From Undibacterium pigrum (GTDB lineage: Bacteria > Pseudomonadota > Gammaproteobacteria > Burkholderiales > Burkholderiaceae_D), in the NCBI RefSeq assembly GCF_003201815.1, contig NZ_QJKB01000001.1, positions 558,001 to 622,000 on the forward strand: a DNA stretch of 64,000 nt, written 5' to 3'. Shown piece after piece: positions 1-64,000 of this stretch. A program made the translations under genes and the position numbers. The number at the start of each line of letters is the position of its first letter. Within the stretch, counting starts at the first letter, position 1. Under the pieces are notes generated by a model, which did not search any database, was not told the origin of the DNA, and saw only the letters and a list, made by a program, of their open reading frames with translations.

Positions 1-235
1 CCACCAAACTCGTGCCACCTATGGAACGTGGCTTATTACGCTTTGCTTGATGTGCATGGAGGTCAAGGCGGCCATCGAATTTGTCAAGCACGCCATGTTC
101 CACAAGCACGAATCGACGACCTTCGGCTACATCACCTTCGCTCAGAACACGAAGGAGAAAATTGAACTGGATAAGTTATTTACAGAAGCTTTTCTTGGCC
201 TTTCCGACCACCTTAAGTCAGCAAAAGGTGCTTGA
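1..235 (+). CDS. Tyrosine recombinase, C-terminal fragment (5' end outside window)
   Basis: The frame is open from the first base to a TGA at 233-235. The encoded 77 residues carry the end of a tyrosine-recombinase catalytic domain: an H-x-x-R box (HQTRATYG), a second His in FHKHEST, and the presumed nucleophile Tyr in TTFGYITF. These are the last four of the five usual catalytic positions; the first Arg would lie upstream. It directly precedes two longer recombinase-like genes, so it is probably the first member of a multi-gene integration module. It is incomplete only because the window starts inside it; nothing suggests it is a pseudogene. Confidence 0.75.
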   Translation, partial: HQTRATYGTWLITLCLMCMEVKAAIEFVKHAMFHKHESTTFGYITFAQNTKEKIELDKLFTEAFLGLSDHLKSAKGA

Positions 236-236
236 T

Positions 237-1955
237 GTGGCGATCCCCGATCTGACCTTTACGATGGTGAAGTATGGGGCCACAGAAACGCCGTGGGATT
301 TGCGTGTGCTTCTATACAGAGGCGGCGCGAAGGGAAATCCGAAAACCGTCTTCAACCAGATCGCGGAGGGCAAATTGGGTCGCCCGATAATTGATCGGAT
401 GGGGTTGGTGAAAATTATTCACGCAGAAATTACGGCGAGGCTTGTTGGGGGAGGTGCAAGGGAGACGGCTTCGTCCATGATAAGGAATCTGCGAGCTTTT
501 TTTTCTTGGGCTGACGAATTCGATCAGTCTCTCTCTCTAGAAGTCATCGAAGATACTTACAGGCATTGGTGTGATTATTTGTTGAGTCAAGTGCAGCTCA
601 AAGTCATGAAAAATAACTCCGCTTACAGCAAAGCACAAATTGTATCGATCATACTCAATGCGGTGCTGGATCGGGCACAATCTCTGATTTTGACCACTCG
701 GCTTAAGTACAAAAAGCGTGGCACCCGTGCAGTCAGTGTGGCCGCTGATAAGCAGAGCCTTACGGATACCTTTAAATTTGGTCATTTGTGCCTAGATATT
801 ATCAACAGTCTCTCGTATGAGGCCATTTTTGGCTCGTTGCCCATCAAAATTCAATTGCGCGATGGGCGAGAAATTGAACACTGGTCTGGATTGAGAGATC
901 CCGCCACCGTTGTGTCCCTTCAGCCAAAGTACAAGAACAAACATACCACTGAAAAAGTTAAGCGACAACGCGATAATTGGGAGGCAGACGGAACGTTGAA
1001 CACACGTTATCCAACAATCAATTTACGTATCATGGCAGAGATGATGGCCTTTATCGGTCAGACCGGTATGAATCTCTCTCAAGCTCATAACTTACTTCTC
1101 AATCAATACACCTACAGTAGTTCGACAGATGGCTATGATGTTCGTGCCTTTAAGAATCGACGCCACGGTGAAGTGCTGTTCAGTATCTATAACGAATACA
1201 GGGAGGTGTTCGAGAACTACTTGGCTTGGCGTAAGAAGGTGTTCGGAGAAACATCAAGTCGCCTGTTCCCATTCATTCGTACACTTGGGGCTCTGGAAAC
1301 CAAGTCATTTAGCTTCAAACCTTTGCAGGTCAACATCTGCAAAGCAATGGGAATTGCTTTTGTGTCTCCCCAAAAACTCCGCAACACGCGCGTTAATTGG
1401 CTGCTGAGGCGATCGCGAGATCCCGACCAGACCGCGGAACAAGCGCAACACATGAAGGAAACGCTGTTGCAAGTTTATGAAAAGCCGAGCCTTCAAGTCG
1501 CGCTGGTCGAGATCATCGAATTCTGGAAAAAGAACGATCCACGACTCGTCGGCACGGAGGTCGCTTGTCCCGCGCCTGGTTCATGTGATGGCGTTCCAAC
1601 ATCCACCTCTGATTTGCCGCCAGAGGCCCCGAAACCGGACTGCTCGAATCCTTCGGGATGCCTGTTCTGCACGCACCACCGCGACATCGACAGCGAGGAT
1701 TATGTTTGGTCAACGGCAAGTATGCGGTATCTTAACCTCACCATACTGCCACGCTTCCATCAACCTGCCAAAGCCAAGGCCGACTCCGCAAGGCATGTGC
1801 AGATGGTGATCGATGTTCTTACGTCGAAACTTAAATGGTTCAGCGACTCCAACGCCGCGCGCAAAGCATGGGTGGAAGAAGCACAGGAAAAGTTGAATGA
1901 GGGGGATTATCACATTTATTGGCGTCACCTGATCGAAAGTGCGGAGGGAATCTGA
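237..1955 (+). CDS. Integrase-like protein, VPA1269/GmtZ-like (second recombinase of the module)
   Basis: About 572 aa. I chose GTG at 237, one base after the upstream stop, because AAAGG lies 8 nt before it; GTG 228 and ATG 264 are alternatives. The C-terminal half resembles a tyrosine recombinase: a TGMNLSQAHNL segment where the first catalytic Arg would be expected (Asn here), an LRNTRVNW box, and a possible nucleophile in LLQVYEKP. The tail has a Cys-rich segment (CSNPSGCLFCTHHRDIDSEDYVW) that may bind zinc. I recall this layout from VPA1269-family proteins of Tn554/gamma-mobile-trio-type elements, but no search was possible. The odd first Arg may mean that it works together with its neighbours, not alone. 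Confidence 0.65.
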   Translation: MAIPDLTFTMVKYGATETPWDLRVLLYRGGAKGNPKTVFNQIAEGKLGRPIIDRMGLVKIIHAEITARLVGGGARETASSMIRNLRAFFSWADEFDQSLSLEVIEDTYRHWCDYLLSQVQLKVMKNNSAYSKAQIVSIILNAVLDRAQSLILTTRLKYKKRGTRAVSVAADKQSLTDTFKFGHLCLDIINSLSYEAIFGSLPIKIQLRDGREIEHWSGLRDPATVVSLQPKYKNKHTTEKVKRQRDNWEADGTLNTRYPTINLRIMAEMMAFIGQTGMNLSQAHNLLLNQYTYSSSTDGYDVRAFKNRRHGEVLFSIYNEYREVFENYLAWRKKVFGETSSRLFPFIRTLGALETKSFSFKPLQVNICKAMGIAFVSPQKLRNTRVNWLLRRSRDPDQTAEQAQHMKETLLQVYEKPSLQVALVEIIEFWKKNDPRLVGTEVACPAPGSCDGVPTSTSDLPPEAPKPDCSNPSGCLFCTHHRDIDSEDYVWSTASMRYLNLTILPRFHQPAKAKADSARHVQMVIDVLTSKLKWFSDSNAARKAWVEEAQEKLNEGDYHIYWRHLIESAEGI

Positions 1956-1956
1956 A

Positions 1957-4005
1957 ATGAGCATCAATTTGAATTACTTGGGATTGGCAATTTCAGCACC
2001 TGGCGTCACACCGAAATCGCGATCCTTCCGTCCACCGAGCTGGCCGCCTCCAAAAAATTGGGTCTGCGTCGAGGACAAGGATGGTAATCCAGTGTCGCGC
2101 TATGGCGATTCAGTCATAGACATGACGCCATGGGTAGGTAGGACAGTCACATTCAACTTTGGTGACGGTCCCCAGACCCAATCAAACGGTGTTCGGATCG
2201 ATGCTGCCAATGCCGACCTGCTTCGTGTCTTGTTCGCGTGGTACTTTTGGGGAACGAGAGCGCCACGTGCAGTAGCCACTTCGATGAACAGTCTAAAATG
2301 GCTCAGATCAATCATCGCCGTTTGCAGTAAGGAAGGAATCAAAGCGTCCGACCTGTCGCGTTTTCCCGCCGTGATTGACAAGGTGGCAGCCTCCATTTCC
2401 GCAAGTGCGTTCGATGTAGTCATCGGCGCGTTGGATCGGCTGAGGGACGCCCGTGAAGTTCTCGGTTTCGAGTTGCTGGATCTGGCAGGAATTCAACGCT
2501 TGAAAACATTGCAACCCGATCACGAACCCCTGCAAACTGTCTACATCCCACCGCGCATCTGGACCTACATCGTCAATCGGGTGGCGGAGTGCAGGAACGA
2601 CTTTCTTTCGCATCAGAAACAGATCGAAGAGTGCTTTGCGTTCAGCGTGGATGCTTATGAAAATAACGGTGCGGTGGAATATCGTGAAAAAACAGGAAAG
2701 AGTCATCGGAACCCGTTTCAAGCAATTCCAGCCGTCAACCATTACGCTGACATGACCTATTATGGCTCATTTGCCGATACAGCCCAGCGCTTCGGCATTA
2801 AGGATGTGATCGAAAAATGGTCAGGCCAGATCACGTCGAGACGTGGTATCGTAAAAATGACAAATTATTTTCAGTTGGTTCAGTGCGCTGCGTTGATAGA
2901 TGTTGCCGCTTTCTCCCTGATGCGGGTTGAGGAAGCATCAAACATTCGCTGGAACTGCTTGCGCTGGGAAGATGACCCGGTGAATGGGCGCATTCCTTTG
3001 ATTGAGAGCGAAACGACCAAGACCGATGCTGATTCCAACGCCTTTTGGATCACCAGCCCGAGCGTTGAGCCGTCTATTGTTGCGCTGCAATCCATCGCTA
3101 GGATGCGCCTCACGAGCGCTGGACGGTGGCAGGATGGTGGTAATCCCAAATTGATTACCGCTACACTTGAACCGTGGAGTACAGGTAGAAAAACTACAAA
3201 GCGAGTTGAAACCCAACCTACGTTGAAATCTTTGGCGGAAGTTTTTCAAAAATTTTCGCACTTGTTTGGTCTTCAGCAGCTCACCATTACCGAAGACGAC
3301 CTCAAGATCGCACGGGCAGTCTGTCCTAAATTGGATTCCGAGCGATATCAGGTGGGTAATTTGTGGCCGCTTGCATGGCATCAATTCCGGCGCACGGGAG
3401 CCGTCAATATGTTTGCTTCCGGCGGAATCAGCGATTCCTCCATACAACTCCAATTGAAGCATCTGAATCGTCTCATGTCGCTCTACTACGGACGCGGCAA
3501 TACTGCTCTGCATCTCAATGATAACGCTCGCACGTTGCTGGTCAATGCCTTCTACGAAAACATGGGGCGCGAGCTGGCATCAATGCTCACGAATCGCTAC
3601 GTTAGCCCTTATGGTGAAGAGCACAAAGCAAAACTATTTGCTCCTGCTAATGACGGTGAGCCAGTGAATCTAGTCAATGAGGGCGATGCGAACCACCTAG
3701 CCAAAATTTACAGGTTGCATCAGATTGGTGGGCGATTGACAGCGCTCGGAGCATGTATGAAGAGTGGCCGTTGTGACGATGCTGATAGTTTTAGCTCAGT
3801 GGCGAGCTGTGCCGGTGACGGTGACAAGAAGCCCTGTGCTCATACATTGTTTAACATCGAACGGGTTCCCGCGAACCAGAAGCGTCTCGATGCAGTGAAT
3901 CATTTGTTGAGCACGACACAAGTGGATACGCCGCAGTATCGTTATTTGGAACAAGAGAAGCGTGGATTGGAGAATTACTTTGTCTACATACGAAAAACAG
4001 CCTGA
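1957..4005 (+). CDS. Large tyrosine recombinase (third recombinase of the module)
   Basis: 682 aa from ATG 1957, which follows the previous stop by one base and has GGAGGGAA 7 nt upstream; the frame is also open to GTG 1939. All catalytic positions of a tyrosine recombinase are visible: Arg323 in SLMRVEEASN, His475 and Arg478 in WHQFRRTGA, His502 in KHLNRL, and the Tyr nucleophile at 510 or 511 in SLYYGRG. The C-terminus has a Cys cluster (ACMKSGRCDD, SCAGDGDKKPCAH) that could be a zinc-binding element. It is probably co-transcribed and coupled with the genes on either side and should be the most competent catalytic subunit of the element. Which DNA ends it acts on is unknown. Confidence 0.75.
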   Translation: MSINLNYLGLAISAPGVTPKSRSFRPPSWPPPKNWVCVEDKDGNPVSRYGDSVIDMTPWVGRTVTFNFGDGPQTQSNGVRIDAANADLLRVLFAWYFWGTRAPRAVATSMNSLKWLRSIIAVCSKEGIKASDLSRFPAVIDKVAASISASAFDVVIGALDRLRDAREVLGFELLDLAGIQRLKTLQPDHEPLQTVYIPPRIWTYIVNRVAECRNDFLSHQKQIEECFAFSVDAYENNGAVEYREKTGKSHRNPFQAIPAVNHYADMTYYGSFADTAQRFGIKDVIEKWSGQITSRRGIVKMTNYFQLVQCAALIDVAAFSLMRVEEASNIRWNCLRWEDDPVNGRIPLIESETTKTDADSNAFWITSPSVEPSIVALQSIARMRLTSAGRWQDGGNPKLITATLEPWSTGRKTTKRVETQPTLKSLAEVFQKFSHLFGLQQLTITEDDLKIARAVCPKLDSERYQVGNLWPLAWHQFRRTGAVNMFASGGISDSSIQLQLKHLNRLMSLYYGRGNTALHLNDNARTLLVNAFYENMGRELASMLTNRYVSPYGEEHKAKLFAPANDGEPVNLVNEGDANHLAKIYRLHQIGGRLTALGACMKSGRCDDADSFSSVASCAGDGDKKPCAHTLFNIERVPANQKRLDAVNHLLSTTQVDTPQYRYLEQEKRGLENYFVYIRKTA

Positions 4006-4429
4006 TAAAGCACTGACCGCCGAGCAGCGCTTCCGCGATGCTTTCGAGCGATTGAAGCATGCGGTTCCCCAAGTATTGCCAAAGGGAACGCCAGTCAGCC
4101 AGAATAACGTCGCCAAGGAAGCTAAGTGCGATCCAAGTGCTCTGCGTAAGGCGCGTTACCCATTGCTGGTGATAGCAATTCAGGAGTGGGTCGAAGGCCA
4201 CAAGAGCGATCAAGCGCCATCTGAACGGCAAAATCTGCTCAAGCAGCGGCAAAAGAAACGCGATACACGTGAAACTATGCTGGACTTGAAGTTGCAGCGC
4301 GATCACGCTGTAGGCCTAATCGCAGATGCGGATTTGCGTATAGTGGAGTTATCGGAGAAGGTTGCCGACTTGCAGGCGAGGTTGGATGAGCTTAAACCTT
4401 CAGCGAAGGTTCTGAACCACTCAAAATGA
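3980..4429 (+). CDS. Small accessory protein of the recombinase module (TnpC/GmtX-like)
   Basis: 149 aa. TTG at 3980 is preferred because GGAG lies 8 nt upstream; an in-frame GTG at 3962 would add six residues. The gene overlaps the end of the preceding recombinase by 26 nt, which implies translational coupling. The middle (VSQNNVAKEAKCDPSALRKA) looks like a helix-turn-helix, and the last 60 residues are a charged heptad-like coiled coil. Small DNA-binding/coiled-coil proteins end the operons of Tn554-type (TnpC) and gamma-mobile-trio (GmtX) elements, so the role is probably an accessory to recombination. This assignment rests on position and shape, not on a recognised motif. Confidence 0.6.
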   Translation: MSTYEKQPDKALTAEQRFRDAFERLKHAVPQVLPKGTPVSQNNVAKEAKCDPSALRKARYPLLVIAIQEWVEGHKSDQAPSERQNLLKQRQKKRDTRETMLDLKLQRDHAVGLIADADLRIVELSEKVADLQARLDELKPSAKVLNHSK

Positions 4430-4856
4430 GGTGTTTCTGTATGTGCATATTCGGTAGTGTCTCAATTTCTGTTAACGCTGATACCAAATTGATCCCTGTA
4501 CCGAAATACTGCCGATAAAAATTTTGATTGGTACTTTCACCGCCAATCTGGGGTAATCGTATCTTCCGTGCATTGAGGTGCGGTAGCCGATTTTCTCTAT
4601 ACGTTTCAAAGACTTACAATCGGCTTGGCGCGAATTTTCAATGGAACTGAGTTTTGTTTGCACCAAGTTTGTGAATAGCTTCTTCGAGTAGACGAGTCGA
4701 CAACAAGAGAATTTCCGCCTAGCCAAAAAGTACTATGTGGCAAATAGCTGGCTGGGTGCACAATCTCTGCGATGAACTAACCGTTTGCGTATAAGTTCGA
4801 GGGGCGGTCGGAAATGCATCACATAAGCGTGTGGTTCCCCACCAGAAGCTAACGAA
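4430..4856. other. Intergenic region downstream of the recombinase module
   Basis: No convincing gene was seen in these 427 bases. Short open frames on both strands have no ribosome binding site and no recognisable protein. The only structured element is the IS21-like end at 4470-4507. If the recombinase operon is the left part of a mobile element, its recombination site could lie here, but I cannot point to it. Confidence 0.5.
4470..4507 (+). repeat. Solo IS21-like terminal repeat fragment
   Basis: This 38-bp stretch begins TGTTAACGCTGATACCAA and matches 59032-59069 at 34 of 38 positions, counted by eye, in the same orientation. The copy at 59 kb is the left end of a 150-bp relic with TGT...ACA inverted ends, so this one is probably the isolated end of a decayed related element. 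No matching right end was found nearby. Confidence 0.5.
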
Positions 4857-5216
4857 CTACAGACTGAGCTTTGCATCAGATTTTTTCAATTTCATTATTG
4901 CACTGGCGATTTGCCTGGATACACCAACATACTCAGGCCCATTCAGCATGTTTTCTGCCTCAGCATAGTTGCCAGCGTTGATCAAGCGGGCAATTTTTGT
5001 AGCAGCGACATGGAACTGTTTGTGAACTTCAACCAGTTGTGCAAATTCTGGCAGATGGCCGTTTTGCTGTTTGCCTTCATGGTCCATCCAGCATCCGATC
5101 TCACATAGATGAATATTGGATACGTGTGCAATATCCATATGTGACTTCTTGCCGATAGCGGCACGAAACTTGACTTTCCACTCTGCATGCTTGCCGATCG
5201 CTGATTCCAGGTCCAT
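4857..5216 (-). CDS. Stand-alone CZB (chemoreceptor zinc-binding) domain protein
   Basis: 119 aa, ATG start with GGAG upstream. The four zinc ligands of the CZB family are all visible: His10 (KHAEW), Cys38 (LCEIGCW), and His65 and His69 (VHKQFH). CZB domains usually sit at the C-terminus of chemoreceptors or diguanylate cyclases and sense zinc or hypochlorous acid. Here the domain makes up the whole protein, with no membrane or signalling domain, so it would act as a soluble sensor or binding partner. It stands alone on the minus strand, 82 bp past the end of the AhpD-like gene, and could be co-transcribed with it. Confidence 0.85.
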   Translation of the reverse strand: MDLESAIGKHAEWKVKFRAAIGKKSHMDIAHVSNIHLCEIGCWMDHEGKQQNGHLPEFAQLVEVHKQFHVAATKIARLINAGNYAEAENMLNGPEYVGVSRQIASAIMKLKKSDAKLSL

Positions 5217-5298
5217 GATTTACTCCAACTGATTGACGTTTGTGCTGCTGACTGACAGGGATGGCGCCCCTGTCAGAACTATTCTGATGTACGATGAA

Positions 5299-5838
5299 TT
5301 AGAGCGGATTTACTTTTGGAAAATCAACATCTGTGAGGGCGACATTATTGACATAGTTGGTCAATACATTCACTGCCACATTCAAGACGATTTCAATCAC
5401 GGCGGCATCATCAAAACCTGCAGCACGTAAATTGGCCAACTCGGTATCACTGACGCGACCACGCTGCTCTGCAACCTGACGTGCAAACTGCAAGGCAGCA
5501 TTGGTTTTAGCATCTTCTGCATGGGCGCTGCGAGCTGCATCAATATCTGCGTCACTCAGCTTTGCCAGGTTTTTACCCAGATAAGCATGCGCAGCCAGGC
5601 AATAGTCACAACCATTGTATTCGGCGATGGTCAGCGCAATACGTTCACGCAGTTGTGCACTCAGGCTACCCTTGGCCAAGGCACCACTGAGTGACAGATA
5701 GCCTTCCAGGGCAGCCGGGCTATTGCCAACCAGTTTCATCAGGTTTGGTACCACGCCTAATTGCTTGTTCACAGCAGCCAGCATGGGCTGAGAGGCTGAA
5801 GGGGATTGTTCTACTGTAGGGATAGCAAGACGGGACAT
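5299..5838 (-). CDS. Carboxymuconolactone decarboxylase / AhpD-like peroxidase family protein
   Basis: 179 aa. An in-frame ATG lies 12 nt upstream at 5850, but the ATG at 5838 has GGAG 6 nt before it and gives a typical family N-terminus (MSRLAIP). The AhpD-type redox motif is intact: Cys77, Cys80 and His84 in YNGCDYCLAAH, with Glu73 just before. Family members are thiol peroxidase partners or decarboxylases; the CxxC makes a peroxidase-like redox role more likely. The upstream region carries two copies of a TTCCA-N5-TGGAA palindrome, so the gene is probably controlled by a dedicated repressor or activator. Confidence 0.85.
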   Translation of the reverse strand: MSRLAIPTVEQSPSASQPMLAAVNKQLGVVPNLMKLVGNSPAALEGYLSLSGALAKGSLSAQLRERIALTIAEYNGCDYCLAAHAYLGKNLAKLSDADIDAARSAHAEDAKTNAALQFARQVAEQRGRVSDTELANLRAAGFDDAAVIEIVLNVAVNVLTNYVNNVALTDVDFPKVNPL

Positions 5839-5954
5839 GAGAGACTCCATTTAAATCAGGTTTAAGGGATTCGCGTTTTATATCTGTGTCGCGAATAGGG
5901 CTACTTTGCCTTATTCCTATAATTTAAAGAATACTCAGATTATGTAATTCATTG

Positions 5955-5969
5955 TTCCATTTAGTGGAA
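5955..5969. promoter_or_regulatory. Palindromic operator-like site (copy 1)
   Basis: TTCCATTTAGTGGAA is an inverted repeat with 5-bp arms and a 5-bp centre. It is the exact reverse complement of the site at 6056-6070. TTCC-N-GGAA palindromes are typical of IclR-type operators. It lies between the divergent AhpD-like and YHS genes. Confidence 0.55.
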
Positions 5970-6055
5970 TTACTGTTTTCTCATCTTCAGTCATATTGGA
6001 AGCATGAAAAATCCAAACGCGTCGATTTTCCTAAAATTTCGCAGCAAAGTATCTA

Positions 6056-6070
6056 TTCCACTAAATGGAA
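6056..6070. promoter_or_regulatory. Palindromic operator-like site (copy 2)
   Basis: TTCCACTAAATGGAA, the exact reverse complement of the site 101 bp upstream. The pair could bind two dimers of one regulator across the divergent promoter region. No regulator gene of the expected type is adjacent. Confidence 0.55.
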
Positions 6071-6188
6071 TAGATGATTGTATTTTTTGAGTATTCCCTA
6101 TTTTTTGAGAAATAAATAAAGTTCTCTGGCTGGCAAATATGCCACGCGAAAGACAGAGTCACTAACACACTTATTACTTGGATGAATC

Positions 6189-6692
6189 ATGAATAGATTT
6201 TCTTTAAAGCGTCGCCTGGCCTTAGCAATTATGACTGCCTCGATTACCATGATCGGTGCCATACCACAACTCGCCATGGCGTACGATGAAAACTCAACCA
6301 GCTCAGTCAACGTGGATGCCAAAGGTGTAGGCTTGAAAGGTTTTGACCCAGTTGCCTACTTCACTGCAGGGTCACCAACGATAGGTAAATCCAGCATTGC
6401 TGCAGCACATGATGGCGTTACATATTACTTCGCATCGATCGAAAACCGGGACAAGTTCAAGGCTGATCCTGCAAAATATGCGCCGCAATATGGTGGCTTT
6501 TGTTCCACGGGCGTGGCACTGGAAAAGAAACTCGACGGTGATCCGCAAGCCTGGCGTGTAGTCGACGGGAAACTGTACCTGAACGTGAATAAAGACGTAC
6601 AGAAAAAGTGGCTGGAAGATGTTCCTGGTAATCTGAAAAAAGCAGAGATGAACTGGGGCTCTATCAAGGCAAAAACACCAAAGAGCCTTTGA
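6189..6692 (+). CDS. Exported YHS-domain protein
   Basis: 167 aa. The N-terminus is a Sec signal peptide (RRLALAIMTASITMIG..., ending near AMA-YD), so the protein is periplasmic. The rest is a YHS domain: GFDPVAYF, GVTYYFASIENRDKFKADP, and YGGFCSTGVAL. Such YHS proteins are common in proteobacteria and are thought to bind a metal or copper; the function of this family is not settled. It is transcribed away from the AhpD-like gene, across a 350-bp region that contains the two TTCCA/TGGAA palindromes, which suggests shared control with that redox gene. Confidence 0.85.
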   Translation: MNRFSLKRRLALAIMTASITMIGAIPQLAMAYDENSTSSVNVDAKGVGLKGFDPVAYFTAGSPTIGKSSIAAAHDGVTYYFASIENRDKFKADPAKYAPQYGGFCSTGVALEKKLDGDPQAWRVVDGKLYLNVNKDVQKKWLEDVPGNLKKAEMNWGSIKAKTPKSL

Positions 6693-6736
6693 TTCTCGTA
6701 ACGTATTTGTCACAGCAGAGCAGTTAAGTGAAAGTT

Positions 6737-6774
6737 CGATTTGCCGGTTTAAATTCCTCTGAACCGGCAAATCG
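6737..6774. terminator. Perfect 13-bp hairpin between convergent genes
   Basis: Arms at 6737-6749 (CGATTTGCCGGTT) and 6762-6774 are exact reverse complements with a 12-nt loop. One arm contains the last codons of the YbdK gene and the loop holds its stop. There is no clear T-run, so this is a putative bidirectional terminator or mRNA-end stabiliser for two convergent genes. Confidence 0.45.
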
Positions 6775-7867
6775 CAGCGTTAACCATACCTTCCACACTG
6801 CCGCTATCTGCATAGCGTGTACGCAAGTAATGTGCGTCGCTGCCAGTATGTGTAGTTTCGTAAAGGTGAGTCAGTGCAGGCAATGCGCCTAATGAAGCTG
6901 CATAAGGCTCTATCGTTCTGATAGTGGCAAGGATATCTTCCCGCAATGATTTCGTTTCATAGGTCTTGGGATGGACGATAGACCCGTCCAATCCAAAACG
7001 ACAGGCTTGAAAGCGATTGTAGTTATAGACCAGATAGTCGTCCTCGACTGGTGGTTCTTCACGTTTGTCTAGCAGATAGGCACAGAGGACTTGCAAATAA
7101 GCTGCTAATGCAGCCGCATGTTCCACCGTCAACGGGGTATCGCACACGCGCAGTTCTATCGTGCCATATTCCGGTTTAGGGCGGATATCCCAGTAAAAAT
7201 CTTTCATGCTTTTGACTACGCCAGTCTTTTCCATTTTAGAAAAGTAATTTTCTGAAAATGCCTCCCAGCTCAACATAAAGGGTGCCCGGCCAGATAGTGG
7301 AAAGGCAAACACTGAATTCAGCCTGGCTGAATTAAACAAGGTATCCCCGCCTTGCACATAGGGAGACGATGCTGACAACGCAATGAAATGCGCCACATAG
7401 CGGTTGAGCGAATGCAACAAAAATAAGGCATTGTCGCCTGAAGTACAACCTACGTGGACGTGCTGACCAAAAATCGTGAATTGCTTGGCGAGATAGCCAT
7501 ACAAAACAGACACCTCCTTGAATCTCGGCTTGGAAAAAATCTTCCTGTCCGTCCATTTCTGAAATGGGTGGGTGCCACCACCACAGATGCCGATTCCCAA
7601 GGTATCCGATGCTTCTACAAGGGTATCTCGTATTTGCTGAAGTTGTGCCAACACGCCCTGGTAATTCGTTTGTACGTCCGTACAAATTTCTATCATGCTC
7701 TCCGTTATTTCAGGCGTGACGTTTCCTGGAAATGGTCGGCGTCCAAGCAAATGCAAAAGATCAGGACTTGATGCAGATAAATCGAAGTCTGAAAGGCCGA
7801 TTAATTGAAGCTCAAGTTCAACACCCAAGGACAAAGCGTCCGAAGTCTTAAAAGGTTCTAGTGACAT
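6749..7867 (-). CDS. ybdK: YbdK-type carboxylate-amine ligase (glutamate-cysteine ligase 2 family)
   Basis: 372 aa, the usual length for YbdK. Family motifs are clear: GVELELQ with metal-binding Glu17 and Glu19, GGGTHPF, GQHVHVG, and a RPKPEYGTIELRVCDTP block. The enzyme joins glutamate and cysteine in an ATP-dependent way; E. coli YbdK does this weakly and its true substrate is uncertain. It is the last gene of a minus-strand operon. Its ATG comes one base after the antiporter stop, and its ribosome site lies inside that gene. A thiol-forming ligase behind ion transporters suggests a combined ionic/oxidative stress role. Confidence 0.9.
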   Translation of the reverse strand: MSLEPFKTSDALSLGVELELQLIGLSDFDLSASSPDLLHLLGRRPFPGNVTPEITESMIEICTDVQTNYQGVLAQLQQIRDTLVEASDTLGIGICGGGTHPFQKWTDRKIFSKPRFKEVSVLYGYLAKQFTIFGQHVHVGCTSGDNALFLLHSLNRYVAHFIALSASSPYVQGGDTLFNSARLNSVFAFPLSGRAPFMLSWEAFSENYFSKMEKTGVVKSMKDFYWDIRPKPEYGTIELRVCDTPLTVEHAAALAAYLQVLCAYLLDKREEPPVEDDYLVYNYNRFQACRFGLDGSIVHPKTYETKSLREDILATIRTIEPYAASLGALPALTHLYETTHTGSDAHYLRTRYADSGSVEGMVNAAICRFRGI

Positions 7868-7868
7868 C

Positions 7869-9059
7869 TTATCTCCCGTTCTGTTCAGGTACTTCTTTCG
7901 CCCAGATCAAGGCACGCTGAGTCAATATTGGCCCTACTATTTCCAATAGCAGGGTCATGGCCGCGAGAGCGGTCAGTTCATCGGCAAAACTAATACCAAG
8001 ATAGCGCGTTTGTTCTAAAGTAAGGATCACGAATACAGAAATAGGTGCCAGGGCCAGTCCCGTCATCACACCTTTGCGCGTTTGTATTCCGCTTACGTGA
8101 GCCAACAGCGATGTGACCGACAGTTTTGCAGCAAAGCGCACAGCCACAAGGGCCAAACCCAGACCTGCGCCAGAGAGAATTTTTTGCCATTCCAGCGTCG
8201 AAGCTGCATAGACAAACAGCATGACAGTGAGCAAGTCGCCCAATGCGCCAAAGTTCCTTTGAGTACGGCTCAAGGTGATTCGTCGATGCCTGGCCATCAA
8301 TCCAAAAGTCAGCGTTGCTAGTATCGGGGAAAGCTTGCCTGCATGCGTCAACGCCACCAATAAAATCACCGCAAATGCGAAGGCAACAGTTGCGTCCTGC
8401 CCCAGATTACCGAGCTGTCGTAATATCAGCGGCAGAAGCACACCAAACAGAGCACCCATTGCGACGGATGCGACCAGCACTGACAAACTGTTCACGGATG
8501 CATGAAGGAGGCTGCCTGTGTTTTGGAAGACCCAAAACCCTACGATGACCTTGAAAGTAAACACACCCATGACACAATTGATGGCTGCCAGATGCAATAT
8601 CCTTTCAGTGACCTGGCCTGCGCTGCGCTGTTCATTAATGACGCGTAACAAACCGGCTGGAGAGGTCGACATGGTCAGTGCGGCTAACAATAATGCCGTC
8701 AGTATGGGCGTTCCAAACCACGTCGCCACCAAATACACAGCTGAGAAAGTCAGCATTGCCTCCAGTACACCAGTGAGGCCTATCCAGGGATTATTGCGAA
8801 GCCAGCGGATATTAATGCGATAGCCAAATTCGAACAAAATCAGCCCAAAGGCGATATTTGCTAACAACAGAATAGCGCTATGACCATCATGAGACAACAT
8901 TCCCAGTTGCGAATTCGCCAGCAAGAAGCCCACTAGGCCGTAGATACTGATACGCGGCAGACCAGTCCAGCGGTGGCCGAATTCACCGGCAAGCCAGGCA
9001 AACACAAGGGCAAAAGGCCATGCCAGTTCGGCCAGGTTAGAATTGAAGAACTCGAACAT
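7869..9059 (-). CDS. Cation/proton antiporter (CPA2, Kef/NhaS-like)
   Basis: 396 aa of almost continuous hydrophobic segments, about a dozen, in the order typical of Na+/H+ or K+/H+ exchangers. Sequence hallmarks include GLPRISIYGLVGFLLANSQ near the N-terminus, LILFEFGYRIN, and a central TMSTSPAGLLRVINEQ region. No C-terminal TrkA-N/RCK domain is present, so it is a short, membrane-only type. It lies 52 bp after a second antiporter and directly before ybdK in the same operon. Ion specificity cannot be read from the sequence. Confidence 0.8.
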   Translation of the reverse strand: MFEFFNSNLAELAWPFALVFAWLAGEFGHRWTGLPRISIYGLVGFLLANSQLGMLSHDGHSAILLLANIAFGLILFEFGYRINIRWLRNNPWIGLTGVLEAMLTFSAVYLVATWFGTPILTALLLAALTMSTSPAGLLRVINEQRSAGQVTERILHLAAINCVMGVFTFKVIVGFWVFQNTGSLLHASVNSLSVLVASVAMGALFGVLLPLILRQLGNLGQDATVAFAFAVILLVALTHAGKLSPILATLTFGLMARHRRITLSRTQRNFGALGDLLTVMLFVYAASTLEWQKILSGAGLGLALVAVRFAAKLSVTSLLAHVSGIQTRKGVMTGLALAPISVFVILTLEQTRYLGISFADELTALAAMTLLLEIVGPILTQRALIWAKEVPEQNGR

Positions 9060-9111
9060 TCAAACTCCTTTAAAGTAAGTCAATTTTCCTGGCCTGACAC
9101 GACTTGGTTTT

Positions 9112-10359
9112 TCACCACAAGAAAGCCACCGCAGCCATCAAGGTAGGGGGCGTTGCACCCAGCAATAAACCACCGGCACCAATTGATTCGTCATTGAAGC
9201 CTCGGCGTAACAGCGCGACACCCGCTGGATTTGGTGCGTTGGCAATCACGGTCAATCCGCCACCAGCCACTGCACCCGCAACCAGCATGTACTTGGATTG
9301 ATCACTCATACCGACAATCAATGAGCCTAAATACGTCAGGGCAGCGTTGTCAGTAATGGCAGTCAAGCCAAGAGCCCCAAAAAACAAGGCAACTGGACTA
9401 AGGCTGGAAACGATGGGTTGCAACCACCATTGCTGCATTCCCCCAAGAACAACCAGTCCTGCCAGGAAAAAACCAACCAGCAAACCTTCCTTCAGGATCA
9501 GCGGATTCTGGAAGCGCTCATAGGCTTGTGTGTATCCCATGAAGAATAAAAACAGGCCAAGAAAAAATACCGGATGATGGGCAAAGATCACTACACCTGC
9601 AAGAAACATCAAATGCACCAGGCTGACAATCAGAGGTACGGGGATCTCGTCTTTTTTATCACTAATGACAGGTAGACTGACATGCTTGCGCAATAAAAAA
9701 CTAATAAAGGATGCATTCACAAGCACAGCAATACAAGCTTTCCAGCCAAAAGTCATCGCCATGAAACTTGTCGACCACTGCCAGGTTGAAGCGACCATTA
9801 ATACGGGTGGTGCTGCGAATGAAGTCAGCGTCCCGCCGATGGACACGTTCACGAACAGTACGCCCAGGCTGCCATATTTCAGCCACTCAGGTATTCCTGG
9901 TCGAAACACCAGAGGTGCCAGCATCAATGCAGCCAAAGTCATTGCTGCCGGTTCGGTGATGAATGAGCCCATTAAAGGAACCAGGGCCAAGCCAAACCAG
10001 GTCATGGTCAATGGCTTTGGTAAAGGCACCAGCTTTGCCAGAATAGAGAGAAAGCGCGCCACAATTTCCAGCACTGGTTTGGAAGCAGCAACCACCATTA
10101 CCACAAACACAAATAAGGGTTCGGTGTATTGCCTCGACTCGGCATAGGTGACGGCAGCTTCACTGCCAGAGACCACAGCCATGGCGACAATGAGTATAAA
10201 AGCCCAAAATCCAAAAACCACCTCGACTTCACCAAGCAGGTGGAATAAACCTGCATGTTTGGGGGCTTTATGAGCAAGCTCTTCAAAAAATTTCGCGGCA
10301 AAGGTATGTGCTAATGCGAGAAAGAAAATAACTGCTCCGACCACTTGTATCGTGTTCAT
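9112..10359 (-). CDS. Putative Na+/H+ antiporter (Na_H_antiport_2-like)
   Basis: 415 aa membrane protein with many hydrophobic helices. It matches what I know of the putative Na+/H+ antiporter family PF07399: SFITEPAAMTLAALMLAP, GGTLTSFAAPPVLMVA and AITDNAALTYLGSL, the last two resembling the paired substrate loops of the NhaD/ArsB ion-transporter superfamily. It sits between a ClC transporter gene (74 bp upstream) and a CPA2-type antiporter (52 bp downstream), on the same strand. The ion is not known, but Na+ or K+ exchange for protons is likely. Confidence 0.8.
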   Translation of the reverse strand: MNTIQVVGAVIFFLALAHTFAAKFFEELAHKAPKHAGLFHLLGEVEVVFGFWAFILIVAMAVVSGSEAAVTYAESRQYTEPLFVFVVMVVAASKPVLEIVARFLSILAKLVPLPKPLTMTWFGLALVPLMGSFITEPAAMTLAALMLAPLVFRPGIPEWLKYGSLGVLFVNVSIGGTLTSFAAPPVLMVASTWQWSTSFMAMTFGWKACIAVLVNASFISFLLRKHVSLPVISDKKDEIPVPLIVSLVHLMFLAGVVIFAHHPVFFLGLFLFFMGYTQAYERFQNPLILKEGLLVGFFLAGLVVLGGMQQWWLQPIVSSLSPVALFFGALGLTAITDNAALTYLGSLIVGMSDQSKYMLVAGAVAGGGLTVIANAPNPAGVALLRRGFNDESIGAGGLLLGATPPTLMAAVAFLW

Positions 10360-10433
10360 GTTTTTATAGATATTTGCTTGTTAAGGTGAAGTGTCGGCTG
10401 CCACTATATTGAGCGGCACTGTCTGACACACCA

Positions 10434-11777
10434 TTACCGGCTTGGCTGCAAGTTTGCTGTTGCCGGTACAGAAAACCGCTCTGCCAATTTGTGATAAAGC
10501 GGTGTAGGACAAATCATTTTTGATACTGCACTGGCGATCACTGATACTGTCATTAATGGTATCAGCATCTGATGGCTGTCTGTCATTTCCATCATGATAA
10601 TAAATGAAGTTACAGGCGCTCTGGTTACACCGGATAGGTACGCCGCCATGACCAACAACACTGTCGCGCTGTGCGTGGCCATGTTTGGAAACAGGTCCGC
10701 AACGTTATCGCCAATGCCAGCGCCCACCGCCAACGAAGGCGCAAATATTCCTCCGGTTATTCCGCTCATGGAAGACAGTATGGTCGCCAGCATTTTGCTT
10801 ATCCCAAAATACCAGGGCAGGACACCACTATCTTCCAAAGTCAGTCTGGTTGTGGCGTAGCCAGTACCAAAAGGCAATCCATCCGTACAAACACCGAGAA
10901 TCGCAATCAGTAACCCACATAAGGCAGCAAACAGTACGCCACGGTTTTGCATAAAACTTGTCACGCGTGCAGGTAACTTGCTGGAACTAGCAATCAGTAA
11001 CTGGCTGAAACAACCACCAGACGCACCACCGATGACACCACACAGCAATATTGCCCAAATACCCGAACTCCAGTCCAGATAAGCGCCAGTTGAGCCAAAA
11101 TAGGTGTAGTTCCCCAAGGCAGCCAGTGAGATCAAGCCAGAAAGAATCACTGTCACCAGGGTGGAGCTATTCGCATTGAACACGTGTTTCTTGCTCAGCT
11201 CTTCAATTGCAAACATGATGCCTGCCAAGGGTGTATTGAATGCCGCAGCGATACCGGCAGCACCACCCGCCATGATCAAAATTCGCCGCGTCTCCGGGTT
11301 CTGGAATGGACCATGTCCATAGAACATATGCATCACCGAAGCACCGATCTGTACAGTTGGACCTTCCCGACCGATTGAGGCACCGACAGAAAGTCCGCCC
11401 AAGGTCATCAAGATTTTACCTACCGCTATCCTTGGTGACAGCAAGGCATTTTCTTTTTCTGTACCGGTTGAATCGATAGCTGCGATAGTTTGCGGAATTC
11501 CACTACCTTGCGTGCCAGGAAAAAAACGCCTGCCAAGATAAAACAGTAGTGCGAAACCCAAAGGCATCACCACAAGCGGTGAATATGGCGATATTTTCAG
11601 CATTTGAGCATGCAACTTTGCTGCCTGCTCTCCACCAAAGGCAAGACCTACGGCCAGTAAGCCTACCAATAAAGGCCCGATGATCCAAGCAGCTCCCCTG
11701 TGCCAGATATCAGAAACTCTGGAAATAATGAGACCAGTTCGAAGTGAGTATGGCTTTCTGCGGGGTGGTAAATGCAT
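10434..11777 (-). CDS. ClC-family chloride channel / H+-Cl- exchanger
   Basis: About 447 aa from the ATG at 11777. The frame stays open up to 12083, but that extension overlaps the MarR operator and gene and looks nothing like a ClC N-terminus. The three chloride-binding motifs are present: GSGIPQ, GREGPTVQ with the gating Glu, and GIFAPSL. A Glu pair in MFAIEELS corresponds to the internal proton Glu of E. coli ClcA, so a proton-coupled exchanger is more likely than a plain channel. No CBS domains. It heads the ion-homeostasis operon and is divergent from a MarR gene. No good ribosome site was seen at the chosen start. Confidence 0.85.
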   Translation of the reverse strand: MHLPPRRKPYSLRTGLIISRVSDIWHRGAAWIIGPLLVGLLAVGLAFGGEQAAKLHAQMLKISPYSPLVVMPLGFALLFYLGRRFFPGTQGSGIPQTIAAIDSTGTEKENALLSPRIAVGKILMTLGGLSVGASIGREGPTVQIGASVMHMFYGHGPFQNPETRRILIMAGGAAGIAAAFNTPLAGIMFAIEELSKKHVFNANSSTLVTVILSGLISLAALGNYTYFGSTGAYLDWSSGIWAILLCGVIGGASGGCFSQLLIASSSKLPARVTSFMQNRGVLFAALCGLLIAILGVCTDGLPFGTGYATTRLTLEDSGVLPWYFGISKMLATILSSMSGITGGIFAPSLAVGAGIGDNVADLFPNMATHSATVLLVMAAYLSGVTRAPVTSFIIMMEMTDSHQMLIPLMTVSVIASAVSKMICPTPLYHKLAERFSVPATANLQPSR

Positions 11778-11862
11778 AATGAAGTGGGCTATTCCTTCGG
11801 CATATGCTAGATATTTGCCGGACAAGTTAATCGCTTTTTTACATATATTTAGGCAAAACATA

Positions 11863-11887
11863 TTCCTACAAATTATATTTGCAGGAA
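11863..11887. promoter_or_regulatory. MarR-type operator between clc and marR
   Basis: Inverted repeat with 11-bp arms TTCCTACAAAT and ATTTGCAGGAA (one mismatch) and a 3-bp centre. It lies 38 bp before the marR start, on the side facing the divergent ClC gene, the expected place for an autoregulatory MarR operator that also controls the transporter operon. Confidence 0.6.
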
Positions 11888-11924
11888 TGGAGTTATGATA
11901 CACTTTATTCGCAGGAGATACTTG

Positions 11925-12443
11925 ATGATCAAAAAAGTAGCACGAAAAACCAGTGCCGATAGTGATGAAAATAGCGAAATTCAGGCAAGACTCGATATTC
12001 TGAAAAAGCTGCGCATCGTCATACGTGCAGCACAGCAGCATTCTTTGTGGATAGAAAAACAATGCGGCGTCAATGGCGCGCAACTATGGATCATCCAGGA
12101 ACTATTTGAAACAGATGGATTGCGTGTGGGGGAGCTGGCTAAAAAACTGGCAATTCACCAGACGACGACCAGTAACTTATTGGACAACCTTGAAAAACGA
12201 GGTTATGTCCGTAAGGCGCGCGATCCCAAGGATCAACGTGTAGTCAGAGTCAGCCTGACGGAAGAAGGGGCGGCCTTGTTAATGCGGGCACCTAAACCAG
12301 CCAGAGGATTATTGCCGGAAGCCTTAATGCAGCTTGATCCAGAATCAGCAAGCAATTTGGACTCTGGCCTGCAGGGATTGTTAAGTAGCATCGAAGTATT
12401 AGACGAAGGATTTGCCTTATTGCCTTTGCCATTTACGATGTAA
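11925..12443 (+). CDS. MarR-family transcriptional regulator
   Basis: 172 aa from ATG 11925, which has AGGAGA 7 nt upstream. An ATG at 11895 is in frame but its GGAG is only 2 nt away. The winged-helix domain is clear: LRVGELAKKLAIHQTTTSNLLDNLEKRGYVRKARDPKDQ (helix-turn-helix plus wing with the DxR motif), then VRVSLTEEG. It is divergent from the ClC-antiporter-ybdK operon with a palindrome between them, so it probably represses that operon and itself in response to an unknown ligand. A strong terminator follows. Confidence 0.85.
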   Translation: MIKKVARKTSADSDENSEIQARLDILKKLRIVIRAAQQHSLWIEKQCGVNGAQLWIIQELFETDGLRVGELAKKLAIHQTTTSNLLDNLEKRGYVRKARDPKDQRVVRVSLTEEGAALLMRAPKPARGLLPEALMQLDPESASNLDSGLQGLLSSIEVLDEGFALLPLPFTM

Positions 12444-12493
12444 CCAGGTTGCAAGACGAGAGTGGGAGTGCAGGTTTAATGCTTCCTTTTAAC

Positions 12494-12519
12494 CCCCCTT
12501 CTCGGAGGGGGCTTTTTTT
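12494..12519 (+). terminator. Rho-independent terminator of marR
   Basis: A GC-rich 6-bp stem (CCCCCT / AGGGGG, loop TCTCGG) is followed directly by C and seven T. Confidence 0.8.
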
Positions 12520-12666
12520 CGTCTGATTGAAACGCCGGGATCAGTCACCGGTTGGTTGCTTATCGCATTTTTATCACTGCACCTGACAGTAAGGGAAATC
12601 AGGTGTGGGCAGTCCTGATGATGTGTCAGGGATTTTTCCCATAATTAAATCAAAGAGGAAATTGAA

Positions 12667-13191
12667 ATGCGCTCTACCACCATGTTATCTTTTGCCAGCG
12701 CAGCAGTCGTTCTGCTGTCAGCATGCAGTTCTCCAGTCAAGGTTGCAGAAAAACCTGCCACGCCAGTTGCTGAAGTTCCGAAAGCTATGCCAAATACGCG
12801 GTCGGTTGAAACTGTCACGGCTGCTGTAGATCCTTTGAACGACCCAAAAAATATTCTCTCAAAGCGCAGCGTCTATTTTGATTATGACCAGTACACGGTC
12901 AAACCTGAGTATGCCAATCTGGTACAGGCACATTCTAAGTACATCGCTGGGAATAAGACAAAAAAGGTTTTGATCCAGGGTAATACAGATGAGCGTGGGG
13001 GTAGCGAATACAACCTTGCATTAGGCCAAAAGCGTGCAGAAGCCGTGCGTAAAGCCATGGTTTTGCTCGGCACACCAGATGCACAGTTGGAAGCAGTCTC
13101 GTATGGTAAAGAAAAGCCAAAAGCAATGGGGCACGATGAAGCTGCCTGGGCAGAAAATCGTCGCGACGACATCGTCTATCTATCTAAATAA
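12667..13191 (+). CDS. Pal-like OmpA-domain outer-membrane lipoprotein
   Basis: 174 aa, ATG preceded by GAGGAAA. A lipoprotein signal ends in LLSAC with Cys20 as the lipidated residue. The C-terminal half is an OmpA-like peptidoglycan-binding domain: YFDYDQYTVKP, then IQGNTDERGGSEYNLALGQKRA with the Asp and Arg that contact diaminopimelate, and EENRR-like AENRRDDIVY at the end. The protein would tether the outer membrane to peptidoglycan. It is not beside tolB or ybgF, so it is probably a second, stand-alone Pal paralogue and not the Tol-Pal component. Confidence 0.85.
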   Translation: MRSTTMLSFASAAVVLLSACSSPVKVAEKPATPVAEVPKAMPNTRSVETVTAAVDPLNDPKNILSKRSVYFDYDQYTVKPEYANLVQAHSKYIAGNKTKKVLIQGNTDERGGSEYNLALGQKRAEAVRKAMVLLGTPDAQLEAVSYGKEKPKAMGHDEAAWAENRRDDIVYLSK

Positions 13192-13358
13192 ACATGTACG
13201 GTCAATGTCGTGCGCGAATGGGTAAATTTCATTATCGACCTGCGTGCCCTGATTGACCCAGTACCTGGTGGCGGGCTCGGCTTGCGTGTCTTGGCCCGCT
13301 GTCAGTAAATGCTCCAATCAAGTCATGACGCTTTCAGACACTCATATCAGAGATAAAT

Positions 13359-13751
13359 ATGGTATCGGCAGCACTTCCGGATGAATTGAGGCGATTCATC
13401 CTCAGTAACATTGCTTCCGTTCCGCATTTGGAAGCACTGCTGTTGCTACATGCGACACCTGAGCAAGCTTGGGAATGCCTGGCTGTGTCACAGCGCCTAT
13501 ATGTCTCTGAATATGTGGCGCAGAAGTTACTGGATGAGCTATATGCAGCAGGTATGCTTTCCAGGACCGAGTCGGTGAAATCATCCAAATATTGTTTTCA
13601 ACCTAGTCAGCCAGAATTTGCTGAACTTATCAGCCGATTGGCAAAGGCATATCGCCGTGACTTGGTTGGAATAACTTGTCTGATCCATTCTCAAACAGAC
13701 AGACGGGCACAGCAATTTGCAGATGCGTTCATCTGGCGAAAGGACGTATAA
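13359..13751 (+). CDS. Conserved hypothetical protein, winged-helix-like
   Basis: 130 aa. The order of short helices (LEALLLLHATPEQAWECLAVSQRLYVSEYVAQKLLDELYAAGMLSRTES) looks like a winged-helix DNA-binding fold, but I do not recognise a named family. It lies 1 bp before two small membrane-protein genes on the same strand, so the three are probably one operon. I recall such triads from Burkholderiales genomes, which supports the gene being real. The start codon (ATG 13359) has only a weak purine stretch upstream. Confidence 0.6.
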   Translation: MVSAALPDELRRFILSNIASVPHLEALLLLHATPEQAWECLAVSQRLYVSEYVAQKLLDELYAAGMLSRTESVKSSKYCFQPSQPEFAELISRLAKAYRRDLVGITCLIHSQTDRRAQQFADAFIWRKDV

Positions 13752-13752
13752 C

Positions 13753-14010
13753 ATGGCTGAAACCATTTATGGGCTCTGCACTTTGACATCGCTGTTGTGC
13801 GCATGGATGTTATTGACTTCTCATCGACGCAACGGAGTGCGTCTGCTGTTTTGGAGCGGTTTATGTTTCATTGGATTGTCAATCAACAACATCTTGCTTG
13901 TGCTCGACAAACTGGTGTTTCCGCAGATTGATCTTTTATTGCTCCGTTTATTTAGTGCATTAGTGGCATTGCTGTTATTGTTATTTGGCTTGATTTACGA
14001 AAACAAGTGA
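13753..14010 (+). CDS. Small membrane protein, DUF5985-like (1)
   Basis: 85 aa with three hydrophobic segments and no charged domain. The ATG at 13753 comes right after the preceding stop. The pattern GLCTLTSLLCAWMLLTSHRRNGVRLLFWSGLCFIGLSINN resembles DUF5985 proteins, which occur in pairs; the next gene is the second member. Function unknown. Confidence 0.7.
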   Translation: MAETIYGLCTLTSLLCAWMLLTSHRRNGVRLLFWSGLCFIGLSINNILLVLDKLVFPQIDLLLLRLFSALVALLLLLFGLIYENK

Positions 14011-14017
14011 GAATGCA

Positions 14018-14314
14018 ATGATCAATTTTTTGACTGGTGCCATCGCCATGGCTTCATGTGCCATCGCATTCTTCTTTCTTCGATTTTGGCGAAGTTCGGG
14101 GCAGCGGTTTTTCCTGTATTTCGCGCTGTCGTTTTTTGTGGAAGCTGGTCACCGTGTTTATTCCGTGTTTGATCAAATAACACATGAGGATTCGCCCTAT
14201 CATTACTTGATCCGACTCCTGTCCTATAGCCTAATACTTTGGGCGATCATTGAAAAAAATTGGCAAAATCGGCAAAAAAATACTTCTTCTACTTTGGGTG
14301 AGGACCAGGTTTGA
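14018..14314 (+). CDS. Small membrane protein, DUF5985-like (2)
   Basis: 98 aa, three hydrophobic segments, starting 7 nt after the first DUF5985-like gene with GAGAATGC upstream. It contains FLRFWRSSGQRFFLYFALSFFVEAGHRV, similar in layout to its neighbour. The two probably form a membrane complex, but no role is known. Confidence 0.7.
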   Translation: MINFLTGAIAMASCAIAFFFLRFWRSSGQRFFLYFALSFFVEAGHRVYSVFDQITHEDSPYHYLIRLLSYSLILWAIIEKNWQNRQKNTSSTLGEDQV

Positions 14315-14483
14315 TGATAGTGAAAGACGATATTTTTTGTAGCTAAAAGCGTGTAAAAAAATCCCAGAATTGTGGGAAATTACGAACGATAGGCGTGCGC
14401 TGAAGTCTGAAGTCGAGGAGTAATAATTCCATTTCATGTTGCATCGATTATCTGAATACATCTAGTTGCGGGAGTCAAAAAAA

Positions 14484-15131
14484 ATGAACCTCAAATCTGC
14501 AAGCTATCGATTGCTCCTCGTCATAGGTCTGGTCGCATTACTATTAATGTTGGCGCATATGAGCGCCGGTGCCAAACCACAGCCCGCTACTTCGCAAACA
14601 ACATCCAGCAGTGCAACAACCACGCAAGCAGAGGCTGGCCCAACGTGGAATTCGCTGAGCGCTACCCAAAAGGATACCTTGTCACCTCTGGCAAGCGAGT
14701 GGAGAAATATCGATGCAAACAGGAAGCAGAAATGGATAGAAATAGCCAACCGCTATCAGAAACTCAATCCCGACGAAAAAGCAAGAGCGCAAGAACGCAT
14801 GCGTGAATGGGTCAAGCTCACACCAGAGCAGAGGATGCAGGCAAGAGAAAATTTTGCACGCGCTTCAAAATTGAAATCTGGTCAGAAAGCTGCCCAATGG
14901 CAGCACTATCAAGAGCTTAGCGAAGAAGAGAAAAAACAACTCGCCGCTGACAAGCAAAAAAGAACAGTGACAAATTTACCTGCTACTGTCATCAAATTAA
15001 AACCACATGTCAGGCCTAAACCTTCACCACCAGTGCAGCAGGTGACGCCAGAGAGTGCCGTTGTGCCTGCCAGCCCGGTTAAGGTGCCAGAACAGGTCAC
15101 CCCTGTCAGCGCGTCTGAGCAGTCGAAATAA
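14484..15131 (+). CDS. DUF3106-domain exported/membrane-anchored protein
   Basis: 215 aa from ATG 14484 with GGGAG 9 nt upstream; a TTG at 14466 is also in frame. One N-terminal hydrophobic helix (LLLVIGLVALLLMLAHMSAG) acts as a signal or anchor. The central domain has repeated helices with WNSLSATQKDTLSPLASEW, KLNPDEKARAQERMREW and LTPEQRMQARENF, characteristic of DUF3106. The C-terminus is Pro/Val-rich and probably disordered. DUF3106 proteins are found in betaproteobacteria, often near envelope-stress genes, and are of unknown function. Confidence 0.8.
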   Translation: MNLKSASYRLLLVIGLVALLLMLAHMSAGAKPQPATSQTTSSSATTTQAEAGPTWNSLSATQKDTLSPLASEWRNIDANRKQKWIEIANRYQKLNPDEKARAQERMREWVKLTPEQRMQARENFARASKLKSGQKAAQWQHYQELSEEEKKQLAADKQKRTVTNLPATVIKLKPHVRPKPSPPVQQVTPESAVVPASPVKVPEQVTPVSASEQSK

Positions 15132-15200
15132 CTATCCTGACCTTGCCTGACAAATAGGGCAACAACGATCTCTGACTGCACATAGCTAAAGAACAAATGC

Positions 15201-16064
15201 ATGAATTTAAATCAGAAAATTATCGCCTGGGTTGATCAGTCTGCCTTTGCGGCAAACATTGCAGACTATGCGACATGGGCGGCAATCCGACTTGATGCTC
15301 CATTGGAATTTGTACATGTCACCGGGCCTTACAGCGGCCAAGAGATTTTCAGCAGACGCAGTCACGTTGTTGATATAGGTACGACCGAGAGTACTGCAAA
15401 TACGGGCAGTGCAATTCAATATTCTGTTGCTGTAGAGTCCTCAGCCCAACCTGATGAATCTGCTTTGGGGTTTCAGTCTTCAGTCAGTTTTGGAGACAGA
15501 ACGGCCAAGTTCTACCATCTTGCAGGTGAGCTTGGCGAAAGGGTAATAGAATACGATATTGTTACCCGACTCCATATTTTTGGACGGCAGGGGCAATCCT
15601 CTGGAAATCTTGGATCGAACGTCCGACGATGTGTCAGAATGCTTCATAAACCAGTTCTTGTCGTCAACTCTGCTTTTCGCCCTCCAAAACGCGCTATGAT
15701 TGTTTTTGATCGCGGCACAATTTCGAGTCGAGCCGTACAACTGATTGCCAGCAGTCCTCTGTTTAAAAACATTGCGATTCATTTACTCGTCTGCGGAGAT
15801 ACTAATCAGCAAAGCCTGAGAGCATTGAACTGGGCTACAAATTGCCTTGAAAACGCGGGGCATGAAGTCAGCGCAGCATTTCACCAGGGTGATGTAAGAA
15901 CTCAACTTCCAAAAATGATTGAGTTGCATTCTATAGATTTGCTCGTGCTAGCAGCCTATCCCTATTCACCGTTACGTAGCATACTGTTGGGGCATGCAAC
16001 CACAGATTTTTTACGGGCTACAACAATACCAGCACTCTTATTACGGCAGCTTGTCGATGATTGA
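15201..16064 (+). CDS. Universal stress protein with two tandem Usp domains
   Basis: 287 aa, about twice the length of a single UspA. The first domain (residues 1-150) begins IIAWVDQSAFAANIADYATWAA; the second ends with LLVLAAYPYSPLRSILLGHATTDFLRATTIPALLL, the usual C-terminal strand-helix that carries the G-2x-G-9x-G(S/T) ATP motif in UspA. Here the spacing is degenerate, so ATP binding is uncertain. Tandem Usp proteins accumulate under starvation, acid and oxidative stress. No clear regulatory site was seen upstream. Confidence 0.85.
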   Translation: MNLNQKIIAWVDQSAFAANIADYATWAAIRLDAPLEFVHVTGPYSGQEIFSRRSHVVDIGTTESTANTGSAIQYSVAVESSAQPDESALGFQSSVSFGDRTAKFYHLAGELGERVIEYDIVTRLHIFGRQGQSSGNLGSNVRRCVRMLHKPVLVVNSAFRPPKRAMIVFDRGTISSRAVQLIASSPLFKNIAIHLLVCGDTNQQSLRALNWATNCLENAGHEVSAAFHQGDVRTQLPKMIELHSIDLLVLAAYPYSPLRSILLGHATTDFLRATTIPALLLRQLVDD

Positions 16065-16238
16065 AACTAATTAGTAGTTTTTTGTAGGCTTGCGTTGTTG
16101 CATAAGCATTTTAAATCGACATTCAGCATTGCTCCATCTCGCGGCTTGCAGAAAATACCAGATCCGTTGATTCTTAAGCAGAGTATCTCTTAAAAATTAC
16201 GGCCCAAGATTCATTCGAACAGTAGAAGGCCATCTACA

Positions 16239-16892
16239 ATGAAAAAGACGATACTAGTATTGCTTGTCGCTGGCTGCACTTTCATTGCTTTTACTCTGGG
16301 CTATTTTAAGCTTCAGAACACGCACTATACCCAACAGCTAACTAGCGAGAACATCACTTTAAAAAATGAATTACTGGGCTACACCCGATTCAATGATTAT
16401 TTAACAGAGGGAAAGCGGCAACTGCTTGAACAGTCAAAGCTGGTGACTGCGCAAATTGTGCGCCAAGAGGGAGTGACTCGCGTCATAGAAAAAAAGTTCT
16501 TTGGTCTGTCGTCAGGTGCAATTGTCGCGATTTCATATACCGCTGAATATTCCTTTGGCTATGACATGCGCCCAGAAAATTATACGCTCGTCAAAACGTC
16601 CAGCGGTATAGAGATAAAACTGCATCGCCCCATATTGCTGGTTTCCCCATCTGCTCGGGATTTGAACTATAGAATTTTAAGCTCCGGGATGTTCACAGAT
16701 CCAAAGTCAGCCGTTATTCAGTTGTACCAAGGAATAGAAAAGGAAATGCAAATAAACGCAGAAAAGCTAAGGGCTGATGAAGCAGTCCTTGCTCTTTGTG
16801 AAAAAAAGCTTGTCCTTTTCGTCCATCATTTTTTAATGAAACAACCTGGGGTAAAAATGGTTCCCAATATTTCTGTGAACTACGTAGACTAA
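16239..16892 (+). CDS. DUF4230-like membrane-anchored protein
   Basis: 217 aa. An N-terminal hydrophobic helix (LVLLVAGCTFIAFTLGYF) anchors or exports it, followed by a short coiled-coil stretch and a soluble domain with alternating strands (IVAISYTAEYSFGYDMRPENYTL...IKLHRPILLVSPSARDLNYRILSSGMF). This resembles DUF4230 proteins, which have one membrane anchor and an extracytoplasmic beta domain of unknown function. It is a single gene between the Usp gene and a broken DUF389 gene on the opposite strand. Confidence 0.6.
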   Translation: MKKTILVLLVAGCTFIAFTLGYFKLQNTHYTQQLTSENITLKNELLGYTRFNDYLTEGKRQLLEQSKLVTAQIVRQEGVTRVIEKKFFGLSSGAIVAISYTAEYSFGYDMRPENYTLVKTSSGIEIKLHRPILLVSPSARDLNYRILSSGMFTDPKSAVIQLYQGIEKEMQINAEKLRADEAVLALCEKKLVLFVHHFLMKQPGVKMVPNISVNYVD

Positions 16893-16928
16893 ATACTGGG
16901 ATCAACAATTAACCTCTCTTTTTTAACC

Positions 16929-17381
16929 TCACTTTGCACTGGTGGTACTGTTCCTATTACGTTTTGAGTTTGACGTTGAGGACTTGTTATTTGTGACTTC
17001 TATGACCAGTTCTATCGCTTTAGTTTGCATCCTCTTTTTCAGCCAGTTTTCTATCTTGACCTGTTCATCGTTGGAAAGTCTTTGGGTAGACTTGAGATTC
17101 AGCACCAGTGCTGGATTTTCCTGAAGCCCCATACCTTGCTTCCAAATAATAGCTTGTGACAGCCAGATTTCAGCCACGTCAGGGAATAATGCCTGTAACT
17201 CTTCAGGTATTCCAAGATTTTTCAGTGCCGTGCGTATCAATTGAAAATCATAGATGCCAACCCCGTAGCCTATTCCCATGATCGGACCCATTAGTGGGGA
17301 TATAAGCATGGCGCCAATTATGACCGCCGTCGAATTAACGTTTAAGCCAATAGAAGCGATGAAGATAACCGTGTTCTTAAA
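16929..17381 (-). pseudogene. DUF389 membrane protein, truncated with an internal deletion
   Basis: Reading the minus strand from 17381, just after an in-frame TGA, the frame gives [39 protein letters not shown], the signature of the DUF389 (TIGR00341-like) transmembrane core. After some 20 further residues it jumps to a C-terminal-domain-like sequence ([17 protein letters not shown]... [13 protein letters not shown]). The several membrane helices expected in between, and the usual N-terminus, are missing. It is best read as a gene with 5' loss and an internal deletion. An ATG at 17309 could still make 126 aa, but the product would lack most of the membrane part. Confidence 0.6.
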
Positions 17382-17630
17382 TCATAAAGTCAGCCTAACG
17401 GGAGCGACACTTATCAAGTGCGATTGTCGTATGACCGGTCAGCATCTTTCGTAAGGACGTGGAAGGTAAATCGAACTGACCGGATCAATTCAGCAAGCAA
17501 GCGAACAGTTAGAGGTTAAGTTGGCGCATGGCGTATATCCAGTGAATGGGATGCTTCACCCGTTTTGCAATGGTATGCAAGTTACCTGTAAACCGGAAAG
17601 GTACTTCCCTTGGCCACTACACAAGCATAG
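17382..17630. other. Intergenic region between DUF389 remnant and the tetR promoter
   Basis: About 250 bases without a supported gene. No strong hairpin or repeat was seen. It probably contains the lost 5' part of the DUF389 gene in unrecognisable form. Confidence 0.4.
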
Positions 17631-17660
17631 TTGACATTCCTAGGATGATTGTCCTAAAAT
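17631..17660 (+). promoter_or_regulatory. Sigma-70-type promoter with overlapping operator
   Basis: TTGACA at 17631-17636 and TAAAAT at 17655-17660 with an 18-bp spacer. The first TAGGA/TCCTA palindrome fills the spacer and touches the -10 element. It reads into the Old-Yellow-Enzyme remnant and the tetR-yciI-tag genes. Confidence 0.6.
17641..17656. promoter_or_regulatory. TetR-type operator, copy 1
   Basis: TAGGATGATTGTCCTA, a 16-bp inverted repeat with perfect TAGGA/TCCTA ends. It overlaps the promoter spacer, so binding should block transcription. Confidence 0.65.
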
Positions 17661-17669
17661 TTGCGTTGC

Positions 17670-17685
17670 TAGGATGAACGTCCTA
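17670..17685. promoter_or_regulatory. TetR-type operator, copy 2
   Basis: TAGGATGAACGTCCTA, the same 16-bp design as copy 1, starting 29 bp further on. It lies just downstream of the -10, about where transcription starts. The regulator is most likely the TetR protein encoded at 17907. Confidence 0.65.
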
Positions 17686-17704
17686 GACGTAAAAGGATTT
17701 AACG

Positions 17705-17906
17705 ATGCAAACTGAGCTTTTCACCTCAACCACACTTGGCTCCCTGACACTTGCAGACCGCATGGTAAGTGCCCTACGACACGCAATTGTCACAACGCCC
17801 CGCCTCAACAAGCCAGGCCATGCCTTGTTTATCGAGGCGGGGCAGGCGATTTTGCCGACTACCTTTGGATCAAAAATATCTTCAAAGCCTGACCGGCCTT
17901 CTTACC
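17705..17906 (+). pseudogene. Old Yellow Enzyme (alkene reductase, NemA-like) remnant
   Basis: The first 21 codons (MQTELFTSTTLGSLTLADRMV) match the start of NemA/OYE-type flavin oxidoreductases. What follows is not the TIM barrel. Near 17827-17880 a different frame gives YRGGAGDFADYLW, a worn version of the YGGGxxGYTDYP tail that ends OYE proteins. So some 300 codons have been deleted, with later frameshifts, leaving the promoter, operators, both gene ends and the downstream repressor gene. The frame from 17705 runs to 18064, but it overlaps tetR and has no OYE content. NemA-type enzymes reduce electrophiles and are normally controlled by a TetR-type repressor next door. Confidence 0.55.
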
Positions 17907-18497
17907 ATGACCAAGACAAATCAGAGCACGCGAGAACGCATCGTCGAGACAGCCGACCAGTTGTTCTACGAACATGGTTACGACCATACTTCATTTGCAG
18001 ATATCGCCGGAGCAGTAGAACTCTCGCGTGGAAATTTCTATTACCACTTCAAGACGAAAGATGAAATTCTGGAAGCGGTGATAGATTTACGTGCAAAAAA
18101 AACACAGGCCATGCTGGATGCCTGGGCTGCAGAGGCGCATACCCCGATAGAGCGTATCGGCAGATTCATTGAGATGATGGTCATGAATGCCCCGAAGATC
18201 CGGCGTCATGGGTGTCCTGTTGGCAGCTTGTGCACGGAACTTGCCAAACTTGAACATCCGGCGCTACCTCAGGCGGGCGCACTTTTTATGCTATTCCGGC
18301 GTTGGCTTGCCACGCAATTTGAACAAACCGGGTTTGACCGGGATGCTGACGCCATGGCCATGCATTTACTGGCCAGGAGCCAGGGTATCGCAACACTAGC
18401 CAATGCTTTCGACGATGAAGCATTCATACGGCAAGAAGTGCTTGAACTGCATACGTGGTTGCGTAGCGTTTGCGAGCGGAGATCATTGTCAGTGTAA
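17907..18497 (+). CDS. TetR-family transcriptional regulator
   Basis: 196 aa from ATG 17907 (MTKTNQSTRERIVETADQL). The frame is open further upstream, but the extra residues belong to the OYE remnant. The N-terminal helix-turn-helix is standard: TSFADIAGAVELSRGNFYYHFKTKDEIL. The C-terminal domain contains HGCPVGSLCTELAKLEHPA, a segment seen in TetR proteins that respond to electrophiles or quinones. Its likely operators are the two TAGGA-N6-TCCTA palindromes about 250 bp upstream. It probably once repressed the deleted OYE gene and now controls itself, yciI and tag. Confidence 0.85.
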   Translation: MTKTNQSTRERIVETADQLFYEHGYDHTSFADIAGAVELSRGNFYYHFKTKDEILEAVIDLRAKKTQAMLDAWAAEAHTPIERIGRFIEMMVMNAPKIRRHGCPVGSLCTELAKLEHPALPQAGALFMLFRRWLATQFEQTGFDRDADAMAMHLLARSQGIATLANAFDDEAFIRQEVLELHTWLRSVCERRSLSV

Positions 18498-18530
18498 TAA
18501 ACCTCAACTTTAACTATTCAGGGGATTGCA

Positions 18531-18827
18531 GTGTTTATCGTGTTACTGAACATATCAGGTAGCAAAGAGCAGGCAGCCAAGCACATGGCAGAACACAAGG
18601 CCTGGCTTCAAAACGGCTTTGACGAAGGTGTCTTTCTCGCTTCTGGAAATCTTTCAGGTCAGCCTGGAGGAGGAATATTAATTCACGGCCTCAGCGAAAA
18701 CGAGCTTCAACAGCGCCTTAACCAGGATCCTTTTGTTATTCATGGCATTGTGACGGTCCAGATTATTGAGATCACCCCGTCCAAGACGGATCCGCGCATG
18801 GCATTCTTGCTGGAGAGCGTGGCATGA
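18531..18827 (+). CDS. YciI-like protein
   Basis: 98 aa, GTG start with AGGGGA 5 nt upstream. Small ferredoxin-like fold protein of the YCII family: an N-terminal strand (FIVLLNISGSKEQAAKHMAEHKAWL) and a C-terminal half with DPFVIHGIVTVQIIEITP, where the DPF motif is a family hallmark. Some family members act as hydrolases or dehalogenases, most have no known reaction. It lies in the tetR-yciI-tag operon and overlaps tag by 4 nt. Confidence 0.85.
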   Translation: MFIVLLNISGSKEQAAKHMAEHKAWLQNGFDEGVFLASGNLSGQPGGGILIHGLSENELQQRLNQDPFVIHGIVTVQIIEITPSKTDPRMAFLLESVA

Positions 18828-19432
18828 GCCAAATGTTTCTGGGTGCTGACGGACTTCCGCGTTGTAAGTGGTGCGGTGCTGCGCCTGAATTTCTTGAATA
18901 TCATGACAAAGAGTGGGGCTTCCCGGTCTCGGATGATTTCAGGTTGTTTGAAAAAATTTGCCTGGAAGGATTTCAGTCTGGGCTGAGCTGGCGAACAATT
19001 CTTGCTAAACGCGAAAATTTTCGGGCCGCCTTTCTCGGGTTTGATTTTAACAAGGTGGCTTGCTTTGATGAGCAAGATGTGGCACGTCTGCTTCAAAACG
19101 AGGGCATCATACGGCACCGGGGGAAAATTGAGGCAACCGTCCACAACGCAGCACGTGCCCAGGCACTGATACAAGAAACTGGTTCACTTGCGGCCTTCTT
19201 TTGGCGTTACGAACCGGATGCGTTGGAACTGTCTGCGCCACAAACTGCGTCGACCTCCGCTGAGTCGATTACTTTGTCCAAGGAACTGAAAAAACGCGGC
19301 TGGAAGTTTGTTGGACCGACTACAGTCTATGCATTCATGCAAGCCATGGGCTTGATTAACGATCATGTTGCAGAATGTGTGACCCGGCTAACAGTCGAAC
19401 AAGAGCGGGCTAAATTCAAGAGGCCATGCTGA
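18824..19432 (+). CDS. tag: DNA-3-methyladenine glycosylase I
   Basis: 202 aa, ATGA overlap with the preceding stop. All Tag hallmarks are seen: zinc ligands Cys14 (RCKWC) and His27 (YHDKEWG), with the His and Cys of NDHVAEC near the C-terminus; Glu48 and Trp56 (LEGFQSGLSWRTIL), which recognise 3-methyladenine; and the GWKFVGPTTVYAFMQAMG block. The enzyme removes 3-methyladenine from alkylated DNA. Its position behind a TetR regulator and a former OYE gene fits an electrophile/alkylation response unit. Confidence 0.95.
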   Translation: MSQMFLGADGLPRCKWCGAAPEFLEYHDKEWGFPVSDDFRLFEKICLEGFQSGLSWRTILAKRENFRAAFLGFDFNKVACFDEQDVARLLQNEGIIRHRGKIEATVHNAARAQALIQETGSLAAFFWRYEPDALELSAPQTASTSAESITLSKELKKRGWKFVGPTTVYAFMQAMGLINDHVAECVTRLTVEQERAKFKRPC

Positions 19433-19654
19433 CTCAGGGAGGCTGGCCTTGAAATCAATCGCCAGGTTGACTGGGATAGAAGGCTGGCTAACCGATAATA
19501 CTTTTGAATTTTACCAAGTATTTAAGGGCGTTATTCATATTTCTTTTAGATACAATGGCAATTGAAATTGCTTTTATTGTTCTATGGATTTTTGGCTGGG
19601 AAATCGTTACCACGCCAATTAAAGCGTTCAACGAAATTGTTTTAAGGGGTTCAA
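19433..19654. other. Intergenic region tag-exonuclease
   Basis: About 220 bases. A hydrophobic TTG-started frame (19504-19686) overlaps the next gene but has no ribosome site and no recognisable content. I see nothing else. Confidence 0.35.
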
Positions 19655-20206
19655 TTGCAAGAAATTTATATCAGTACAGATGTTGAGACTGACGGGCCAA
19701 TTCCTGGCCCCAATTCCATGCTCAGTTTTGGTTCAGCCGCCTACACAGCAGATAAGAATTTGATTGGCACGTTCACCGCCAATTTGGAAACATTGCCTGA
19801 TGCTTCCGCTGATCCCGGTACCGCAGCATGGTGGCTTACCCAACCAGATGCTTGGGCGGCTTGTCGGTCAAATCTCGAATCGCCGATAGTTGCGATGACT
19901 AGGTACGTTGCCTGGATCAAAACGCTGCCTGGCAAGCCAATTTTTGTAGCGTTCCCAGCGGGCTTTGATTTTATGTTCGTATATTGGTATTTGATCCGCT
20001 ATGCTGGCGAGAGTCCATTCAGTTTTTCTGCTTTGGACATGAAGTCGTTTGCTATGGCACTCATGAAGTCAGATTTCAAGAAAAGCGCGAAAAAATATAT
20101 GCCTAAAGCCTGGTTTGATGATTTGCCTCATACGCATATTGCGCTTGACGATGCAATTGAACAAGGAGCCTTGTTCTGCAATATGCTGAAAGAAAACAGA
20201 AAGTAA
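19655..20206 (+). CDS. DEDDh-type 3'-5' exonuclease
   Basis: 183 aa. TTG at 19655 is chosen because AAGGGG lies just upstream and the protein begins with the exonuclease I motif: STDVETDGP (Asp9, Glu11). Motif II would be [14 protein letters not shown], with Asp in the expected position, and motif III is [11 protein letters not shown] with the catalytic His and Asp. This is the DEDDh layout of RNase T/oligoribonuclease-like and Rv2179c-type enzymes, so it may trim RNA or DNA 3' ends. It is a single gene followed by a strong hairpin. Confidence 0.75.
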
Positions 20207-20242
20207 AGCGCTGTTTTGATCTGAGCTAGTGCCAGAAAAGAA

Positions 20243-20273
20243 GAAAGCTCCCAGATAGTACCTGGGAGCTTTC
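20243..20273. terminator. Hairpin terminator after the exonuclease gene
   Basis: A perfect 12-bp stem (GAAAGCTCCCAG / CTGGGAGCTTTC) with a 7-nt loop. The A-rich 5' arm and T-rich 3' arm suit a bidirectional terminator, although the T-run is short. Confidence 0.65.
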
Positions 20274-20696
20274 GTCATACACGAGTTTTCTCTTGGTTAT
20301 TCCACTCCAGGTGGAACCACAAGTATTATTTGTGGTGGCGTTTAGCTTGTTTCGATTCTCGCTAGCAGCTAAACCTTCCCGATGTTCCGGACTTTGGCAG
20401 GCTGTCGGCAAAAGACCTATGCGGCTTAAGTGGTGCAATCATAACCAGATTCGATCAGGCTTGCTAGTCTCTGCGGTTTCGAAAAGCCGATTTTTACGGT
20501 TTTTGTTTCTGATTCCCGATCAGTGTTTTCGCCATTTCTGTATTTTGCCAAGTGTATTTAAATCCGCTCGGTTCCTTTACCATCAATATTGCACATATCA
20601 AATTGCTTCACCCTTTAGTCCCAGACCAGGTTGCCATTTGATTTTTGCTAGTTGTGAAAGCAGCTTGGACATCGATACCTTAGACACTCAAGATTT
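20274..20696. other. Non-coding stretch before the accessory block
   Basis: About 420 bases. A plus-strand frame (20293-20748) spans it but is Cys/Phe/Ser-rich with no family look and no ribosome site. The only notable element is the 17-bp direct repeat at 20596. Confidence 0.4.
20596..20612 (+). repeat. 17-bp direct repeat, left copy
   Basis: TATCAAATTGCTTCACC, identical to 23572-23588 in the same orientation. The two copies flank a 3-kb accessory block. Confidence 0.5.
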
Positions 20697-21281
20697 TTAT
20701 TTCGTCGTTAGTGCCAGCAATTTTTGCTTATATTTATTATCAAGATAAAAACCACCCTGACTGCAAGTCTCTACAGCAATCTTTACGGCTTCAGCACAAA
20801 AATCTTTTGGATGCTTACTAATCATGGAATTTGCAGTATCGAGCGCAGACATCGTTGGTCCATAGTAAAGCGCCTTTTGTGCTCCGAGAATAGCATCCAT
20901 TTGATTACTGTATTCTTGCAAGGAACATGCCCTTATACCCAAAAGCTGAATATCTTGCGATTTTGGTGTGATTGGCCTACATTCGTTACCCAAGTTGGCG
21001 AATGAATTCATCGCTTCTGCATGAGCATTTTTTAAACTTATGTCGAAAAACGGGCTCTCAAACAGCCATGATGTGAAGCCTAAGACAGTGATACACGCTA
21101 CGGATATTTGAAAGTGTACTTCAAAAACCGAGTCAAAAAAGCCAGTGAGAACTGCCAAGGAAAGATGAACGGCTATCCATAAAAGCGTTGTCCCCCAAAT
21201 GAAGTTTCCCTCAAAAAAAGTCATCACCGATAAAATAGTGCATCCTATAAAAACCACCGGCGCTACGTATACCCGAATCAT
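20697..21281 (-). CDS. Membrane protein of unknown function
   Basis: 194 aa from ATG 21281, preceded by GGGAGG; the frame extends to 21335 without a ribosome site. Three hydrophobic segments occupy the first 85 residues (VAPVVFIGCTILSVMTFF, TTLLWIAVHLSLAVLTGFF, ISVACITVLGFTSWLF). A soluble region with five Cys follows (NECRPIT, GIRACSLQEYS, DFCAEAVK, ETCSQGG). The Cys pairs suggest a periplasmic, disulfide-bonded domain. I do not recognise the family. Confidence 0.65.
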   Translation of the reverse strand: MIRVYVAPVVFIGCTILSVMTFFEGNFIWGTTLLWIAVHLSLAVLTGFFDSVFEVHFQISVACITVLGFTSWLFESPFFDISLKNAHAEAMNSFANLGNECRPITPKSQDIQLLGIRACSLQEYSNQMDAILGAQKALYYGPTMSALDTANSMISKHPKDFCAEAVKIAVETCSQGGFYLDNKYKQKLLALTTK

Positions 21282-21423
21282 AGATACCTCCCAATTTAAG
21301 CCGAAAAATGACTCGTAAAATATAAACTTGTTCACTACAAGTTTCGCTCATCAGGAAGAAACTCGTGTCCTTGAATCAAGTCGATGATGTGCTGCGTTGG
21401 CATGTCTTGTCTAAAACGGATGC

Positions 21424-21786
21424 TTAATCCGGGCTACTTTTGAGATTTGCATCTTTTTCGTTATGAGCTTGCTTTTTCTTTTGCCCTCGGGGAGTGCGAA
21501 TCAGCAGCTTCGCATCCTGGAGTCGTTGGCCAGTCACGTCATTTGCTGCTACCAGATCGAAATCTTTATCCATACCCAGGATACGGAGAGCCCTGAGATA
21601 CCTTCCAATGGAGATGGATGCATCTCCCTTCTCCAGTCGATTCAAGGTATCGCGTGAGGCATCCATGCGCTCGCAAAACAGTATTGTAGAAATCCCTCTG
21701 CGCAAACGGGCTTCTCTTAGACGCTGCCCAAAGTTCTTAAGCTGCAGTTCGGTGGATGGAAATGGACGTGGGGTTTTAGTTTTCAT
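21424..21786 (-). CDS. XRE-family helix-turn-helix regulator
   Basis: 120 aa from the ATG at 21786 (MKTKTPRPFPS). The HTH is LREARLRRGISTILFCERMDASRDTLNRLEKGDASISIGRYLRALRILG, of the Cro/C1 kind and similar to HipB-type repressors. No toxin gene follows it. Two TGTC-N10-GACA palindromes lie immediately upstream, the first overlapping the start codon, so it probably represses itself. Confidence 0.8.
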   Translation of the reverse strand: MKTKTPRPFPSTELQLKNFGQRLREARLRRGISTILFCERMDASRDTLNRLEKGDASISIGRYLRALRILGMDKDFDLVAANDVTGQRLQDAKLLIRTPRGQKKKQAHNEKDANLKSSPD

Positions 21787-21803
21787 GTCCGATAATTTAG
21801 ACA
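21786..21803. promoter_or_regulatory. XRE operator-like palindrome, proximal
   Basis: TGTCCGATAATTTAGACA, an 18-bp TGTC-N10-GACA element touching the start codon of the XRE gene. It is less symmetrical than the distal copy. Confidence 0.5.
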
Positions 21804-21816
21804 AAATTGTGTTTAT

Positions 21817-21834
21817 TGTCCATTTAAACGGACA
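21817..21834. promoter_or_regulatory. XRE operator-like palindrome, distal
   Basis: TGTCCATTTAAACGGACA, 18 bp and symmetrical except for one position pair. It starts 31 bp (three helical turns) from the proximal copy. It also lies just past the end of the metallophosphoesterase gene. Confidence 0.6.
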
Positions 21835-21862
21835 TAAAAACATCGGTATGACATGAATACCC

Positions 21863-22642
21863 CTACAACTCTATGATGAGGCCGGGATCGAAGTTTGTAT
21901 TTTCTGGTGAACCTGCTTTGGTCTTATATCCACATGGATTGCAAACCACACGGCAATCACCAATCTGATAATCGAAGGATTCGTGCATATGTCCATGTAT
22001 CCACAGATCTGCTTGTGAAGCAATCTCGTCCAGATTTGACGCATAGGCAGCGGACACCATGTCCTGTGCATAGCGTTCAGATACTGATTTCATGGAGGGA
22101 GCCATATGTGTCACGACCACCGTTTTTCCAATAAAGGGTTCATCCAGTTTTTGTTTTAGCCAAGATTTATGCAGTGAGTGAAATTTTGCCGTGTCTGCCG
22201 ACCTGAGCTTGCGATATCCTTCTCTGGCCAGCCTGATGCGCTTGTAGTCAACCATCACAGCTTCCGCCTCACGCATGGCTATTTGCCGATCGCCGTCACC
22301 AAATAGGCGGAAGTCTGTCCACATAGTCGCACCGAGAAAACGCACGTTCCCGAGTGCAAATTCATTGCAGTTCAAGAAATGCACATTGCCTGCAACTGCG
22401 CATGCAGCTTCAATATCTTCCTGTACATGGTCCAGATGTTTACCATATGCCTCGTGGTTGCCATGGACATAAAGCACAGGTATTCCGGCAAATACGCAGG
22501 CAGCCCACTCAACAGCTTTTGCTCCAGTGTCAATATCCCCGGCCAATACAACCACATCTGGACGACTGGCCGTTAGGTCAATCATTGGCGCTGCTTCACG
22601 CCACAACTCTCGGTGCAAATCTGATAAAGGCAAAATACGCAT
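21863..22642 (-). CDS. Metallophosphoesterase (calcineurin-like)
   Basis: 259 aa from the ATG at 22642 (MRILPLSDLHRE). The frame extends to 22711 but that part is not family-like; neither start has a good ribosome site. The full set of metal motifs is present: Asp8 and His10 in SDLH, GDID, GNHEAYG, VVTHMAPS, and GHMHES. The enzyme would be a two-metal phosphatase or nuclease of unknown substrate. It lies upstream of the XRE gene on the same strand, with a 76-bp gap that contains the XRE operators. Confidence 0.85.
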   Translation of the reverse strand: MRILPLSDLHRELWREAAPMIDLTASRPDVVVLAGDIDTGAKAVEWAACVFAGIPVLYVHGNHEAYGKHLDHVQEDIEAACAVAGNVHFLNCNEFALGNVRFLGATMWTDFRLFGDGDRQIAMREAEAVMVDYKRIRLAREGYRKLRSADTAKFHSLHKSWLKQKLDEPFIGKTVVVTHMAPSMKSVSERYAQDMVSAAYASNLDEIASQADLWIHGHMHESFDYQIGDCRVVCNPCGYKTKAGSPENTNFDPGLIIEL

Positions 22643-23178
22643 GGTAACTACTGATAACTTTCGATTCTGTATTATGACTAAAAAAATCCTTAAAGTGCTG
22701 AATCCAGACAATTGAAAATAAATTGCGCTATTTGGGAGTGTCTAGAGATATGTACAGGTGTTGTAATGAGAAGTAAGAAATTTGAATATTCGCTAAGACG
22801 CTACCTTAGTAATTATTTGCAAGGTGGCTGCAACAAATGTATGCTGATGCCATTGTTAGGTCTCCTGCAATTCGCGCATTTGTTGAGGATATGACCGAGA
22901 TGTGGTCTTCAATCAGTTGGGCAGGCAGAGTAATCGGTAACTCTGAATAGTGGGGCAACGGATTAACGTTGGTGCTCTGAACCAACCTTGTTAAAAGGGA
23001 AGCTAAAGAGAGGCATCGGACACCTTAGGATCTGGCAAGTTCTTTTATAACGGCCGCTTGCGATAGCGGCCGTTTGTTTTGCTATCAAATCATACGTTTA
23101 GATACTCGCTGTTTTTAATGAAGAAGCCTATTGTTGATACGGCACGAGGATAGCGATATGCGATTGCGGAGATAAGAA
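22643..23178. other. Intergenic region with a short possible gene remnant
   Basis: About 540 bases without a solid gene. A 37-aa frame at 22837-22950 (MYADAIVRSPAIRAFVED..., ending SWAGRVIGNSE) reads like the tail of a real protein but has no ribosome site and stops just upstream. A strong terminator sits at 23049. The rest shows nothing recognisable. Confidence 0.4.
23049..23074 (+). terminator. Rho-independent terminator
   Basis: A perfect 9-bp stem AACGGCCGC / GCGGCCGTT with an 8-nt loop, followed by TGTTTTG. It marks the end of a transcript whose gene is no longer evident, which supports decay in the region upstream. Confidence 0.7.
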
Positions 23179-23385
23179 ATGAGTAAAGTTGATGCAAAAA
23201 TCAGGCACATCACCAAGTCCGACGCAAACGTTTTTGCTGAACTTGGTTTTCCGCCCAATGAAGCTAAGCGTTATCTTGCAGAATCTCGTGCTCAGATCCA
23301 GCACACTCGTTGTACTCAAGATTCAGTCGCTGGAGAAGTCGATGCCATTGGCCACGAGATTATTATTCCAGATGAAATTCGATGA
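23179..23385 (+). CDS. Truncated HigA-like antitoxin / XRE protein
   Basis: 68 aa, ATG with GGAG upstream. The first 45 residues (ITKSDANVFAELGFPPNEAKRYLAESRAQI) match the N-terminus of HigA2/HTH_37-type antitoxins, where a complete helix-turn-helix would follow. Here that part is replaced by unrelated residues (HTRCTQDSVAGEVDAIGHEIIIPDEIR). No toxin gene is adjacent. It may be a decayed orphan or a new short protein with a borrowed N-terminus. A terminator follows at once, so it is probably transcribed. Confidence 0.5.
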   Translation: MSKVDAKIRHITKSDANVFAELGFPPNEAKRYLAESRAQIQHTRCTQDSVAGEVDAIGHEIIIPDEIR

Positions 23386-23417
23386 CTGAAATTTTTTGTA
23401 AATGTCGCCTACAAAGA

Positions 23418-23441
23418 AAAATCCGCCTGCTAGCGGATTTT
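23418..23441 (+). terminator. Rho-independent terminator
   Basis: A perfect 9-bp stem AAAATCCGC / GCGGATTTT with loop CTGCTA, ending in T4. It follows the truncated antitoxin gene. Confidence 0.7.
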
Positions 23442-23571
23442 GTCCTTCACTAAGTTGAAACGCAGGAGGCTCTTAACCGTCGCGATGGCCAGTCCTGTCC
23501 GGGAAGTCCATCACCAAAGTGTGCCTATTATAAGCAAATTAAGTACACAAATCGATACTTTGAATTCAAGC

Positions 23572-23588
23572 TATCAAATTGCTTCACC
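23572..23588 (+). repeat. 17-bp direct repeat, right copy
   Basis: Identical to 20596-20612, and located 32 bp past the end of the dnaE2 gene. Confidence 0.5.
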
Positions 23589-23619
23589 TTTCAATTCAAG
23601 GAAACTTAAGCGGGTATCT

Positions 23620-26600
23620 CTAACAAAAGTCTCTGCTCTTCGTTTCCAATTCTCCCAGCATGTGCGTTAAATCGACCAGGTGCATGCCGATCAAATTTTT
23701 TACTCCTCCCCGTGCCTGCCATTGTCCATAGACACCCAGTAAAGAGGCACCGTAAATTTCCTTTCTGAATTTCTCAACGATAGACTGCCAACAAATGACA
23801 TTGACAGTCCCGGTCTCGTCTTCAACGGTCAAAAAGACTACGCCCTTTGCCGTTTGGGGTCTCTGGCGGCAAATAACAATCCCACATCCACGTACGAATT
23901 TTCGGTCTTCACAAACATCGAGTACTTTTGCTGAAAGAAATTCCTGTTTCTTTAGCTTGGCACGCAACAGCGAAAGTGGATGCCGCCCCAAGGTCAGTCC
24001 AATGCTGCGGTAATCAGCAACAATCGTTTCACCTTCTGAGGGCGCTTCTAACTCTACGAGCTCTTCGGGAATAATGGCATCGCGCAGCAAGCCTTTGTCT
24101 GGGATACTGACAGTGGATTGCCACAATGCCTGGCGCCGGTTTCCAGAAAGTGGCTCCAAAGCATCGGCCGCAGCCAAGGCTTTGATGTTGTGACTATCCA
24201 ATTTAGCTCTGCTGGAGAGATCTGCCACACTAGAGAATGGCCGAATGGCTCTGGCTTCCTCTATCCGCCAGGCGGCCTCGCGTTCCATCCCGCTGATCAG
24301 ATTAAGCCCGAGTCTGACTGCTGGCTGGCCAGCCGGGTTTGGTTCTAGACTGGCGTCCCAATTGCTTATCGTCACATCTATCGGCCTGACAATTAGTCCA
24401 TGGCGCTTGCCATCCTGGACAAGTGAAGATGGTGAATAAAATCCCAAAGGTTGACTATTTAAAAGGCCGCACAGAAATGCGGCAGGTTCATGGCACTTTA
24501 ACCAGCAACTTGCATAGGCTAACAATGCAAAGGAGGCAGCATGCGATTCGGGAAATCCGTAGGACGCGAATCCTCGAATTTGACTGATGATGGACTCCGC
24601 GAATTCCGCCGTGTAACCGCGCTCACTCATGCCAGCTCTTAGCTTTGCGTCGAATTGCTCAAGATTTCCTTTCCGCTTCCATGCCGCCATGGCTCTGCGC
24701 AACTGATCAGCTTCGCCAGGCGAGAAACCGGCTGCCACCATTGCAATCTGCATGACCTGTTCCTGGAAAATAGGTATCCCCAATGTCCGTTCCAGTACTG
24801 CTTCCATTGCCGGGCTGGGATAGCTCACAGACTCTTCGCCAGTACGCCTGCTCAGATAGGGCTTGAGCATGCCACCTTCAATCGGGCCTGGGCGGATAAT
24901 CGCTATTTCGATCACGAGGTCGTAAAAGGTTCTTGGCCGCATGCGGGGCAACATGCTCATTTGGGCACGACTTTCAATCTGGAACGTACCAACCGTGTCT
25001 GCATCGCAAATCATGTCGTAGGTCAGTGGATCTTCCGGAGGGATATCTGACAATTCAAAGCGCTCACCACGTTGCTCTGAGATGAGCTCCAGAGTCCGGC
25101 GTATGCAACTGAGCATGCCCAAGGCCAGGATGTCGATCTTGAGAAGTCCGACGGCATCAATATCGTCCTTATCCCACTGAATGACGCTACGGTCTTTCAT
25201 CGCCGCATTCTCTACTGGCACCAAGCGACATAATTTTTCTTTTGAAATGACGAAGCCGCCTGGGTGCTGCGACATATGCCGCGGAAACATCATCATCTTA
25301 TCGGCTATGTCAGACCATGTATTGGCGATGGGAGAGTCTGGATCAAAACTGCAGTCCTGCAGTCGTTGTCGCAGGTCGGCGCTGCCACCCCAACCATGCC
25401 TGGCCTTGGCCACTTTCTCGACAATCGACAGATCGACACCAAGTGCCTTGCCAACATCACGCAACACGCTTTTAGGACGGTAAGAAATCACTACTGCCGT
25501 CAGCGCTGCGTTCAATCTTCCATATTTTTGATAGATGTACTGGATGACTTCTTCCCGGCGCTGATGCTCAAAGTCCACATCTATGTCTGGGGGTTCATTT
25601 CGCTCGCGGGAAATGAAGCGTTCGAAGAGCATGGTGCCGCGAGCAGGGTCTACCTCTGTGATACCCAGGCAAAAGCAAACCGTGCTGTTGGCGGCGGAAC
25701 CACGTCCCTGGCAGAGGATATTCTGACTGCGCGCAAAACGGACAATGTCATAGACTGACAGGAAATACGGTTCGTAGTTCAGATCTTCAATCAACTTCAG
25801 TTCATACTCCAATTGCGCTTGAACCGATTCAGGTATGCCCGCCGGAAAACGCCAGTGCGCACCTATGTAACTTTCCTTACGAAGATAGCTGGTAACAGTG
25901 TCCCCCTTAGGGACAAACTCTTCTGGGTATTGATACCGGAGTTCGTCTAATGTAAAAGTGCATCGCTGGGCGACCCGAATTGTTTCATCGAGCGCAGCCC
26001 GGTCGTAGAGATTTCCCAGGCGTAGACGTGAACGCAAATGTTGTTCGGCATTGGAAGCCAGGCGATATCCACATTCAGCAATTGGCAATTTATGCCGAAT
26101 GGCCGTCATCGTGTCCTGCACTGGTTTATAGGATCTGACGTGCATACAAACGTCACCAGTGGCTACGATAGGCAGTCCATACATTTCAGACACAGCACGA
26201 ATCACCTCGGTATGGCGGTCATCCATTGATCGATTATGCAAAGTCAGTGCGATGCGGGCGCGGCCTGGCGCCGTGTGCACCAACCAGGCCGCCTGAGGCG
26301 ACAAGGTGTCGATATCGATTCCATATCCGGGTGCCAGGATTAACTGGCAGTCAGGCATGCCTTTTAGATGACTCAAGTCTCCCTTGGGATGTGCCAGATC
26401 TTCTGGCTTGATCAGATAACTGCCTTTTTTGATGCGAGTGCGACCAACTGTAATGAGCTCGCATAGATTTCCGTAGCCATTTTTATTTTTTGCCAAAACA
26501 ATCAAATTGAATGGCGGGCTATGGTTTTCAGGGGTAACGATCATCTGGCTGCCGATAATCAAATGCAGGCCGTGCTTTTTTGCCTCGACGTGTGCTCGGA

Positions 26601-26763
26601 CGACACCCGCGACACTACATTCGTCTGTAATTGCCAGCGCTTGGTAGCCTAACTTGACTGCACGCTGTACCAGGTCTTCCGGCGATGATGCCCCCTTGAG
26701 AAAACTGTAGTGGCTAAATGTCTGTAGCTCGGCATATGCCGGCAGGATGGATGGGATCGACAT
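23620..26763 (-). CDS. dnaE2: Error-prone DNA polymerase DnaE2
   Basis: 1047 aa, a normal length for DnaE2/ImuC. It has an N-terminal PHP domain (YAELQTFSHYSFLKGASSPEDLV, then AITDECSVAGVVRAH), the polymerase catalytic core with GRGSAANS (353-360) and PPDIDVDFEH (392-399), and a C-terminal OB fold (GVVFLTVEDETGTVNVICW). It ends with the usual LETKSRDF tail. It is a C-family polymerase that inserts nucleotides opposite damage in the SOS mutasome with ImuA and ImuB. It is the last gene of the operon, 5 bp after imuB. A diverged copy of its first 100 codons lies at 48.6 kb. Confidence 0.97.
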   Translation of the reverse strand: MSIPSILPAYAELQTFSHYSFLKGASSPEDLVQRAVKLGYQALAITDECSVAGVVRAHVEAKKHGLHLIIGSQMIVTPENHSPPFNLIVLAKNKNGYGNLCELITVGRTRIKKGSYLIKPEDLAHPKGDLSHLKGMPDCQLILAPGYGIDIDTLSPQAAWLVHTAPGRARIALTLHNRSMDDRHTEVIRAVSEMYGLPIVATGDVCMHVRSYKPVQDTMTAIRHKLPIAECGYRLASNAEQHLRSRLRLGNLYDRAALDETIRVAQRCTFTLDELRYQYPEEFVPKGDTVTSYLRKESYIGAHWRFPAGIPESVQAQLEYELKLIEDLNYEPYFLSVYDIVRFARSQNILCQGRGSAANSTVCFCLGITEVDPARGTMLFERFISRERNEPPDIDVDFEHQRREEVIQYIYQKYGRLNAALTAVVISYRPKSVLRDVGKALGVDLSIVEKVAKARHGWGGSADLRQRLQDCSFDPDSPIANTWSDIADKMMMFPRHMSQHPGGFVISKEKLCRLVPVENAAMKDRSVIQWDKDDIDAVGLLKIDILALGMLSCIRRTLELISEQRGERFELSDIPPEDPLTYDMICDADTVGTFQIESRAQMSMLPRMRPRTFYDLVIEIAIIRPGPIEGGMLKPYLSRRTGEESVSYPSPAMEAVLERTLGIPIFQEQVMQIAMVAAGFSPGEADQLRRAMAAWKRKGNLEQFDAKLRAGMSERGYTAEFAESIISQIRGFASYGFPESHAASFALLAYASCWLKCHEPAAFLCGLLNSQPLGFYSPSSLVQDGKRHGLIVRPIDVTISNWDASLEPNPAGQPAVRLGLNLISGMEREAAWRIEEARAIRPFSSVADLSSRAKLDSHNIKALAAADALEPLSGNRRQALWQSTVSIPDKGLLRDAIIPEELVELEAPSEGETIVADYRSIGLTLGRHPLSLLRAKLKKQEFLSAKVLDVCEDRKFVRGCGIVICRQRPQTAKGVVFLTVEDETGTVNVICWQSIVEKFRKEIYGASLLGVYGQWQARGGVKNLIGMHLVDLTHMLGELETKSRDFC

Positions 26764-26832
26764 GGGAGTCAGGCAAAAAAACCATGTAAAAACCAGCGAG
26801 GATCGTTGGTACGTTCAAGATAGATCCAGTAG
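26468..26832 (-). repeat. Direct repeat A: dnaE2 5' end / imuB 3' end (intact copy)
   Basis: These 365 bp recur at 48634-48997 in the same orientation, with about 93% identity counted by eye. The last 70 bp, which include the imuB end, are identical. Confidence 0.85.
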
Positions 26833-28235
26833 ACGGTGTCATCCTGACCTTGCGCGACATAATAGTCCCGGGCCGTCATCACTTCATCAAACCAGCCACA
26901 TTCAATCCGCTCGGGACCTTTGATGAGCTGCAGCGGTGAACTGTAAAACGGGCGATTGTCACGCATCAGCAACTGTATCGGATTTTTTAGCAACCAGGAT
27001 GGCCGTTCAAGATCCAGCGAGTCTGACACCTGTTTGGGACGTTTATCGGTCGCGGGCACCCAGCAATTGGCCACCTCAGGGCGATGGTCTTCTTTCACGG
27101 ACAGTGTCAGGACATTTTCTTTCCCGAGCCTGGCTGTGAGCAATTCCATCAATTTATTCAGATCTTCTTTCGTGCCGCCAGGCTCGGGAAATAAAGAATC
27201 GGTTGGCGGCTGCATGTCCGATACCTGCACGACTTCAAGTCGCAGCGCGATAACGGGGCCTATGAGCTCGATGCGCCCGAGTCTCTCCTTCAATAGTCGA
27301 AGCAAATGATCTTCATGCCAGACAGGTTCCGCTAGCGCCACTTCAAGCAAAGTCGGTGGGATCGCATACCGGCCGCGTTCATGCTCAAGAAACAGAGTAA
27401 ACCGGGTTACCGCCTTTTGTAATGAGACAAGCCAGCCTATAAGTTGCGCGATCAGGCTATGGGCACCAAGCATCAATGCTTCAGCATGTTCAATTCTGTC
27501 GTGGGTCTCCACCCTGGCGGAAAATGTCAGTGGCGTTTTAATCCAATTAAAAAGCTCTGGTGCTAATCCATAGGCTTTGTCCAACTCCAGTATCAGTTGC
27601 TCGTTAGTGCGACGCTGCAAAGCTGCTCGGGGATACTGGCGCAACTGACCGACAGACTGGCATCCGATGCCCTGTAACCAATCTTGCAGCTTGCTTGAGC
27701 TTGGCAATAATCCGACTGGAAGCTTGTCGACGGCCCGTTTCATCGTATCTACCTTGATGGTCCTGCGCTGGCGTCGCCCCCTGGAGGCAGGGGCACGAGA
27801 GAGCAGCCAGGCAGCCATTGCGGTTGGGGCGCAAGCCAGGCGGCAAGTGAGACCTAAAGAATTCACGGATTGTCTGATCAGCCGGCAAATAGACGGATGC
27901 CCGCCAAAAAGTTTCAGGCTGGCCGTGACATCGAGCAAAATGCAGTTATCAGCGGCGTACGTCACTTCTGGGGTATATCTGAGTAAAGCGAGGCCCAGGG
28001 CTTCAAAAGCCAGGTTCTCGCGGTCTGGATCACGATCCAGCATGATGACACTTGGAGCGACTGCGGACACGCCACCGCGGCGCATATCAAACCCAACACC
28101 TAAAGCAACAGCCTGGCGGCTGGCAATCAGCACACGCTCTTTATCGATGACCGCATAGGGGCCAGGCTCAGACCAAGAGGGTCTGAGTGCTTCGAGCTGC
28201 AGATATCGAAGGCATAGGCTGATCCACGTGCGCAT
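26769..28235 (-). CDS. imuB: ImuB, Y-family-polymerase-like mutasome protein
   Basis: 488 aa. The N-terminal two thirds follow the DinB/UmuC fold (AVIDKERVLIASRQAVALGVGFDMRRG, then the thumb/little-finger region), but the catalytic Asp-Glu pair of active Y-family polymerases is not seen, as usual for ImuB. The protein acts as the hub that links DnaE2 and ImuA to the beta clamp. A clamp-binding motif is expected in the C-terminal half, but I could not fix it. It overlaps the end of imuA by 68 nt and precedes dnaE2 by 5 bp. Confidence 0.93.
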   Translation of the reverse strand: MRTWISLCLRYLQLEALRPSWSEPGPYAVIDKERVLIASRQAVALGVGFDMRRGGVSAVAPSVIMLDRDPDRENLAFEALGLALLRYTPEVTYAADNCILLDVTASLKLFGGHPSICRLIRQSVNSLGLTCRLACAPTAMAAWLLSRAPASRGRRQRRTIKVDTMKRAVDKLPVGLLPSSSKLQDWLQGIGCQSVGQLRQYPRAALQRRTNEQLILELDKAYGLAPELFNWIKTPLTFSARVETHDRIEHAEALMLGAHSLIAQLIGWLVSLQKAVTRFTLFLEHERGRYAIPPTLLEVALAEPVWHEDHLLRLLKERLGRIELIGPVIALRLEVVQVSDMQPPTDSLFPEPGGTKEDLNKLMELLTARLGKENVLTLSVKEDHRPEVANCWVPATDKRPKQVSDSLDLERPSWLLKNPIQLLMRDNRPFYSSPLQLIKGPERIECGWFDEVMTARDYYVAQGQDDTVYWIYLERTNDPRWFLHGFFA

Positions 28236-28902
28236 TGTTGTGATCCGGTAAATGTTTGCTGATGGGCATATCAGGTAAGGTTAAATAAAGAGACTTGTCT
28301 GAGTGAGGGCCCCGTCGCTTGATAATTTCTACATTGACTCCGCCGCGCGCCGGTCGCAACACCAGTCTGAGTGGTGCCGGAGATGTGTCCCGTTGAGCTG
28401 CCAGCGGTCGCAGCAAAAAGAAACAGGTGTCTGTTGTTTGCGCGGCCAAGTTCAGGCGGCGCAGCGCCTCAGCCCGAATATTGGTCTGCCATAGCATGAC
28501 CGCACCGAAACATCCATTTTTGAGAACCTGTTCGGTCGTCCATAAAGCATCAGCCGTCGAAGAGCATTTCATCCAGAACAGTCTGTCATCAGCCAGTTCC
28601 CATCTTTGGAAAGCCAGGCCGTTGGGAATATGCGGCGGATGGATGAAGGCAATGCGTTGAGTTTTAGCGATTTCGGCCAAAACAGGTTTTAACAACTGAA
28701 GTTCACCTATGCCAGCTTGCACCAAGAGTAATTCGATCAGCGAAGATCTTGGCCAACCGGCATTTGGTAATTCTGCATCCAGATCATCAAATCCAGACGA
28801 TGTTGTGGATGCTTTGTAAACGGCGATCTCATTTGCGCGCCATATTGCATGGGGCATTTTGCCAATAACGCTTGAGATGGATGATGAAGATGCCGCTGAC
28901 AT
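28168..28902 (-). CDS. imuA: ImuA, RecA-like translesion synthesis protein
   Basis: 244 aa. RecA/SulA-like fold of the ImuA family: FDDLDAELPNAGWPRSSLIELLLVQAGIGELQLLKPVLAE, IAFIHPPHIPNGLAF, and APLRLVLRPARGGVNVEIIKRRG. It lacks a proper Walker A (SSLIEL in its place), as is normal for these proteins. It is the first gene of the SOS-induced imuA-imuB-dnaE2 operon, with a LexA box 39 bp before the start. The last 68 nt overlap imuB in another frame. Confidence 0.93.
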   Translation of the reverse strand: MSAASSSSISSVIGKMPHAIWRANEIAVYKASTTSSGFDDLDAELPNAGWPRSSLIELLLVQAGIGELQLLKPVLAEIAKTQRIAFIHPPHIPNGLAFQRWELADDRLFWMKCSSTADALWTTEQVLKNGCFGAVMLWQTNIRAEALRRLNLAAQTTDTCFFLLRPLAAQRDTSPAPLRLVLRPARGGVNVEIIKRRGPHSDKSLYLTLPDMPISKHLPDHNNAHVDQPMPSISAARSTQTLLV

Positions 28903-28940
28903 GGTTTTATTGCTATGAAGTTGAATTTAAAATGGATAAA

Positions 28941-28960
28941 TACTGATTGCATGTACAGTA
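28941..28960 (-). promoter_or_regulatory. LexA (SOS) box of imuA
   Basis: TACTGATTGCATGTACAGTA has the CTG-N10-CAG core with the flanking TA pairs of a strong LexA site. It lies 39 bp upstream of imuA, so the cassette should be induced by DNA damage. Confidence 0.9.
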
Positions 28961-29345
28961 TATGCATAGAAAATTCAAATGTCATCTTCATTTTAGCGAT
29001 GATGCCTTAGTGCCAAGAAAGCTTATGTCACGATACTTTTTCTTTTTAAGCAAGAAAGAAGTGTATTTTTACAACGCTTTTTAAATTATCAAAAGAAGTA
29101 ACTATATTTATAACTTTAAAATATGAAGGACGGTAGCATTCAAATGTTTACTTTCATTAAAAATTTAATATTGAACTAGATGCAGACGCGGAAATTGGAA
29201 CAAGCGACATTTCAGTCCGGAACTCAGTATTAAAAATCACTTGATCGTATTCAAACTCAAATTAATTTTTGAAGATTTTGGGCCTATATGTATTTGAAGC
29301 TAGGGCGAGATTTTTGATCAGCAAAACAACGAGAGGAAATTGGAA
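28961..29345. other. AT-rich intergenic region, start of the accessory island
   Basis: About 385 bases, distinctly AT-richer than the imu genes, with no supported gene. It presumably contains the promoter of the secreted-protein gene at 29346. I could not choose among several A/T-rich -10 candidates. Confidence 0.4.
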
Positions 29346-31010
29346 ATGATAAAAGCGCCAAGAGGTATCGCATTATTGCTAAGCACACTAGCCTTGATTT
29401 CGTTGCATTCTTTTGCGGGAGATGGAGAGGATCCAGAAGCACGGCCCCCAACCAGGATAGTGAATGCGCCGACTTTAGATTCAATTGGCGGTGACGCTGT
29501 CGAAGTTTTCTTTTCCAAGTCTACCGCAGATGGAAACAAAACCTTGTATTACACCAATCCCTTTTTTAAAGCCGATTTCGTTAAATTCAAAAGCGATGTT
29601 GCAAAGGCTTGTACGTCTGGTGTGGCCGCATCAACTGTCAAAACTGTTGGACTGCCCGTTGCGTTTTGGTCGAACAATTATAAAATTGAATTGGCATCAA
29701 AGCTGTCTGCCGAACTGGGTGTGCCGATAAATCCAAATTCAATATTAGTTTACCCGCACTTCCAAATAGTAATACGACTTGTCATCGACGAAAAAAGTCG
29801 GATTTTATGGAAAAATCCTTCAGATCCGATGAATCGCGAGGCAGCTATGCCAAACCGAACAACCGTTGGATTTTCCTCTGAAATAATTAATGTTCGTGGA
29901 AACTGTTCAGAGTTATTAGAAATCGGTCAAAATCCACAATGGATTAAGGCAGATATGTACTCGAAGAACGATACGGCCACGTTGGATATGGTCTCAATCA
30001 AATACGATTCTGTAATTGAGAACTTGACGTCTTTAGATGGAAGCATTGATTCCAGCCAGGGCGGTGGCATCGTTGTCTCCACCAGAAGCGAAGGCAACTA
30101 TGGCCGGTCTGGATTTTCGTTGCTTGGACCAGCCAGCAAAAATACTGGAGGCGGCTCAACGACAAACTCGACTACTTCCACCGATACTAGAACCAGATTT
30201 GTAAGTGAGTCATTCGTCAATTCCGTAGCAAGAAAAGCAGCAACACAATTTCAGGCCACCAGTTTCATTGAAAGTACGATGATGTCAGTTGGCGAAGTAA
30301 GCGATAAATTGGCTAAATTTGTATTAGAGAACGCAGTGGAAGAAAAGGCAATAATCAAAAAAATAGGGGAAGATCAATGGGCGGTAATTGTCCAAGGTAC
30401 GACCTACGCATTGCCAAAAGATTCTGTAGATATTTTAATGAGTGGCAAACCTGGCTTTAGATCGAAACTAGATGCTACCTCGGATATGTCACTTGACTAC
30501 GAAGGCGTTAAAGCCGGAGAAAAGCGATCCGAGGGAGCCGAGTTTGATACCAAGGATGACATTAGTTGGAAATTTACAGGCAACGATTGGGTTCCTACTA
30601 CAGTACGCCTACGAGTTGTCAATCTTTCGACGCTCAGGTTGAAAACTCAAGCAACAGAAAGTGTTGTTCGGATCGCTCGTAAAACTCACCTCATTGCAAC
30701 TGAACTACGGCCAATCGGTAATGTCGCTACAGAATGGCGAACCTGGGCTCAGCGGACAGGTGCAGCTGAAAAAAGAATTGACGAACAAGTTACAGCCTTG
30801 GAAGTGGAGCGAGGACGACTGAAAGAATTAAACGACAAGTATGCTGCATTGACTACGAGATTAGCCCAAGCCGAAGGTAGGATAATTCCATTGGAGAATA
30901 AATTTAATGCTGATAATGAGCTAAATAAGAAAATTGCAGCTTGTGGGGCAAACGGTCCACGCTATTCCTGGAACCGTGGCGAATGTGTATACACACCTAG
31001 AGATAGGTGA
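29346..31010 (+). CDS. Large secreted protein of unknown function
   Basis: 554 aa from ATG 29346, with AGAGGA 8 nt upstream; TTG 29340 is also in frame. A Sec signal peptide (IALLLSTLALISLHSFAG) is followed by a soluble, Ser/Thr/Asn-rich chain. Residues near 250-290 are a low-complexity Gly/Ser/Thr linker (SSQGGGIV...NTGGGSTTNSTTSTDT), and residues 470-530 form a heptad-like coiled coil (RIDEQVTALEVERGRLKELNDKYAAL...AEGRIIPLENKF). Two Cys near the end could pair. It resembles periplasmic scaffold proteins in shape only; I recognise no family. A terminator follows, so it is a one-gene unit. Confidence 0.7.
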   Translation: MIKAPRGIALLLSTLALISLHSFAGDGEDPEARPPTRIVNAPTLDSIGGDAVEVFFSKSTADGNKTLYYTNPFFKADFVKFKSDVAKACTSGVAASTVKTVGLPVAFWSNNYKIELASKLSAELGVPINPNSILVYPHFQIVIRLVIDEKSRILWKNPSDPMNREAAMPNRTTVGFSSEIINVRGNCSELLEIGQNPQWIKADMYSKNDTATLDMVSIKYDSVIENLTSLDGSIDSSQGGGIVVSTRSEGNYGRSGFSLLGPASKNTGGGSTTNSTTSTDTRTRFVSESFVNSVARKAATQFQATSFIESTMMSVGEVSDKLAKFVLENAVEEKAIIKKIGEDQWAVIVQGTTYALPKDSVDILMSGKPGFRSKLDATSDMSLDYEGVKAGEKRSEGAEFDTKDDISWKFTGNDWVPTTVRLRVVNLSTLRLKTQATESVVRIARKTHLIATELRPIGNVATEWRTWAQRTGAAEKRIDEQVTALEVERGRLKELNDKYAALTTRLAQAEGRIIPLENKFNADNELNKKIAACGANGPRYSWNRGECVYTPRDR

Positions 31011-31075
31011 TTTTCAACGCTATTAAAATATGCCGTACCAAGTTTTTACAATCTACAGTAGTGCCTTAGCTGAAA

Positions 31076-31100
31076 AAAAGCCGTCTAACGGGCGGCTTTT
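31076..31100. terminator. Rho-independent terminator
   Basis: A 10-bp stem (AAAAGCCGTC / GGCGGCTTTT, one G-T pair) with loop TAACG. Its symmetrical A/T tails could serve the convergent genes at 29346 and 31132. Confidence 0.7.
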
Positions 31101-31131
31101 CTGTCTCACGCAATTTTTAACTCATATCACA

Positions 31132-31581
31132 CTACAAATATGCTTGCACTGAAAATCGGGATTGGAGCTCCAGTGCATCCTCTATATCCAAATTGAGCTT
31201 GGTTTCGATCAGATGGCGGCCATCCTTGAGCGTATATATTTGTACCCAAGGTTCTTTCTGGCCAAAATTTCCAAACTGAACATCTGACAATTCGTTTAAC
31301 TGCCAGCCTGTAGATTTATTTAACCAGTCAGGCGAAAGTAGAGAAATCTGTGTCAATTCCAAGTTGGCGTCACTACGGATGAGCTTGCAAATTTTTTCCA
31401 AATCGGAAAAATTGCTGACTATTTTTCTTCCGGTGAGGCGAGAATACTCCTCGATCTGCACGTATTCAACAAAAAAGTAAGGGGCATTTAATTCCAAATC
31501 AACGCAAAGCCAGTTGTAAACGGGGGAATCTTTGGAAGGAAAAATATTACGTGCTAGGTAGGAATCGTTCGTTGTAATCAT
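31132..31581 (-). CDS. Hypothetical protein
   Basis: 149 aa, mixed alpha/beta composition, many aromatic and acidic residues (NWLCVDLELNAPYFFVEYVQIEEYSRLTG, GQKEPWVQIYTLKDGRHLIETKLN). No membrane helix, signal peptide or known motif. It could be an immunity- or Imm-type small protein by composition, but there is no toxin neighbour to support that. Convergent with the secreted-protein gene. Confidence 0.5.
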   Translation of the reverse strand: MITTNDSYLARNIFPSKDSPVYNWLCVDLELNAPYFFVEYVQIEEYSRLTGRKIVSNFSDLEKICKLIRSDANLELTQISLLSPDWLNKSTGWQLNELSDVQFGNFGQKEPWVQIYTLKDGRHLIETKLNLDIEDALELQSRFSVQAYL

Positions 31582-31692
31582 AGATGCTATCAGCTACTTC
31601 AATGTATCAATGCAATTTAAGTTATTTTGATTCAAATTCAAAAATACACAGTTGTGCTTATAAAATGTAAGGCAAAGGATAAGAAAATGTTT

Positions 31693-32055
31693 TTATCGCT
31701 TTGGAGTAGGCTTTCGAGATTTGTTTCTGAAATATCGAATGATTTTTCGAAAAACCAAAAACCAAAGACCAAAAATAAAAATACTGACAATAGTGTTAAT
31801 GACATTAACCCCATTTAGATCGAAATTCGGAAATGCACGTTGAAAAAAAAATACACCAAGCAGATACCCTAATGCAATCAGGCAGATCCAACCAAAACCC
31901 GTAATCTCCCCCCCAGTCTCATACATCACGCCGCCGCAGATTCTGCACTGGTGCTGAGTTTTTGAATACCGCAGTTTTCCCAACAAAAATGGACTGTAAT
32001 GATATAGGTGCGGTAAACCCTCATGCTTGCAGTAGGGGCATTCTATTGTATCCAA
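31693..32055 (-). CDS. Zinc-ribbon membrane protein
   Basis: 120 aa. It opens with a four-Cys zinc ribbon: IECPYCKHEG and QHQCRICGG (CxxC-x25-CxxC). Two hydrophobic helices follow (GFGWICLIALGYLLGVFFF, VNTIVSIFIFGLWFLVF), then a basic tail. Such proteins are common and uncharacterised. It stands alone; the gene upstream on the plus strand is an XRE regulator 287 bp away. Confidence 0.65.
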   Translation of the reverse strand: MDTIECPYCKHEGLPHLYHYSPFLLGKLRYSKTQHQCRICGGVMYETGGEITGFGWICLIALGYLLGVFFFQRAFPNFDLNGVNVINTIVSIFIFGLWFLVFRKIIRYFRNKSRKPTPKR

Positions 32056-32341
32056 GCGAACCTCCTATTTCCTAGGAATTGAGTTATGGGTGAATTCAGT
32101 CTGCAAATGATGGATATACCTCCAAGCGGCGCGCATCAATTGAACATGCAACTCAGATAGCTGTTACGAATAGAAGCTAAGAACGAGTGCTTCCATAAAA
32201 AATGCTTAATCAACTTTATTTTAAAAATAAAATTGAAAAGTAAACCTTGTACGTCCATTTTATTAAATTATAAACGCAATAGGAAGTTTAAAGAAGCCCT
32301 CAATGTTGATTAACTATCAGCAGTCAACTTTGGAGGTTTAC

Positions 32342-32668
32342 ATGAAGGACGTTCGGCACCTGGTTGGAGAGCGCGTACAGATTCTGCGCAAGCGAAAGCT
32401 GCTTTCGCAGGAAGAACTGGCTGGAAAAATAGAAATAGACACAAAGTCGCTAAGCCGATTAGAAAGGGGCCTGCATTACCCATCGCTTGAGACTCTAGAA
32501 CGAATTCGGAGCGAGCTGGGAGTGGAATTGAAGGACTTCTTTGATTTTGATGGAGAGCCATCAGCTGAAGAGCTGAGAGAGTTCTTGTTACGAACTGCTA
32601 GCAAGGCTGACTATGAGTTATTGGTGAAAATGAGCAACGCGGTTAAAGATGCGTTGAAAGACCACTAA
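32342..32668 (+). CDS. XRE-family regulator
   Basis: 108 aa from ATG 32342 with TGGAGG 6 nt upstream. The Cro/C1 HTH takes most of the protein: VGERVQILRKRKLLSQEELAGKIEIDTKSLSRLERGLHYPSLETLERIRSELGVELKDFF. The C-terminal helices are acidic. No partner gene is adjacent, though the unknown pair at 33104-34170 lies downstream on the same strand, 435 bp away, and could be a target. Confidence 0.8.
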   Translation: MKDVRHLVGERVQILRKRKLLSQEELAGKIEIDTKSLSRLERGLHYPSLETLERIRSELGVELKDFFDFDGEPSAEELREFLLRTASKADYELLVKMSNAVKDALKDH

Positions 32669-33103
32669 ACAATAGCACCATTGTCCCGCATAAATTCCAT
32701 TAACGTGCCGCCACAAACCCGAAATCTGATTTGATCAAGTAAATTCATCCAAACGTGGAATGCGCAAATTAGCAATGACTAAGCTTTCGTATTCAATCTT
32801 GGTCCGACAGCAACTGGGGGACGAGTTAAAGCATTCACATGCCCGAAAGCAGCTCACCACAGACCGACGGTATCGAGTGTTGTACAGTTAGTCAGCAACA
32901 GGCATAGCCTATACGGAATGACTGCATATCTTAGTGTTCGTCAAATCACTCCAAAGCTTTTCTGTTCAGTTCGCTTGTGCAGGCTTACATAAGCCATTCA
33001 CTTACACTTCATCCACGGACGCTCAGTAAAGTTTTCCGCAAAGCAGCTTGTGTCTATTGCCGAAATTCTAGTAACATCAAGTGTCTAAATTTTACTTCGA
33101 CCA
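32669..33103. other. Non-coding stretch before the unknown gene pair
   Basis: About 435 bases with short overlapping frames only. No ribosome site, strong hairpin or repeat was found. Confidence 0.35.
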
Positions 33104-33472
33104 ATGTCCGACGAAATCTATCACCGGCTTGCCACTGGCCAACCGAATCAAGACTTCCACACCGCACTTAGCCAGGTTTCGACTGGGGAAGTATGGGGCG
33201 GGGTTTCGATGTTTGGGAGCCGCTTCCCGACCGTTCGAGCTTTCAGAGGCCCATTGCCCGATGGAATGGATGGGGTTGAATTTTCGACACCTGTGCCGCC
33301 AACACCTGGTTCTTCGACTCCAACGGAAGTTTATTGGAAACTCCATGAGCAGAGCCCCAAAGTATTGCCATCATCCGACGGTGATTTCGCCCGGATCCGA
33401 GCGACAATACACAAGGTCCGCTATACCAAAGCGGGAAACCTAAGGCCTCGCTGTGAATGGATCCGATCATGA
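33104..33472 (+). CDS. Unknown protein, first gene of a coupled pair
   Basis: 122 aa. Composition and flow (YHRLATGQPNQDFHTALSQVS, then GSRFPTVRAFRGPLPDGMDG and VEFSTPVPPTPGSSTPTEVYW) look like a real folded protein, while the overlapping frames here do not. No family is recognised and no good ribosome site is seen at the ATG. Its TGA overlaps the next start as ATGA, a sign of translational coupling. Confidence 0.5.
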   Translation: MSDEIYHRLATGQPNQDFHTALSQVSTGEVWGGVSMFGSRFPTVRAFRGPLPDGMDGVEFSTPVPPTPGSSTPTEVYWKLHEQSPKVLPSSDGDFARIRATIHKVRYTKAGNLRPRCEWIRS

Positions 33473-34170
33473 GCAAATCAAATTTCATGCTAGTTCCGCA
33501 CGATATACCACCCGAAATAGTCGAGTGTCCACAAACTTTTCCGGACGTTGATCTATATCCAGCAATAACTTTCAAGGCATCGCGATCAAAGGTGGCAAAG
33601 GACTGCGGAGTAGTCAAGCAAAAAGACGAGCTAGGCATCTGCAGTGTCGCACAATTTAGGGTGATCCACACCTTGGTAATGCTCTATCAAAGCGCCTTTG
33701 ATCCAAAGGATCACTGGACCGTTTTCGTGGACATGCATGAATGTGTAGGTAGCAAACAGGTTCCGACCCTTCTGGGCGCATCGGTGGTCCGTTACTTGAC
33801 TGGAGGTGATGTCAAGCCAGATTGGCTCAATGAAGATGCTGATTCAGTATACCGCTCCAGACTTAGGAAATTATCTCTAATCGGCGAAACGATCGTCATG
33901 TCGGGCGTCACAACCAAAAATAAATCGTCGCCCTTGACAATAAGGACGACACGCCCGCTGCGCGAACCAACCTTCCAAATCTCAATGTTTGGGAAAGAGC
34001 CTAAATCTTTGCCTGGCAGGAAGTTGGCCGCAGCAAATGCCGCAAAAAAAGGCAAGGAAAAGGTCGCGACTCCCGTGAAAATTGCAGCGAATAAATCCAT
34101 GGTATCCGCTCCAAAGATGGCCGCGGCCAAGGCAGCTGCACCTAGGAAAGCGCCACTATCAAAGAAATAG
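33469..34170 (+). CDS. Unknown protein with Ala/Lys-rich tail, second gene of the pair
   Basis: 233 aa, ATG at 33469 in an ATGA overlap with the previous gene. The first 180 residues form an unrecognised globular domain (AVVKQKDE-like CGVVKQKDELGICSVAQFRVI, TVFVDMHECVGSKQVPTLLGASVVRYLTGG). The last 55 residues are almost only Ala, Lys, Pro and Ser (KLAAANAAKKGKEKVATPVK, then KMAAAKAAAPRKAPLSKK), like a histone H1-type nucleic-acid-binding tail. The tail suggests contact with DNA or RNA; what the globular domain does is unknown. Confidence 0.55.
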   Translation: MSKSNFMLVPHDIPPEIVECPQTFPDVDLYPAITFKASRSKVAKDCGVVKQKDELGICSVAQFRVIHTLVMLYQSAFDPKDHWTVFVDMHECVGSKQVPTLLGASVVRYLTGGDVKPDWLNEDADSVYRSRLRKLSLIGETIVMSGVTTKNKSSPLTIRTTRPLREPTFQISMFGKEPKSLPGRKLAAANAAKKGKEKVATPVKIAANKSMVSAPKMAAAKAAAPRKAPLSKK

Positions 34171-34290
34171 CGACTAGCAAATGACTAGCGATTTCAAAAC
34201 GAGCATATCAAGTCCTGCTTTGTGCCAGTACTGCACAAAATACGGGTAGCACTTTAAACTATTATAACTAAGCACGGAACCGTAAATGCG

Positions 34291-34743
34291 CTAACTACGT
34301 GCTTTTTCAAATCTCAGTCGCAAATCTAGTTCTGCACACTCATCTAATCCTTTTGCAGGATTAGTTTTAACCAAATTCTGTAGAAATGGTTTAAAGAGAT
34401 ATGCCTTGTCATCAATGGCCACCCAGTCTTGCCAAGGTTCTCCGGAGTAACGTAGCCATCCCTCAATTTCCGCATGCCGTTTATATCCAATAACTTCCGT
34501 AATATCTGGAATGTCGTTCCATGCAGGAGTTACACCGATAATGCGAGCGCTGATATCGTCTGAAAAATACGATCTTATTTCAGATATTGAGCGACCTTCA
34601 CGCCAGGTACTCGAAATGACAATCTGGACAGCCGGGTAATCTCGAAGAATTGCCTCAAGTCGAGGTAAACATGAAAATAGTTGAACCTCATTGTGGCAAG
34701 GCTCAGGATGCAGGACACCATCAAAATCCAAAAAGAGAATCAT
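34291..34743 (-). CDS. HAD-domain protein (Swiss-Army-Knife RNA-repair type)
   Basis: 150 aa from ATG 34743 (MILFLDFDGVLHP). HAD motif I is DFDGVLH (Asp6, Asp8), motif II is VISSTWRE, and motif IV is DWVAIDDKAYLF. This short, cap-less HAD form with the SSTWR block is the PF18143-like domain associated by genome analysis with RNA-repair and defence islands. The product is probably a phosphatase, perhaps on nucleic-acid ends. It is a single gene. Confidence 0.75.
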   Translation of the reverse strand: MILFLDFDGVLHPEPCHNEVQLFSCLPRLEAILRDYPAVQIVISSTWREGRSISEIRSYFSDDISARIIGVTPAWNDIPDITEVIGYKRHAEIEGWLRYSGEPWQDWVAIDDKAYLFKPFLQNLVKTNPAKGLDECAELDLRLRFEKARS

Positions 34744-34865
34744 ATGCCACTGCAAGTGAGTAATTGTCGGGGCGCGCATCCTACCTTATTTGAGCCGAAA
34801 ATGAAACAGCAGATATTGGATTAAGCTGGGACGGTTCAGAATTTACCTAAATTTGAACTTCCAAA

Positions 34866-35516
34866 TTACAATTTCGACGCAATGGTAAGTTCGTGGTGAA
34901 ATTCAGGGGTTGCATAATTTTTCGAGGGTGAAGAAAGTCTTAAAAGTAGACGCCACAACCAAGATGTACGAGTCATTCGAACCGTAACAATAGACCCAGG
35001 AATACGACCGTGGATTAACTCTGTGAACTGTTGGAGCCTTGCAGAATCGTTTAAATGAACGGATGCAAATTTTATACTGTCGTATCCTCGCGCAAGAACG
35101 TCTTCAGTGAAATCGACAGTTTCCCTTAACAGTTTGCGGGAAATTCTGACAGACCGTAAGTGATGCTTTTGCGGATTACAAAACCTTAAGACTATATTTA
35201 CCAATATTGCTAGCAGCCGATGGTGAATAGTAACTTGCCCAGGATTTTCAGATGTAGAGCGATGCCAAGGAAAAGTAATAAGTAAAATTCTCCTAGACGG
35301 CCGATACGAACGTAAGCAACCTAGAAAATAAATTACTAAAGGCAGCATAGATAGACCAACATTGATTAGAAATCTGTCCCCATATGAGTTAACAATTAAA
35401 GATAAAGTGATTAGATATAGCATCAACGGGATTAGAATATGACCGACTATACCCAAACGGCTGCGAAAATAAAATTTTGATGGCACAGCAAAATCTCCAA
35501 ATCGAGTAACGTCCAA
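34866..35516 (-). CDS. Membrane-associated protein of unknown function
   Basis: 216 aa. Two adjacent hydrophobic segments (GHILIPLMLYLITLSLIV, FLINVGLSMLPLVIYFLGCL) are followed by a basic soluble domain with FTEDVLARGYDSIKFASVHLNDSARLQQFTELI. No family recognised. It is divergent from the STAND NTPase gene at 35769. Confidence 0.55.
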   Translation of the reverse strand: MDVTRFGDFAVPSKFYFRSRLGIVGHILIPLMLYLITLSLIVNSYGDRFLINVGLSMLPLVIYFLGCLRSYRPSRRILLITFPWHRSTSENPGQVTIHHRLLAILVNIVLRFCNPQKHHLRSVRISRKLLRETVDFTEDVLARGYDSIKFASVHLNDSARLQQFTELIHGRIPGSIVTVRMTRTSWLWRLLLRLSSPSKNYATPEFHHELTIASKL

Positions 35517-35594
35517 ATAATAATGGAAGTGTTTAAGACTAGGTAAATTTCAGTTTCACCTAACTGATAAGTTAAAAGAAACAATAAAATAATT

Positions 35595-35647
35595 TCGATT
35601 GTTGATTTTATTTTAATTAAATACATAACTAAAAAATCGACAATCAA
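35595..35647. repeat. Imperfect inverted repeat upstream of the STAND gene
   Basis: Arms at 35595-35609 (TCGATTGTTGATTTT) and 35633-35647 (AAAATCGACAATCAA) match at 13 of 15 positions; both mismatches can form G-U pairs in RNA. It lies in a very AT-rich divergent promoter region, 122 bp before the NTPase start. Confidence 0.45.
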
Positions 35648-35768
35648 TAGAACTATTGAATAATGAAATTCCTTGTAGAAACCTTAAAGTAAAGTTGAAC
35701 ATAAAAATTTAACCTGCTTTCACGTTCAAATCAAAATCAAATTTCTACTGCCATTTAAGGGGGATTTT

Positions 35769-38700
35769 TTGAAACACTCATTGGTAAATATCGCCCCCGA
35801 AGTAATCGAGACCCTAAATCCTACAAACGGAATTTTACTAATGCGAAATCTGTTGTGGAGCGAGGCGATGCGTCAAAAAATTCCGCTTCATAACGTAATC
35901 ATCTCATCAGATATTAACGTGTCCGATGGCGGTATTGATGCAAGCGTCAATACGCAAGACAGTCATGCATCGATCCTGTTGCGGGGAAACTCTTATTATC
36001 AGGTAAAAACGGGGAAATCTTTTAAACCATGGCAAGAAGCTCAAATTTCAAAAGAGCTTTTTGGCAAAAAACCTGTTGCACAAGAAAATCTCGGCACTGC
36101 TGTTCTGAATTGCTTGGAAACTGGCGCTACATATGTAATGGTAACAATGGGCCACGATCTGACGACCCAACAAATAACTCAAGCAAAGAAATTATTAGCA
36201 AATTTTTTTGAGAAATGTGGATTTGCTAAAGCAAATATAGAGGTTTTTGGAATAACCCAAATAATAAGCCAGCTAGTAATTCATCCATCACTCTGCCTGG
36301 ATCTAAATGGGCTGGGTGATCTAATGTTTCAGTCTACGTCTTCCTGGCAGCGCAATTCGGATATGACGGCGGATATCGCGCTGGGAGATTCACAAGAAGA
36401 GTTTTTATTTGATCTGGAACGTAACCTGAATGACGAAGCAATTCAACATATACGAGTTGTAGGTGAACCAGGTATTGGTAAGACCAGATTGGTATTAGAA
36501 GCAGTGCTGAAAAATCCAAAATTTTCGTCGGATGCAATCTATATAAGGCAAGCCAGTGATTTTCAAAGCAGCTCCTTATTTAACGAGTTGTTGAAACAAG
36601 GACGGCAATATTCTGTGCTGTTGGTGATTGATGAATGTGATGACGCGGATCGAATCACAATATGGCGGGCGCTAAAAGGTCGAGAATCAATCAAATTGCT
36701 AACGATTGACCATGGTCCAGAAGCGAGTAGCGGGTCAGGAATGGAAACATTACGTGTCCCTCTACTTGAAGACGATCAAATCGAAGAAATTTTAAAAACT
36801 TATATCACAGGTGCAAGTCACTTGCCAAACTGGGCCAAATGGTGTGGTGGATCGGCCAGAGTGGCACACGCAATAGGTCAGAATTTAAAGGAAAATCCAG
36901 AAGACATTCTGAAACCACCAGGGTCTGTACCGGTATGGGATCGATTCATCTCAGGATACAGTGCACATGCATATGATGATCCAGGACGAATAGTCTTACG
37001 ACATATTGCTCTTTTCGAGAAATTCGGGGCGCGAATACCTGTCAAAAACGAGGCTGACTTCATTGCAAAACTTGTTGAACAAACAGATCCGTCTATTACG
37101 CGGGCAAAATTTGATAGTGTCATTGAATACTATAGAAAAAAACGGATACTTCAAGGTGATCGTACACTTCGAATAGTACCAGCTGCACTTCGCATCCATT
37201 TATGGCGCGATTGGTGGGATAACTACGGGAACAGTGCAGATGTGAACAGTATTTTAAAAGAGATGCCTATAACCCTCTACAGATGGTTTATTCGTTCATT
37301 CGCCTACGCCCATAGCTCAGAGTCAGCTAGAGATTCAGTTAAGCAGTTGCTGAACCCCCAGACCGGCATCCTAGCAAGAGACGAATTCATAATTTCGGAT
37401 GCAGGGTCGGCATTTATTAATGTTTTGGCAGAAGCCGATCCAAAGGCTGTACTGACGCTATTAAAAGCGAAGGTTTTAAACTGGAGTGACGAGGTACTAA
37501 TTGGTCTCGGTAATGCACGTCAGAATTTGGCGAAGGCACTAGAAAAAATTGCCGTTTGGGGCGACTGCTATCGGCAAGCCTTAAAAATATTGGCGAAACT
37601 AACTTTGGGAGAGAACACAACTCACTCCAACAATGCGCAAGGGAGTTTTCTTGATTTATTTCGGACAAATGCTCCAACCCAAGCCACTTTTTCGATGCGT
37701 ATGGAGCTGGCCAAAGAACTGCTATTTAGTAATAGTCCTTTTGAACGTTCTTTGGGATTAGCAGCAAGCAGCCGCTTATTGTCCAGGGAAGGGAGCTACC
37801 GAATTGTAGGCATAGAATTTCAAGGACTGCGGTCAGAAATAATGTTTTGGACTGCCAAGGAATGGTCAGAGTTGACTGAGCCTTGGACGCAAATGCTGAG
37901 TCACCTCCTAGTATCACGTCTCAAATACGATGAAAATTGGAATATAAAGGTTGACGAAGTATTAATAAGTGCCATTGAGCAAATGGCGCGCACAAACGTA
38001 TTACACGATCAGTTAATTTCGATAATAAAAGAGCTTTCCAAGATTCCTAGAAATTACACTGCCATTACTAATCTTCTGTTGAATCGACTGAGATATCCAT
38101 CAGCTACTGAACCACCAGAATTTACAGCAACGTTGAAGAATATTTCTGAGGAGCTTGTCGGGACAACTTTCCTCGAGCGCTTGCGGCGTTATGTACTCGT
38201 CGATATTTGGGATGATGATTATCCCAGTGAGGACGACAACCTTGATCGAACCGAAAATATAGCCGCAATTCGGTCTAACTTAGCAAACGAGGCCGCGCAA
38301 AACACACAAGAATTTTTATTGGCTTTGCCATACTTGTTTAGTTGCGATAGTACTCGGGTAGAGCAATTTGGATTTGGAGTAGCAACTGCACTTATCGACG
38401 CGCAATTAGACGAAGAAATTTTAGAATGGACTTTTAATGCCCCTGACGAAACAAATTATAAATTCCTTTGCGGTTATCTACGTGGAATCTATAACGGAGA
38501 CAAAGTACGTTGGGAGAACTTATCTGAAAAACTATTACAACAACGCCGCCGCTGGATTGTCGGAGCTGTCGTGTGTTCTGGAATGACCGAAAAAATACTT
38601 TTTCTGACACTGGATTTATACACATCTGAGGTAATAGACAGCCAATATCTATATCCGTTTTGTATAGCACGCGCAAACGGAGAAGTAAATACAGAGTTCG

Positions 38701-39512
38701 TGCATAAAGTCCTTACTGCAATATTAAAGCGCAGGGAACCAGGCTTTTATGAAACTGTAATCGCTATAGCAGAAAGTGCATTGTGCAAGTTATCGCAACC
38801 CATTGAGAACGAAGAAGCACTTGCCTTGGAATTGCTTACGGACCAAAGTGCAATGTCGAGTCGTTTAAGTACAATGGGAGAGTACTACTGGGATCGTTTG
38901 GCTAATAGATTTATCAAGCAATTTCCGAAGTCAAATCTTGGTTTCCTGAATTCTTTGATAAATTCGTCCACTATCTACACCGGATTTGGACTGGCCGCCG
39001 CCTTTCCCAAGGTCGCGAGTACGCTATGTGCCACCAGCCCTAGTGAAGCCTGGAGACTGATCTCTGATGAATTGCTTGGAGATCGGAAGGACCTAATATT
39101 AAATTGGCTTGGCGACTTAGGGTCGCACGCACGACCTTGTGACCCTGCAATATTGAGCTTTCAATCCAGCGATATATTCACATGGATTGATCAAGACCCA
39201 ATGGCAAGATCATCATTGATAGTTGAAGCAATCTATCCTACTTTCGAAAAAGGCCCTGCAGGCGAATTAACAAAAACATTCCTCGAGAAATACGGACATA
39301 TCGAATATGTCGAAAGCTGTTTGATTTCAAGGTTTTATTCAGGCAGTTGGACTGGATCAAGAAGTCAACATTTAACCGGAATGCGCGATCGCGCCAGAAA
39401 ATGGTTAAAAGAGGCCGAATCTTCAGTCGTGCAAGACTGGCTGACATTGTATATCGATGGACTGAATACTCAAATTGAGAAGGCATTAATTGGCGAGGAA
39501 CGGGAGTTTTAA
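35769..39512 (+). CDS. Mrr-like nuclease / STAND NTPase (Avs-like), 1247 aa
   Basis: TTG start with AAGGGGGA about 6 nt upstream. Residues 20-170 look like a PD-(D/E)XK restriction-endonuclease domain: Asp57 in SDGGIDASV and Gln78-x-Lys80 in YYQVKTGKSF. A P-loop NTPase follows, with Walker A GEPGIGKT (232-239) and Walker B LLVIDECDD (284-292). The remaining 850 residues are helical repeats without clear motif, the usual sensor part of STAND proteins. Avs-type proteins with this order bind a phage protein, oligomerise and cut DNA; that role is inferred here. It is followed by a second nuclease-like gene, probably in the same operon. Confidence 0.75.
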   Translation: MKHSLVNIAPEVIETLNPTNGILLMRNLLWSEAMRQKIPLHNVIISSDINVSDGGIDASVNTQDSHASILLRGNSYYQVKTGKSFKPWQEAQISKELFGKKPVAQENLGTAVLNCLETGATYVMVTMGHDLTTQQITQAKKLLANFFEKCGFAKANIEVFGITQIISQLVIHPSLCLDLNGLGDLMFQSTSSWQRNSDMTADIALGDSQEEFLFDLERNLNDEAIQHIRVVGEPGIGKTRLVLEAVLKNPKFSSDAIYIRQASDFQSSSLFNELLKQGRQYSVLLVIDECDDADRITIWRALKGRESIKLLTIDHGPEASSGSGMETLRVPLLEDDQIEEILKTYITGASHLPNWAKWCGGSARVAHAIGQNLKENPEDILKPPGSVPVWDRFISGYSAHAYDDPGRIVLRHIALFEKFGARIPVKNEADFIAKLVEQTDPSITRAKFDSVIEYYRKKRILQGDRTLRIVPAALRIHLWRDWWDNYGNSADVNSILKEMPITLYRWFIRSFAYAHSSESARDSVKQLLNPQTGILARDEFIISDAGSAFINVLAEADPKAVLTLLKAKVLNWSDEVLIGLGNARQNLAKALEKIAVWGDCYRQALKILAKLTLGENTTHSNNAQGSFLDLFRTNAPTQATFSMRMELAKELLFSNSPFERSLGLAASSRLLSREGSYRIVGIEFQGLRSEIMFWTAKEWSELTEPWTQMLSHLLVSRLKYDENWNIKVDEVLISAIEQMARTNVLHDQLISIIKELSKIPRNYTAITNLLLNRLRYPSATEPPEFTATLKNISEELVGTTFLERLRRYVLVDIWDDDYPSEDDNLDRTENIAAIRSNLANEAAQNTQEFLLALPYLFSCDSTRVEQFGFGVATALIDAQLDEEILEWTFNAPDETNYKFLCGYLRGIYNGDKVRWENLSEKLLQQRRRWIVGAVVCSGMTEKILFLTLDLYTSEVIDSQYLYPFCIARANGEVNTEFVHKVLTAILKRREPGFYETVIAIAESALCKLSQPIENEEALALELLTDQSAMSSRLSTMGEYYWDRLANRFIKQFPKSNLGFLNSLINSSTIYTGFGLAAAFPKVASTLCATSPSEAWRLISDELLGDRKDLILNWLGDLGSHARPCDPAILSFQSSDIFTWIDQDPMARSSLIVEAIYPTFEKGPAGELTKTFLEKYGHIEYVESCLISRFYSGSWTGSRSQHLTGMRDRARKWLKEAESSVVQDWLTLYIDGLNTQIEKALIGEEREF

Positions 39513-39634
39513 ATTGTCCGGTTGAAGGCTATTTGCTAATTTTTCTCCCCCAAGCCTATTGGACAGAAATTTTAAATTTTGAAAGCCTGGGGTTTGAAGT
39601 TGTCTTCGTAAAGCAGTAAGAAGGAGAGCAAAAA

Positions 39635-41128
39635 ATGAAAATTCTTAGTCTTTTTGAGCAACAAATAGGAGCCTACAGAGGAAGCACGATAGAAATGCTT
39701 TCCAACTTCGAACCCACAACTGCGATTTACGGTTGGTTGGAAATAGTACGAGGAATAGAAGAGATTATCAACATCCCTGGAGCAGATAGAAGTGTCCTGA
39801 CTGCAGAATTCCTTGCAACTCCATTGAAATCAATTGTTGAGAATTTAGTTTTACTTTACAGGGCTCAAGTCAAAGTCGAATCACGCTTTGAACGAGCTAC
39901 TGGGCAGCGTTTTATTCGAACCATACTATATGCAGCTAGTTTGCAAAAACAGTTACTCGAAAATGGTAATGCGCATGCAGCAAGGACTTTGATAACCGTC
40001 CATGACTCAATTTCATTTTTTCAATCGCGTAGACGTCACATGGTCACTGTTCTTCAACTATTGCCAAGTGTTTGCCGTGGTAAAAAACGATTTAGCGCAA
40101 ATGACGATGCAATTGCGTTTTTACAAGCCGTAGAAAATGAAGTTGCTATAACCGGTTTTAGACACAAAGCAATGCTAGCGACAGTCTTTTCCGATTATAA
40201 ATTAATCAAAGAAGAGGATGGCTTACGAGGAAATTACGAATATCAACCATTAGACGATTTATTTCTTGAACCAGAACGGACATCATTAACCGATCTTAAA
40301 AACACCGACCCTGGCTCAGAAGAAGCATTCACAAAAGAGGCCTTGGATAGACGAAAAATATTCTCCGCCGCAGAAGTCCGAAATAATATTCTTTACATTA
40401 AAAATGCTTACAAAGAATTTGATCTCTCTGAAACAAATTTTGGCATTGTGGCCAACATATTTGAGAAATTACTTGAGCATTGCAATGACGATTTTATAGT
40501 TACAATTTCACCCGAACAGATGCGAGCAGCGACCGCCGAATTCAAATCCCCAGAGGAATTTCAAAAATTATTGATACATTCAAGGGCGGAATGCACAGAC
40601 AATGTGGATGATTTTCCACCATTTGTCGACGCCAACGGAGCCTACATTACTACTATCAATTTAATGCAGCGATTTCTCTACAACTACAAAAACACTTGTT
40701 TGAATAAAAACAAGCGTTACCAAGTCCGAAGTGGTTTTATTTTTGAAAATAAGGTCAAACGAGAATTGGCCAAACAAGGGTTTACTATTTCAGATATAAA
40801 ACGAATTCACCACAAGGAATTTGATGTAATAGCACTCAAAGATGGGATTATCTATAATTTACAATGTAAAAATAATCTCGTTGATTTAACTCGGATAGAT
40901 TGCAATCTCAAGTTGTTCGTGCGATATAACAGTCAACTTGTTCGATATTATCAACGCGCGCTCGCGAAGGAGGAAGGGAGAGTCGAATTGCTGGGCGAAA
41001 AATTCGGATTTACGAAAGTACGGCATTTTGTAATTAGCGGGTTTTCTGTGGCTACATCAAATCAAAACATAGTCTCATTTGCTCAATTAGGAAAATTTTC
41101 AACTTTAGTGCAAAACTTGGAAGATTAA
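39635..41128 (+). CDS. PD-(D/E)XK nuclease-like protein (497 aa), partner of the STAND gene
   Basis: ATG with GAAGGAGAG upstream, 122 bp after the NTPase gene. The N-terminal 370 residues are helical and unrecognised. The C-terminal 130 residues have the strand-helix order of a PD-(D/E)XK nuclease: SGFIFENKVKRELAKQGF, then Asp397 in HKEFDVIALKDG and Gln410-x-Lys412 in IYNLQCKNN. If active it would cut nucleic acid. Position and strand suggest that it works with, or is controlled by, the 1247-aa protein. I know of no named family with this N-terminal part. Confidence 0.65.
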   Translation: MKILSLFEQQIGAYRGSTIEMLSNFEPTTAIYGWLEIVRGIEEIINIPGADRSVLTAEFLATPLKSIVENLVLLYRAQVKVESRFERATGQRFIRTILYAASLQKQLLENGNAHAARTLITVHDSISFFQSRRRHMVTVLQLLPSVCRGKKRFSANDDAIAFLQAVENEVAITGFRHKAMLATVFSDYKLIKEEDGLRGNYEYQPLDDLFLEPERTSLTDLKNTDPGSEEAFTKEALDRRKIFSAAEVRNNILYIKNAYKEFDLSETNFGIVANIFEKLLEHCNDDFIVTISPEQMRAATAEFKSPEEFQKLLIHSRAECTDNVDDFPPFVDANGAYITTINLMQRFLYNYKNTCLNKNKRYQVRSGFIFENKVKRELAKQGFTISDIKRIHHKEFDVIALKDGIIYNLQCKNNLVDLTRIDCNLKLFVRYNSQLVRYYQRALAKEEGRVELLGEKFGFTKVRHFVISGFSVATSNQNIVSFAQLGKFSTLVQNLED

Positions 41129-41352
41129 TAGAATTCTGGCTACCGAAGCCACAATTTGCAAATACCTCTCACAAGATTTTGAACCTTGCTGTCCAGTCGA
41201 AAGCCGGCCTTTGTATGCGCAATCTTGCCAAAGGCGCTAACCAAAAGTTCTTTACAGGCGTTTATTTCTAATTTCTCGGAAATTCAAATATAAAAAGAAT
41301 TAAAACACACGAATTTCTTAGTAGGGCAATTAAACAACTACGAATTGACAGA

Positions 41353-44300
41353 CTAACTATCGATCCCGGCTGAGATAGCGTCTAGAAGCGTTGCACGCAC
41401 AGCTCGCCATTGGTCGGCTATTGCGTCATATCCTGTGACTGGCAACCGTTGCTTACTTTGAAAATCTTGAAGAAGATTAACTGTAGTACTGCGTACCTCA
41501 GTACTCAATTTGCCTGCTGCGGCCAAATAACGTGCAAAACTGCCGCTGACGCTTGGATCCACATCAATAGCTATTTTTACACTCATCATTGCTTCGAGAT
41601 CAGTATCTCGCTGAAGTCTCTCTCCGACCGCGAGATTGGTGATGTGCTGAGCATCGAAGTTCGTAAGTCGCGGTCTGCTCACCATAGTCTCAAGCAGATT
41701 GCAGAATGTAGCACTATCTGCCCGAGAAACCGCTTTATGTACCGCAACTGCCCAATCAGCTAGTTGATGTCCAAGACCATCGAAATTACTGGAAAAACGT
41801 AATTCCGAGGATTCGGGTGCAAAGATTGCCAATGAGATTTCCGTTTCGGCGGAAGGTCGCTTTGCAAACAATTCGACAAGTTTCGCCCTGACGTCTTCGT
41901 TTCCAGCAAAGTGCTCACGGAGAATTAGAGCTACCTCAGAGTTGATCAATGCGGTGTCATTGCGCCGATCAGAACGCTTGAGCGCATCAAAACAACGGAA
42001 GAGCAAAAGCTCGCTGCTAGGACGCTCAACTGCAAGTGCCCGCAGGGCCTGTGGGGTGCGCGGAATCTCACCACGCTCAGCATATGAAAGAAATGCGGCC
42101 CTTGCGGCTGGCGAAGCGCCTGGCGCCACTGACAGTATCTCGGCGACTCTCCTTCCATTGCTTGAACTTTCGAATCTTTCTTCAAGACTGTCGCCAAAGG
42201 CGACCTGAAAATCGGAAAATCGTTCGCATACTAGACGTTGTACAGAAACAATTCCGTCAGAAAGATTGCTAGTCCGAATCGCAACTGGTTTGCCAACGTC
42301 TTCTAGCGAAGCCAGTGAGTCTAGAGCGCCAATTGTAGCAAGTCCGGCCAACGCAGCGGCACGAAATGATTCATAGTTTGGTCCAATAGATACTGCTTTT
42401 GAAAGTAGAGCTGATTGTGCTGTACTACGTTCCTCTAAGCGTAGGGTTCGATGGTGAGCAATAACCATTTGCGAACATAGCTCTGGGTCGTTTTCCAACA
42501 TTCCCTGACTCAGCACCATCTCAAGTGCAGTTCCTGGTGCGCCTGAGCTGGCAATTTCAATGATTTGGGTACGCAAATCAACTGGCAAAGGTGTGGCAGC
42601 GTCAAATATTGGAGCGACGAACTCTGGATCGTTCGCATAGGCTGTAGCAATCGAGGTCAGAGGGCCATTCAATTCACGAACACGTTCCAAGGCAAAGGCT
42701 CGCACATCTGCATGCGCGCCAAACGTGGAAAAGAATGCTGTCGAGTATGAATATGGGCCAAAAAAACCTTCCGGAAAGGCCAAAATCGATGAAACTGCTT
42801 CGTTATCGTTGGCACCACAGCCGCATGCAGCTAATCCGGTAGTAAGCAAATCGCGCCTCACTTGTTTTTGCGTTCCCAATCGAATCAATCTTTCCCGAGC
42901 TACTTCTTGGTTGGAAATAATCTGTGGCACCAAAGAGGCAAGATCAAACAGTTCTTCGTCTGATGCCGCGGCGAGAGCATCGAGAATTGGTTTAACGGAC
43001 GGATGATCTCGCCCCCATCCTTTAAGTAGTGCAGTCAGCGCCCAATAGCGGCCAAATCGACTTTTCAAGTCGGCTAGAACATCAATGAGAATCTTTAGAA
43101 TCTGTTCGTCAGCGACATTTTCAACATAGCCAGGCAAATTGTAAATGTAAAAAGTAGCGCTATTAGATTTACACCAGTAAGCTGTGGCTGCTGCACGAAC
43201 CTCGGCATCTACAGCGGCGATTTTGCCTACCTTCACCCAACTTTCTAAATCTCTCCCTGTATTGAAAGGATGGTCGTTCCTAAGTTCCTTGAGGATCCAA
43301 TTGCGGACGTCAGCATTTTCAATTGGTGATTTCATCAGATATGCAAATGCCGCATCGTATTCCCAAAGGGTACCATTTGAATGCGATATTCGCAGGAGAG
43401 CACCTTGAAGAAGTGATTCGTCTCTTGGCCAATATTTAATCAGCATCTCAATTGCGAGATTACGATACGCATAGGAAAGGCCCGAATAATAGCTTTGGCT
43501 GTGCAAGACAAAACCTCTTTCCTCATCAGAAATATTACCGGATATCGCGAGTCCAAGGGTGCCGATCAGACGAAGCTCAGATGCTTGAGATTTCCTTGCC
43601 TCTTCGAATAACGGTAGCACTTCCGCCACTTTAGGCCAGCCAAGCGCGAGACTTTCAAGCATCGCTGCCGCAGTGATGCAATCGCGTGAACGGGTTAGCC
43701 CTACAAGCAACCGCTGAAATGCATCTACGCTAGAGGAAAACACATTAGCGAATGCTGCAGCACCAGCTCGCTTAATGTTAGGGTCTGTGTCATGCATCGC
43801 TCGAAAGAAAAGATCTTGTAGCTCTTGAGATGGTTGCCAAACACTTAATATCTCTATAAGGGACGAACGATATGAATACCGATCAGGTAACCAGCGGCGA
43901 AGGCGCTTCTCGACATCTGTTTTTAGCATTGGATCAGACAATCCTTTCAAAACCGATGCGAGTGCCTCACGCCTTGCTGGTAGCCAGTCTTCTATCTCTA
44001 CTCGTTCCATAGCAGCAAACGCAAGTCGCCTATTTGTATCAGGAGACCTCATAGTCGTTCCAAACGCAATATCGCCAAGTAAAGTTTGGCGTTCTATGGC
44101 AAGGAGTTCATCATTTGCAGGCTCTTCGATGATTTCTATGAGCTGATTGAATTCATCGCGCCTCTGGATAAAACCAAGAAGGTTCGTTATTACGTTCCTC
44201 CAGCGACTTTCACCAGCATGCGTTCGCACAAAATTTTTGATGTCTTCAAACGGTAAGCCACTAATATATTCTGCACCGAGGTACTCTTCGAAACTTGCAT

Positions 44301-46269
44301 GGACGAAACCAACCTCGCCTGGTGCCTTCTCGATGATTAGTCCCTGGGTCTCGGAATTGACGGAAAGAATTTCGTTGGCGGCTGCACCAGCAAAGTTCTC
44401 CACAGCATTGAAACCCTCCGGCGAGAGAAAATACTGGCGCAGAACCTTTAATGCATCATCTTTCGGAATGCCTGCACCACCAGCCTGTTCTCGCACTGCC
44501 AGCGCAAGTCGTGAAATTGCCGCACGCCTTAAGCCAGGCTCGGTAGCGTGCTGGAAACGAGGGACAGTGTTTCCCGAAGCTACGGCACGGTTTTCAGGAT
44601 GTACTTCGAGCAAAATAGTTACTAGTTCGTCATATACCTTTCCTCGCGTTCGCGGAAGTATTTGCCCTCGCAAAGCAAGAGTTATCAAACCAACAAGCAA
44701 CAATGGGACCGATGCTAGCGCTCCTAAATTGGCATCGCGCGCCAATTCGGCGATAAACCGGTTAGTGCGAAGAACGCCTTCGGATATGTCTGAACTATTT
44801 GACGTCGCTGTCGCATAGCGTTCGAACCAACTGTTGGCAATTTTGAACTGTTGGAGTTTAGACAAAGGAGCAACTGTACCGCGCCTCCATTCGGCAGGCA
44901 ACCCACCGATACGATTCAATCCACGAGGCCTGCCAGAAACAACAACTGGAATTCCATGGGCCTGAACCAACGTCACAAGTGCGTTAAGAGTTACCTTGGC
45001 CGCCTGTACATTGCTCCACTCATCAAGTCCGTCTATGAGTAACAGAATGCGTCGGTCGTCGATACTCCGGTCCAGTAAATCTGCAATTGACGTAGTGAGA
45101 AATTGATCAAGCGAACCTCTCACAATCTCTTTAATACCGATTGCATTATCGTCCCTAGCAACTAACGCTGACCAACGCGCGAAAGGAATATAGATAGGAA
45201 TGTGCTGACCCCAGCGTTTTGCCAACTCTGAAAAATGCTCTTGATGATGTAGCAAATCGAGCGCAATAACACGTAGCAACGTACTTTTGCCGCTTCCGGC
45301 TTCACCAAGCAAGACCAGTCGCTGTTGATCGCCTAGCCATTCTACTAAAGGTAATCTTCGAGTGCGCCCGGCGCTTGTTGGATCAGTCCGGTTGCTGTTG
45401 GGTTCCATCTCCAGTTGCGGTGTGCCTTCAATTCCTCGAGTCATTCGCGAAGTATTGTTGGGGTCAATATTTCCACTATCTATTGTCTGCAGTTTCTCGC
45501 GTACCAATATGTCTGGTTTGAAGAACCGATTAAGCAAAGCTAATGATGAACCAACATCGTCATCTATCGAACCAAAGCTACCTGGATCAATAGTGTGAAA
45601 TTGAGCTTCGTAAACCTTGGCTAGTTGCGAGCGGACCTTTGCGAACTCAGCTCCATCCAAACGGGCACCAAGGGCGTTTGCGACATCCGTTCCGAGCAGT
45701 GCAACAACCCAAGGTCGACCAAAAAAGTCGTCGACTAATGTCGGATGCGCTCGCAGCCGATCAGTTAGGCTTTCAGCGTCAAGCGCATCGAAAGCAATAC
45801 CCCGGCCATTGAGTCGTACTACTTGCCGTTCTATTTCTTCTTGCAAAGCGGTAGTGCGAAGTTGCGCTTGGACCGCGATAGTAAAGCGTAAAGCTCGATC
45901 GGCCCAACTGCCCCCAAGAAATAAGTCAACTGCATCACAAAGTTTGGCCGGACCGAAACTGCTATGGCGCTTTGCCTGTACGCAATGGTAGCGGCCATTA
46001 GCGAGACGAGCGTAAATATCGATACCTTCCTGCGCTTCTCCTTGCTGACCGTATCGTGCGCAATATTCGACGTCGCCATCAAGAGCCGTCAGTCTTTCGC
46101 AGAGTTTTTCGAAATTCTGCCAACTCAATGCACCAAATGGCAGAAGCAGGTCACGGGTTGTTACGGGAGGGTCTGACGGCACTGCATCAGGCGGGCTGTG
46201 AATGTTAAGTGGTTCGGGGGCAAGTGGTGAGATTTGCATATCTATATACTGCCACAGCGCCAATTTCAT
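41353..46269 (-). CDS. Mrr-like nuclease / NACHT NTPase / helical-repeat protein (Avs-like), 1638 aa
   Basis: The N-terminal domain is Mrr-like: Glu54 in NFEKLCERL, Glu81-Gly-Ile-Asp84 in EGIDIYARL, and Gln98-x-Lys100 in HCVQAKRHSS. A NACHT ATPase follows, with Walker A GEAGSGKST (322-330), Walker B ILLLIDGLDEW (408-418) and VVVSGRPRG as sensor 1. From about 700 to 1638 there are HEAT-like helical repeats (many DxxVRxxA-type helices). This is the order seen in Avs defence proteins, which recognise a phage component and then degrade DNA. The start at 46269 has no clear ribosome site; ATG 46239 is possible. It is convergent with the first STAND operon. Confidence 0.8.
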   Translation of the reverse strand: MKLALWQYIDMQISPLAPEPLNIHSPPDAVPSDPPVTTRDLLLPFGALSWQNFEKLCERLTALDGDVEYCARYGQQGEAQEGIDIYARLANGRYHCVQAKRHSSFGPAKLCDAVDLFLGGSWADRALRFTIAVQAQLRTTALQEEIERQVVRLNGRGIAFDALDAESLTDRLRAHPTLVDDFFGRPWVVALLGTDVANALGARLDGAEFAKVRSQLAKVYEAQFHTIDPGSFGSIDDDVGSSLALLNRFFKPDILVREKLQTIDSGNIDPNNTSRMTRGIEGTPQLEMEPNSNRTDPTSAGRTRRLPLVEWLGDQQRLVLLGEAGSGKSTLLRVIALDLLHHQEHFSELAKRWGQHIPIYIPFARWSALVARDDNAIGIKEIVRGSLDQFLTTSIADLLDRSIDDRRILLLIDGLDEWSNVQAAKVTLNALVTLVQAHGIPVVVSGRPRGLNRIGGLPAEWRRGTVAPLSKLQQFKIANSWFERYATATSNSSDISEGVLRTNRFIAELARDANLGALASVPLLLVGLITLALRGQILPRTRGKVYDELVTILLEVHPENRAVASGNTVPRFQHATEPGLRRAAISRLALAVREQAGGAGIPKDDALKVLRQYFLSPEGFNAVENFAGAAANEILSVNSETQGLIIEKAPGEVGFVHASFEEYLGAEYISGLPFEDIKNFVRTHAGESRWRNVITNLLGFIQRRDEFNQLIEIIEEPANDELLAIERQTLLGDIAFGTTMRSPDTNRRLAFAAMERVEIEDWLPARREALASVLKGLSDPMLKTDVEKRLRRWLPDRYSYRSSLIEILSVWQPSQELQDLFFRAMHDTDPNIKRAGAAAFANVFSSSVDAFQRLLVGLTRSRDCITAAAMLESLALGWPKVAEVLPLFEEARKSQASELRLIGTLGLAISGNISDEERGFVLHSQSYYSGLSYAYRNLAIEMLIKYWPRDESLLQGALLRISHSNGTLWEYDAAFAYLMKSPIENADVRNWILKELRNDHPFNTGRDLESWVKVGKIAAVDAEVRAAATAYWCKSNSATFYIYNLPGYVENVADEQILKILIDVLADLKSRFGRYWALTALLKGWGRDHPSVKPILDALAAASDEELFDLASLVPQIISNQEVARERLIRLGTQKQVRRDLLTTGLAACGCGANDNEAVSSILAFPEGFFGPYSYSTAFFSTFGAHADVRAFALERVRELNGPLTSIATAYANDPEFVAPIFDAATPLPVDLRTQIIEIASSGAPGTALEMVLSQGMLENDPELCSQMVIAHHRTLRLEERSTAQSALLSKAVSIGPNYESFRAAALAGLATIGALDSLASLEDVGKPVAIRTSNLSDGIVSVQRLVCERFSDFQVAFGDSLEERFESSSNGRRVAEILSVAPGASPAARAAFLSYAERGEIPRTPQALRALAVERPSSELLLFRCFDALKRSDRRNDTALINSEVALILREHFAGNEDVRAKLVELFAKRPSAETEISLAIFAPESSELRFSSNFDGLGHQLADWAVAVHKAVSRADSATFCNLLETMVSRPRLTNFDAQHITNLAVGERLQRDTDLEAMMSVKIAIDVDPSVSGSFARYLAAAGKLSTEVRSTTVNLLQDFQSKQRLPVTGYDAIADQWRAVRATLLDAISAGIDS

Positions 46270-46727
46270 CGCAACGGCAACAAAAATTTTTCGCTAATAT
46301 AGTTACGTATTTTACAAAAGCACCTCAGGATCTGAATTATCCGACGTTAGCGAACTATGAAAAAACACTTTCTCTTAACATACTGTTCCCAATTAGATGC
46401 AACTAAAGATATTCAAGGATTGCGTAAGCCAAATTTTCGATATTTATGTGCTACGGCAAATAAGTATTTTGACGTCAAAACCGTCCTCAACATCAGTTCA
46501 CTTCAATGTTTTTCAAATTCAATTTGAAGATTCATTGCAACAAACGATAGCGCCAAAAAAATGCTTTAAGTTAAAAGGCCGCGATGACCGTATAAACACA
46601 ATGTTGCATTGCGGTACAATCTACGTATGCAACCACAACTGTAAAGCTTAGCGGCACGACTATCAGCCCTCAAGATCCTGCTTATAGTTCACCTAGAAAT
46701 GCACCTCGTACTTTAATTTGGGTATTT
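46270..46727. other. Divergent promoter region
   Basis: About 460 AT-rich bases between the NACHT gene and the GNAT-methyltransferase gene. Short frames present here have no ribosome sites. No operator-like palindrome was recognised. Confidence 0.4.
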
Positions 46728-48269
46728 ATGTTAGATTCAAAAATCATTTGGAAACGTGCTGGCAGCTTGACAGAAAACGATTTGGTCGAATGCGCGACAT
46801 TATTTTCAGCACATTATGGAATATGGGCAGAAGGAGCTGGAAATAGAGCAGGCAAGCGCGTTAGGCAAAGTGCTGGCACATTGAAAGATAATTACCTTCG
46901 CGGACCCGAATCGTGGGCGGCCCAAGCATATCACGGCAATGAATTGATAGGTTATGCGTTCTACCAAAGATCGGATTTGGCCGGGAAAGGCCACGTCACT
47001 TGGGTAACACAGTTCGTGGTACACAAGGACCATCAAAACAAGGGACTAGGTACGCGAATTTTGCGGGCGATTTGGAGTCAGTCCAAACAGTATGCTTGGG
47101 GGTTAGTAACTGCAAATCCCGCGGCGGTACGTGCATTGGAGAAAGCAACATTGCGTAGGTGTGAAGTAACGATGATCCAGAAAAACTGGTCAGCACTTAA
47201 AAACCTGGTCTCATCCGATTTGCCATACATAGCAGCAGTATCTAAACCGATGCGAGAAGGAACTACCGCAGTCGATACAAATTTTCCATTGGATCGGACA
47301 GAATCAAACGCGACAATGGACAGCTTGATGAGTCGAGGACACGATTGGCAGTTAGGAATTCTTGGTCCTTTGGAAGAATGGGCAGCATTTACCTTTTCAG
47401 AACAGGCATATTCAACTGAAGCGAGCTCCTTGGTAAGGGAATGGATTGCTGACTGCGATTCAACAGTAGTTGATGCATATCAGGGCATGGCACTTGATGC
47501 TGATCATAAGTGGCAGAGCAAAACGAAACATGAAGTAGATTATTTTCTTAAGTCTATCGAGTCTCCATCGAAAGCAAAAATATTTGATATTGGATGCGGC
47601 ACAGGTCGGCATTCAATAGAGTTGGCTGCTAGAGGCCACAATGTAGTGGGTGTTGATACGGGATCAGCACTATTGGAAAAAGCGATTCACTCAGCCAATT
47701 CAATCTCGAATATTAAGTTCGAATGCTGTGACGCAAGACTATGGAGACCAAACGAGAAATTTGATTGCGGCATCTGTCTCTATGACGTCGTGGGATCATT
47801 TGCAGACGATGTTGAAAATGCCAAGATATTGACTACAGCTTATTTTTGTTTGAAGCAAGGTGGATATTTCTTATTAACCGTTATGAACGGCGAATTGATG
47901 GATTCAATAGCACAACATCGCACAGACAACGAAAATTTACCTATGAATTTGCTGAGTTTGGAGCCTTCGCCAACTATGCAGGATACTGGCAATATTTTTT
48001 CACCTAAGTACGTATTGTGGCATGACGAAAAGGGTGTTGCTTATCGGCGTGAACTGTTTGAAAGTGAAAAAGTTGCCCCCTGTGAACTAGTGGTGAGGGA
48101 CCGAAGATATTCGAAGCAAGAGATCAAGCAATTGTGTGAAACGGCGGGCTTTGAAGTTGTTGATATCCGGTATGCAAAGTTGGGTGCGTGGGGAAATGAA
48201 GTTGGACCTACTGATTCCAGCTCAAAAGAGATTATTATTTTGTGCAAGAAGCCTAGCGAATCAGTATGA
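46728..48269 (+). CDS. GNAT acetyltransferase / SAM methyltransferase fusion
   Basis: 513 aa. Residues 8-150 form a GNAT fold with TWVTQFVVHKDHQNKGLGTRIL (acetyl-CoA loop QNKGLG at 103-108). Residues 260-400 are a class I methyltransferase: motif I IFDIGCGTGRHSIELA (core 287-293), an acidic residue ending strand 2 (Asp310), and FDCGICLYDVVGSF as motif IV. Both cofactor sites look intact. A fusion of these two activities is uncommon; it might modify one small molecule, peptide or tRNA twice. It is a single gene in the island with no partner. No clear ribosome site was seen at the ATG. Confidence 0.8.
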   Translation: MLDSKIIWKRAGSLTENDLVECATLFSAHYGIWAEGAGNRAGKRVRQSAGTLKDNYLRGPESWAAQAYHGNELIGYAFYQRSDLAGKGHVTWVTQFVVHKDHQNKGLGTRILRAIWSQSKQYAWGLVTANPAAVRALEKATLRRCEVTMIQKNWSALKNLVSSDLPYIAAVSKPMREGTTAVDTNFPLDRTESNATMDSLMSRGHDWQLGILGPLEEWAAFTFSEQAYSTEASSLVREWIADCDSTVVDAYQGMALDADHKWQSKTKHEVDYFLKSIESPSKAKIFDIGCGTGRHSIELAARGHNVVGVDTGSALLEKAIHSANSISNIKFECCDARLWRPNEKFDCGICLYDVVGSFADDVENAKILTTAYFCLKQGGYFLLTVMNGELMDSIAQHRTDNENLPMNLLSLEPSPTMQDTGNIFSPKYVLWHDEKGVAYRRELFESEKVAPCELVVRDRRYSKQEIKQLCETAGFEVVDIRYAKLGAWGNEVGPTDSSSKEIIILCKKPSESV

Positions 48270-48633
48270 CAGAGTTAATATATCATTAAGTTGAGCTGTA
48301 CGGATGTTTGCCTATTGAAATTTGGCTCTGACATCCTCATTAGTTTCCAGTACATCGAACCTAATGGCCAACTATTAGCGAGTTAATATGAATTGACCAT
48401 TTTTCATACCGCCAGAGCCGCCTTCCAATTCAGCATTTAACTCCTTGCGCAAAATGGCGATACAGTCTGCAGAAGGAAATCCTGAACAGTAATTAGTTTT
48501 TCAAAATTGAATTTGTCAGAAGGTATGTCCATTCATTTACAAGTTAGATAGACAAAATTTTTCAATTGATGTTCTAATAGTTGTATATGAGATTCGAATG
48601 TCCATTTTTTCTGAACTTAGAATTACAGACAGG
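48270..48633. other. Non-coding junction before the dnaE2 fragment
   Basis: About 360 bases. A minus-strand frame ending near 48380 (CIAILRKELNAELEGGSGGM) has no start codon and may be a gene tail. Nothing else can be supported. Confidence 0.35.
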
Positions 48634-48997
48634 TTGCCATAGCCATTTTTATTTTTGGCCAGCACAATCAAATTGAATGGCGGGCTATGGTTTTCAGGGG
48701 TAACGATCATCTGGCTGCCGATAATCAAATGCAGGCCATGCTTTTTCGCCTCGACGTGCGCCCGGACGACACCGGCAACACTACATTCATCTGTAAGGCC
48801 AGGGCTTGGTAGCCTAGCTTGACGGCACGCTGCACAAGGTCTTCCGGTGATGATGCCCCCTTGAGAAAACTGTAGTGGCTAAATGTCTGTAGCTCGGCGT
48901 ATGTCGGCAGGATAGATGGGATCGACATGGGAGTCAGGCAAAAAAACCATGTAAAAACCAGCGAGGATCGTTGGTACGTTCAAGATAGATCCAGTAG
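48634..48997 (-). pseudogene. Fragment of a second imuB-dnaE2 locus (direct repeat B)
   Basis: It encodes, on the minus strand, the first 100 residues of DnaE2 (MSIPSILPTYAELQTFSHYS...KNKNGYGNL), broken by a one-base deletion near 48800, plus the last 23 codons of imuB. It matches 26468-26832 at about 93%, with an identical last 70 bp. Both ends are abrupt: on one side unrelated AT-rich DNA after GYGNL, on the other an unrelated reading frame. The divergence suggests a piece of a related allele and not a recent copy. Confidence 0.85.
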
Positions 48998-49590
48998 CCG
49001 ACCAGTCCCTCGGTGGTTCCACGGCTAACGGAAATCCAGGCGAACGGGACGCCGTCATTCGGGCGTCTGGTCAAGAATTATCCATCTATGAGGCATTGGT
49101 GTGTTCTAACCTAGATAAGGCTTACACAAAAAAGCACTTTGACAAGCTATTGTCGTATGGCCTCTGCGATATCTATTTCCACGTCACTTACTCATATGCA
49201 GAAAAGATCGAGACACTACTCAACTATGTCAGAGAAATGCTGGAATACGAGGCCCCAACCGGACTCACGTACAAAAGGTGTGAACTTCTTGGAACACCTG
49301 ACCACGAAACAAGCGGTTATATTGCGACATATAGCGCAGGGCATCGTGAGGTTGCGGTGGTGTTCTTTATTGCAGATTTAAAGGTACGGAAGCAATTATC
49401 TTGTTGAACGGAAAACAGGATTGGTTGACTTTGTATTCCCAAGTATTATTCGGGGCAGACAGATCCATGATCAGATTCCAATGCAGCACATCGCTAAACG
49501 ACTAGGCGCTGGTCGCGCTTGGAGTGATGTGCGTATTAAATACGGATTGGGCTTAAATGCGCGAATCAGCATTTCAATAAATCTAAGATA
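48998..49590 (+). pseudogene. 5'-truncated unknown gene with frameshift
   Basis: From the breakpoint with the imuB fragment an open frame reads DQSLGGSTANGNPGERDAV, then SIYEALVCSNLDKAYTKKHF and VAVVFFIADL, to a stop at 49407; a TTG at 49096 could serve as a start. After that the sense shifts to another frame (YGSNYLVERKTGLVDFVFPS, GAGRAWSDVRIKYGLGLNAR) ending at 49590. It looks like the 3' part of a real gene that lost its start when the dnaE2 fragment was joined to it, and then frameshifted. Family unknown. Confidence 0.45.
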
Positions 49591-49703
49591 TTAGAATTAT
49601 AGATAAAATCCGCCCATGTTTTTTAATAAATTCTGCAATAACAGAATTTTAGGAAATGGATGTCGACATTTAAGTCCGGTGCTTTACCGCTTAGGAGATC
49701 TGT

Positions 49704-50134
49704 GTGCACATATTTTGCGACGAATCTGGCAACACGGGCAGTGACCTCCTGAACAAGGAACAGCCTCTTTTTTCCCTTGCATCAACCTGTCTTGACGCTG
49801 ATGTTGCAGCAGGACTTGTCGGGCCTCTCCTTTGTAGAGGTCAGACCGAGGCGAAGTATAGCAAGCTAAAAAGTAGTGTTTCTGGCCAAAAAACGCTCAT
49901 CGAATTCTTTATGTCGCCAGAATTATCAAGCCTGACCGGCAAGGTTTTGCTTGCTGACAAACGCTCGCCGGAGCCGCCATTGATGCGTTACTTGCTTGGT
50001 CTGGCAAACGGCCTGCACAGGTATATCACGAGAATTTAAAAACAACTCAACTTCAAAATATGATTGAAGGCGGGGTGTTACCAACCGCCAAAATGGAGAA
50101 AAGCGCGCCGCCAGTGCCTGGAAAAAAAGTCTAG
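49704..50134 (+). pseudogene. DUF3800 gene, truncated and joined to a foreign tail
   Basis: GTG start with TAGGAG 7 nt upstream. The first 90 residues (MHIFCDESGNTGSDLLNKEQ, then KVLLADKR) are the N-terminus of a DUF3800 protein, a family with an RNase H-like fold and usually 200-350 aa. After LLADKR the frame runs on only to 50039. Another frame continues as AGAAIDALLAWSGKRPAQVY...PPVPGKKV to a stop at 50134, the tail of some unrelated gene. DUF3800 proteins often lie in defence islands and mobile elements. The gene is broken here, though a 111-aa peptide could still be made. Confidence 0.55.
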
Positions 50135-50435
50135 TCGATGGCTCAGCGGATTTCCTCCAGGAAATTGGTTACCGAGCATAAGCGAAGAAGCCGGAATCGA
50201 GAACTCAGCGTTTTAATATTTGAGCTAAACGAGCATCTCTCGCATACGCCAACTGCACTCCGAAGTCACAGAGCCAGCCTGTCCAGAACGACAAATAACT
50301 TGTGCTACATCGGTACATAAGGAACTTTCCATGTTAATCTTTAGATATTGCGGGCCCCATCAAGAATTCGCCAATAGACACGGAATCTGACCGGGGTATT
50401 TATGGAAAATGTACCATTTACATTGAGAGCTCCAC
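50135..50435. other. Intergenic region before the unknown two-gene module
   Basis: About 300 bases with no convincing gene. It must contain the promoter of the 713-aa gene, but no clear -35/-10 pair stands out. Confidence 0.4.
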
Positions 50436-52577
50436 ATGGAAGTCGGTCCGGTACTCGTTTTCCCAAAGTTCACTTCGGTATCGCTGCCGGTGAGTGGAGT
50501 CATTCTCACCATTCCTGAACAGGATACATTCGTACCGCAGGCGCGAGACGAAGTCACCGACTGGGCAAGCTACTCGGCCTCGTACTACACGATGCGTACA
50601 GCTGCTAATGCAGTCCGAGTGCTCATTCAATCAGAGACTCTAATTAGCGAACGGAATCAACTGTTGCGTGAGTTGTCAGAGCGCATGGAGAGCGCAACGA
50701 AATTCCGCCAAAGCCTTGGTGCTAACCCATCGAACTCGCCAATTGAAGATCCGTTTTTGCCTGCGCCGCCGTTCCCGCGTACCCAAGAACGTGTTGTCGA
50801 TGCACGATTGGCTCTATCCTCTCTTTTGCACGACGTCGCCGTCGCAGATCTGAAAACTCAGGCGGCGCCAGCGCTCCCAGTCGCCTTGGAAAGCCGTCTC
50901 TCGATACCTGTCGAGAAAGTCAATTTCTGTTCAGCGCTTTTGAACCTCGATGTTCGCGCCACTCAGCGTCTTGCCTGCGAAGGAATCGCGACGCAAATCC
51001 GCCATGATGCAGAGATCTTCGTTCCAGAAATAGAACATCCGGCGTGTCCTTTTCAACGGATTCGATTAAACGATCCTGTTCTCTACGCTGGACATCAGAT
51101 CACCTCGACAAAAGAAGAGTTCGAACAATTCTTGGCAAGATTCGAAGACGCCGCCCGAACCTATTGGGGAGGGCTCGAAGTCGCGCAACTCTGGAACCAG
51201 AACGACATAGACGCCCTTATTTCTTGGGGTGTCATCTTGCCCGAAAAGATCAGAGGGCGATTAGATAACGATGGCCCCGACATCGAACTAGCAGAAGTCC
51301 GTCTAAGCTGGCGGGAGAGAGTTGATCTGATTTCAAAGCAATGGAAGGAAGTCGCGGAACGCATATCGCAGCACCAAAAAATGCTACAAAGCATCGGTGC
51401 CAACTTCCTATCTTATTTTACCAACGGATGGCCAACGACTGCCCCCGTTAATGCAGAGGATAGAGGGATATGGATCGCCCAAGAGGCAGCTAAGGCACTG
51501 TATGGAGACATGTCCTTTGCACAAGGTCTAGAGACTAGCTTGAGCAAATTGGGACCGATAATTCTGAACTATTTGTACCTAGAGGCGAGCAAGGAAAACG
51601 AATTAGGGCCTCCTGTCGATATCAAGGTGCGCCTCAAGACTTCTACGATGGCCGTAGTCACTTATGCTGTAAGCGAACTTATGGCCACGCAGTTCGAGTA
51701 CCGAATCGGCGAACTTGGTGGAATTCGATTTCAGTTCGGAAAGCAGTCTCTGCCCAAACTTTCGCAAAGAGATTTCGATATACTTGATCGACTCGAACCC
51801 GGCAGCCTACCAAACGGCCGTGATCTTGGTGTCCCAGTTACTTTTCAACGAGAGGCCCTCAGAAATCCTCGGGCACTGGATACGCGAACTCAAGATATAG
51901 AGCAATGGCGGATGGATTTCGAAGACTTCCTGTCCCCAGTTCAGCTTAAGGATGCTCCACTGCGACTTTACAGAAGGATTTACGAGCAAGTCGCACAGGA
52001 GGTGGGCCTGATCCGAGCCGGCGCGGAAAATATTGCGAAGATCAATGACCTCCAGTCTGCGGTCGAAGCGATTAACGGGAGGCTCGGCGTAAACTCCGAA
52101 AGCGACCCCGGAGTTACCCTTCCAGGCGATAACCGGGTAATTGCCGTTCACGTTTCGAGCGGGGAATTCATCGGTAGCGGGAGGCCGGTTCTGACATTGC
52201 GCGAGGCATTTCGTGTAGATGCCAAGGTGTTCATCGATATCGACAGCTATTCGTCGATCACGATGCCGCCATTGACAGTTTGGTTGGTGTCCATAAACGG
52301 AATTGCCCAGATCGAAACAAAGGTGCAGTTCGCTGCAGTAATTGGAACGGCTCAAACGCAAGACGACAAGACATTGTTGGTCGACACGGAAATCTTCGCG
52401 GTCATAAATTCCATGCCGACAGGTATTCCCAACCTACCTGAGTTTCTACCCCTGTCATCTCGATTTCTTGAAGCCGCATATACAGGCGTTACGCAGGACA
52501 TTCTGGATCGTACCGAGTTCTTGTTGACGTCTATTCGCGGCAAGGCGTCGCTGGAACTTCTCCGGCGGATCAACTAA
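50436..52577 (+). CDS. Unknown 713-aa protein with a C-terminal lipoyl/HlyD-like segment
   Basis: ATG with GAGAG 7 nt upstream. No signal peptide, membrane helix or NTPase motif. The first 120 residues include a coiled-coil stretch (AANAVRVLIQSETLISERNQLLRELSERMES), and the middle is mostly helical. Near the C-terminus, residues 567-588 (VIAVHVSSGEFIGSGRPVLTL) have the V-x-x-G-x-x-V-x-x-G-x-x-L pattern of barrel-sandwich (lipoyl/HlyD adaptor) domains, without a lipoyl Lys, and are followed by strand-rich sequence. This may be coincidental. The next gene overlaps it by one base, so the two form a unit. I know no family for it. Confidence 0.65.
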   Translation: MEVGPVLVFPKFTSVSLPVSGVILTIPEQDTFVPQARDEVTDWASYSASYYTMRTAANAVRVLIQSETLISERNQLLRELSERMESATKFRQSLGANPSNSPIEDPFLPAPPFPRTQERVVDARLALSSLLHDVAVADLKTQAAPALPVALESRLSIPVEKVNFCSALLNLDVRATQRLACEGIATQIRHDAEIFVPEIEHPACPFQRIRLNDPVLYAGHQITSTKEEFEQFLARFEDAARTYWGGLEVAQLWNQNDIDALISWGVILPEKIRGRLDNDGPDIELAEVRLSWRERVDLISKQWKEVAERISQHQKMLQSIGANFLSYFTNGWPTTAPVNAEDRGIWIAQEAAKALYGDMSFAQGLETSLSKLGPIILNYLYLEASKENELGPPVDIKVRLKTSTMAVVTYAVSELMATQFEYRIGELGGIRFQFGKQSLPKLSQRDFDILDRLEPGSLPNGRDLGVPVTFQREALRNPRALDTRTQDIEQWRMDFEDFLSPVQLKDAPLRLYRRIYEQVAQEVGLIRAGAENIAKINDLQSAVEAINGRLGVNSESDPGVTLPGDNRVIAVHVSSGEFIGSGRPVLTLREAFRVDAKVFIDIDSYSSITMPPLTVWLVSINGIAQIETKVQFAAVIGTAQTQDDKTLLVDTEIFAVINSMPTGIPNLPEFLPLSSRFLEAAYTGVTQDILDRTEFLLTSIRGKASLELLRRIN

Positions 52578-53521
52578 TGGCGACCTACACCTTGCTCGGG
52601 CAAAGCCGCATTCTTCAGAATGCAGTACGAACCACTACGATGCCTTACAAACTAAATTATAGAGAAAACTACTCGATACCGACAGTCGATGCAGTTCCTC
52701 TGGTGATCGAGAATATGGAGTTTATTGATCGCGTCGAAGCTACATCTTCCAAATTTACGGCAAATGGCGTCTGGCTAGATGCGGTTGCAGAACGTAAGTT
52801 TCACACGGGCGACGACGAGGCGTCGCGTAGAGCGGGTGCCGATTGCCAGCCCGATTGGAACTACAAGGCTCAGAACGACGGGCGAGCCGCTGGCGAGGGA
52901 GAGAAACTCGGTAACTTCAATTATGGCGCCACAGGATATTTGCGGGTCTACGACCTGCTAAAGTTAACGGGACTTCCGATTGAAATAGCTTCTGAAACCG
53001 CCCGGTGGATCGTGAGATTCGGTGGCGGTGGGTACCAACTTTTCAGCGATGCAGGTAAACTCTATCGTAATGCAGAAAAAGGGCGTTGGGGTCTAGTCTG
53101 GAATACTAATTTTTTTTCAAAGCAACGCACATTCTATGGAGAGGACCAGGGCGACGTTGCCAACGTTGAGTCAGGTATCAACTTCGGCGAATTCCTTCGT
53201 CTAAGCGGGATCGCACGCCAGGCGGGTGTTCGTTTGGATCGAGAGAATTTTGGTTTCAACGAACCTGAAACGTCATCGTGGTCTGGAACTTTGCTCGAAA
53301 AGCCTTTGGATGAAAGCGGACAGTTCCAACAATGGAGCACCAGAGTTTTAGACGATATAGAACGTTGGAGAACTGAAGTGTCGGCTCGTAATTTCCAAAC
53401 GGAGAAAGCGCAGATCTATGAACGCGCCCAGAAACTTCGTCGTGCCGAGCAACAGAGCGAAGAAGAATGGACCGACACAGACGATTTCCCGTTAAATCCT
53501 GTGGACACCGAAGGGCCGTAA
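52577..53521 (+). CDS. Unknown 314-aa protein, second gene of the module
   Basis: TAATG overlap with the 713-aa gene. It is soluble, with many aromatic and Gly residues (GNFNYGATGYLRVYDLLKLTG, RWIVRFGGGGYQLFSDAGKLYR, NFFSKQRTFYGEDQGDVANV) and a charged helical C-terminus (RVLDDIERWRTEVSARNFQTEKAQIYERAQKLRRAEQ). No catalytic motif is recognised. Tight coupling with the 713-aa gene suggests that both products act in one complex. Location between DUF3800 debris and the SIR2-STAND operon points to a defence or mobile-element role, which is only inference. Confidence 0.65.
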   Translation: MATYTLLGQSRILQNAVRTTTMPYKLNYRENYSIPTVDAVPLVIENMEFIDRVEATSSKFTANGVWLDAVAERKFHTGDDEASRRAGADCQPDWNYKAQNDGRAAGEGEKLGNFNYGATGYLRVYDLLKLTGLPIEIASETARWIVRFGGGGYQLFSDAGKLYRNAEKGRWGLVWNTNFFSKQRTFYGEDQGDVANVESGINFGEFLRLSGIARQAGVRLDRENFGFNEPETSSWSGTLLEKPLDESGQFQQWSTRVLDDIERWRTEVSARNFQTEKAQIYERAQKLRRAEQQSEEEWTDTDDFPLNPVDTEGP

Positions 53522-53531
53522 ACGCGGTTTC

Positions 53532-53684
53532 TTGGATACGTTCATTGCCACTGAGTCTGTGGTTGGCATTTTGAACGAGGTAGGTAATAATTCTCACTCG
53601 AAAGTTACCTTCCTGACTTACGCCGATGCCAGTGGCGTATCGCTTGCTGACTTTATCAGATCCAAGGTAATAACGAACCCATAG
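53532..53684 (+). CDS. Possible small protein or frameshifted tail of the module
   Basis: A 50-codon frame from TTG 53532 to TAG 53684 reads DTFIATESVVGILNEVGN, then KVTFLTYADASGVSLADFIR. It looks protein-like but has no ATG and no ribosome site. It lies one frame off the end of the 314-aa gene, so a frameshifted extension of that protein is equally possible. Confidence 0.3.
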   Translation: MDTFIATESVVGILNEVGNNSHSKVTFLTYADASGVSLADFIRSKVITNP

Positions 53685-53715
53685 ACTAGGTTAGTTTCGG
53701 CACCCACACTGCGCA

Positions 53716-56700
53716 TCAATAGACTGCAATATCTGCGATCTCTGGAGTTTCCAATACTGCAACTGGACCATTAAAAGAGAATCCAATAAAAACGTGAATT
53801 ACTCCTGACGCATTCGTCTTTAAAGGAGCGTCAATTTGAAGCTCAGGAACACTAGCCATTGCTCGATTGCCGACCAATCGAGCATTACATTGAAAGCGCC
53901 TTGGATTACCATTCTTGTCTTGAAAGATCGCTCGGATTGAATTTGGTTTGTGGTTAGTAGAGTTTTCTCGACGCAATTGGGCAAAGGTGGCATTCGCTTC
54001 GGTTGTATTATTGAGATGAAAATATGCAACTGCTAAATAGAATCGCTTCAGTACATCATTCTCGAACTTTGGATCTAGTAACACTTCAAGCAAATCATCA
54101 CAAAATACATCCCAATCAACCTCCTTAAACCCCTGTATTTTCCATCGCACAACCAGATCGACACGGATACTCAAAAATTCTGTGGTTGGTTTGCTTCCGC
54201 CTAACTCGATGAGTGCGAAACATTCCCGCAGATAACTATTTAGCTCGTTGTAGTCCTTCCCCTTGCCAGTTTGGCTGGCCTCGACGAGCTGTCGCCGTGC
54301 GGCCAACGCGAACCCGCTTTGTCGCGCCGTCCTTTTGAATAATTCAACTGCCATCGATTTGAGTCGGTCTGAATCTGGAATAAGTCCTAAGATTTTGCGT
54401 TGCAGGTCTTCCAACATTCCGATTGTTTTATTATGTTGAAAAGATGTTCGTGCTTTTGCTCCAACGGTTTGATATGCTCGTTCTATTTCCTCGAATGCCC
54501 TCAGGGTAAGTTTGTCAGCAATCTCTCCGTCTTGCCGCTGTACTGCAAGTTGAGCTAGCTCAAACCTGAGGTTTGCCGCTACGTGCGATGTGTGGGCATT
54601 AAAAAATGTCGGCGAAGCGGCAAGGCTTAAATGATGTTCTACGGTTTCCGCCCCCATAGTCCATTCCACCGCACCGTTGCGAACTTGTTGAAGCATTGCA
54701 GCAGCCATCGACGCATGAATATGCTCTCGCGGGGCATCCCGATCAGAACCGCTAGAGGCAGCACTACGAAGAGCCTTTTCCATTTGACGATATGCAGTTC
54801 CGTCTTTAGGACCTTTATCTTGAATCCAGATGCCGAAGTGATGCTCGAGCAGTCGATCTTCAAACGGCAAGTTGTCTAAAGCTGCTTCGTACAACTCATA
54901 TCCTTGTTCGTATGAAAAGAGATCTCCCAGTTTATGTCTCGCGCGTACTAGTACGTCTATCAAGAAGCCTCGATAAGGCGCGGAGCCGTCTTTGCATGCT
55001 ACGATCAGCTCTTTCAACACTCTTACTTCGCCCATATGACCTGCCAAACCACCATTTACAAGGTCAATTAGTACCTTTGTGACGACATCATTCCGCGTAA
55101 AGTACATTACCGTCGTGCCGTCGTCAGACATATCGTCATATAACAATCCCCATAGCGGTCTGCCATTTTCAAGAGACCCTATCCATGCAGCGTAGTCGAT
55201 ACCTAGCGCGTGGACTAAAACTTCTACGGGGAGCCCAATACCGAGTCTGGTACTGACAGTGACGTACTCGTAGGCCTTATGAGCCTGTTTCCCACTTACC
55301 ACTAACGACTGCGCGAGTTCCGGAATATTTGCTACGTCACCTAATCTGAAATACTCGTCCTTCAAAGATTCGGCAAGTTGAGATTTAGTTTCGGGGACCA
55401 AATACCAAAGACTGCAGAGTATGTCTCGCGCATTCTTAATTTGAGCGGTCTGTACAAGGCTCATGGCCTTCTCTACCGTGGTAACGGCGCCGATCTTCAA
55501 TAACATCTCTGACATCTGCTCCATCTCTCCGTCAGAGAGTTCAAAAGGAATATCGATTTCCTTATGAGCGATCGTCGATGTGGTCGCGGTCCGTAACTCA
55601 GAGAGATAGCGATCAGTATTTCGCAACGTGACCACCAAAGTCGTCGGAATCGGCGATTCTTCCAACGCGACAAGAGCGTCAGCCGAGTCAATTCGTAAAG
55701 CCCAAGGATCGTCGCAGAACAGTATTAGATTTTTGAAGTGCTTGTCGTGAGACTTCTTCAACTCGGTAAACAACTCGTTGACCCACTTCTTAAACGAACG
55801 CAGCCACAGACCAGATGTGACGCGACGGCACCATAATACTAACGTTCCGTTCTCAGATACTTCGAGGGCGACCCTTTTTGCGATGGTCGTTTTGCCTACT
55901 CCCGCGTCTCCAACTAACAATACGACGCGCGGCTGCTTAGGGCGTGCGAGTGACACTTGTAAGCGAATTTCGTTAGCGATATCGCTAACGCAATCGCGTT
56001 TCAAATCGAGATTCGCTTGAAATGGCCGCCAGTCAGACGACGCAGGACGAAACAGGCTATCGATGCAACTAGGTTTTTCCAACGGGCTCAGTTGTAACGT
56101 TGTTTCTTCAGCTATGGGGACAACAGCAACTGGGCTGTCGTAGTTGCTTGCGAAGTCTTGCACCAGACGAAATGGTGTTTTTAGCGGAGCGAGGGTTATC
56201 GCAAGACTTCCAAGGCTGCGTTGCTTCGAAACTAGTTCAGTGAGGTCTCGCTGAGAGCCATCAACAACCGCGACGTCGAACTTCTTTAAGATCGCCCTTA
56301 TAGTTGGATCCTTTAAGCAGGGATCACCTTTCAAAAACCGAAGTTTTGTGATTCGAGGGCTGCTTTGCGTAGCAAAGAGACTTAAGACGTCTCTCAAACG
56401 TTGCAATGCTGACTCAAAACCTAATACGACGAGTGGCGCATCTCGCAGGTAGTTCGATAGACTGTTCATCATACGCGACCATGACTGCTTGCGTAGGAGG
56501 GTGTCCGCATCGGATAAACAAACGGTTCGCTCCTCCTCACTGTTATTTAGATTGCCCAAGAGTTTGTATATTGGGTAGGATCTACTAGGGGGTTCAACGG
56601 AAGCGTGATCGACAATTGTTACCGATTTCGATGATGGAACGCCATCAGTGTAATTTCTCAGAGCCTCCTCTAATATCAAATCTTCAGTCATTGCGACATA

Positions 56701-57018
56701 GGCAGACCATCCCGCTAATACTATGTGTGGAACTTCAAGCGAGGGTTTTAGTCCCCGAAGCTTTTCAATGAGGGCATGGGTCAATAGATCATGCTTTTCT
56801 GGGTGCAATTCGAAAGCCGCATCGACCGCCGCCGGATAATCTACATCTGAAGCATCTGATGCGAGAATGCCAGAGAAACCAAGCCTAGCAAAAACATCAT
56901 AGAACGCCTCGGCAAGCTCTCCTGGCACACGAGTAACGCCTGGTCCAAACAGGAGTCCCGGCCTCAGAGTTAAACTTGACAATTCCTCTTTGAATAATTC
57001 TAGGTCCATTTCACGCAT
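53716..57018 (-). CDS. SIR2-like / STAND NTPase (Avs-like), 1100 aa
   Basis: The N-terminus resembles the SIR2-like domain of defence proteins: LLFGPGVTRVPG (23-33), SYPIYKLLGNLNN (147-159), CLSDADTLLRKQSW (167-180) and DAPLVVLGFES. Where family members have a catalytic His in KLHG, this protein has Leu154, so NAD hydrolysis is doubtful. A P-loop NTPase follows, with Walker A GDAGVGKTT (370-378) and Walker B LILFCDDPW (431-439). The rest is helical, TPR-like. SIR2-STAND proteins deplete NAD on phage infection; this one may instead rely on its neighbour, a nuclease-like protein encoded 9 bp upstream in the same operon. Confidence 0.75.
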   Translation of the reverse strand: MREMDLELFKEELSSLTLRPGLLFGPGVTRVPGELAEAFYDVFARLGFSGILASDASDVDYPAAVDAAFELHPEKHDLLTHALIEKLRGLKPSLEVPHIVLAGWSAYVAMTEDLILEEALRNYTDGVPSSKSVTIVDHASVEPPSRSYPIYKLLGNLNNSEEERTVCLSDADTLLRKQSWSRMMNSLSNYLRDAPLVVLGFESALQRLRDVLSLFATQSSPRITKLRFLKGDPCLKDPTIRAILKKFDVAVVDGSQRDLTELVSKQRSLGSLAITLAPLKTPFRLVQDFASNYDSPVAVVPIAEETTLQLSPLEKPSCIDSLFRPASSDWRPFQANLDLKRDCVSDIANEIRLQVSLARPKQPRVVLLVGDAGVGKTTIAKRVALEVSENGTLVLWCRRVTSGLWLRSFKKWVNELFTELKKSHDKHFKNLILFCDDPWALRIDSADALVALEESPIPTTLVVTLRNTDRYLSELRTATTSTIAHKEIDIPFELSDGEMEQMSEMLLKIGAVTTVEKAMSLVQTAQIKNARDILCSLWYLVPETKSQLAESLKDEYFRLGDVANIPELAQSLVVSGKQAHKAYEYVTVSTRLGIGLPVEVLVHALGIDYAAWIGSLENGRPLWGLLYDDMSDDGTTVMYFTRNDVVTKVLIDLVNGGLAGHMGEVRVLKELIVACKDGSAPYRGFLIDVLVRARHKLGDLFSYEQGYELYEAALDNLPFEDRLLEHHFGIWIQDKGPKDGTAYRQMEKALRSAASSGSDRDAPREHIHASMAAAMLQQVRNGAVEWTMGAETVEHHLSLAASPTFFNAHTSHVAANLRFELAQLAVQRQDGEIADKLTLRAFEEIERAYQTVGAKARTSFQHNKTIGMLEDLQRKILGLIPDSDRLKSMAVELFKRTARQSGFALAARRQLVEASQTGKGKDYNELNSYLRECFALIELGGSKPTTEFLSIRVDLVVRWKIQGFKEVDWDVFCDDLLEVLLDPKFENDVLKRFYLAVAYFHLNNTTEANATFAQLRRENSTNHKPNSIRAIFQDKNGNPRRFQCNARLVGNRAMASVPELQIDAPLKTNASGVIHVFIGFSFNGPVAVLETPEIADIAVY

Positions 57019-57027
57019 CAGAATTCC

Positions 57028-57789
57028 TTATTCGACGAATTTTTCGAGTCTTGTAAACGAACCACTTGAACCCCACTCTTCGAAGCCACTTAATGCTAGC
57101 CCGCCTAACTGAGGGGCGATGGCTGCAAATAAATCACAGAAGCCACAGGCAAAAGCACGACCGCACCCATTAAAGGCGCTAATCTTAATCTTGCCACCGA
57201 CGACGCGAGGAAACGCTAAAAAATTGTTACCTAAGATCAAACAAGTTGGCAGGCAATGGCTACTCTCATTTAGTGGGAAATGAGTCTTGAGTACTTCACC
57301 GAGTGTAGATATCGCACTTTCAAGGTCACGGGTCACGGGCATTTCGTAAAAAATAATTCCACTCCAAAGATTTGGCAAAGTAAGTGTGCGGCCCATCGCC
57401 ACTGATCTGACTTTCTTCACGTTCTCTATCGCGTCATCCAAAGTCTCTTTCGAGAAGTTAGATTTAACTTCTATTGTTGCCAGCATGGACGCTGGATCTA
57501 TAATCGAAACGCCCCCTTCGCAAAAATATGGCAGATGCATGCGTCGATTGAAGAGCAAGATGTCAATCTCAGGTGAACAACCTTCTTGATCATTTACGCT
57601 TCGGACAAATCCAGTAGAACATTCACATTCATTTGGCAGATAACGAATAAGAAAATCTCGAAGAATTGCCTCTTTGTGGTGCCCATCTGTTAGCCAATGA
57701 GCCGATCCGATTAGTTGCCTAACCCGGTCTTTTCGTGCTTGCAGCTCAGCTCCCCAAGATTCCAAATATGCCGCAATATCAGGCTTCAA
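57028..57789 (-). CDS. DUF6602-like, PD-(D/E)XK nuclease-type protein
   Basis: 253 aa, first gene of the two-gene operon with the SIR2-STAND protein, 9 bp apart. The core shows a nuclease-type active site: Glu40 in GHHKEAILRDFL, Asp76 in SPEIDILLFNR, and Glu107-x-Lys109 in LATIEVKSNFS. This layout matches DUF6602 as I know it. Four Cys near the C-terminal region (GCGRAFACGFCD) might bind a metal. The protein could be the effector that the STAND protein controls. Confidence 0.7.
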   Translation of the reverse strand: MKPDIAAYLESWGAELQARKDRVRQLIGSAHWLTDGHHKEAILRDFLIRYLPNECECSTGFVRSVNDQEGCSPEIDILLFNRRMHLPYFCEGGVSIIDPASMLATIEVKSNFSKETLDDAIENVKKVRSVAMGRTLTLPNLWSGIIFYEMPVTRDLESAISTLGEVLKTHFPLNESSHCLPTCLILGNNFLAFPRVVGGKIKISAFNGCGRAFACGFCDLFAAIAPQLGGLALSGFEEWGSSGSFTRLEKFVE

Positions 57790-58096
57790 CTTCGTTCTCC
57801 ATTGTTTTTTTGAATTATTGTGGCGCTCTATTTATTCTAAGCGGCTTGAAATTCAAAATGCGAAAGTCTGTGTTCCTTGACCAGTGTTATCAGAACGTAA
57901 CTAACCGCCCACCGCGGTTCTCACTGCTTATTCGCATGCTAATGCGAGAGACACTTAATGTCGAGGAATAAACTATCCTTCCAATTGAAAATTGAACTAG
58001 TGAGAGTTGCTGTTTGTTAAACCCGCAATTGGGGGGTAGGGGGGCGCCGAGAAGGCGCCGTTTAAGAATCCAGTGTTCTGTCAGGAAATTTTCAAA
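57790..58096. other. Intergenic region between the SIR2 operon and the IS3 relic
   Basis: About 300 bases with the presumed promoter of the DUF6602-SIR2 operon. A small GGCGCC hairpin lies at 58043-58059. No gene is supported. Confidence 0.4.
58043..58059. terminator. GC-rich hairpin next to the IS3 relic
   Basis: GGCGCC - GAGAA - GGCGCC, a 6-bp stem followed by GTTT. It could be a weak terminator or part of an insertion-sequence end. Confidence 0.3.
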
Positions 58097-59027
58097 CTAG
58101 TTGTCGCCTGAGAGTTGCATTTGTCTCGCTTTTTTCAGTTCCAGATCATCCTCCTTGCTGTTGACGACTTCTTTGACGCCTTTTCCTGGGTTCAAGTTCA
58201 CGACGGTGATCGGTTACCAGTTGCGTGTGGCGCCACTCCCGCGCCGCGGATGTCGTGCCTTTGCCGTTTTGTAGAGTTCGGTTCGTTTTCCCAGAAGTTC
58301 GTCGTCCTGTCCCACATGACGTTGCGATGGCGTCACGAATTGCACGGCGCTGTGGCGGTGCTCCTGGTTGTACTAGTGGACGAACGCGCCTACCCATTGC
58401 CGGGCCGTCATCAGGCTGACGAATGGGTTTTTGGGATAGGAGGGGCGGTATCTCGTGGTCTTGAAGATGCTCTCGTTGTGCGGGTTATCGTTGCTGCATT
58501 TCGGACTGCTAAACACCGGCGTGACCCCGAGTGCCATCAGCGTGGCCAGCATCGTGGCGCCCTTCATCGTGCTACCATTATCGGAGAGTAGCACTACCTG
58601 ATTCGGTACGATCTGCTCACGTTGGCAAATGTCGAACATAACGTCGCTCGCCAGTTGGCCGCTTTCGCTGTCATAGACTTGCCAGCCGACTATCTTACGG
58701 CTAAAGATATCCATGAACAGGTATAGATAAAAATAGATTCCCCTGACCTGCGTCGGCAGGTAGGTGATGTCCCAGGAGAACAATTCGCCCAATGTCCTCG
58801 CGCATAGCGCACGCGGTTTGCGCCGCAGTTTGCGGAGGCTTGTTGGCACTACGGTGTTTGAGCTGGTTCGTGGCATTGAGCACGCGATAGATCGTCGACT
58901 CCGAAGCCACATACTCTCCCTGATCGGGCAGCCGAGGCACGATCAGGCTGGTCGGCAGGCGACCGAATTCTGGCGAGTTGGCGACCGCCAACAGGTTCTG
59001 GCGTTCGAGCTCGCTCAATTGATTCAT
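58097..59027 (-). pseudogene. IS3-type transposase (OrfB-like), inactivated
   Basis: The minus strand encodes an integrase-core transposase: MNQLSELERQNLLAVANSPEF at the start, the DDE core with SWDITYLPTQVRGIYFYLYL, SRKIVGWQVY, LLSDNGSTMKG and SPKCSNDNPHNES, then a HWYNxEHRHS-type region. It is broken by a frameshift near 58830, a TAG at 58373-58375 where Trp is expected, and a TAA at 58214-58216; the frame then runs to a TAG at 58097. No OrfA or complete IS ends were found, and the 5' side is cut at 59031 by the IS21-like relic. It cannot be active. Confidence 0.8.
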
Positions 59028-59031
59028 GGGC

Positions 59032-59181
59032 TGTTGACGCTGATGCCAAGTTGATCCCTGTGCCGAAATTTCAATGACCCAGGCTTCTGTCGCTTAAGTT
59101 ATTGAGTTAATGGATTTCTAGAACGTCTTGGTGTGGCAGTGGCACTTCAACGCCTGGGTCAATTTAACTTCAGCGCCAACA
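59032..59181. mobile_element. 150-bp relic with IS21-like inverted ends
   Basis: It begins TGTTGACGCTGATGCCAAG and ends with the inverted counterpart (reverse complement TGTTGGCGCTGAAGTTAAAT), i.e. TGT...ACA ends with about 28-bp imperfect repeats. An inner sub-repeat (AATGACCCAGGC / GCCTGGGTCAATT) fits the multiple-repeat ends of IS21 elements. It has no istA/istB genes, so it is an internally deleted, MITE-like remnant. No target duplication was seen. Its left end matches 4470-4507. Confidence 0.55.
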
Positions 59182-59203
59182 AGTATGGACATTAGGGGTG
59201 TAA

Positions 59204-59311
59204 ATGGGTGAAAAAGTGCAAAAAGTCGTGGACATTGAGAAAAGTGAGAATATCCCCGTGTTTATTGACTATTCAGGAATGTCCATTGGTACTAAACACA
59301 TACTTACCTGA
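59204..59311 (+). CDS. Possible 35-aa small protein
   Basis: ATG with AGGGG 5 nt upstream, starting GEKVQKVVDIEKSENIPVFI and ending in TGA at 59309-59311. A stop codon directly precedes it, so it is not the end of a longer frame. A strong terminator lies 38 bp downstream. It could be a real small gene or chance; there is no family hint. Confidence 0.3.
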   Translation: MGEKVQKVVDIEKSENIPVFIDYSGMSIGTKHILT

Positions 59312-59348
59312 GCAGCCAGGGTATTGAATAAAAGTAGGTTGAATAAAG

Positions 59349-59376
59349 AAAAAGCCAGGGTGACCTGGCTTTTTTT
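59349..59376. terminator. Strong Rho-independent terminator
   Basis: A 10-bp stem AAAAAGCCAGG / CCTGGCTTTTT with a GTGA loop and seven T. The A-rich 5' arm lets it also end the minus-strand gene at 59474. Confidence 0.75.
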
Positions 59377-59473
59377 GCATGCGTAAATTTGGGCAGCTTT
59401 TGGTGACTGTTTACTATTTATATGGCCAGCGCTTATTTAACGATTACTCAACTATTACGCAACTGCTCCTCAA

Positions 59474-60019
59474 CTATTTGCCCAATAACAAATCAAGTCT
59501 GTCGCTCAGGCTGCGTGCCATTTCTGGCCCCTTGGCTTTTTGTACTGCTTCAACATAGGCCTGGCGCAGGGCGCGAAAATCATCAATATTTCCGGCGCGT
59601 TCCACTTTGAGTTGTAGCCCGTAGCCACGCAAGCCTATGGCACTCTTGATGGTCTCATTGTAGAAGTTGTAGAGTGCCTGAAAGCGTTCGGCATCTGTCA
59701 TTGCTGGTATTTCAGGTTCTGGGGATTTTGCTGCAGCAATCAGGCCGGGTTCACTGCTGTTCGCGGGCGTACTTGATTCTGTGATGTCCAGGTCGATGTC
59801 GGCTTGAGCAGCAATTTCAATAATGAATTCCTGCTCCAGAAGCTCTTGCAGATTTTGTTCTGTTAAACCCAGAGCGGCCACTTTTTTCATGATCTCTGCG
59901 GCAGTTTGTTTGCCATCTATCATGACCAGTAAAGTACGCAATCTGGATGCCAGTTGATACTTTCTGGTAGTAATTTCTTCGCGACCTTTTTCGGTTTTGT
60001 CGTAGACGCTTGCATTCAT
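59474..60019 (-). CDS. Conserved hypothetical protein
   Basis: 181 aa. The first 70 residues (TEKGREEITTRKYQLASRLRTLLVMIDGKQTAAEIMKKVAALGLTEQNL) look like a small helical, winged-helix-like domain. An acidic Pro/Ser/Glu linker (residues 80-105) leads to a second helical domain (RFQALYNFYNETIKSAIGLRGYGLQLKVERAGNIDDFRALR). I have seen similar proteins in Oxalobacteraceae, always as hypothetical. It lies 109 bp after the Cys-rich gene of the feo operon, on the same strand, so co-transcription is possible. Confidence 0.7.
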   Translation of the reverse strand: MNASVYDKTEKGREEITTRKYQLASRLRTLLVMIDGKQTAAEIMKKVAALGLTEQNLQELLEQEFIIEIAAQADIDLDITESSTPANSSEPGLIAAAKSPEPEIPAMTDAERFQALYNFYNETIKSAIGLRGYGLQLKVERAGNIDDFRALRQAYVEAVQKAKGPEMARSLSDRLDLLLGK

Positions 60020-60128
60020 ATCCAGCTACGGCCTTTGCTTGTCTCTATATGTCAGAAATTGTTTCTGTTTTTTTGAGGATACAGCAATTCCGCCTGACTG
60101 CCAATGAAATGCAGGTATATGCTGGCTC

Positions 60129-60398
60129 TTATCCGTGATTGGCTGCGTTGCGTACCAGTTTTACAGGTTTTAATTCGGAAGTAGATGTGCAGGTGTCATT
60201 CGACGAAGATGAACAACTGCTGCAACCAGATCCACAGCCCGCTGTTTGTTTGATTACTTTGGACAGCAAGGGGGTAAGTGCAGGAAAGTGAGCGAGAACA
60301 AATATCCTGATCTTTTCCCTTGCCGCTGCAGGTATCCATTTCAATAATAGATAAGCTGAGGCCAGGCTTAGTAACAAAACTGCGATCAGGTTTTGCAT
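60129..60398 (-). CDS. Small Cys-rich membrane protein, Feo-associated (DUF6587-like)
   Basis: 89 aa. One N-terminal transmembrane helix (LIAVLLLSLASAYLLLKWI), a short amphipathic stretch, and a Cys cluster GCGSGCSSCSSSSNDTC. It starts 3 bp after the feoB stop, so it is part of the operon. Small Cys-rich partners of FeoB in betaproteobacteria are of this kind; the Cys cluster may pass or sense iron. It is not homologous to the winged-helix FeoC of enterobacteria. Confidence 0.75.
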   Translation of the reverse strand: MQNLIAVLLLSLASAYLLLKWIPAAAREKIRIFVLAHFPALTPLLSKVIKQTAGCGSGCSSCSSSSNDTCTSTSELKPVKLVRNAANHG

Positions 60399-60401
60399 GT
60401 C

Positions 60402-62291
60402 TTATCTCCCAAGGAAATAACTGGAAATATGGTAAGTCAGGAAAGAGGCACAATATGCCAGTGCAAATAAATAGGCTGCCATGATGGTCGGGTAGCGCCA
60501 GGTATTGGTTTCTCGCTTAACGACGCTCAGGGTTGCTACGCATTGCGGTGCAAAGACATACCAGGCCAACAGGGACAGGGCAGTTGGTATGCTCCAGGAG
60601 TGCGCAATCAGCGGCTCCAGGGCGCTATTGAGTTCTTCGCCAGACTGTGACAGTGCATATACCGTCCCCAGGGCTGCAACGGCAACTTCACGGGCAGCCA
60701 GTCCTGGTACCAGGGCAATGCAGATTTGCCAGTTGAAACCTATGGGGGCAAAAATCACTTCCAGCATCCTGCCCAGATAACCGGCAATGCTGTAATAAAT
60801 GGGGGGCTGGCTTGCATTCTCAGGCGCGCCTGGAAAACTGCTGAGGAACCATAGCAATATCATCAACGACAAAATAATGGTGCCTACGCGACTGATGAAA
60901 ATCTTGATTCTTTCCCACAGGCCCAAAAACAGGTTGCGCAGATTTGGCCAGCGATAGTCCGGCAACTCCAGCATTAAAGCCTGTTGATGTACTTCGCTAC
61001 CCCATTTCTTTTTAAAGAAATAAGCAACCAGCATGGCAGATACGATGCCACCCAGATAGAGCAGGAACAATACCAGTCCCTGTAAATTCAATATGCCGAG
61101 CACGGATTGATCGGGGATGAAGGCAGCGATGATGAGTGCGTATACAGGCAGACGTGCAGAGCAGGTCATCAAAGGTGCAATCATGATTGTCACCAGACGA
61201 TCGCGCGGATTTTGTATGGTCCTGGTGGCCATGATGCCGGGGATGGCGCAGGCAAAACTGGACAACAAGGGGATAAATGCGCGGCCAGAAAGTCCGACTT
61301 TGCCCATGACTCTGTCCAGCAAAAAGGCAGCGCGCGGCAAATAGCCAGAGTCTTCCATCACCAGAATGAAGAAGAACAGGATCACAATCTGCGGCAAAAA
61401 TACCAGCACGCTACCGGCGCCACCTATCACGCCTTTGACCAGCAAACCTTGCAAGGCGCCGGGATCAAGTGAAGATTCGACCATGGTACCAAAGGCCTCC
61501 ATCGTGGACTTGATCAATTCCATCGGTGCCTGCGCCCAGGCAAACACAGCCTGGAATACCAGAAACATCAGGGTAGCGAAAATGACAGGGCCAATCGCAG
61601 GATGCAAAATCCAGCTATCCATACGATAACTCAAGCTGGTAGCCCTGTCGCTGGCAGCGTCAGAATGCTGGGTAACGCAAGCCGCCAGCACTGCATTGGC
61701 TTGTTGTTGCAGACTTTCAGGACTCTGTTGTGACAGTGCATGAGGCGTGACGTTGCCATTAGGTTTTAGCGTTTGCGCCAGGTTTTCCAGTTCGCTCAAT
61801 AAGGCATCAACCCCTTTGGGGTCAACGGCAATTGTTTCAACGACAGGGATTTTCAGCGCGCTACTTAGCGCGGCAATGTCAATATGGATATGGCGCTTTT
61901 TAGCGATATCCATCATGTTTACTGCCAGTATCAAAGGCTGACCAAGTGCCAATAATTCAAAGACTACCCGCAGGCCGCGCTTCAAATTGGTGGCGTCCAC
62001 TACGCAGACCACGGCATCAGGCATGGTTTCATCCGGGCGCTTGCCAGTGACTACTTCCTGGGTAATTTTTTCATCGGGAGTGATGGCATGCAGGCTATAG
62101 GTGCCAGGCAAATCCAGTACTTGCCATTGACGTCCAGTGTCAGAGCGAAATTTACCTTCTTTTCGTTCTATTGTGACACCTGCATAGTTTGCTACTTTTT
62201 GCCGCGCACCCGTCAATCGATTGAAGAGTGCAGTTTTTCCGCAGTTAGGGTTACCGACAAGAGCAATGAGCGGAGAAAACAATTCTTTCAC
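60402..62291 (-). CDS. feoB: Ferrous iron transporter FeoB
   Basis: 629 aa. The N-terminal GTPase domain has the G1 motif GNPNCGKT (13-20), G3 in LDLPGTYSL and G4 NMMD. The C-terminal membrane part has the two conserved gate regions (VMEDSGYLPRAAFLLDRVMGK, SSFACAIPGIMATRT). The protein moves Fe2+ into the cytoplasm under low oxygen. The start is GTG, overlapping the feoA stop by one base (TAGTG), so it is translationally coupled to feoA. It lacks the extended C-terminal domain of longer FeoB proteins (about 770 aa in E. coli) and is of the short form. Confidence 0.95.
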   Translation of the reverse strand: MKELFSPLIALVGNPNCGKTALFNRLTGARQKVANYAGVTIERKEGKFRSDTGRQWQVLDLPGTYSLHAITPDEKITQEVVTGKRPDETMPDAVVCVVDATNLKRGLRVVFELLALGQPLILAVNMMDIAKKRHIHIDIAALSSALKIPVVETIAVDPKGVDALLSELENLAQTLKPNGNVTPHALSQQSPESLQQQANAVLAACVTQHSDAASDRATSLSYRMDSWILHPAIGPVIFATLMFLVFQAVFAWAQAPMELIKSTMEAFGTMVESSLDPGALQGLLVKGVIGGAGSVLVFLPQIVILFFFILVMEDSGYLPRAAFLLDRVMGKVGLSGRAFIPLLSSFACAIPGIMATRTIQNPRDRLVTIMIAPLMTCSARLPVYALIIAAFIPDQSVLGILNLQGLVLFLLYLGGIVSAMLVAYFFKKKWGSEVHQQALMLELPDYRWPNLRNLFLGLWERIKIFISRVGTIILSLMILLWFLSSFPGAPENASQPPIYYSIAGYLGRMLEVIFAPIGFNWQICIALVPGLAAREVAVAALGTVYALSQSGEELNSALEPLIAHSWSIPTALSLLAWYVFAPQCVATLSVVKRETNTWRYPTIMAAYLFALAYCASFLTYHISSYFLGR

Positions 62292-62617
62292 TATGTTCCT
62301 ACTTTTCCTGAGTGAGTAACGCTAATGGGAGCATGGCCGGGAGTGACCCCAATCAGGGCTGCTTCAAAATTTCGTAATGCAAAGGTTGACTGCCCAATCC
62401 GGACAGCCAGTGGTTCTCCACCAAAATAACCTTTGTGCAATATCTTTACGGATTCGCCTTTGACAAAACCTAATTCTTTCAGACGACGGGTAATATTGAA
62501 CAGGCTTTCATCCTTTGCATCGCCTTGTTCCTGCACATCTTCAACGACACCAGAATCACCGACTTTCATCAGATTCAATGTGGTAGAAATTGCTTGCTGT
62601 AATGGCAAACTGCTCAT
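62291..62617 (-). CDS. feoA: Ferrous iron transport protein FeoA
   Basis: 108 aa. An SH3-like FeoA domain: ITRRLKELGFVKGESVKILHKGYFGGEPLAVRIGQSTFALRNFEAALI. It is a cytoplasmic partner of FeoB that is needed for iron uptake. The N-terminus is about 25 residues longer than in E. coli FeoA. ATG is preceded by CGGGAA at a normal distance. First gene of the operon, with a Fur box 40 bp upstream. Confidence 0.93.
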   Translation of the reverse strand: MSSLPLQQAISTTLNLMKVGDSGVVEDVQEQGDAKDESLFNITRRLKELGFVKGESVKILHKGYFGGEPLAVRIGQSTFALRNFEAALIGVTPGHAPISVTHSGKVGT

Positions 62618-62656
62618 TGCTAAATTCCCGTGGCAAGAAAAATATGTAACTCTAAA

Positions 62657-62677
62657 TGATAATGAGAATATATATCA
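62657..62677 (-). promoter_or_regulatory. Fur box of the feo operon
   Basis: The stretch starts TGATAATGAGAATATATATC and fits the 7-1-7 inverted Fur pattern (TGATAAT-N-ATTATCA) in most positions. It lies 40 bp before feoA, so iron-dependent repression by Fur is likely. Confidence 0.75.
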
Positions 62678-62841
62678 ATAGCGATTATGTTTCAATCGCA
62701 ATAGGTGGCTGAAAGGGGCTGCTTTGCGCTTACTCATACTTAAATTCAATTATTTTTCTTTAAGTAACAAATTTATTTTTTTGTTAATTTCCCTCAAGAT
62801 GCCAGTGCCCAAATCAGTGCTTGCGTAAATGCTGTTGTAAA

Positions 62842-62870
62842 GAATATAGTTGCAATGTACAACTATATTC
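62842..62870. promoter_or_regulatory. Perfect palindrome before the MarR-GNAT gene
   Basis: Arms GAATATAGTTG (62842-62852) and CAACTATATTC (62860-62870) are exact reverse complements with a 7-bp centre. It ends 9 bp before the start codon, so a bound regulator would block transcription or initiation. The encoded MarR domain is the obvious candidate. Confidence 0.7.
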
Positions 62871-62879
62871 TTATTGATC

Positions 62880-63875
62880 ATGCATAACTCGACATCTGCA
62901 TTGCCTGTTGAAGCAATTCGCGATGCATCTCGCAGACTGGTACGTGAACTTGGCTTCATGAAGCCGACATTGGCTGGCACCAGACTTCCTGCCTCCGCAG
63001 TACATGCATTAATCGAGATTGGTGACCATGGAATACACAGTGCCAGCGCACTTTGTGAGGTTTTGCAACTTGAGAAGTCCAGTGTCAGCCGGATGGTGCG
63101 CAAGCTGATAGAGGCCGGTGAGGCAATGGAAACCAGCAGTCAACAAGATGCACGGGAGAAGCAGCTTGCGCTGACAGTAAAAGGCAAGCAAACCCTGGCG
63201 GCCATAAATCAGTTTGCCCGGATACAAGTCTGTCGTGCTCTGGAAAACATTCCCTCGTCAACGCATGGAACAGTAAAAGAGGGCCTGGGCCTGTATGCAG
63301 AAGCCCTGGCAACTGTTCGCAAGAATGTGTCTCTTCCTGTTTCTACCGTATTTAATGACCTAAGTATTCAATGCGGTTATTGCCCGGGTGTACTTGGACG
63401 TACTATAGAAATGCATGCACACTATTATTCCCGCAATGCCGGATTTGGACATTTCTTTGAAGCCAAAGTGGCAAGTGGCATGGCAGATTTTATGGGGCGT
63501 CTGGATGCTCCGCGCAATCAAATTTGGTATGCAATCAAGGATGGGAAGATTGTCGCGACTATTGCAATCGACGGTGAAGATCTGGGCAGCAATATTGCCC
63601 ACCTGCGCTGGTTTATTGTTGATGACGGATTGCGGGGCAGCGGTATGGGCAGGCGCTTGCTTAAAGAGGCGGTGTCATTCTGTGATGAGCAGCAATTCAG
63701 TGAAATTCAATTGTGGACGTTTAACGGGCTGGATGCCGCACGACGTCTGTATGAGGATGCAGGTTTTGCTCTGATTGAAGAGCTGACTGGCAGGCAATGG
63801 GGGGAAGAGGTTATAGAGCAAAAATTCTCCCGCCCACGTCCGATAACTCTGTCGTCAAGCTATAGTGCTGAATAG
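62880..63875 (+). CDS. MarR-family regulator fused to GNAT acetyltransferase
   Basis: 331 aa from ATG 62880 (MHNSTSALPVEA); an in-frame ATG at 62850 lies inside the palindrome and is less likely. Residues 10-140 are a MarR winged helix (HSASALCEVLQLEKSSVSRMVRKLIEAGE, with the wing QQDAREKQLALTVKGKQ). Residues 180-325 form a GNAT domain (LRWFIVDDGLRGSGMGRRLLKEAVSFC; acetyl-CoA loop RGSGMG; then LWTFNGLDAARRLYEDAGF). Such fusions are known as bifunctional MarR/GNAT regulators in proteobacteria; the acetylated substrate is unknown. It lies divergent from feoA, 262 bp apart. Confidence 0.88.
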   Translation: MHNSTSALPVEAIRDASRRLVRELGFMKPTLAGTRLPASAVHALIEIGDHGIHSASALCEVLQLEKSSVSRMVRKLIEAGEAMETSSQQDAREKQLALTVKGKQTLAAINQFARIQVCRALENIPSSTHGTVKEGLGLYAEALATVRKNVSLPVSTVFNDLSIQCGYCPGVLGRTIEMHAHYYSRNAGFGHFFEAKVASGMADFMGRLDAPRNQIWYAIKDGKIVATIAIDGEDLGSNIAHLRWFIVDDGLRGSGMGRRLLKEAVSFCDEQQFSEIQLWTFNGLDAARRLYEDAGFALIEELTGRQWGEEVIEQKFSRPRPITLSSSYSAE

Positions 63876-63905
63876 CTATATAGCGATAGCAGATTTGAGT
63901 GCCTG

Positions 63906-64000
63906 TTATTTTCTTCGAAAATCCATGACCCAATTGGTTTCCCATGTGATGCCGCCATCAACTGAGAAAGCCTGCTCCCAGCGTGGTTGATCTGCGCTTG
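63906..64000 (-). CDS. DUF1579-like protein, C-terminal end (gene continues beyond window)
   Basis: The minus strand reads SADQPRWEQAFSVDGGITWE, then TNWVMDFRRK and TAA at 63906-63908. The W-x-Q-A-x-S-x-D-G-G-x-T-W-E-T-N-W-x-M pattern is that of DUF1579-like beta-barrel proteins. The rest lies outside the window. Confidence 0.6.
   Translation of the reverse strand, partial: SADQPRWEQAFSVDGGITWETNWVMDFRRK

What the first reader, a model, noticed from the sequence alone, without database searches (positions are those of the whole stretch)
50436..53684. Unrecognised, tightly coupled two-gene module (713 + 314 aa) inside a defence island
Seen: two long genes joined by a one-base TAATG overlap, with no signal peptide, membrane helix or NTPase motif; the first has a coiled coil and, near its end, a barrel-sandwich-like V-x-x-G-x-x-V-x-x-G pattern. 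A protein-like 50-codon frame follows. Inference: the products form one complex. Position between broken DUF3800 DNA and a SIR2-STAND operon fits a cargo defence system. I cannot link either protein to a known family, so this is the best candidate here for something undescribed.
Basis: partly seen in the sequence, partly recalled or inferred. Interest (0 to 1): 0.75.

Follow-up and report, generated by a model that had tools for sequence, protein, structure and literature searches.

The report
Ntox44-like toxin with unknown partner
Two tightly joined genes in a bacterial defence island look like a toxin module: the second carries a very diverged copy of a known antibacterial toxin domain, and the first, with no relative found in the searches made, may be its carrier or controller.

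Summary
The two-gene unit is real: 713 aa (P1) and 314 aa (P2) sharing one base (TAATG), with coding-like codon use. The claim that neither protein can be linked to a family fails for P2: residues 93-205 are a diverged Ntox44 (PF15607, "bacterial toxin 44") domain. Pfam misses it (14.5 bits on a sub-stretch; cut-off 24), but a profile of 25 Ntox44 rows scores P2 at E=2.5e-11, against 0.2 for the best of 500 shuffles. P2 departs from ordinary Ntox44 toxins: 109 residues follow the domain, no gene-sized frame follows on its strand, and the genome has no T6SS TssC or contractile sheath. P1 has no relative in the searches made. It shows mixed signs of a HlyD-like split barrel-sandwich (second half at 557-605, weaker for a first half near the start). 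My reading: a two-part toxin module in which P1 carries or holds P2. Whether it strikes rivals or kills its own infected cell is open. Side result: 18 of 27 ORFs behind other Ntox44 genes have a hydrophobic N-terminal segment, against 21 of 106 controls, which suggests that Ntox44 acts at the envelope and is not a cytosolic RNase.

The parts
50436..52577 (+). P1, 713 aa, no relative found; partner of P2
   Evidence: ORF, codon bias; no match above cut-off in NCBIfam, PADLOC, PHROGs, Pfam and none in PDB sequences
50475..50516 (+). P1 residues 14-27: possible first half of a split barrel-sandwich domain (weak)
   Evidence: first-half profile from own-genome adaptor proteins: 9 of 2000 shuffles of residues 1-60 score as high; but only a 14-residue match, and 0.9 bits on the whole protein, below at least 14 of 968 ORFs
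52104..52250 (+). P1 residues 557-605: barrel-sandwich / HlyD-like second half (moderate support)
   Evidence: 11 of 20 sub-threshold foreign hits cover 557-589; the 8 of these sent to Pfam are all Biotin_lipoyl or HlyD proteins; own-genome HlyD_3 profile: 0 of 2000 shuffles of residues 540-610, rank 3 of 968 ORFs
52575..52579 (+). TAATG stop-start overlap of P1 and P2
   Evidence: sequence
52577..53521 (+). P2, 314 aa, Ntox44-like toxin protein
   Evidence: ORF; profile E=2.5e-11
52853..53191 (+). P2 residues 93-205: core of the Ntox44-like domain (WNYK, GNFNYGATG, GGGYQ, YGEDQGD, ESGI)
53192..53518 (+). P2 residues 206-314: tail after the toxin domain, unusual for Ntox44; helix 249-301 in a low-confidence model
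   Evidence: no Pfam match for the tail; helix in the model; tails of relatives

Best explanation
A two-part toxin module. P2 is the toxic part: a diverged Ntox44-like domain framed by P2-specific N- and C-terminal segments (shown by sequence comparison; toxicity itself is inferred). P1 is encoded just before it with a stop-start overlap and is probably its dedicated partner (inferred). P1 may contain a split barrel-sandwich fold like that of HlyD-type adaptors, with a very long middle region between the halves and no clear membrane anchor (moderate to weak support). I think that P1 oligomerises and holds P2, perhaps through P2's tail, keeping the toxin inactive or presenting it to the cell envelope, where Ntox44 domains seem to act. 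The step that releases the toxin, and whether the victim is a neighbour or the phage-infected cell itself, are not shown.
For: P2: top Pfam match of the sub-stretch is Ntox44, 14.5 bits; a profile of 25 Ntox44 rows gives E=2.5e-11 against 0.2 for the best of 500 shuffles, hhalign probability 97.3 over residues 93-205; single-sequence matches to two accepted Ntox44 proteins at 1e-6 and 1.7e-6, the same two being the best foreign hits in a search of 398 genomes; 15 invariant columns in a 10-row alignment. P1: 11 of 20 foreign sub-threshold hits cover residues 557-589, and the 8 of these sent to Pfam are barrel-sandwich proteins; HlyD_3 profile: 0 of 2000 shuffles of the segment and rank 3 of 968 ORFs. 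Envelope action: 18 of 27 ORFs behind other Ntox44 genes have a hydrophobic N-terminal segment, against 21 of 106 control genes, Fisher p=6e-6. Coupling: TAATG.
Against: P2 is below Pfam's cut-off, and its DxK and DxxxD motifs read NxK and ExxxD. P1's best Pfam match is not HlyD but DUF7931 (residues 51-93, 16.7 bits, E=0.0059, cut-off 27). The whole-length adaptor profile puts P1 seventh, behind six of 1000 shuffles; the short profile on the whole protein is a tie (7.4 against 7.3 bits); segments 1-60 and 540-610 were chosen after seeing where hits lay; the first-half profile gives the whole protein only 0.9 bits. No experiment or second copy shows that P1 and P2 work together. Neither has a clear export signal, and none of the annotated neighbours is a transporter.
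Confidence: 0.45

Rival explanations
1. Intracellular abortive-infection or toxin-antitoxin-like unit: P1 is sensor and inhibitor, P2 the toxin freed on phage infection, killing its own cell.
For: Defence-like neighbours; controller-first gene order with overlap; no downstream ORF that could be an immunity gene; no T6SS TssC or tail sheath in the genome; no clear export signal.
Against: ORFs behind other Ntox44 genes often look membrane-anchored, so the domain may be harmless in the cytosol; no PADLOC match for P1 or P2; P1 shows no recognised sensor or NTPase domain.
Confidence: 0.33
2. An exported antibacterial (polymorphic) toxin delivered by an unrecognised route, P1 acting as carrier or adaptor and the target being other cells.
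For: Ntox44 is listed as a domain of exported polymorphic toxins (PMC3482391, passages); one genome of the same family bears an Ntox44-like frame overlapping what looks, by recall, like a PAAR protein; HlyD-like signal in P1.
Against: No clear secretion signal, no TssC or sheath, no downstream ORF for immunity, toxin domain not at the C-terminus.
Confidence: 0.3
3. Remnant or decaying cargo: a former toxin operon that has lost its immunity and export genes and no longer works.
For: Remnants lie upstream (DUF3800 piece, DnaE2 N-terminal piece).
Against: Both ORFs are open over their length with coding-like codon use.
Confidence: 0.12

Closest known systems
Ntox44 (PF15607, 'bacterial toxin 44', polymorphic toxin type 44)
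   Same: GNxxxG motif and 15 invariant columns shared with 9 Ntox44 proteins, among them W94, K97, E109, N113, G117, G151, Q154, G188, D193, G200
   Different: below Pfam cut-off; NxK and ExxxD variants; insert after the GATG block; 109-residue tail; no downstream ORF for immunity; no carrier domain recognised in P2
HlyD/CusB-type periplasmic adaptors (PF13437, PF16576)
   Same: second-half barrel-sandwich signal at P1 557-605 and perhaps a first-half signal at 14-27, in the same order
   Different: no clear membrane anchor, about 530 residues between the halves, no recognised transporter beside it; HlyD_3 match only 13.5 bits, cut-off 22.2
Two-gene toxin-antitoxin / abortive-infection modules
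   Same: overlapping two-gene operon among defence-like genes, toxin second
   Different: the first protein is 713 aa and matches no model above cut-off in the libraries searched

Membership tests
Ntox44 (PF15607) | score above Pfam's curated cut-off (24 bits) | tested here: not met
   no match for the whole protein at E up to 1; 14.5 bits, E=0.046, for the sub-stretch, best-ranked family
Ntox44 (PF15607) | homology by profile comparison | tested here: met
   E=2.5e-11 against 0.2 for the best of 500 shuffles; hhalign 97.3%
Ntox44 (PF15607) | GNxxxG motif (PMC3482391, passage) | tested here: met
   G112-N113-F-N-Y-G117
Ntox44 (PF15607) | DxK and DxxxD motifs (same passage) | tested here: inconclusive
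   NxK (N95-K97) and ExxxD (E189-D193); the same variants occur in members above the cut-off: NxK in L021, L023, L027; ExxxD in L012-L016
Ntox44 (PF15607) | domain at or near the C-terminus of the protein | tested here: not met
   109 residues follow in P2; 12 or fewer follow in 25 of 30 relatives' frames, 25 to 136 in the other 5 (two of the 25, L036 and L040, end at an inner stop)
Ntox44 (PF15607) | toxicity | not testable with these tools
   needs expression
HlyD-type adaptor | HlyD_3 family score above cut-off (22.2 bits) | tested here: not met
   13.5 bits, E=0.12, on a 150-residue stretch
HlyD-type adaptor | both barrel-sandwich halves in order | tested here: inconclusive
   0 of 2000 (second half) and 9 of 2000 (first half) segment shuffles reach P1; whole-protein tests rank P1 seventh and first by 0.1 bit, and 0.9 bits for the first-half profile
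HlyD-type adaptor | membrane anchor or signal peptide | tested here: inconclusive
   hydropathy only: 1.68 over residues 6-24, borderline, with a lysine and two prolines inside; frame open only 3 codons upstream
T6SS effector | T6SS in the same genome | tested here: not met
   no PF05943 match in a genome scored 100% complete; E. coli control positive
Known anti-phage defence system | PADLOC model match | tested here: not met
   0 families for P1 and P2 at E up to 1

The most novel reading that the evidence does not exclude
The pair is the first member of a new kind of two-component toxin: a soluble HlyD-like scaffold (P1, barrel-sandwich halves at both ends of a very long middle) that stores and presents a free-standing Ntox44 effector (P2) to the envelope, serving as an anti-phage suicide device or a new route of toxin delivery, and needing no immunity gene because the toxin is harmless in the cytosol.
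Probability: 0.22. Interest if true: 0.78.

Novelty: new variant of a known kind. Interest (0 to 1): 0.48.

Why it matters
It places a toxin domain known from exported polymorphic toxins in a compact two-gene unit without a recognised carrier, secretion machine or immunity gene, among defence-like genes. If the partner works like an adaptor protein, that would be a way of holding or delivering a toxin of which I know no example. The often membrane-anchored proteins behind ordinary Ntox44 genes also question the standing 'RNase' label of a family found in many bacteria.

Tried and rejected
Housekeeping or structural-phage proteins: rejected. No NCBIfam, PADLOC, PHROGs or Pfam family above cut-off for either protein (weak leftovers for P1 are phrog_27400 at E=0.056 and DUF7931 at 0.058, the latter 0.0059 on a sub-stretch). 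No PDB sequence match (one hit at E=1.2). Phage records: none for P2, three at E=10 for P1.

Relatives of P1 or P2 (counts include the own genome). P2: 98 genomes of relatives (own only); 398 of the phylum (E up to 0.1: own plus 12 others, best 0.0016; the two best are ordinary Ntox44 proteins). P1: 98 (own only), 398 (own only), 369 of the class (E up to 0.1: own plus 20 others, best 0.0077). The sets overlap. Pattern scans of genome contigs and viral contigs gave no confirmed relative; they miss distant ones. tblastn of plasmids gave none for P2 and two hits at E=0.6 and 10 for P1.

Structure prediction: both models, made without an alignment, are poor (mean pLDDT 35.5 for P2, 34.4 for P1), so no fold search was run.

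P1 as a biotinylated protein: rejected by eye, since EAFRV stands where the biotin-bearing EAMKM (recalled) would be. P1-P2 inserted into the DUF3800 gene: the downstream frame gives no Pfam match, so not supported. RNA feature: none in Rfam above gathering score for 48000-58500. Promoter and terminator scans are at chance level. Literature: no held paper with at least three of HlyD, polymorphic toxin, two-gene operon and barrel-sandwich; none with all four of polymorphic toxin domain, anti-phage defense, abortive infection and effector domain; 13 papers name Ntox44 (listing only, six then read in passages).
Full report
Observation. Codon use supports both (+0.160 and +0.161 bits per codon in the sense frame, at most +0.071 in any other). 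Neither has a convincing membrane helix; P1 residues 6-24 are borderline (hydropathy 1.68). The 50-codon frame behind P2 is no better than random (86th percentile) and matches no Pfam family.

P2 is not familyless. Whole-protein scans miss it, but two sub-stretches within residues 92-220 have Ntox44 (PF15607) as best Pfam match at 14.5 bits, below the cut-off of 24. I collected Ntox44 proteins from two PF15607 searches of 143 and 249 genomes (2 and 12 genomes matched) and from plasmid and phage records (16 and 14 matching records, of which I fetched 7). Of these 28 loci, 24 passed a phmmer search seeded with one of them (L004, L028, L029 and L030 did not) and gave 25 rows, one gene being present as two pieces. 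The profile of these rows scores P2 at E=2.5e-11, while the best of 500 shuffles reaches 0.2; hhalign gives 97.3% over residues 93-205. With P2 alone as query, two accepted Ntox44 proteins match at 1e-6 and 1.7e-6, and the same two are the best foreign hits in a search of 398 genomes (0.0016 and 0.0018). An alignment of P2 with nine Ntox44 proteins has 15 invariant columns, among them W94, K97, E109, N113, G117, Q154, G188 and D193. Of the motifs given by Zhang et al. 2012 (PMC3482391, passages read: all-alpha; DxK, GNxxxG, DxxxD), GNxxxG is literal; the other two read NxK and ExxxD, variants also present in members above the cut-off. I therefore call it Ntox44-like: homologous, but too diverged for Pfam's own threshold.

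How P2 differs. In 25 of 30 Ntox44 frames at most 12 residues follow the domain (two of the 25 end at an inner stop); the other five have 25 to 136, the largest being a gene that reads in two frames. P2 has 109. No frame of 80 codons or more on the same strand starts within 250 bases behind P2. The genome, scored 100% complete, has no TssC/VipB and no contractile sheath (E. coli is positive in both controls) and no match to the Ntox44 family model. So the usual T6SS setting is missing. In one genome of the same family an Ntox44-like frame overlaps what looks, by recall, like a PAAR protein.

P1. No relative was found: 98 genomes of relatives, 398 of the phylum, 369 of the class, genome contigs, viral contigs, plasmids, phages, PDB. 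Its best Pfam match is the uncharacterised DUF7931 at residues 51-93, 16.7 bits with a cut-off of 27. In one search there are 20 foreign hits, none at 0.001 or better. I count 11 of the 20 as covering P1 residues 557-589. I sent eight of these eleven to Pfam, chosen because they cover that stretch, plus two others: the eight are 5 biotin carboxylases and 3 HlyD/CusB adaptors, the two others are unrelated. The remaining ten hits were not checked. Tests against profiles from the host's own adaptor proteins (23 rows, two from one gene; 22 rows in the HlyD_3 profile) are mixed. The whole-length profile puts P1 seventh, behind six of 1000 shuffles. The short HlyD_3 profile puts P1 first of 2000 shuffles, but only just (7.4 against 7.3 bits), and third of 968 ORFs. 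Taken as segments, P1 540-610 beats all 2000 shuffles with the second-half profile and P1 1-60 beats all but 9 with the first-half profile, while each does worse with the other profile (217 and 1465 of 2000 shuffles reach them). The segments were chosen after seeing where the hits lay, the first-half match is only 14 residues long, and on the whole protein the first-half profile gives 0.9 bits, below at least 14 other ORFs. I take the second half as probable and the full HlyD-like split as possible. AlphaFold models without an alignment are unusable.

Where Ntox44 acts. I looked at the ORF behind each Ntox44 gene. Of 30 frames, 27 have a following ORF, and 18 of those 27 encode a hydrophobic segment (17-residue mean of 1.9 or more) in the first 70 residues; among control genes of the same loci it is 21 of 106 (170 genes, 106 with a following ORF; Fisher p=6e-6). 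The threshold was set after I had read the list. The 30 frames include two from one Serratia locus and one close pair from the same genome (L048, L049). Several of the nine that fail have lipobox-like or slightly weaker hydrophobic starts. Anchored proteins of this kind are what one expects of immunity proteins facing the periplasm, so the family's RNase or nuclease label (repeated in PMC6079546, PMC12165300, PMC7790226 and PMC9134191, passages read) deserves a test. PMC9635880 (passage) cites Ma et al. 2017 as having characterised Ntox44 among nuclease domains; the paper that I took this to be (DOI recalled) is not held, so I could not check what was shown.

Neighbourhood. Upstream lie a NACHT protein with a weak Mrr-like start (41353-46269), a GNAT-methyltransferase fusion (46728-48269) and remnants of DnaE2 and DUF3800; downstream, convergent, an nSTAND protein (53716-57018) behind a DUF6602/PD-(D/E)xK protein (57028-57789). 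This fits a defence island but does not prove that the pair is a defence system.

Verdict. The pair is a toxin module of a known toxin kind in an unknown two-gene form. The Ntox44-like identity of P2 is well supported (I would put it at 0.9). The working model, P1 holding or carrying an envelope-acting P2, is inference. Antagonism and abortive infection remain about equally open.

Noticed in passing
L005-L010, L031-L051, L116, L117 (Ntox44 loci): ORFs directly behind Ntox44 genes often encode an N-terminal hydrophobic segment or lipobox (18 of 27 by hydropathy, 21 of 106 control genes), suggesting envelope-facing immunity and an envelope target and not a cytosolic RNase.
   Followed up: partly
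window 41353-46269 (-): 1638-aa protein with an Mrr_cat-like N-terminus (19.7 bits, below cut-off 21) and a NACHT domain (42.2 bits): a probable defence gene.
   Followed up: no
window 35769-39512 and 39635-41128 (+): 1247-aa protein with a sub-threshold STAND/AAA signal in its first 344 residues and a 497-aa neighbour without Pfam or NCBIfam match; possibly another undescribed two-gene defence unit.
   Followed up: no
   Followed up: partly
window 46728-48269 (+): Fusion of a GNAT acetyltransferase and a SAM methyltransferase in one 513-aa protein.
   Followed up: no
window about 48540-49000 (-): Remnant of a DnaE2-type N-terminus (PHP 24.1 bits, below cut-off 26.4; DNA matches to error-prone DNA polymerase genes of Janthinobacterium, Variovorax and Burkholderia-type plasmids), while an ImuA-ImuB-DnaE2 set lies at 23620-28902.
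   Followed up: partly
window 81-4005 (+): Two long overlapping ORFs (624 and 688 aa) without Pfam match at E up to 0.0001 or NCBIfam match at 0.001; they look like a recombinase pair by recall only.
   Followed up: no
L051 11300-12400 (Serratia marcescens plasmid AP028481): An Ntox44 gene there reads in two different frames, i.e. looks broken; left as it is.
   Followed up: no
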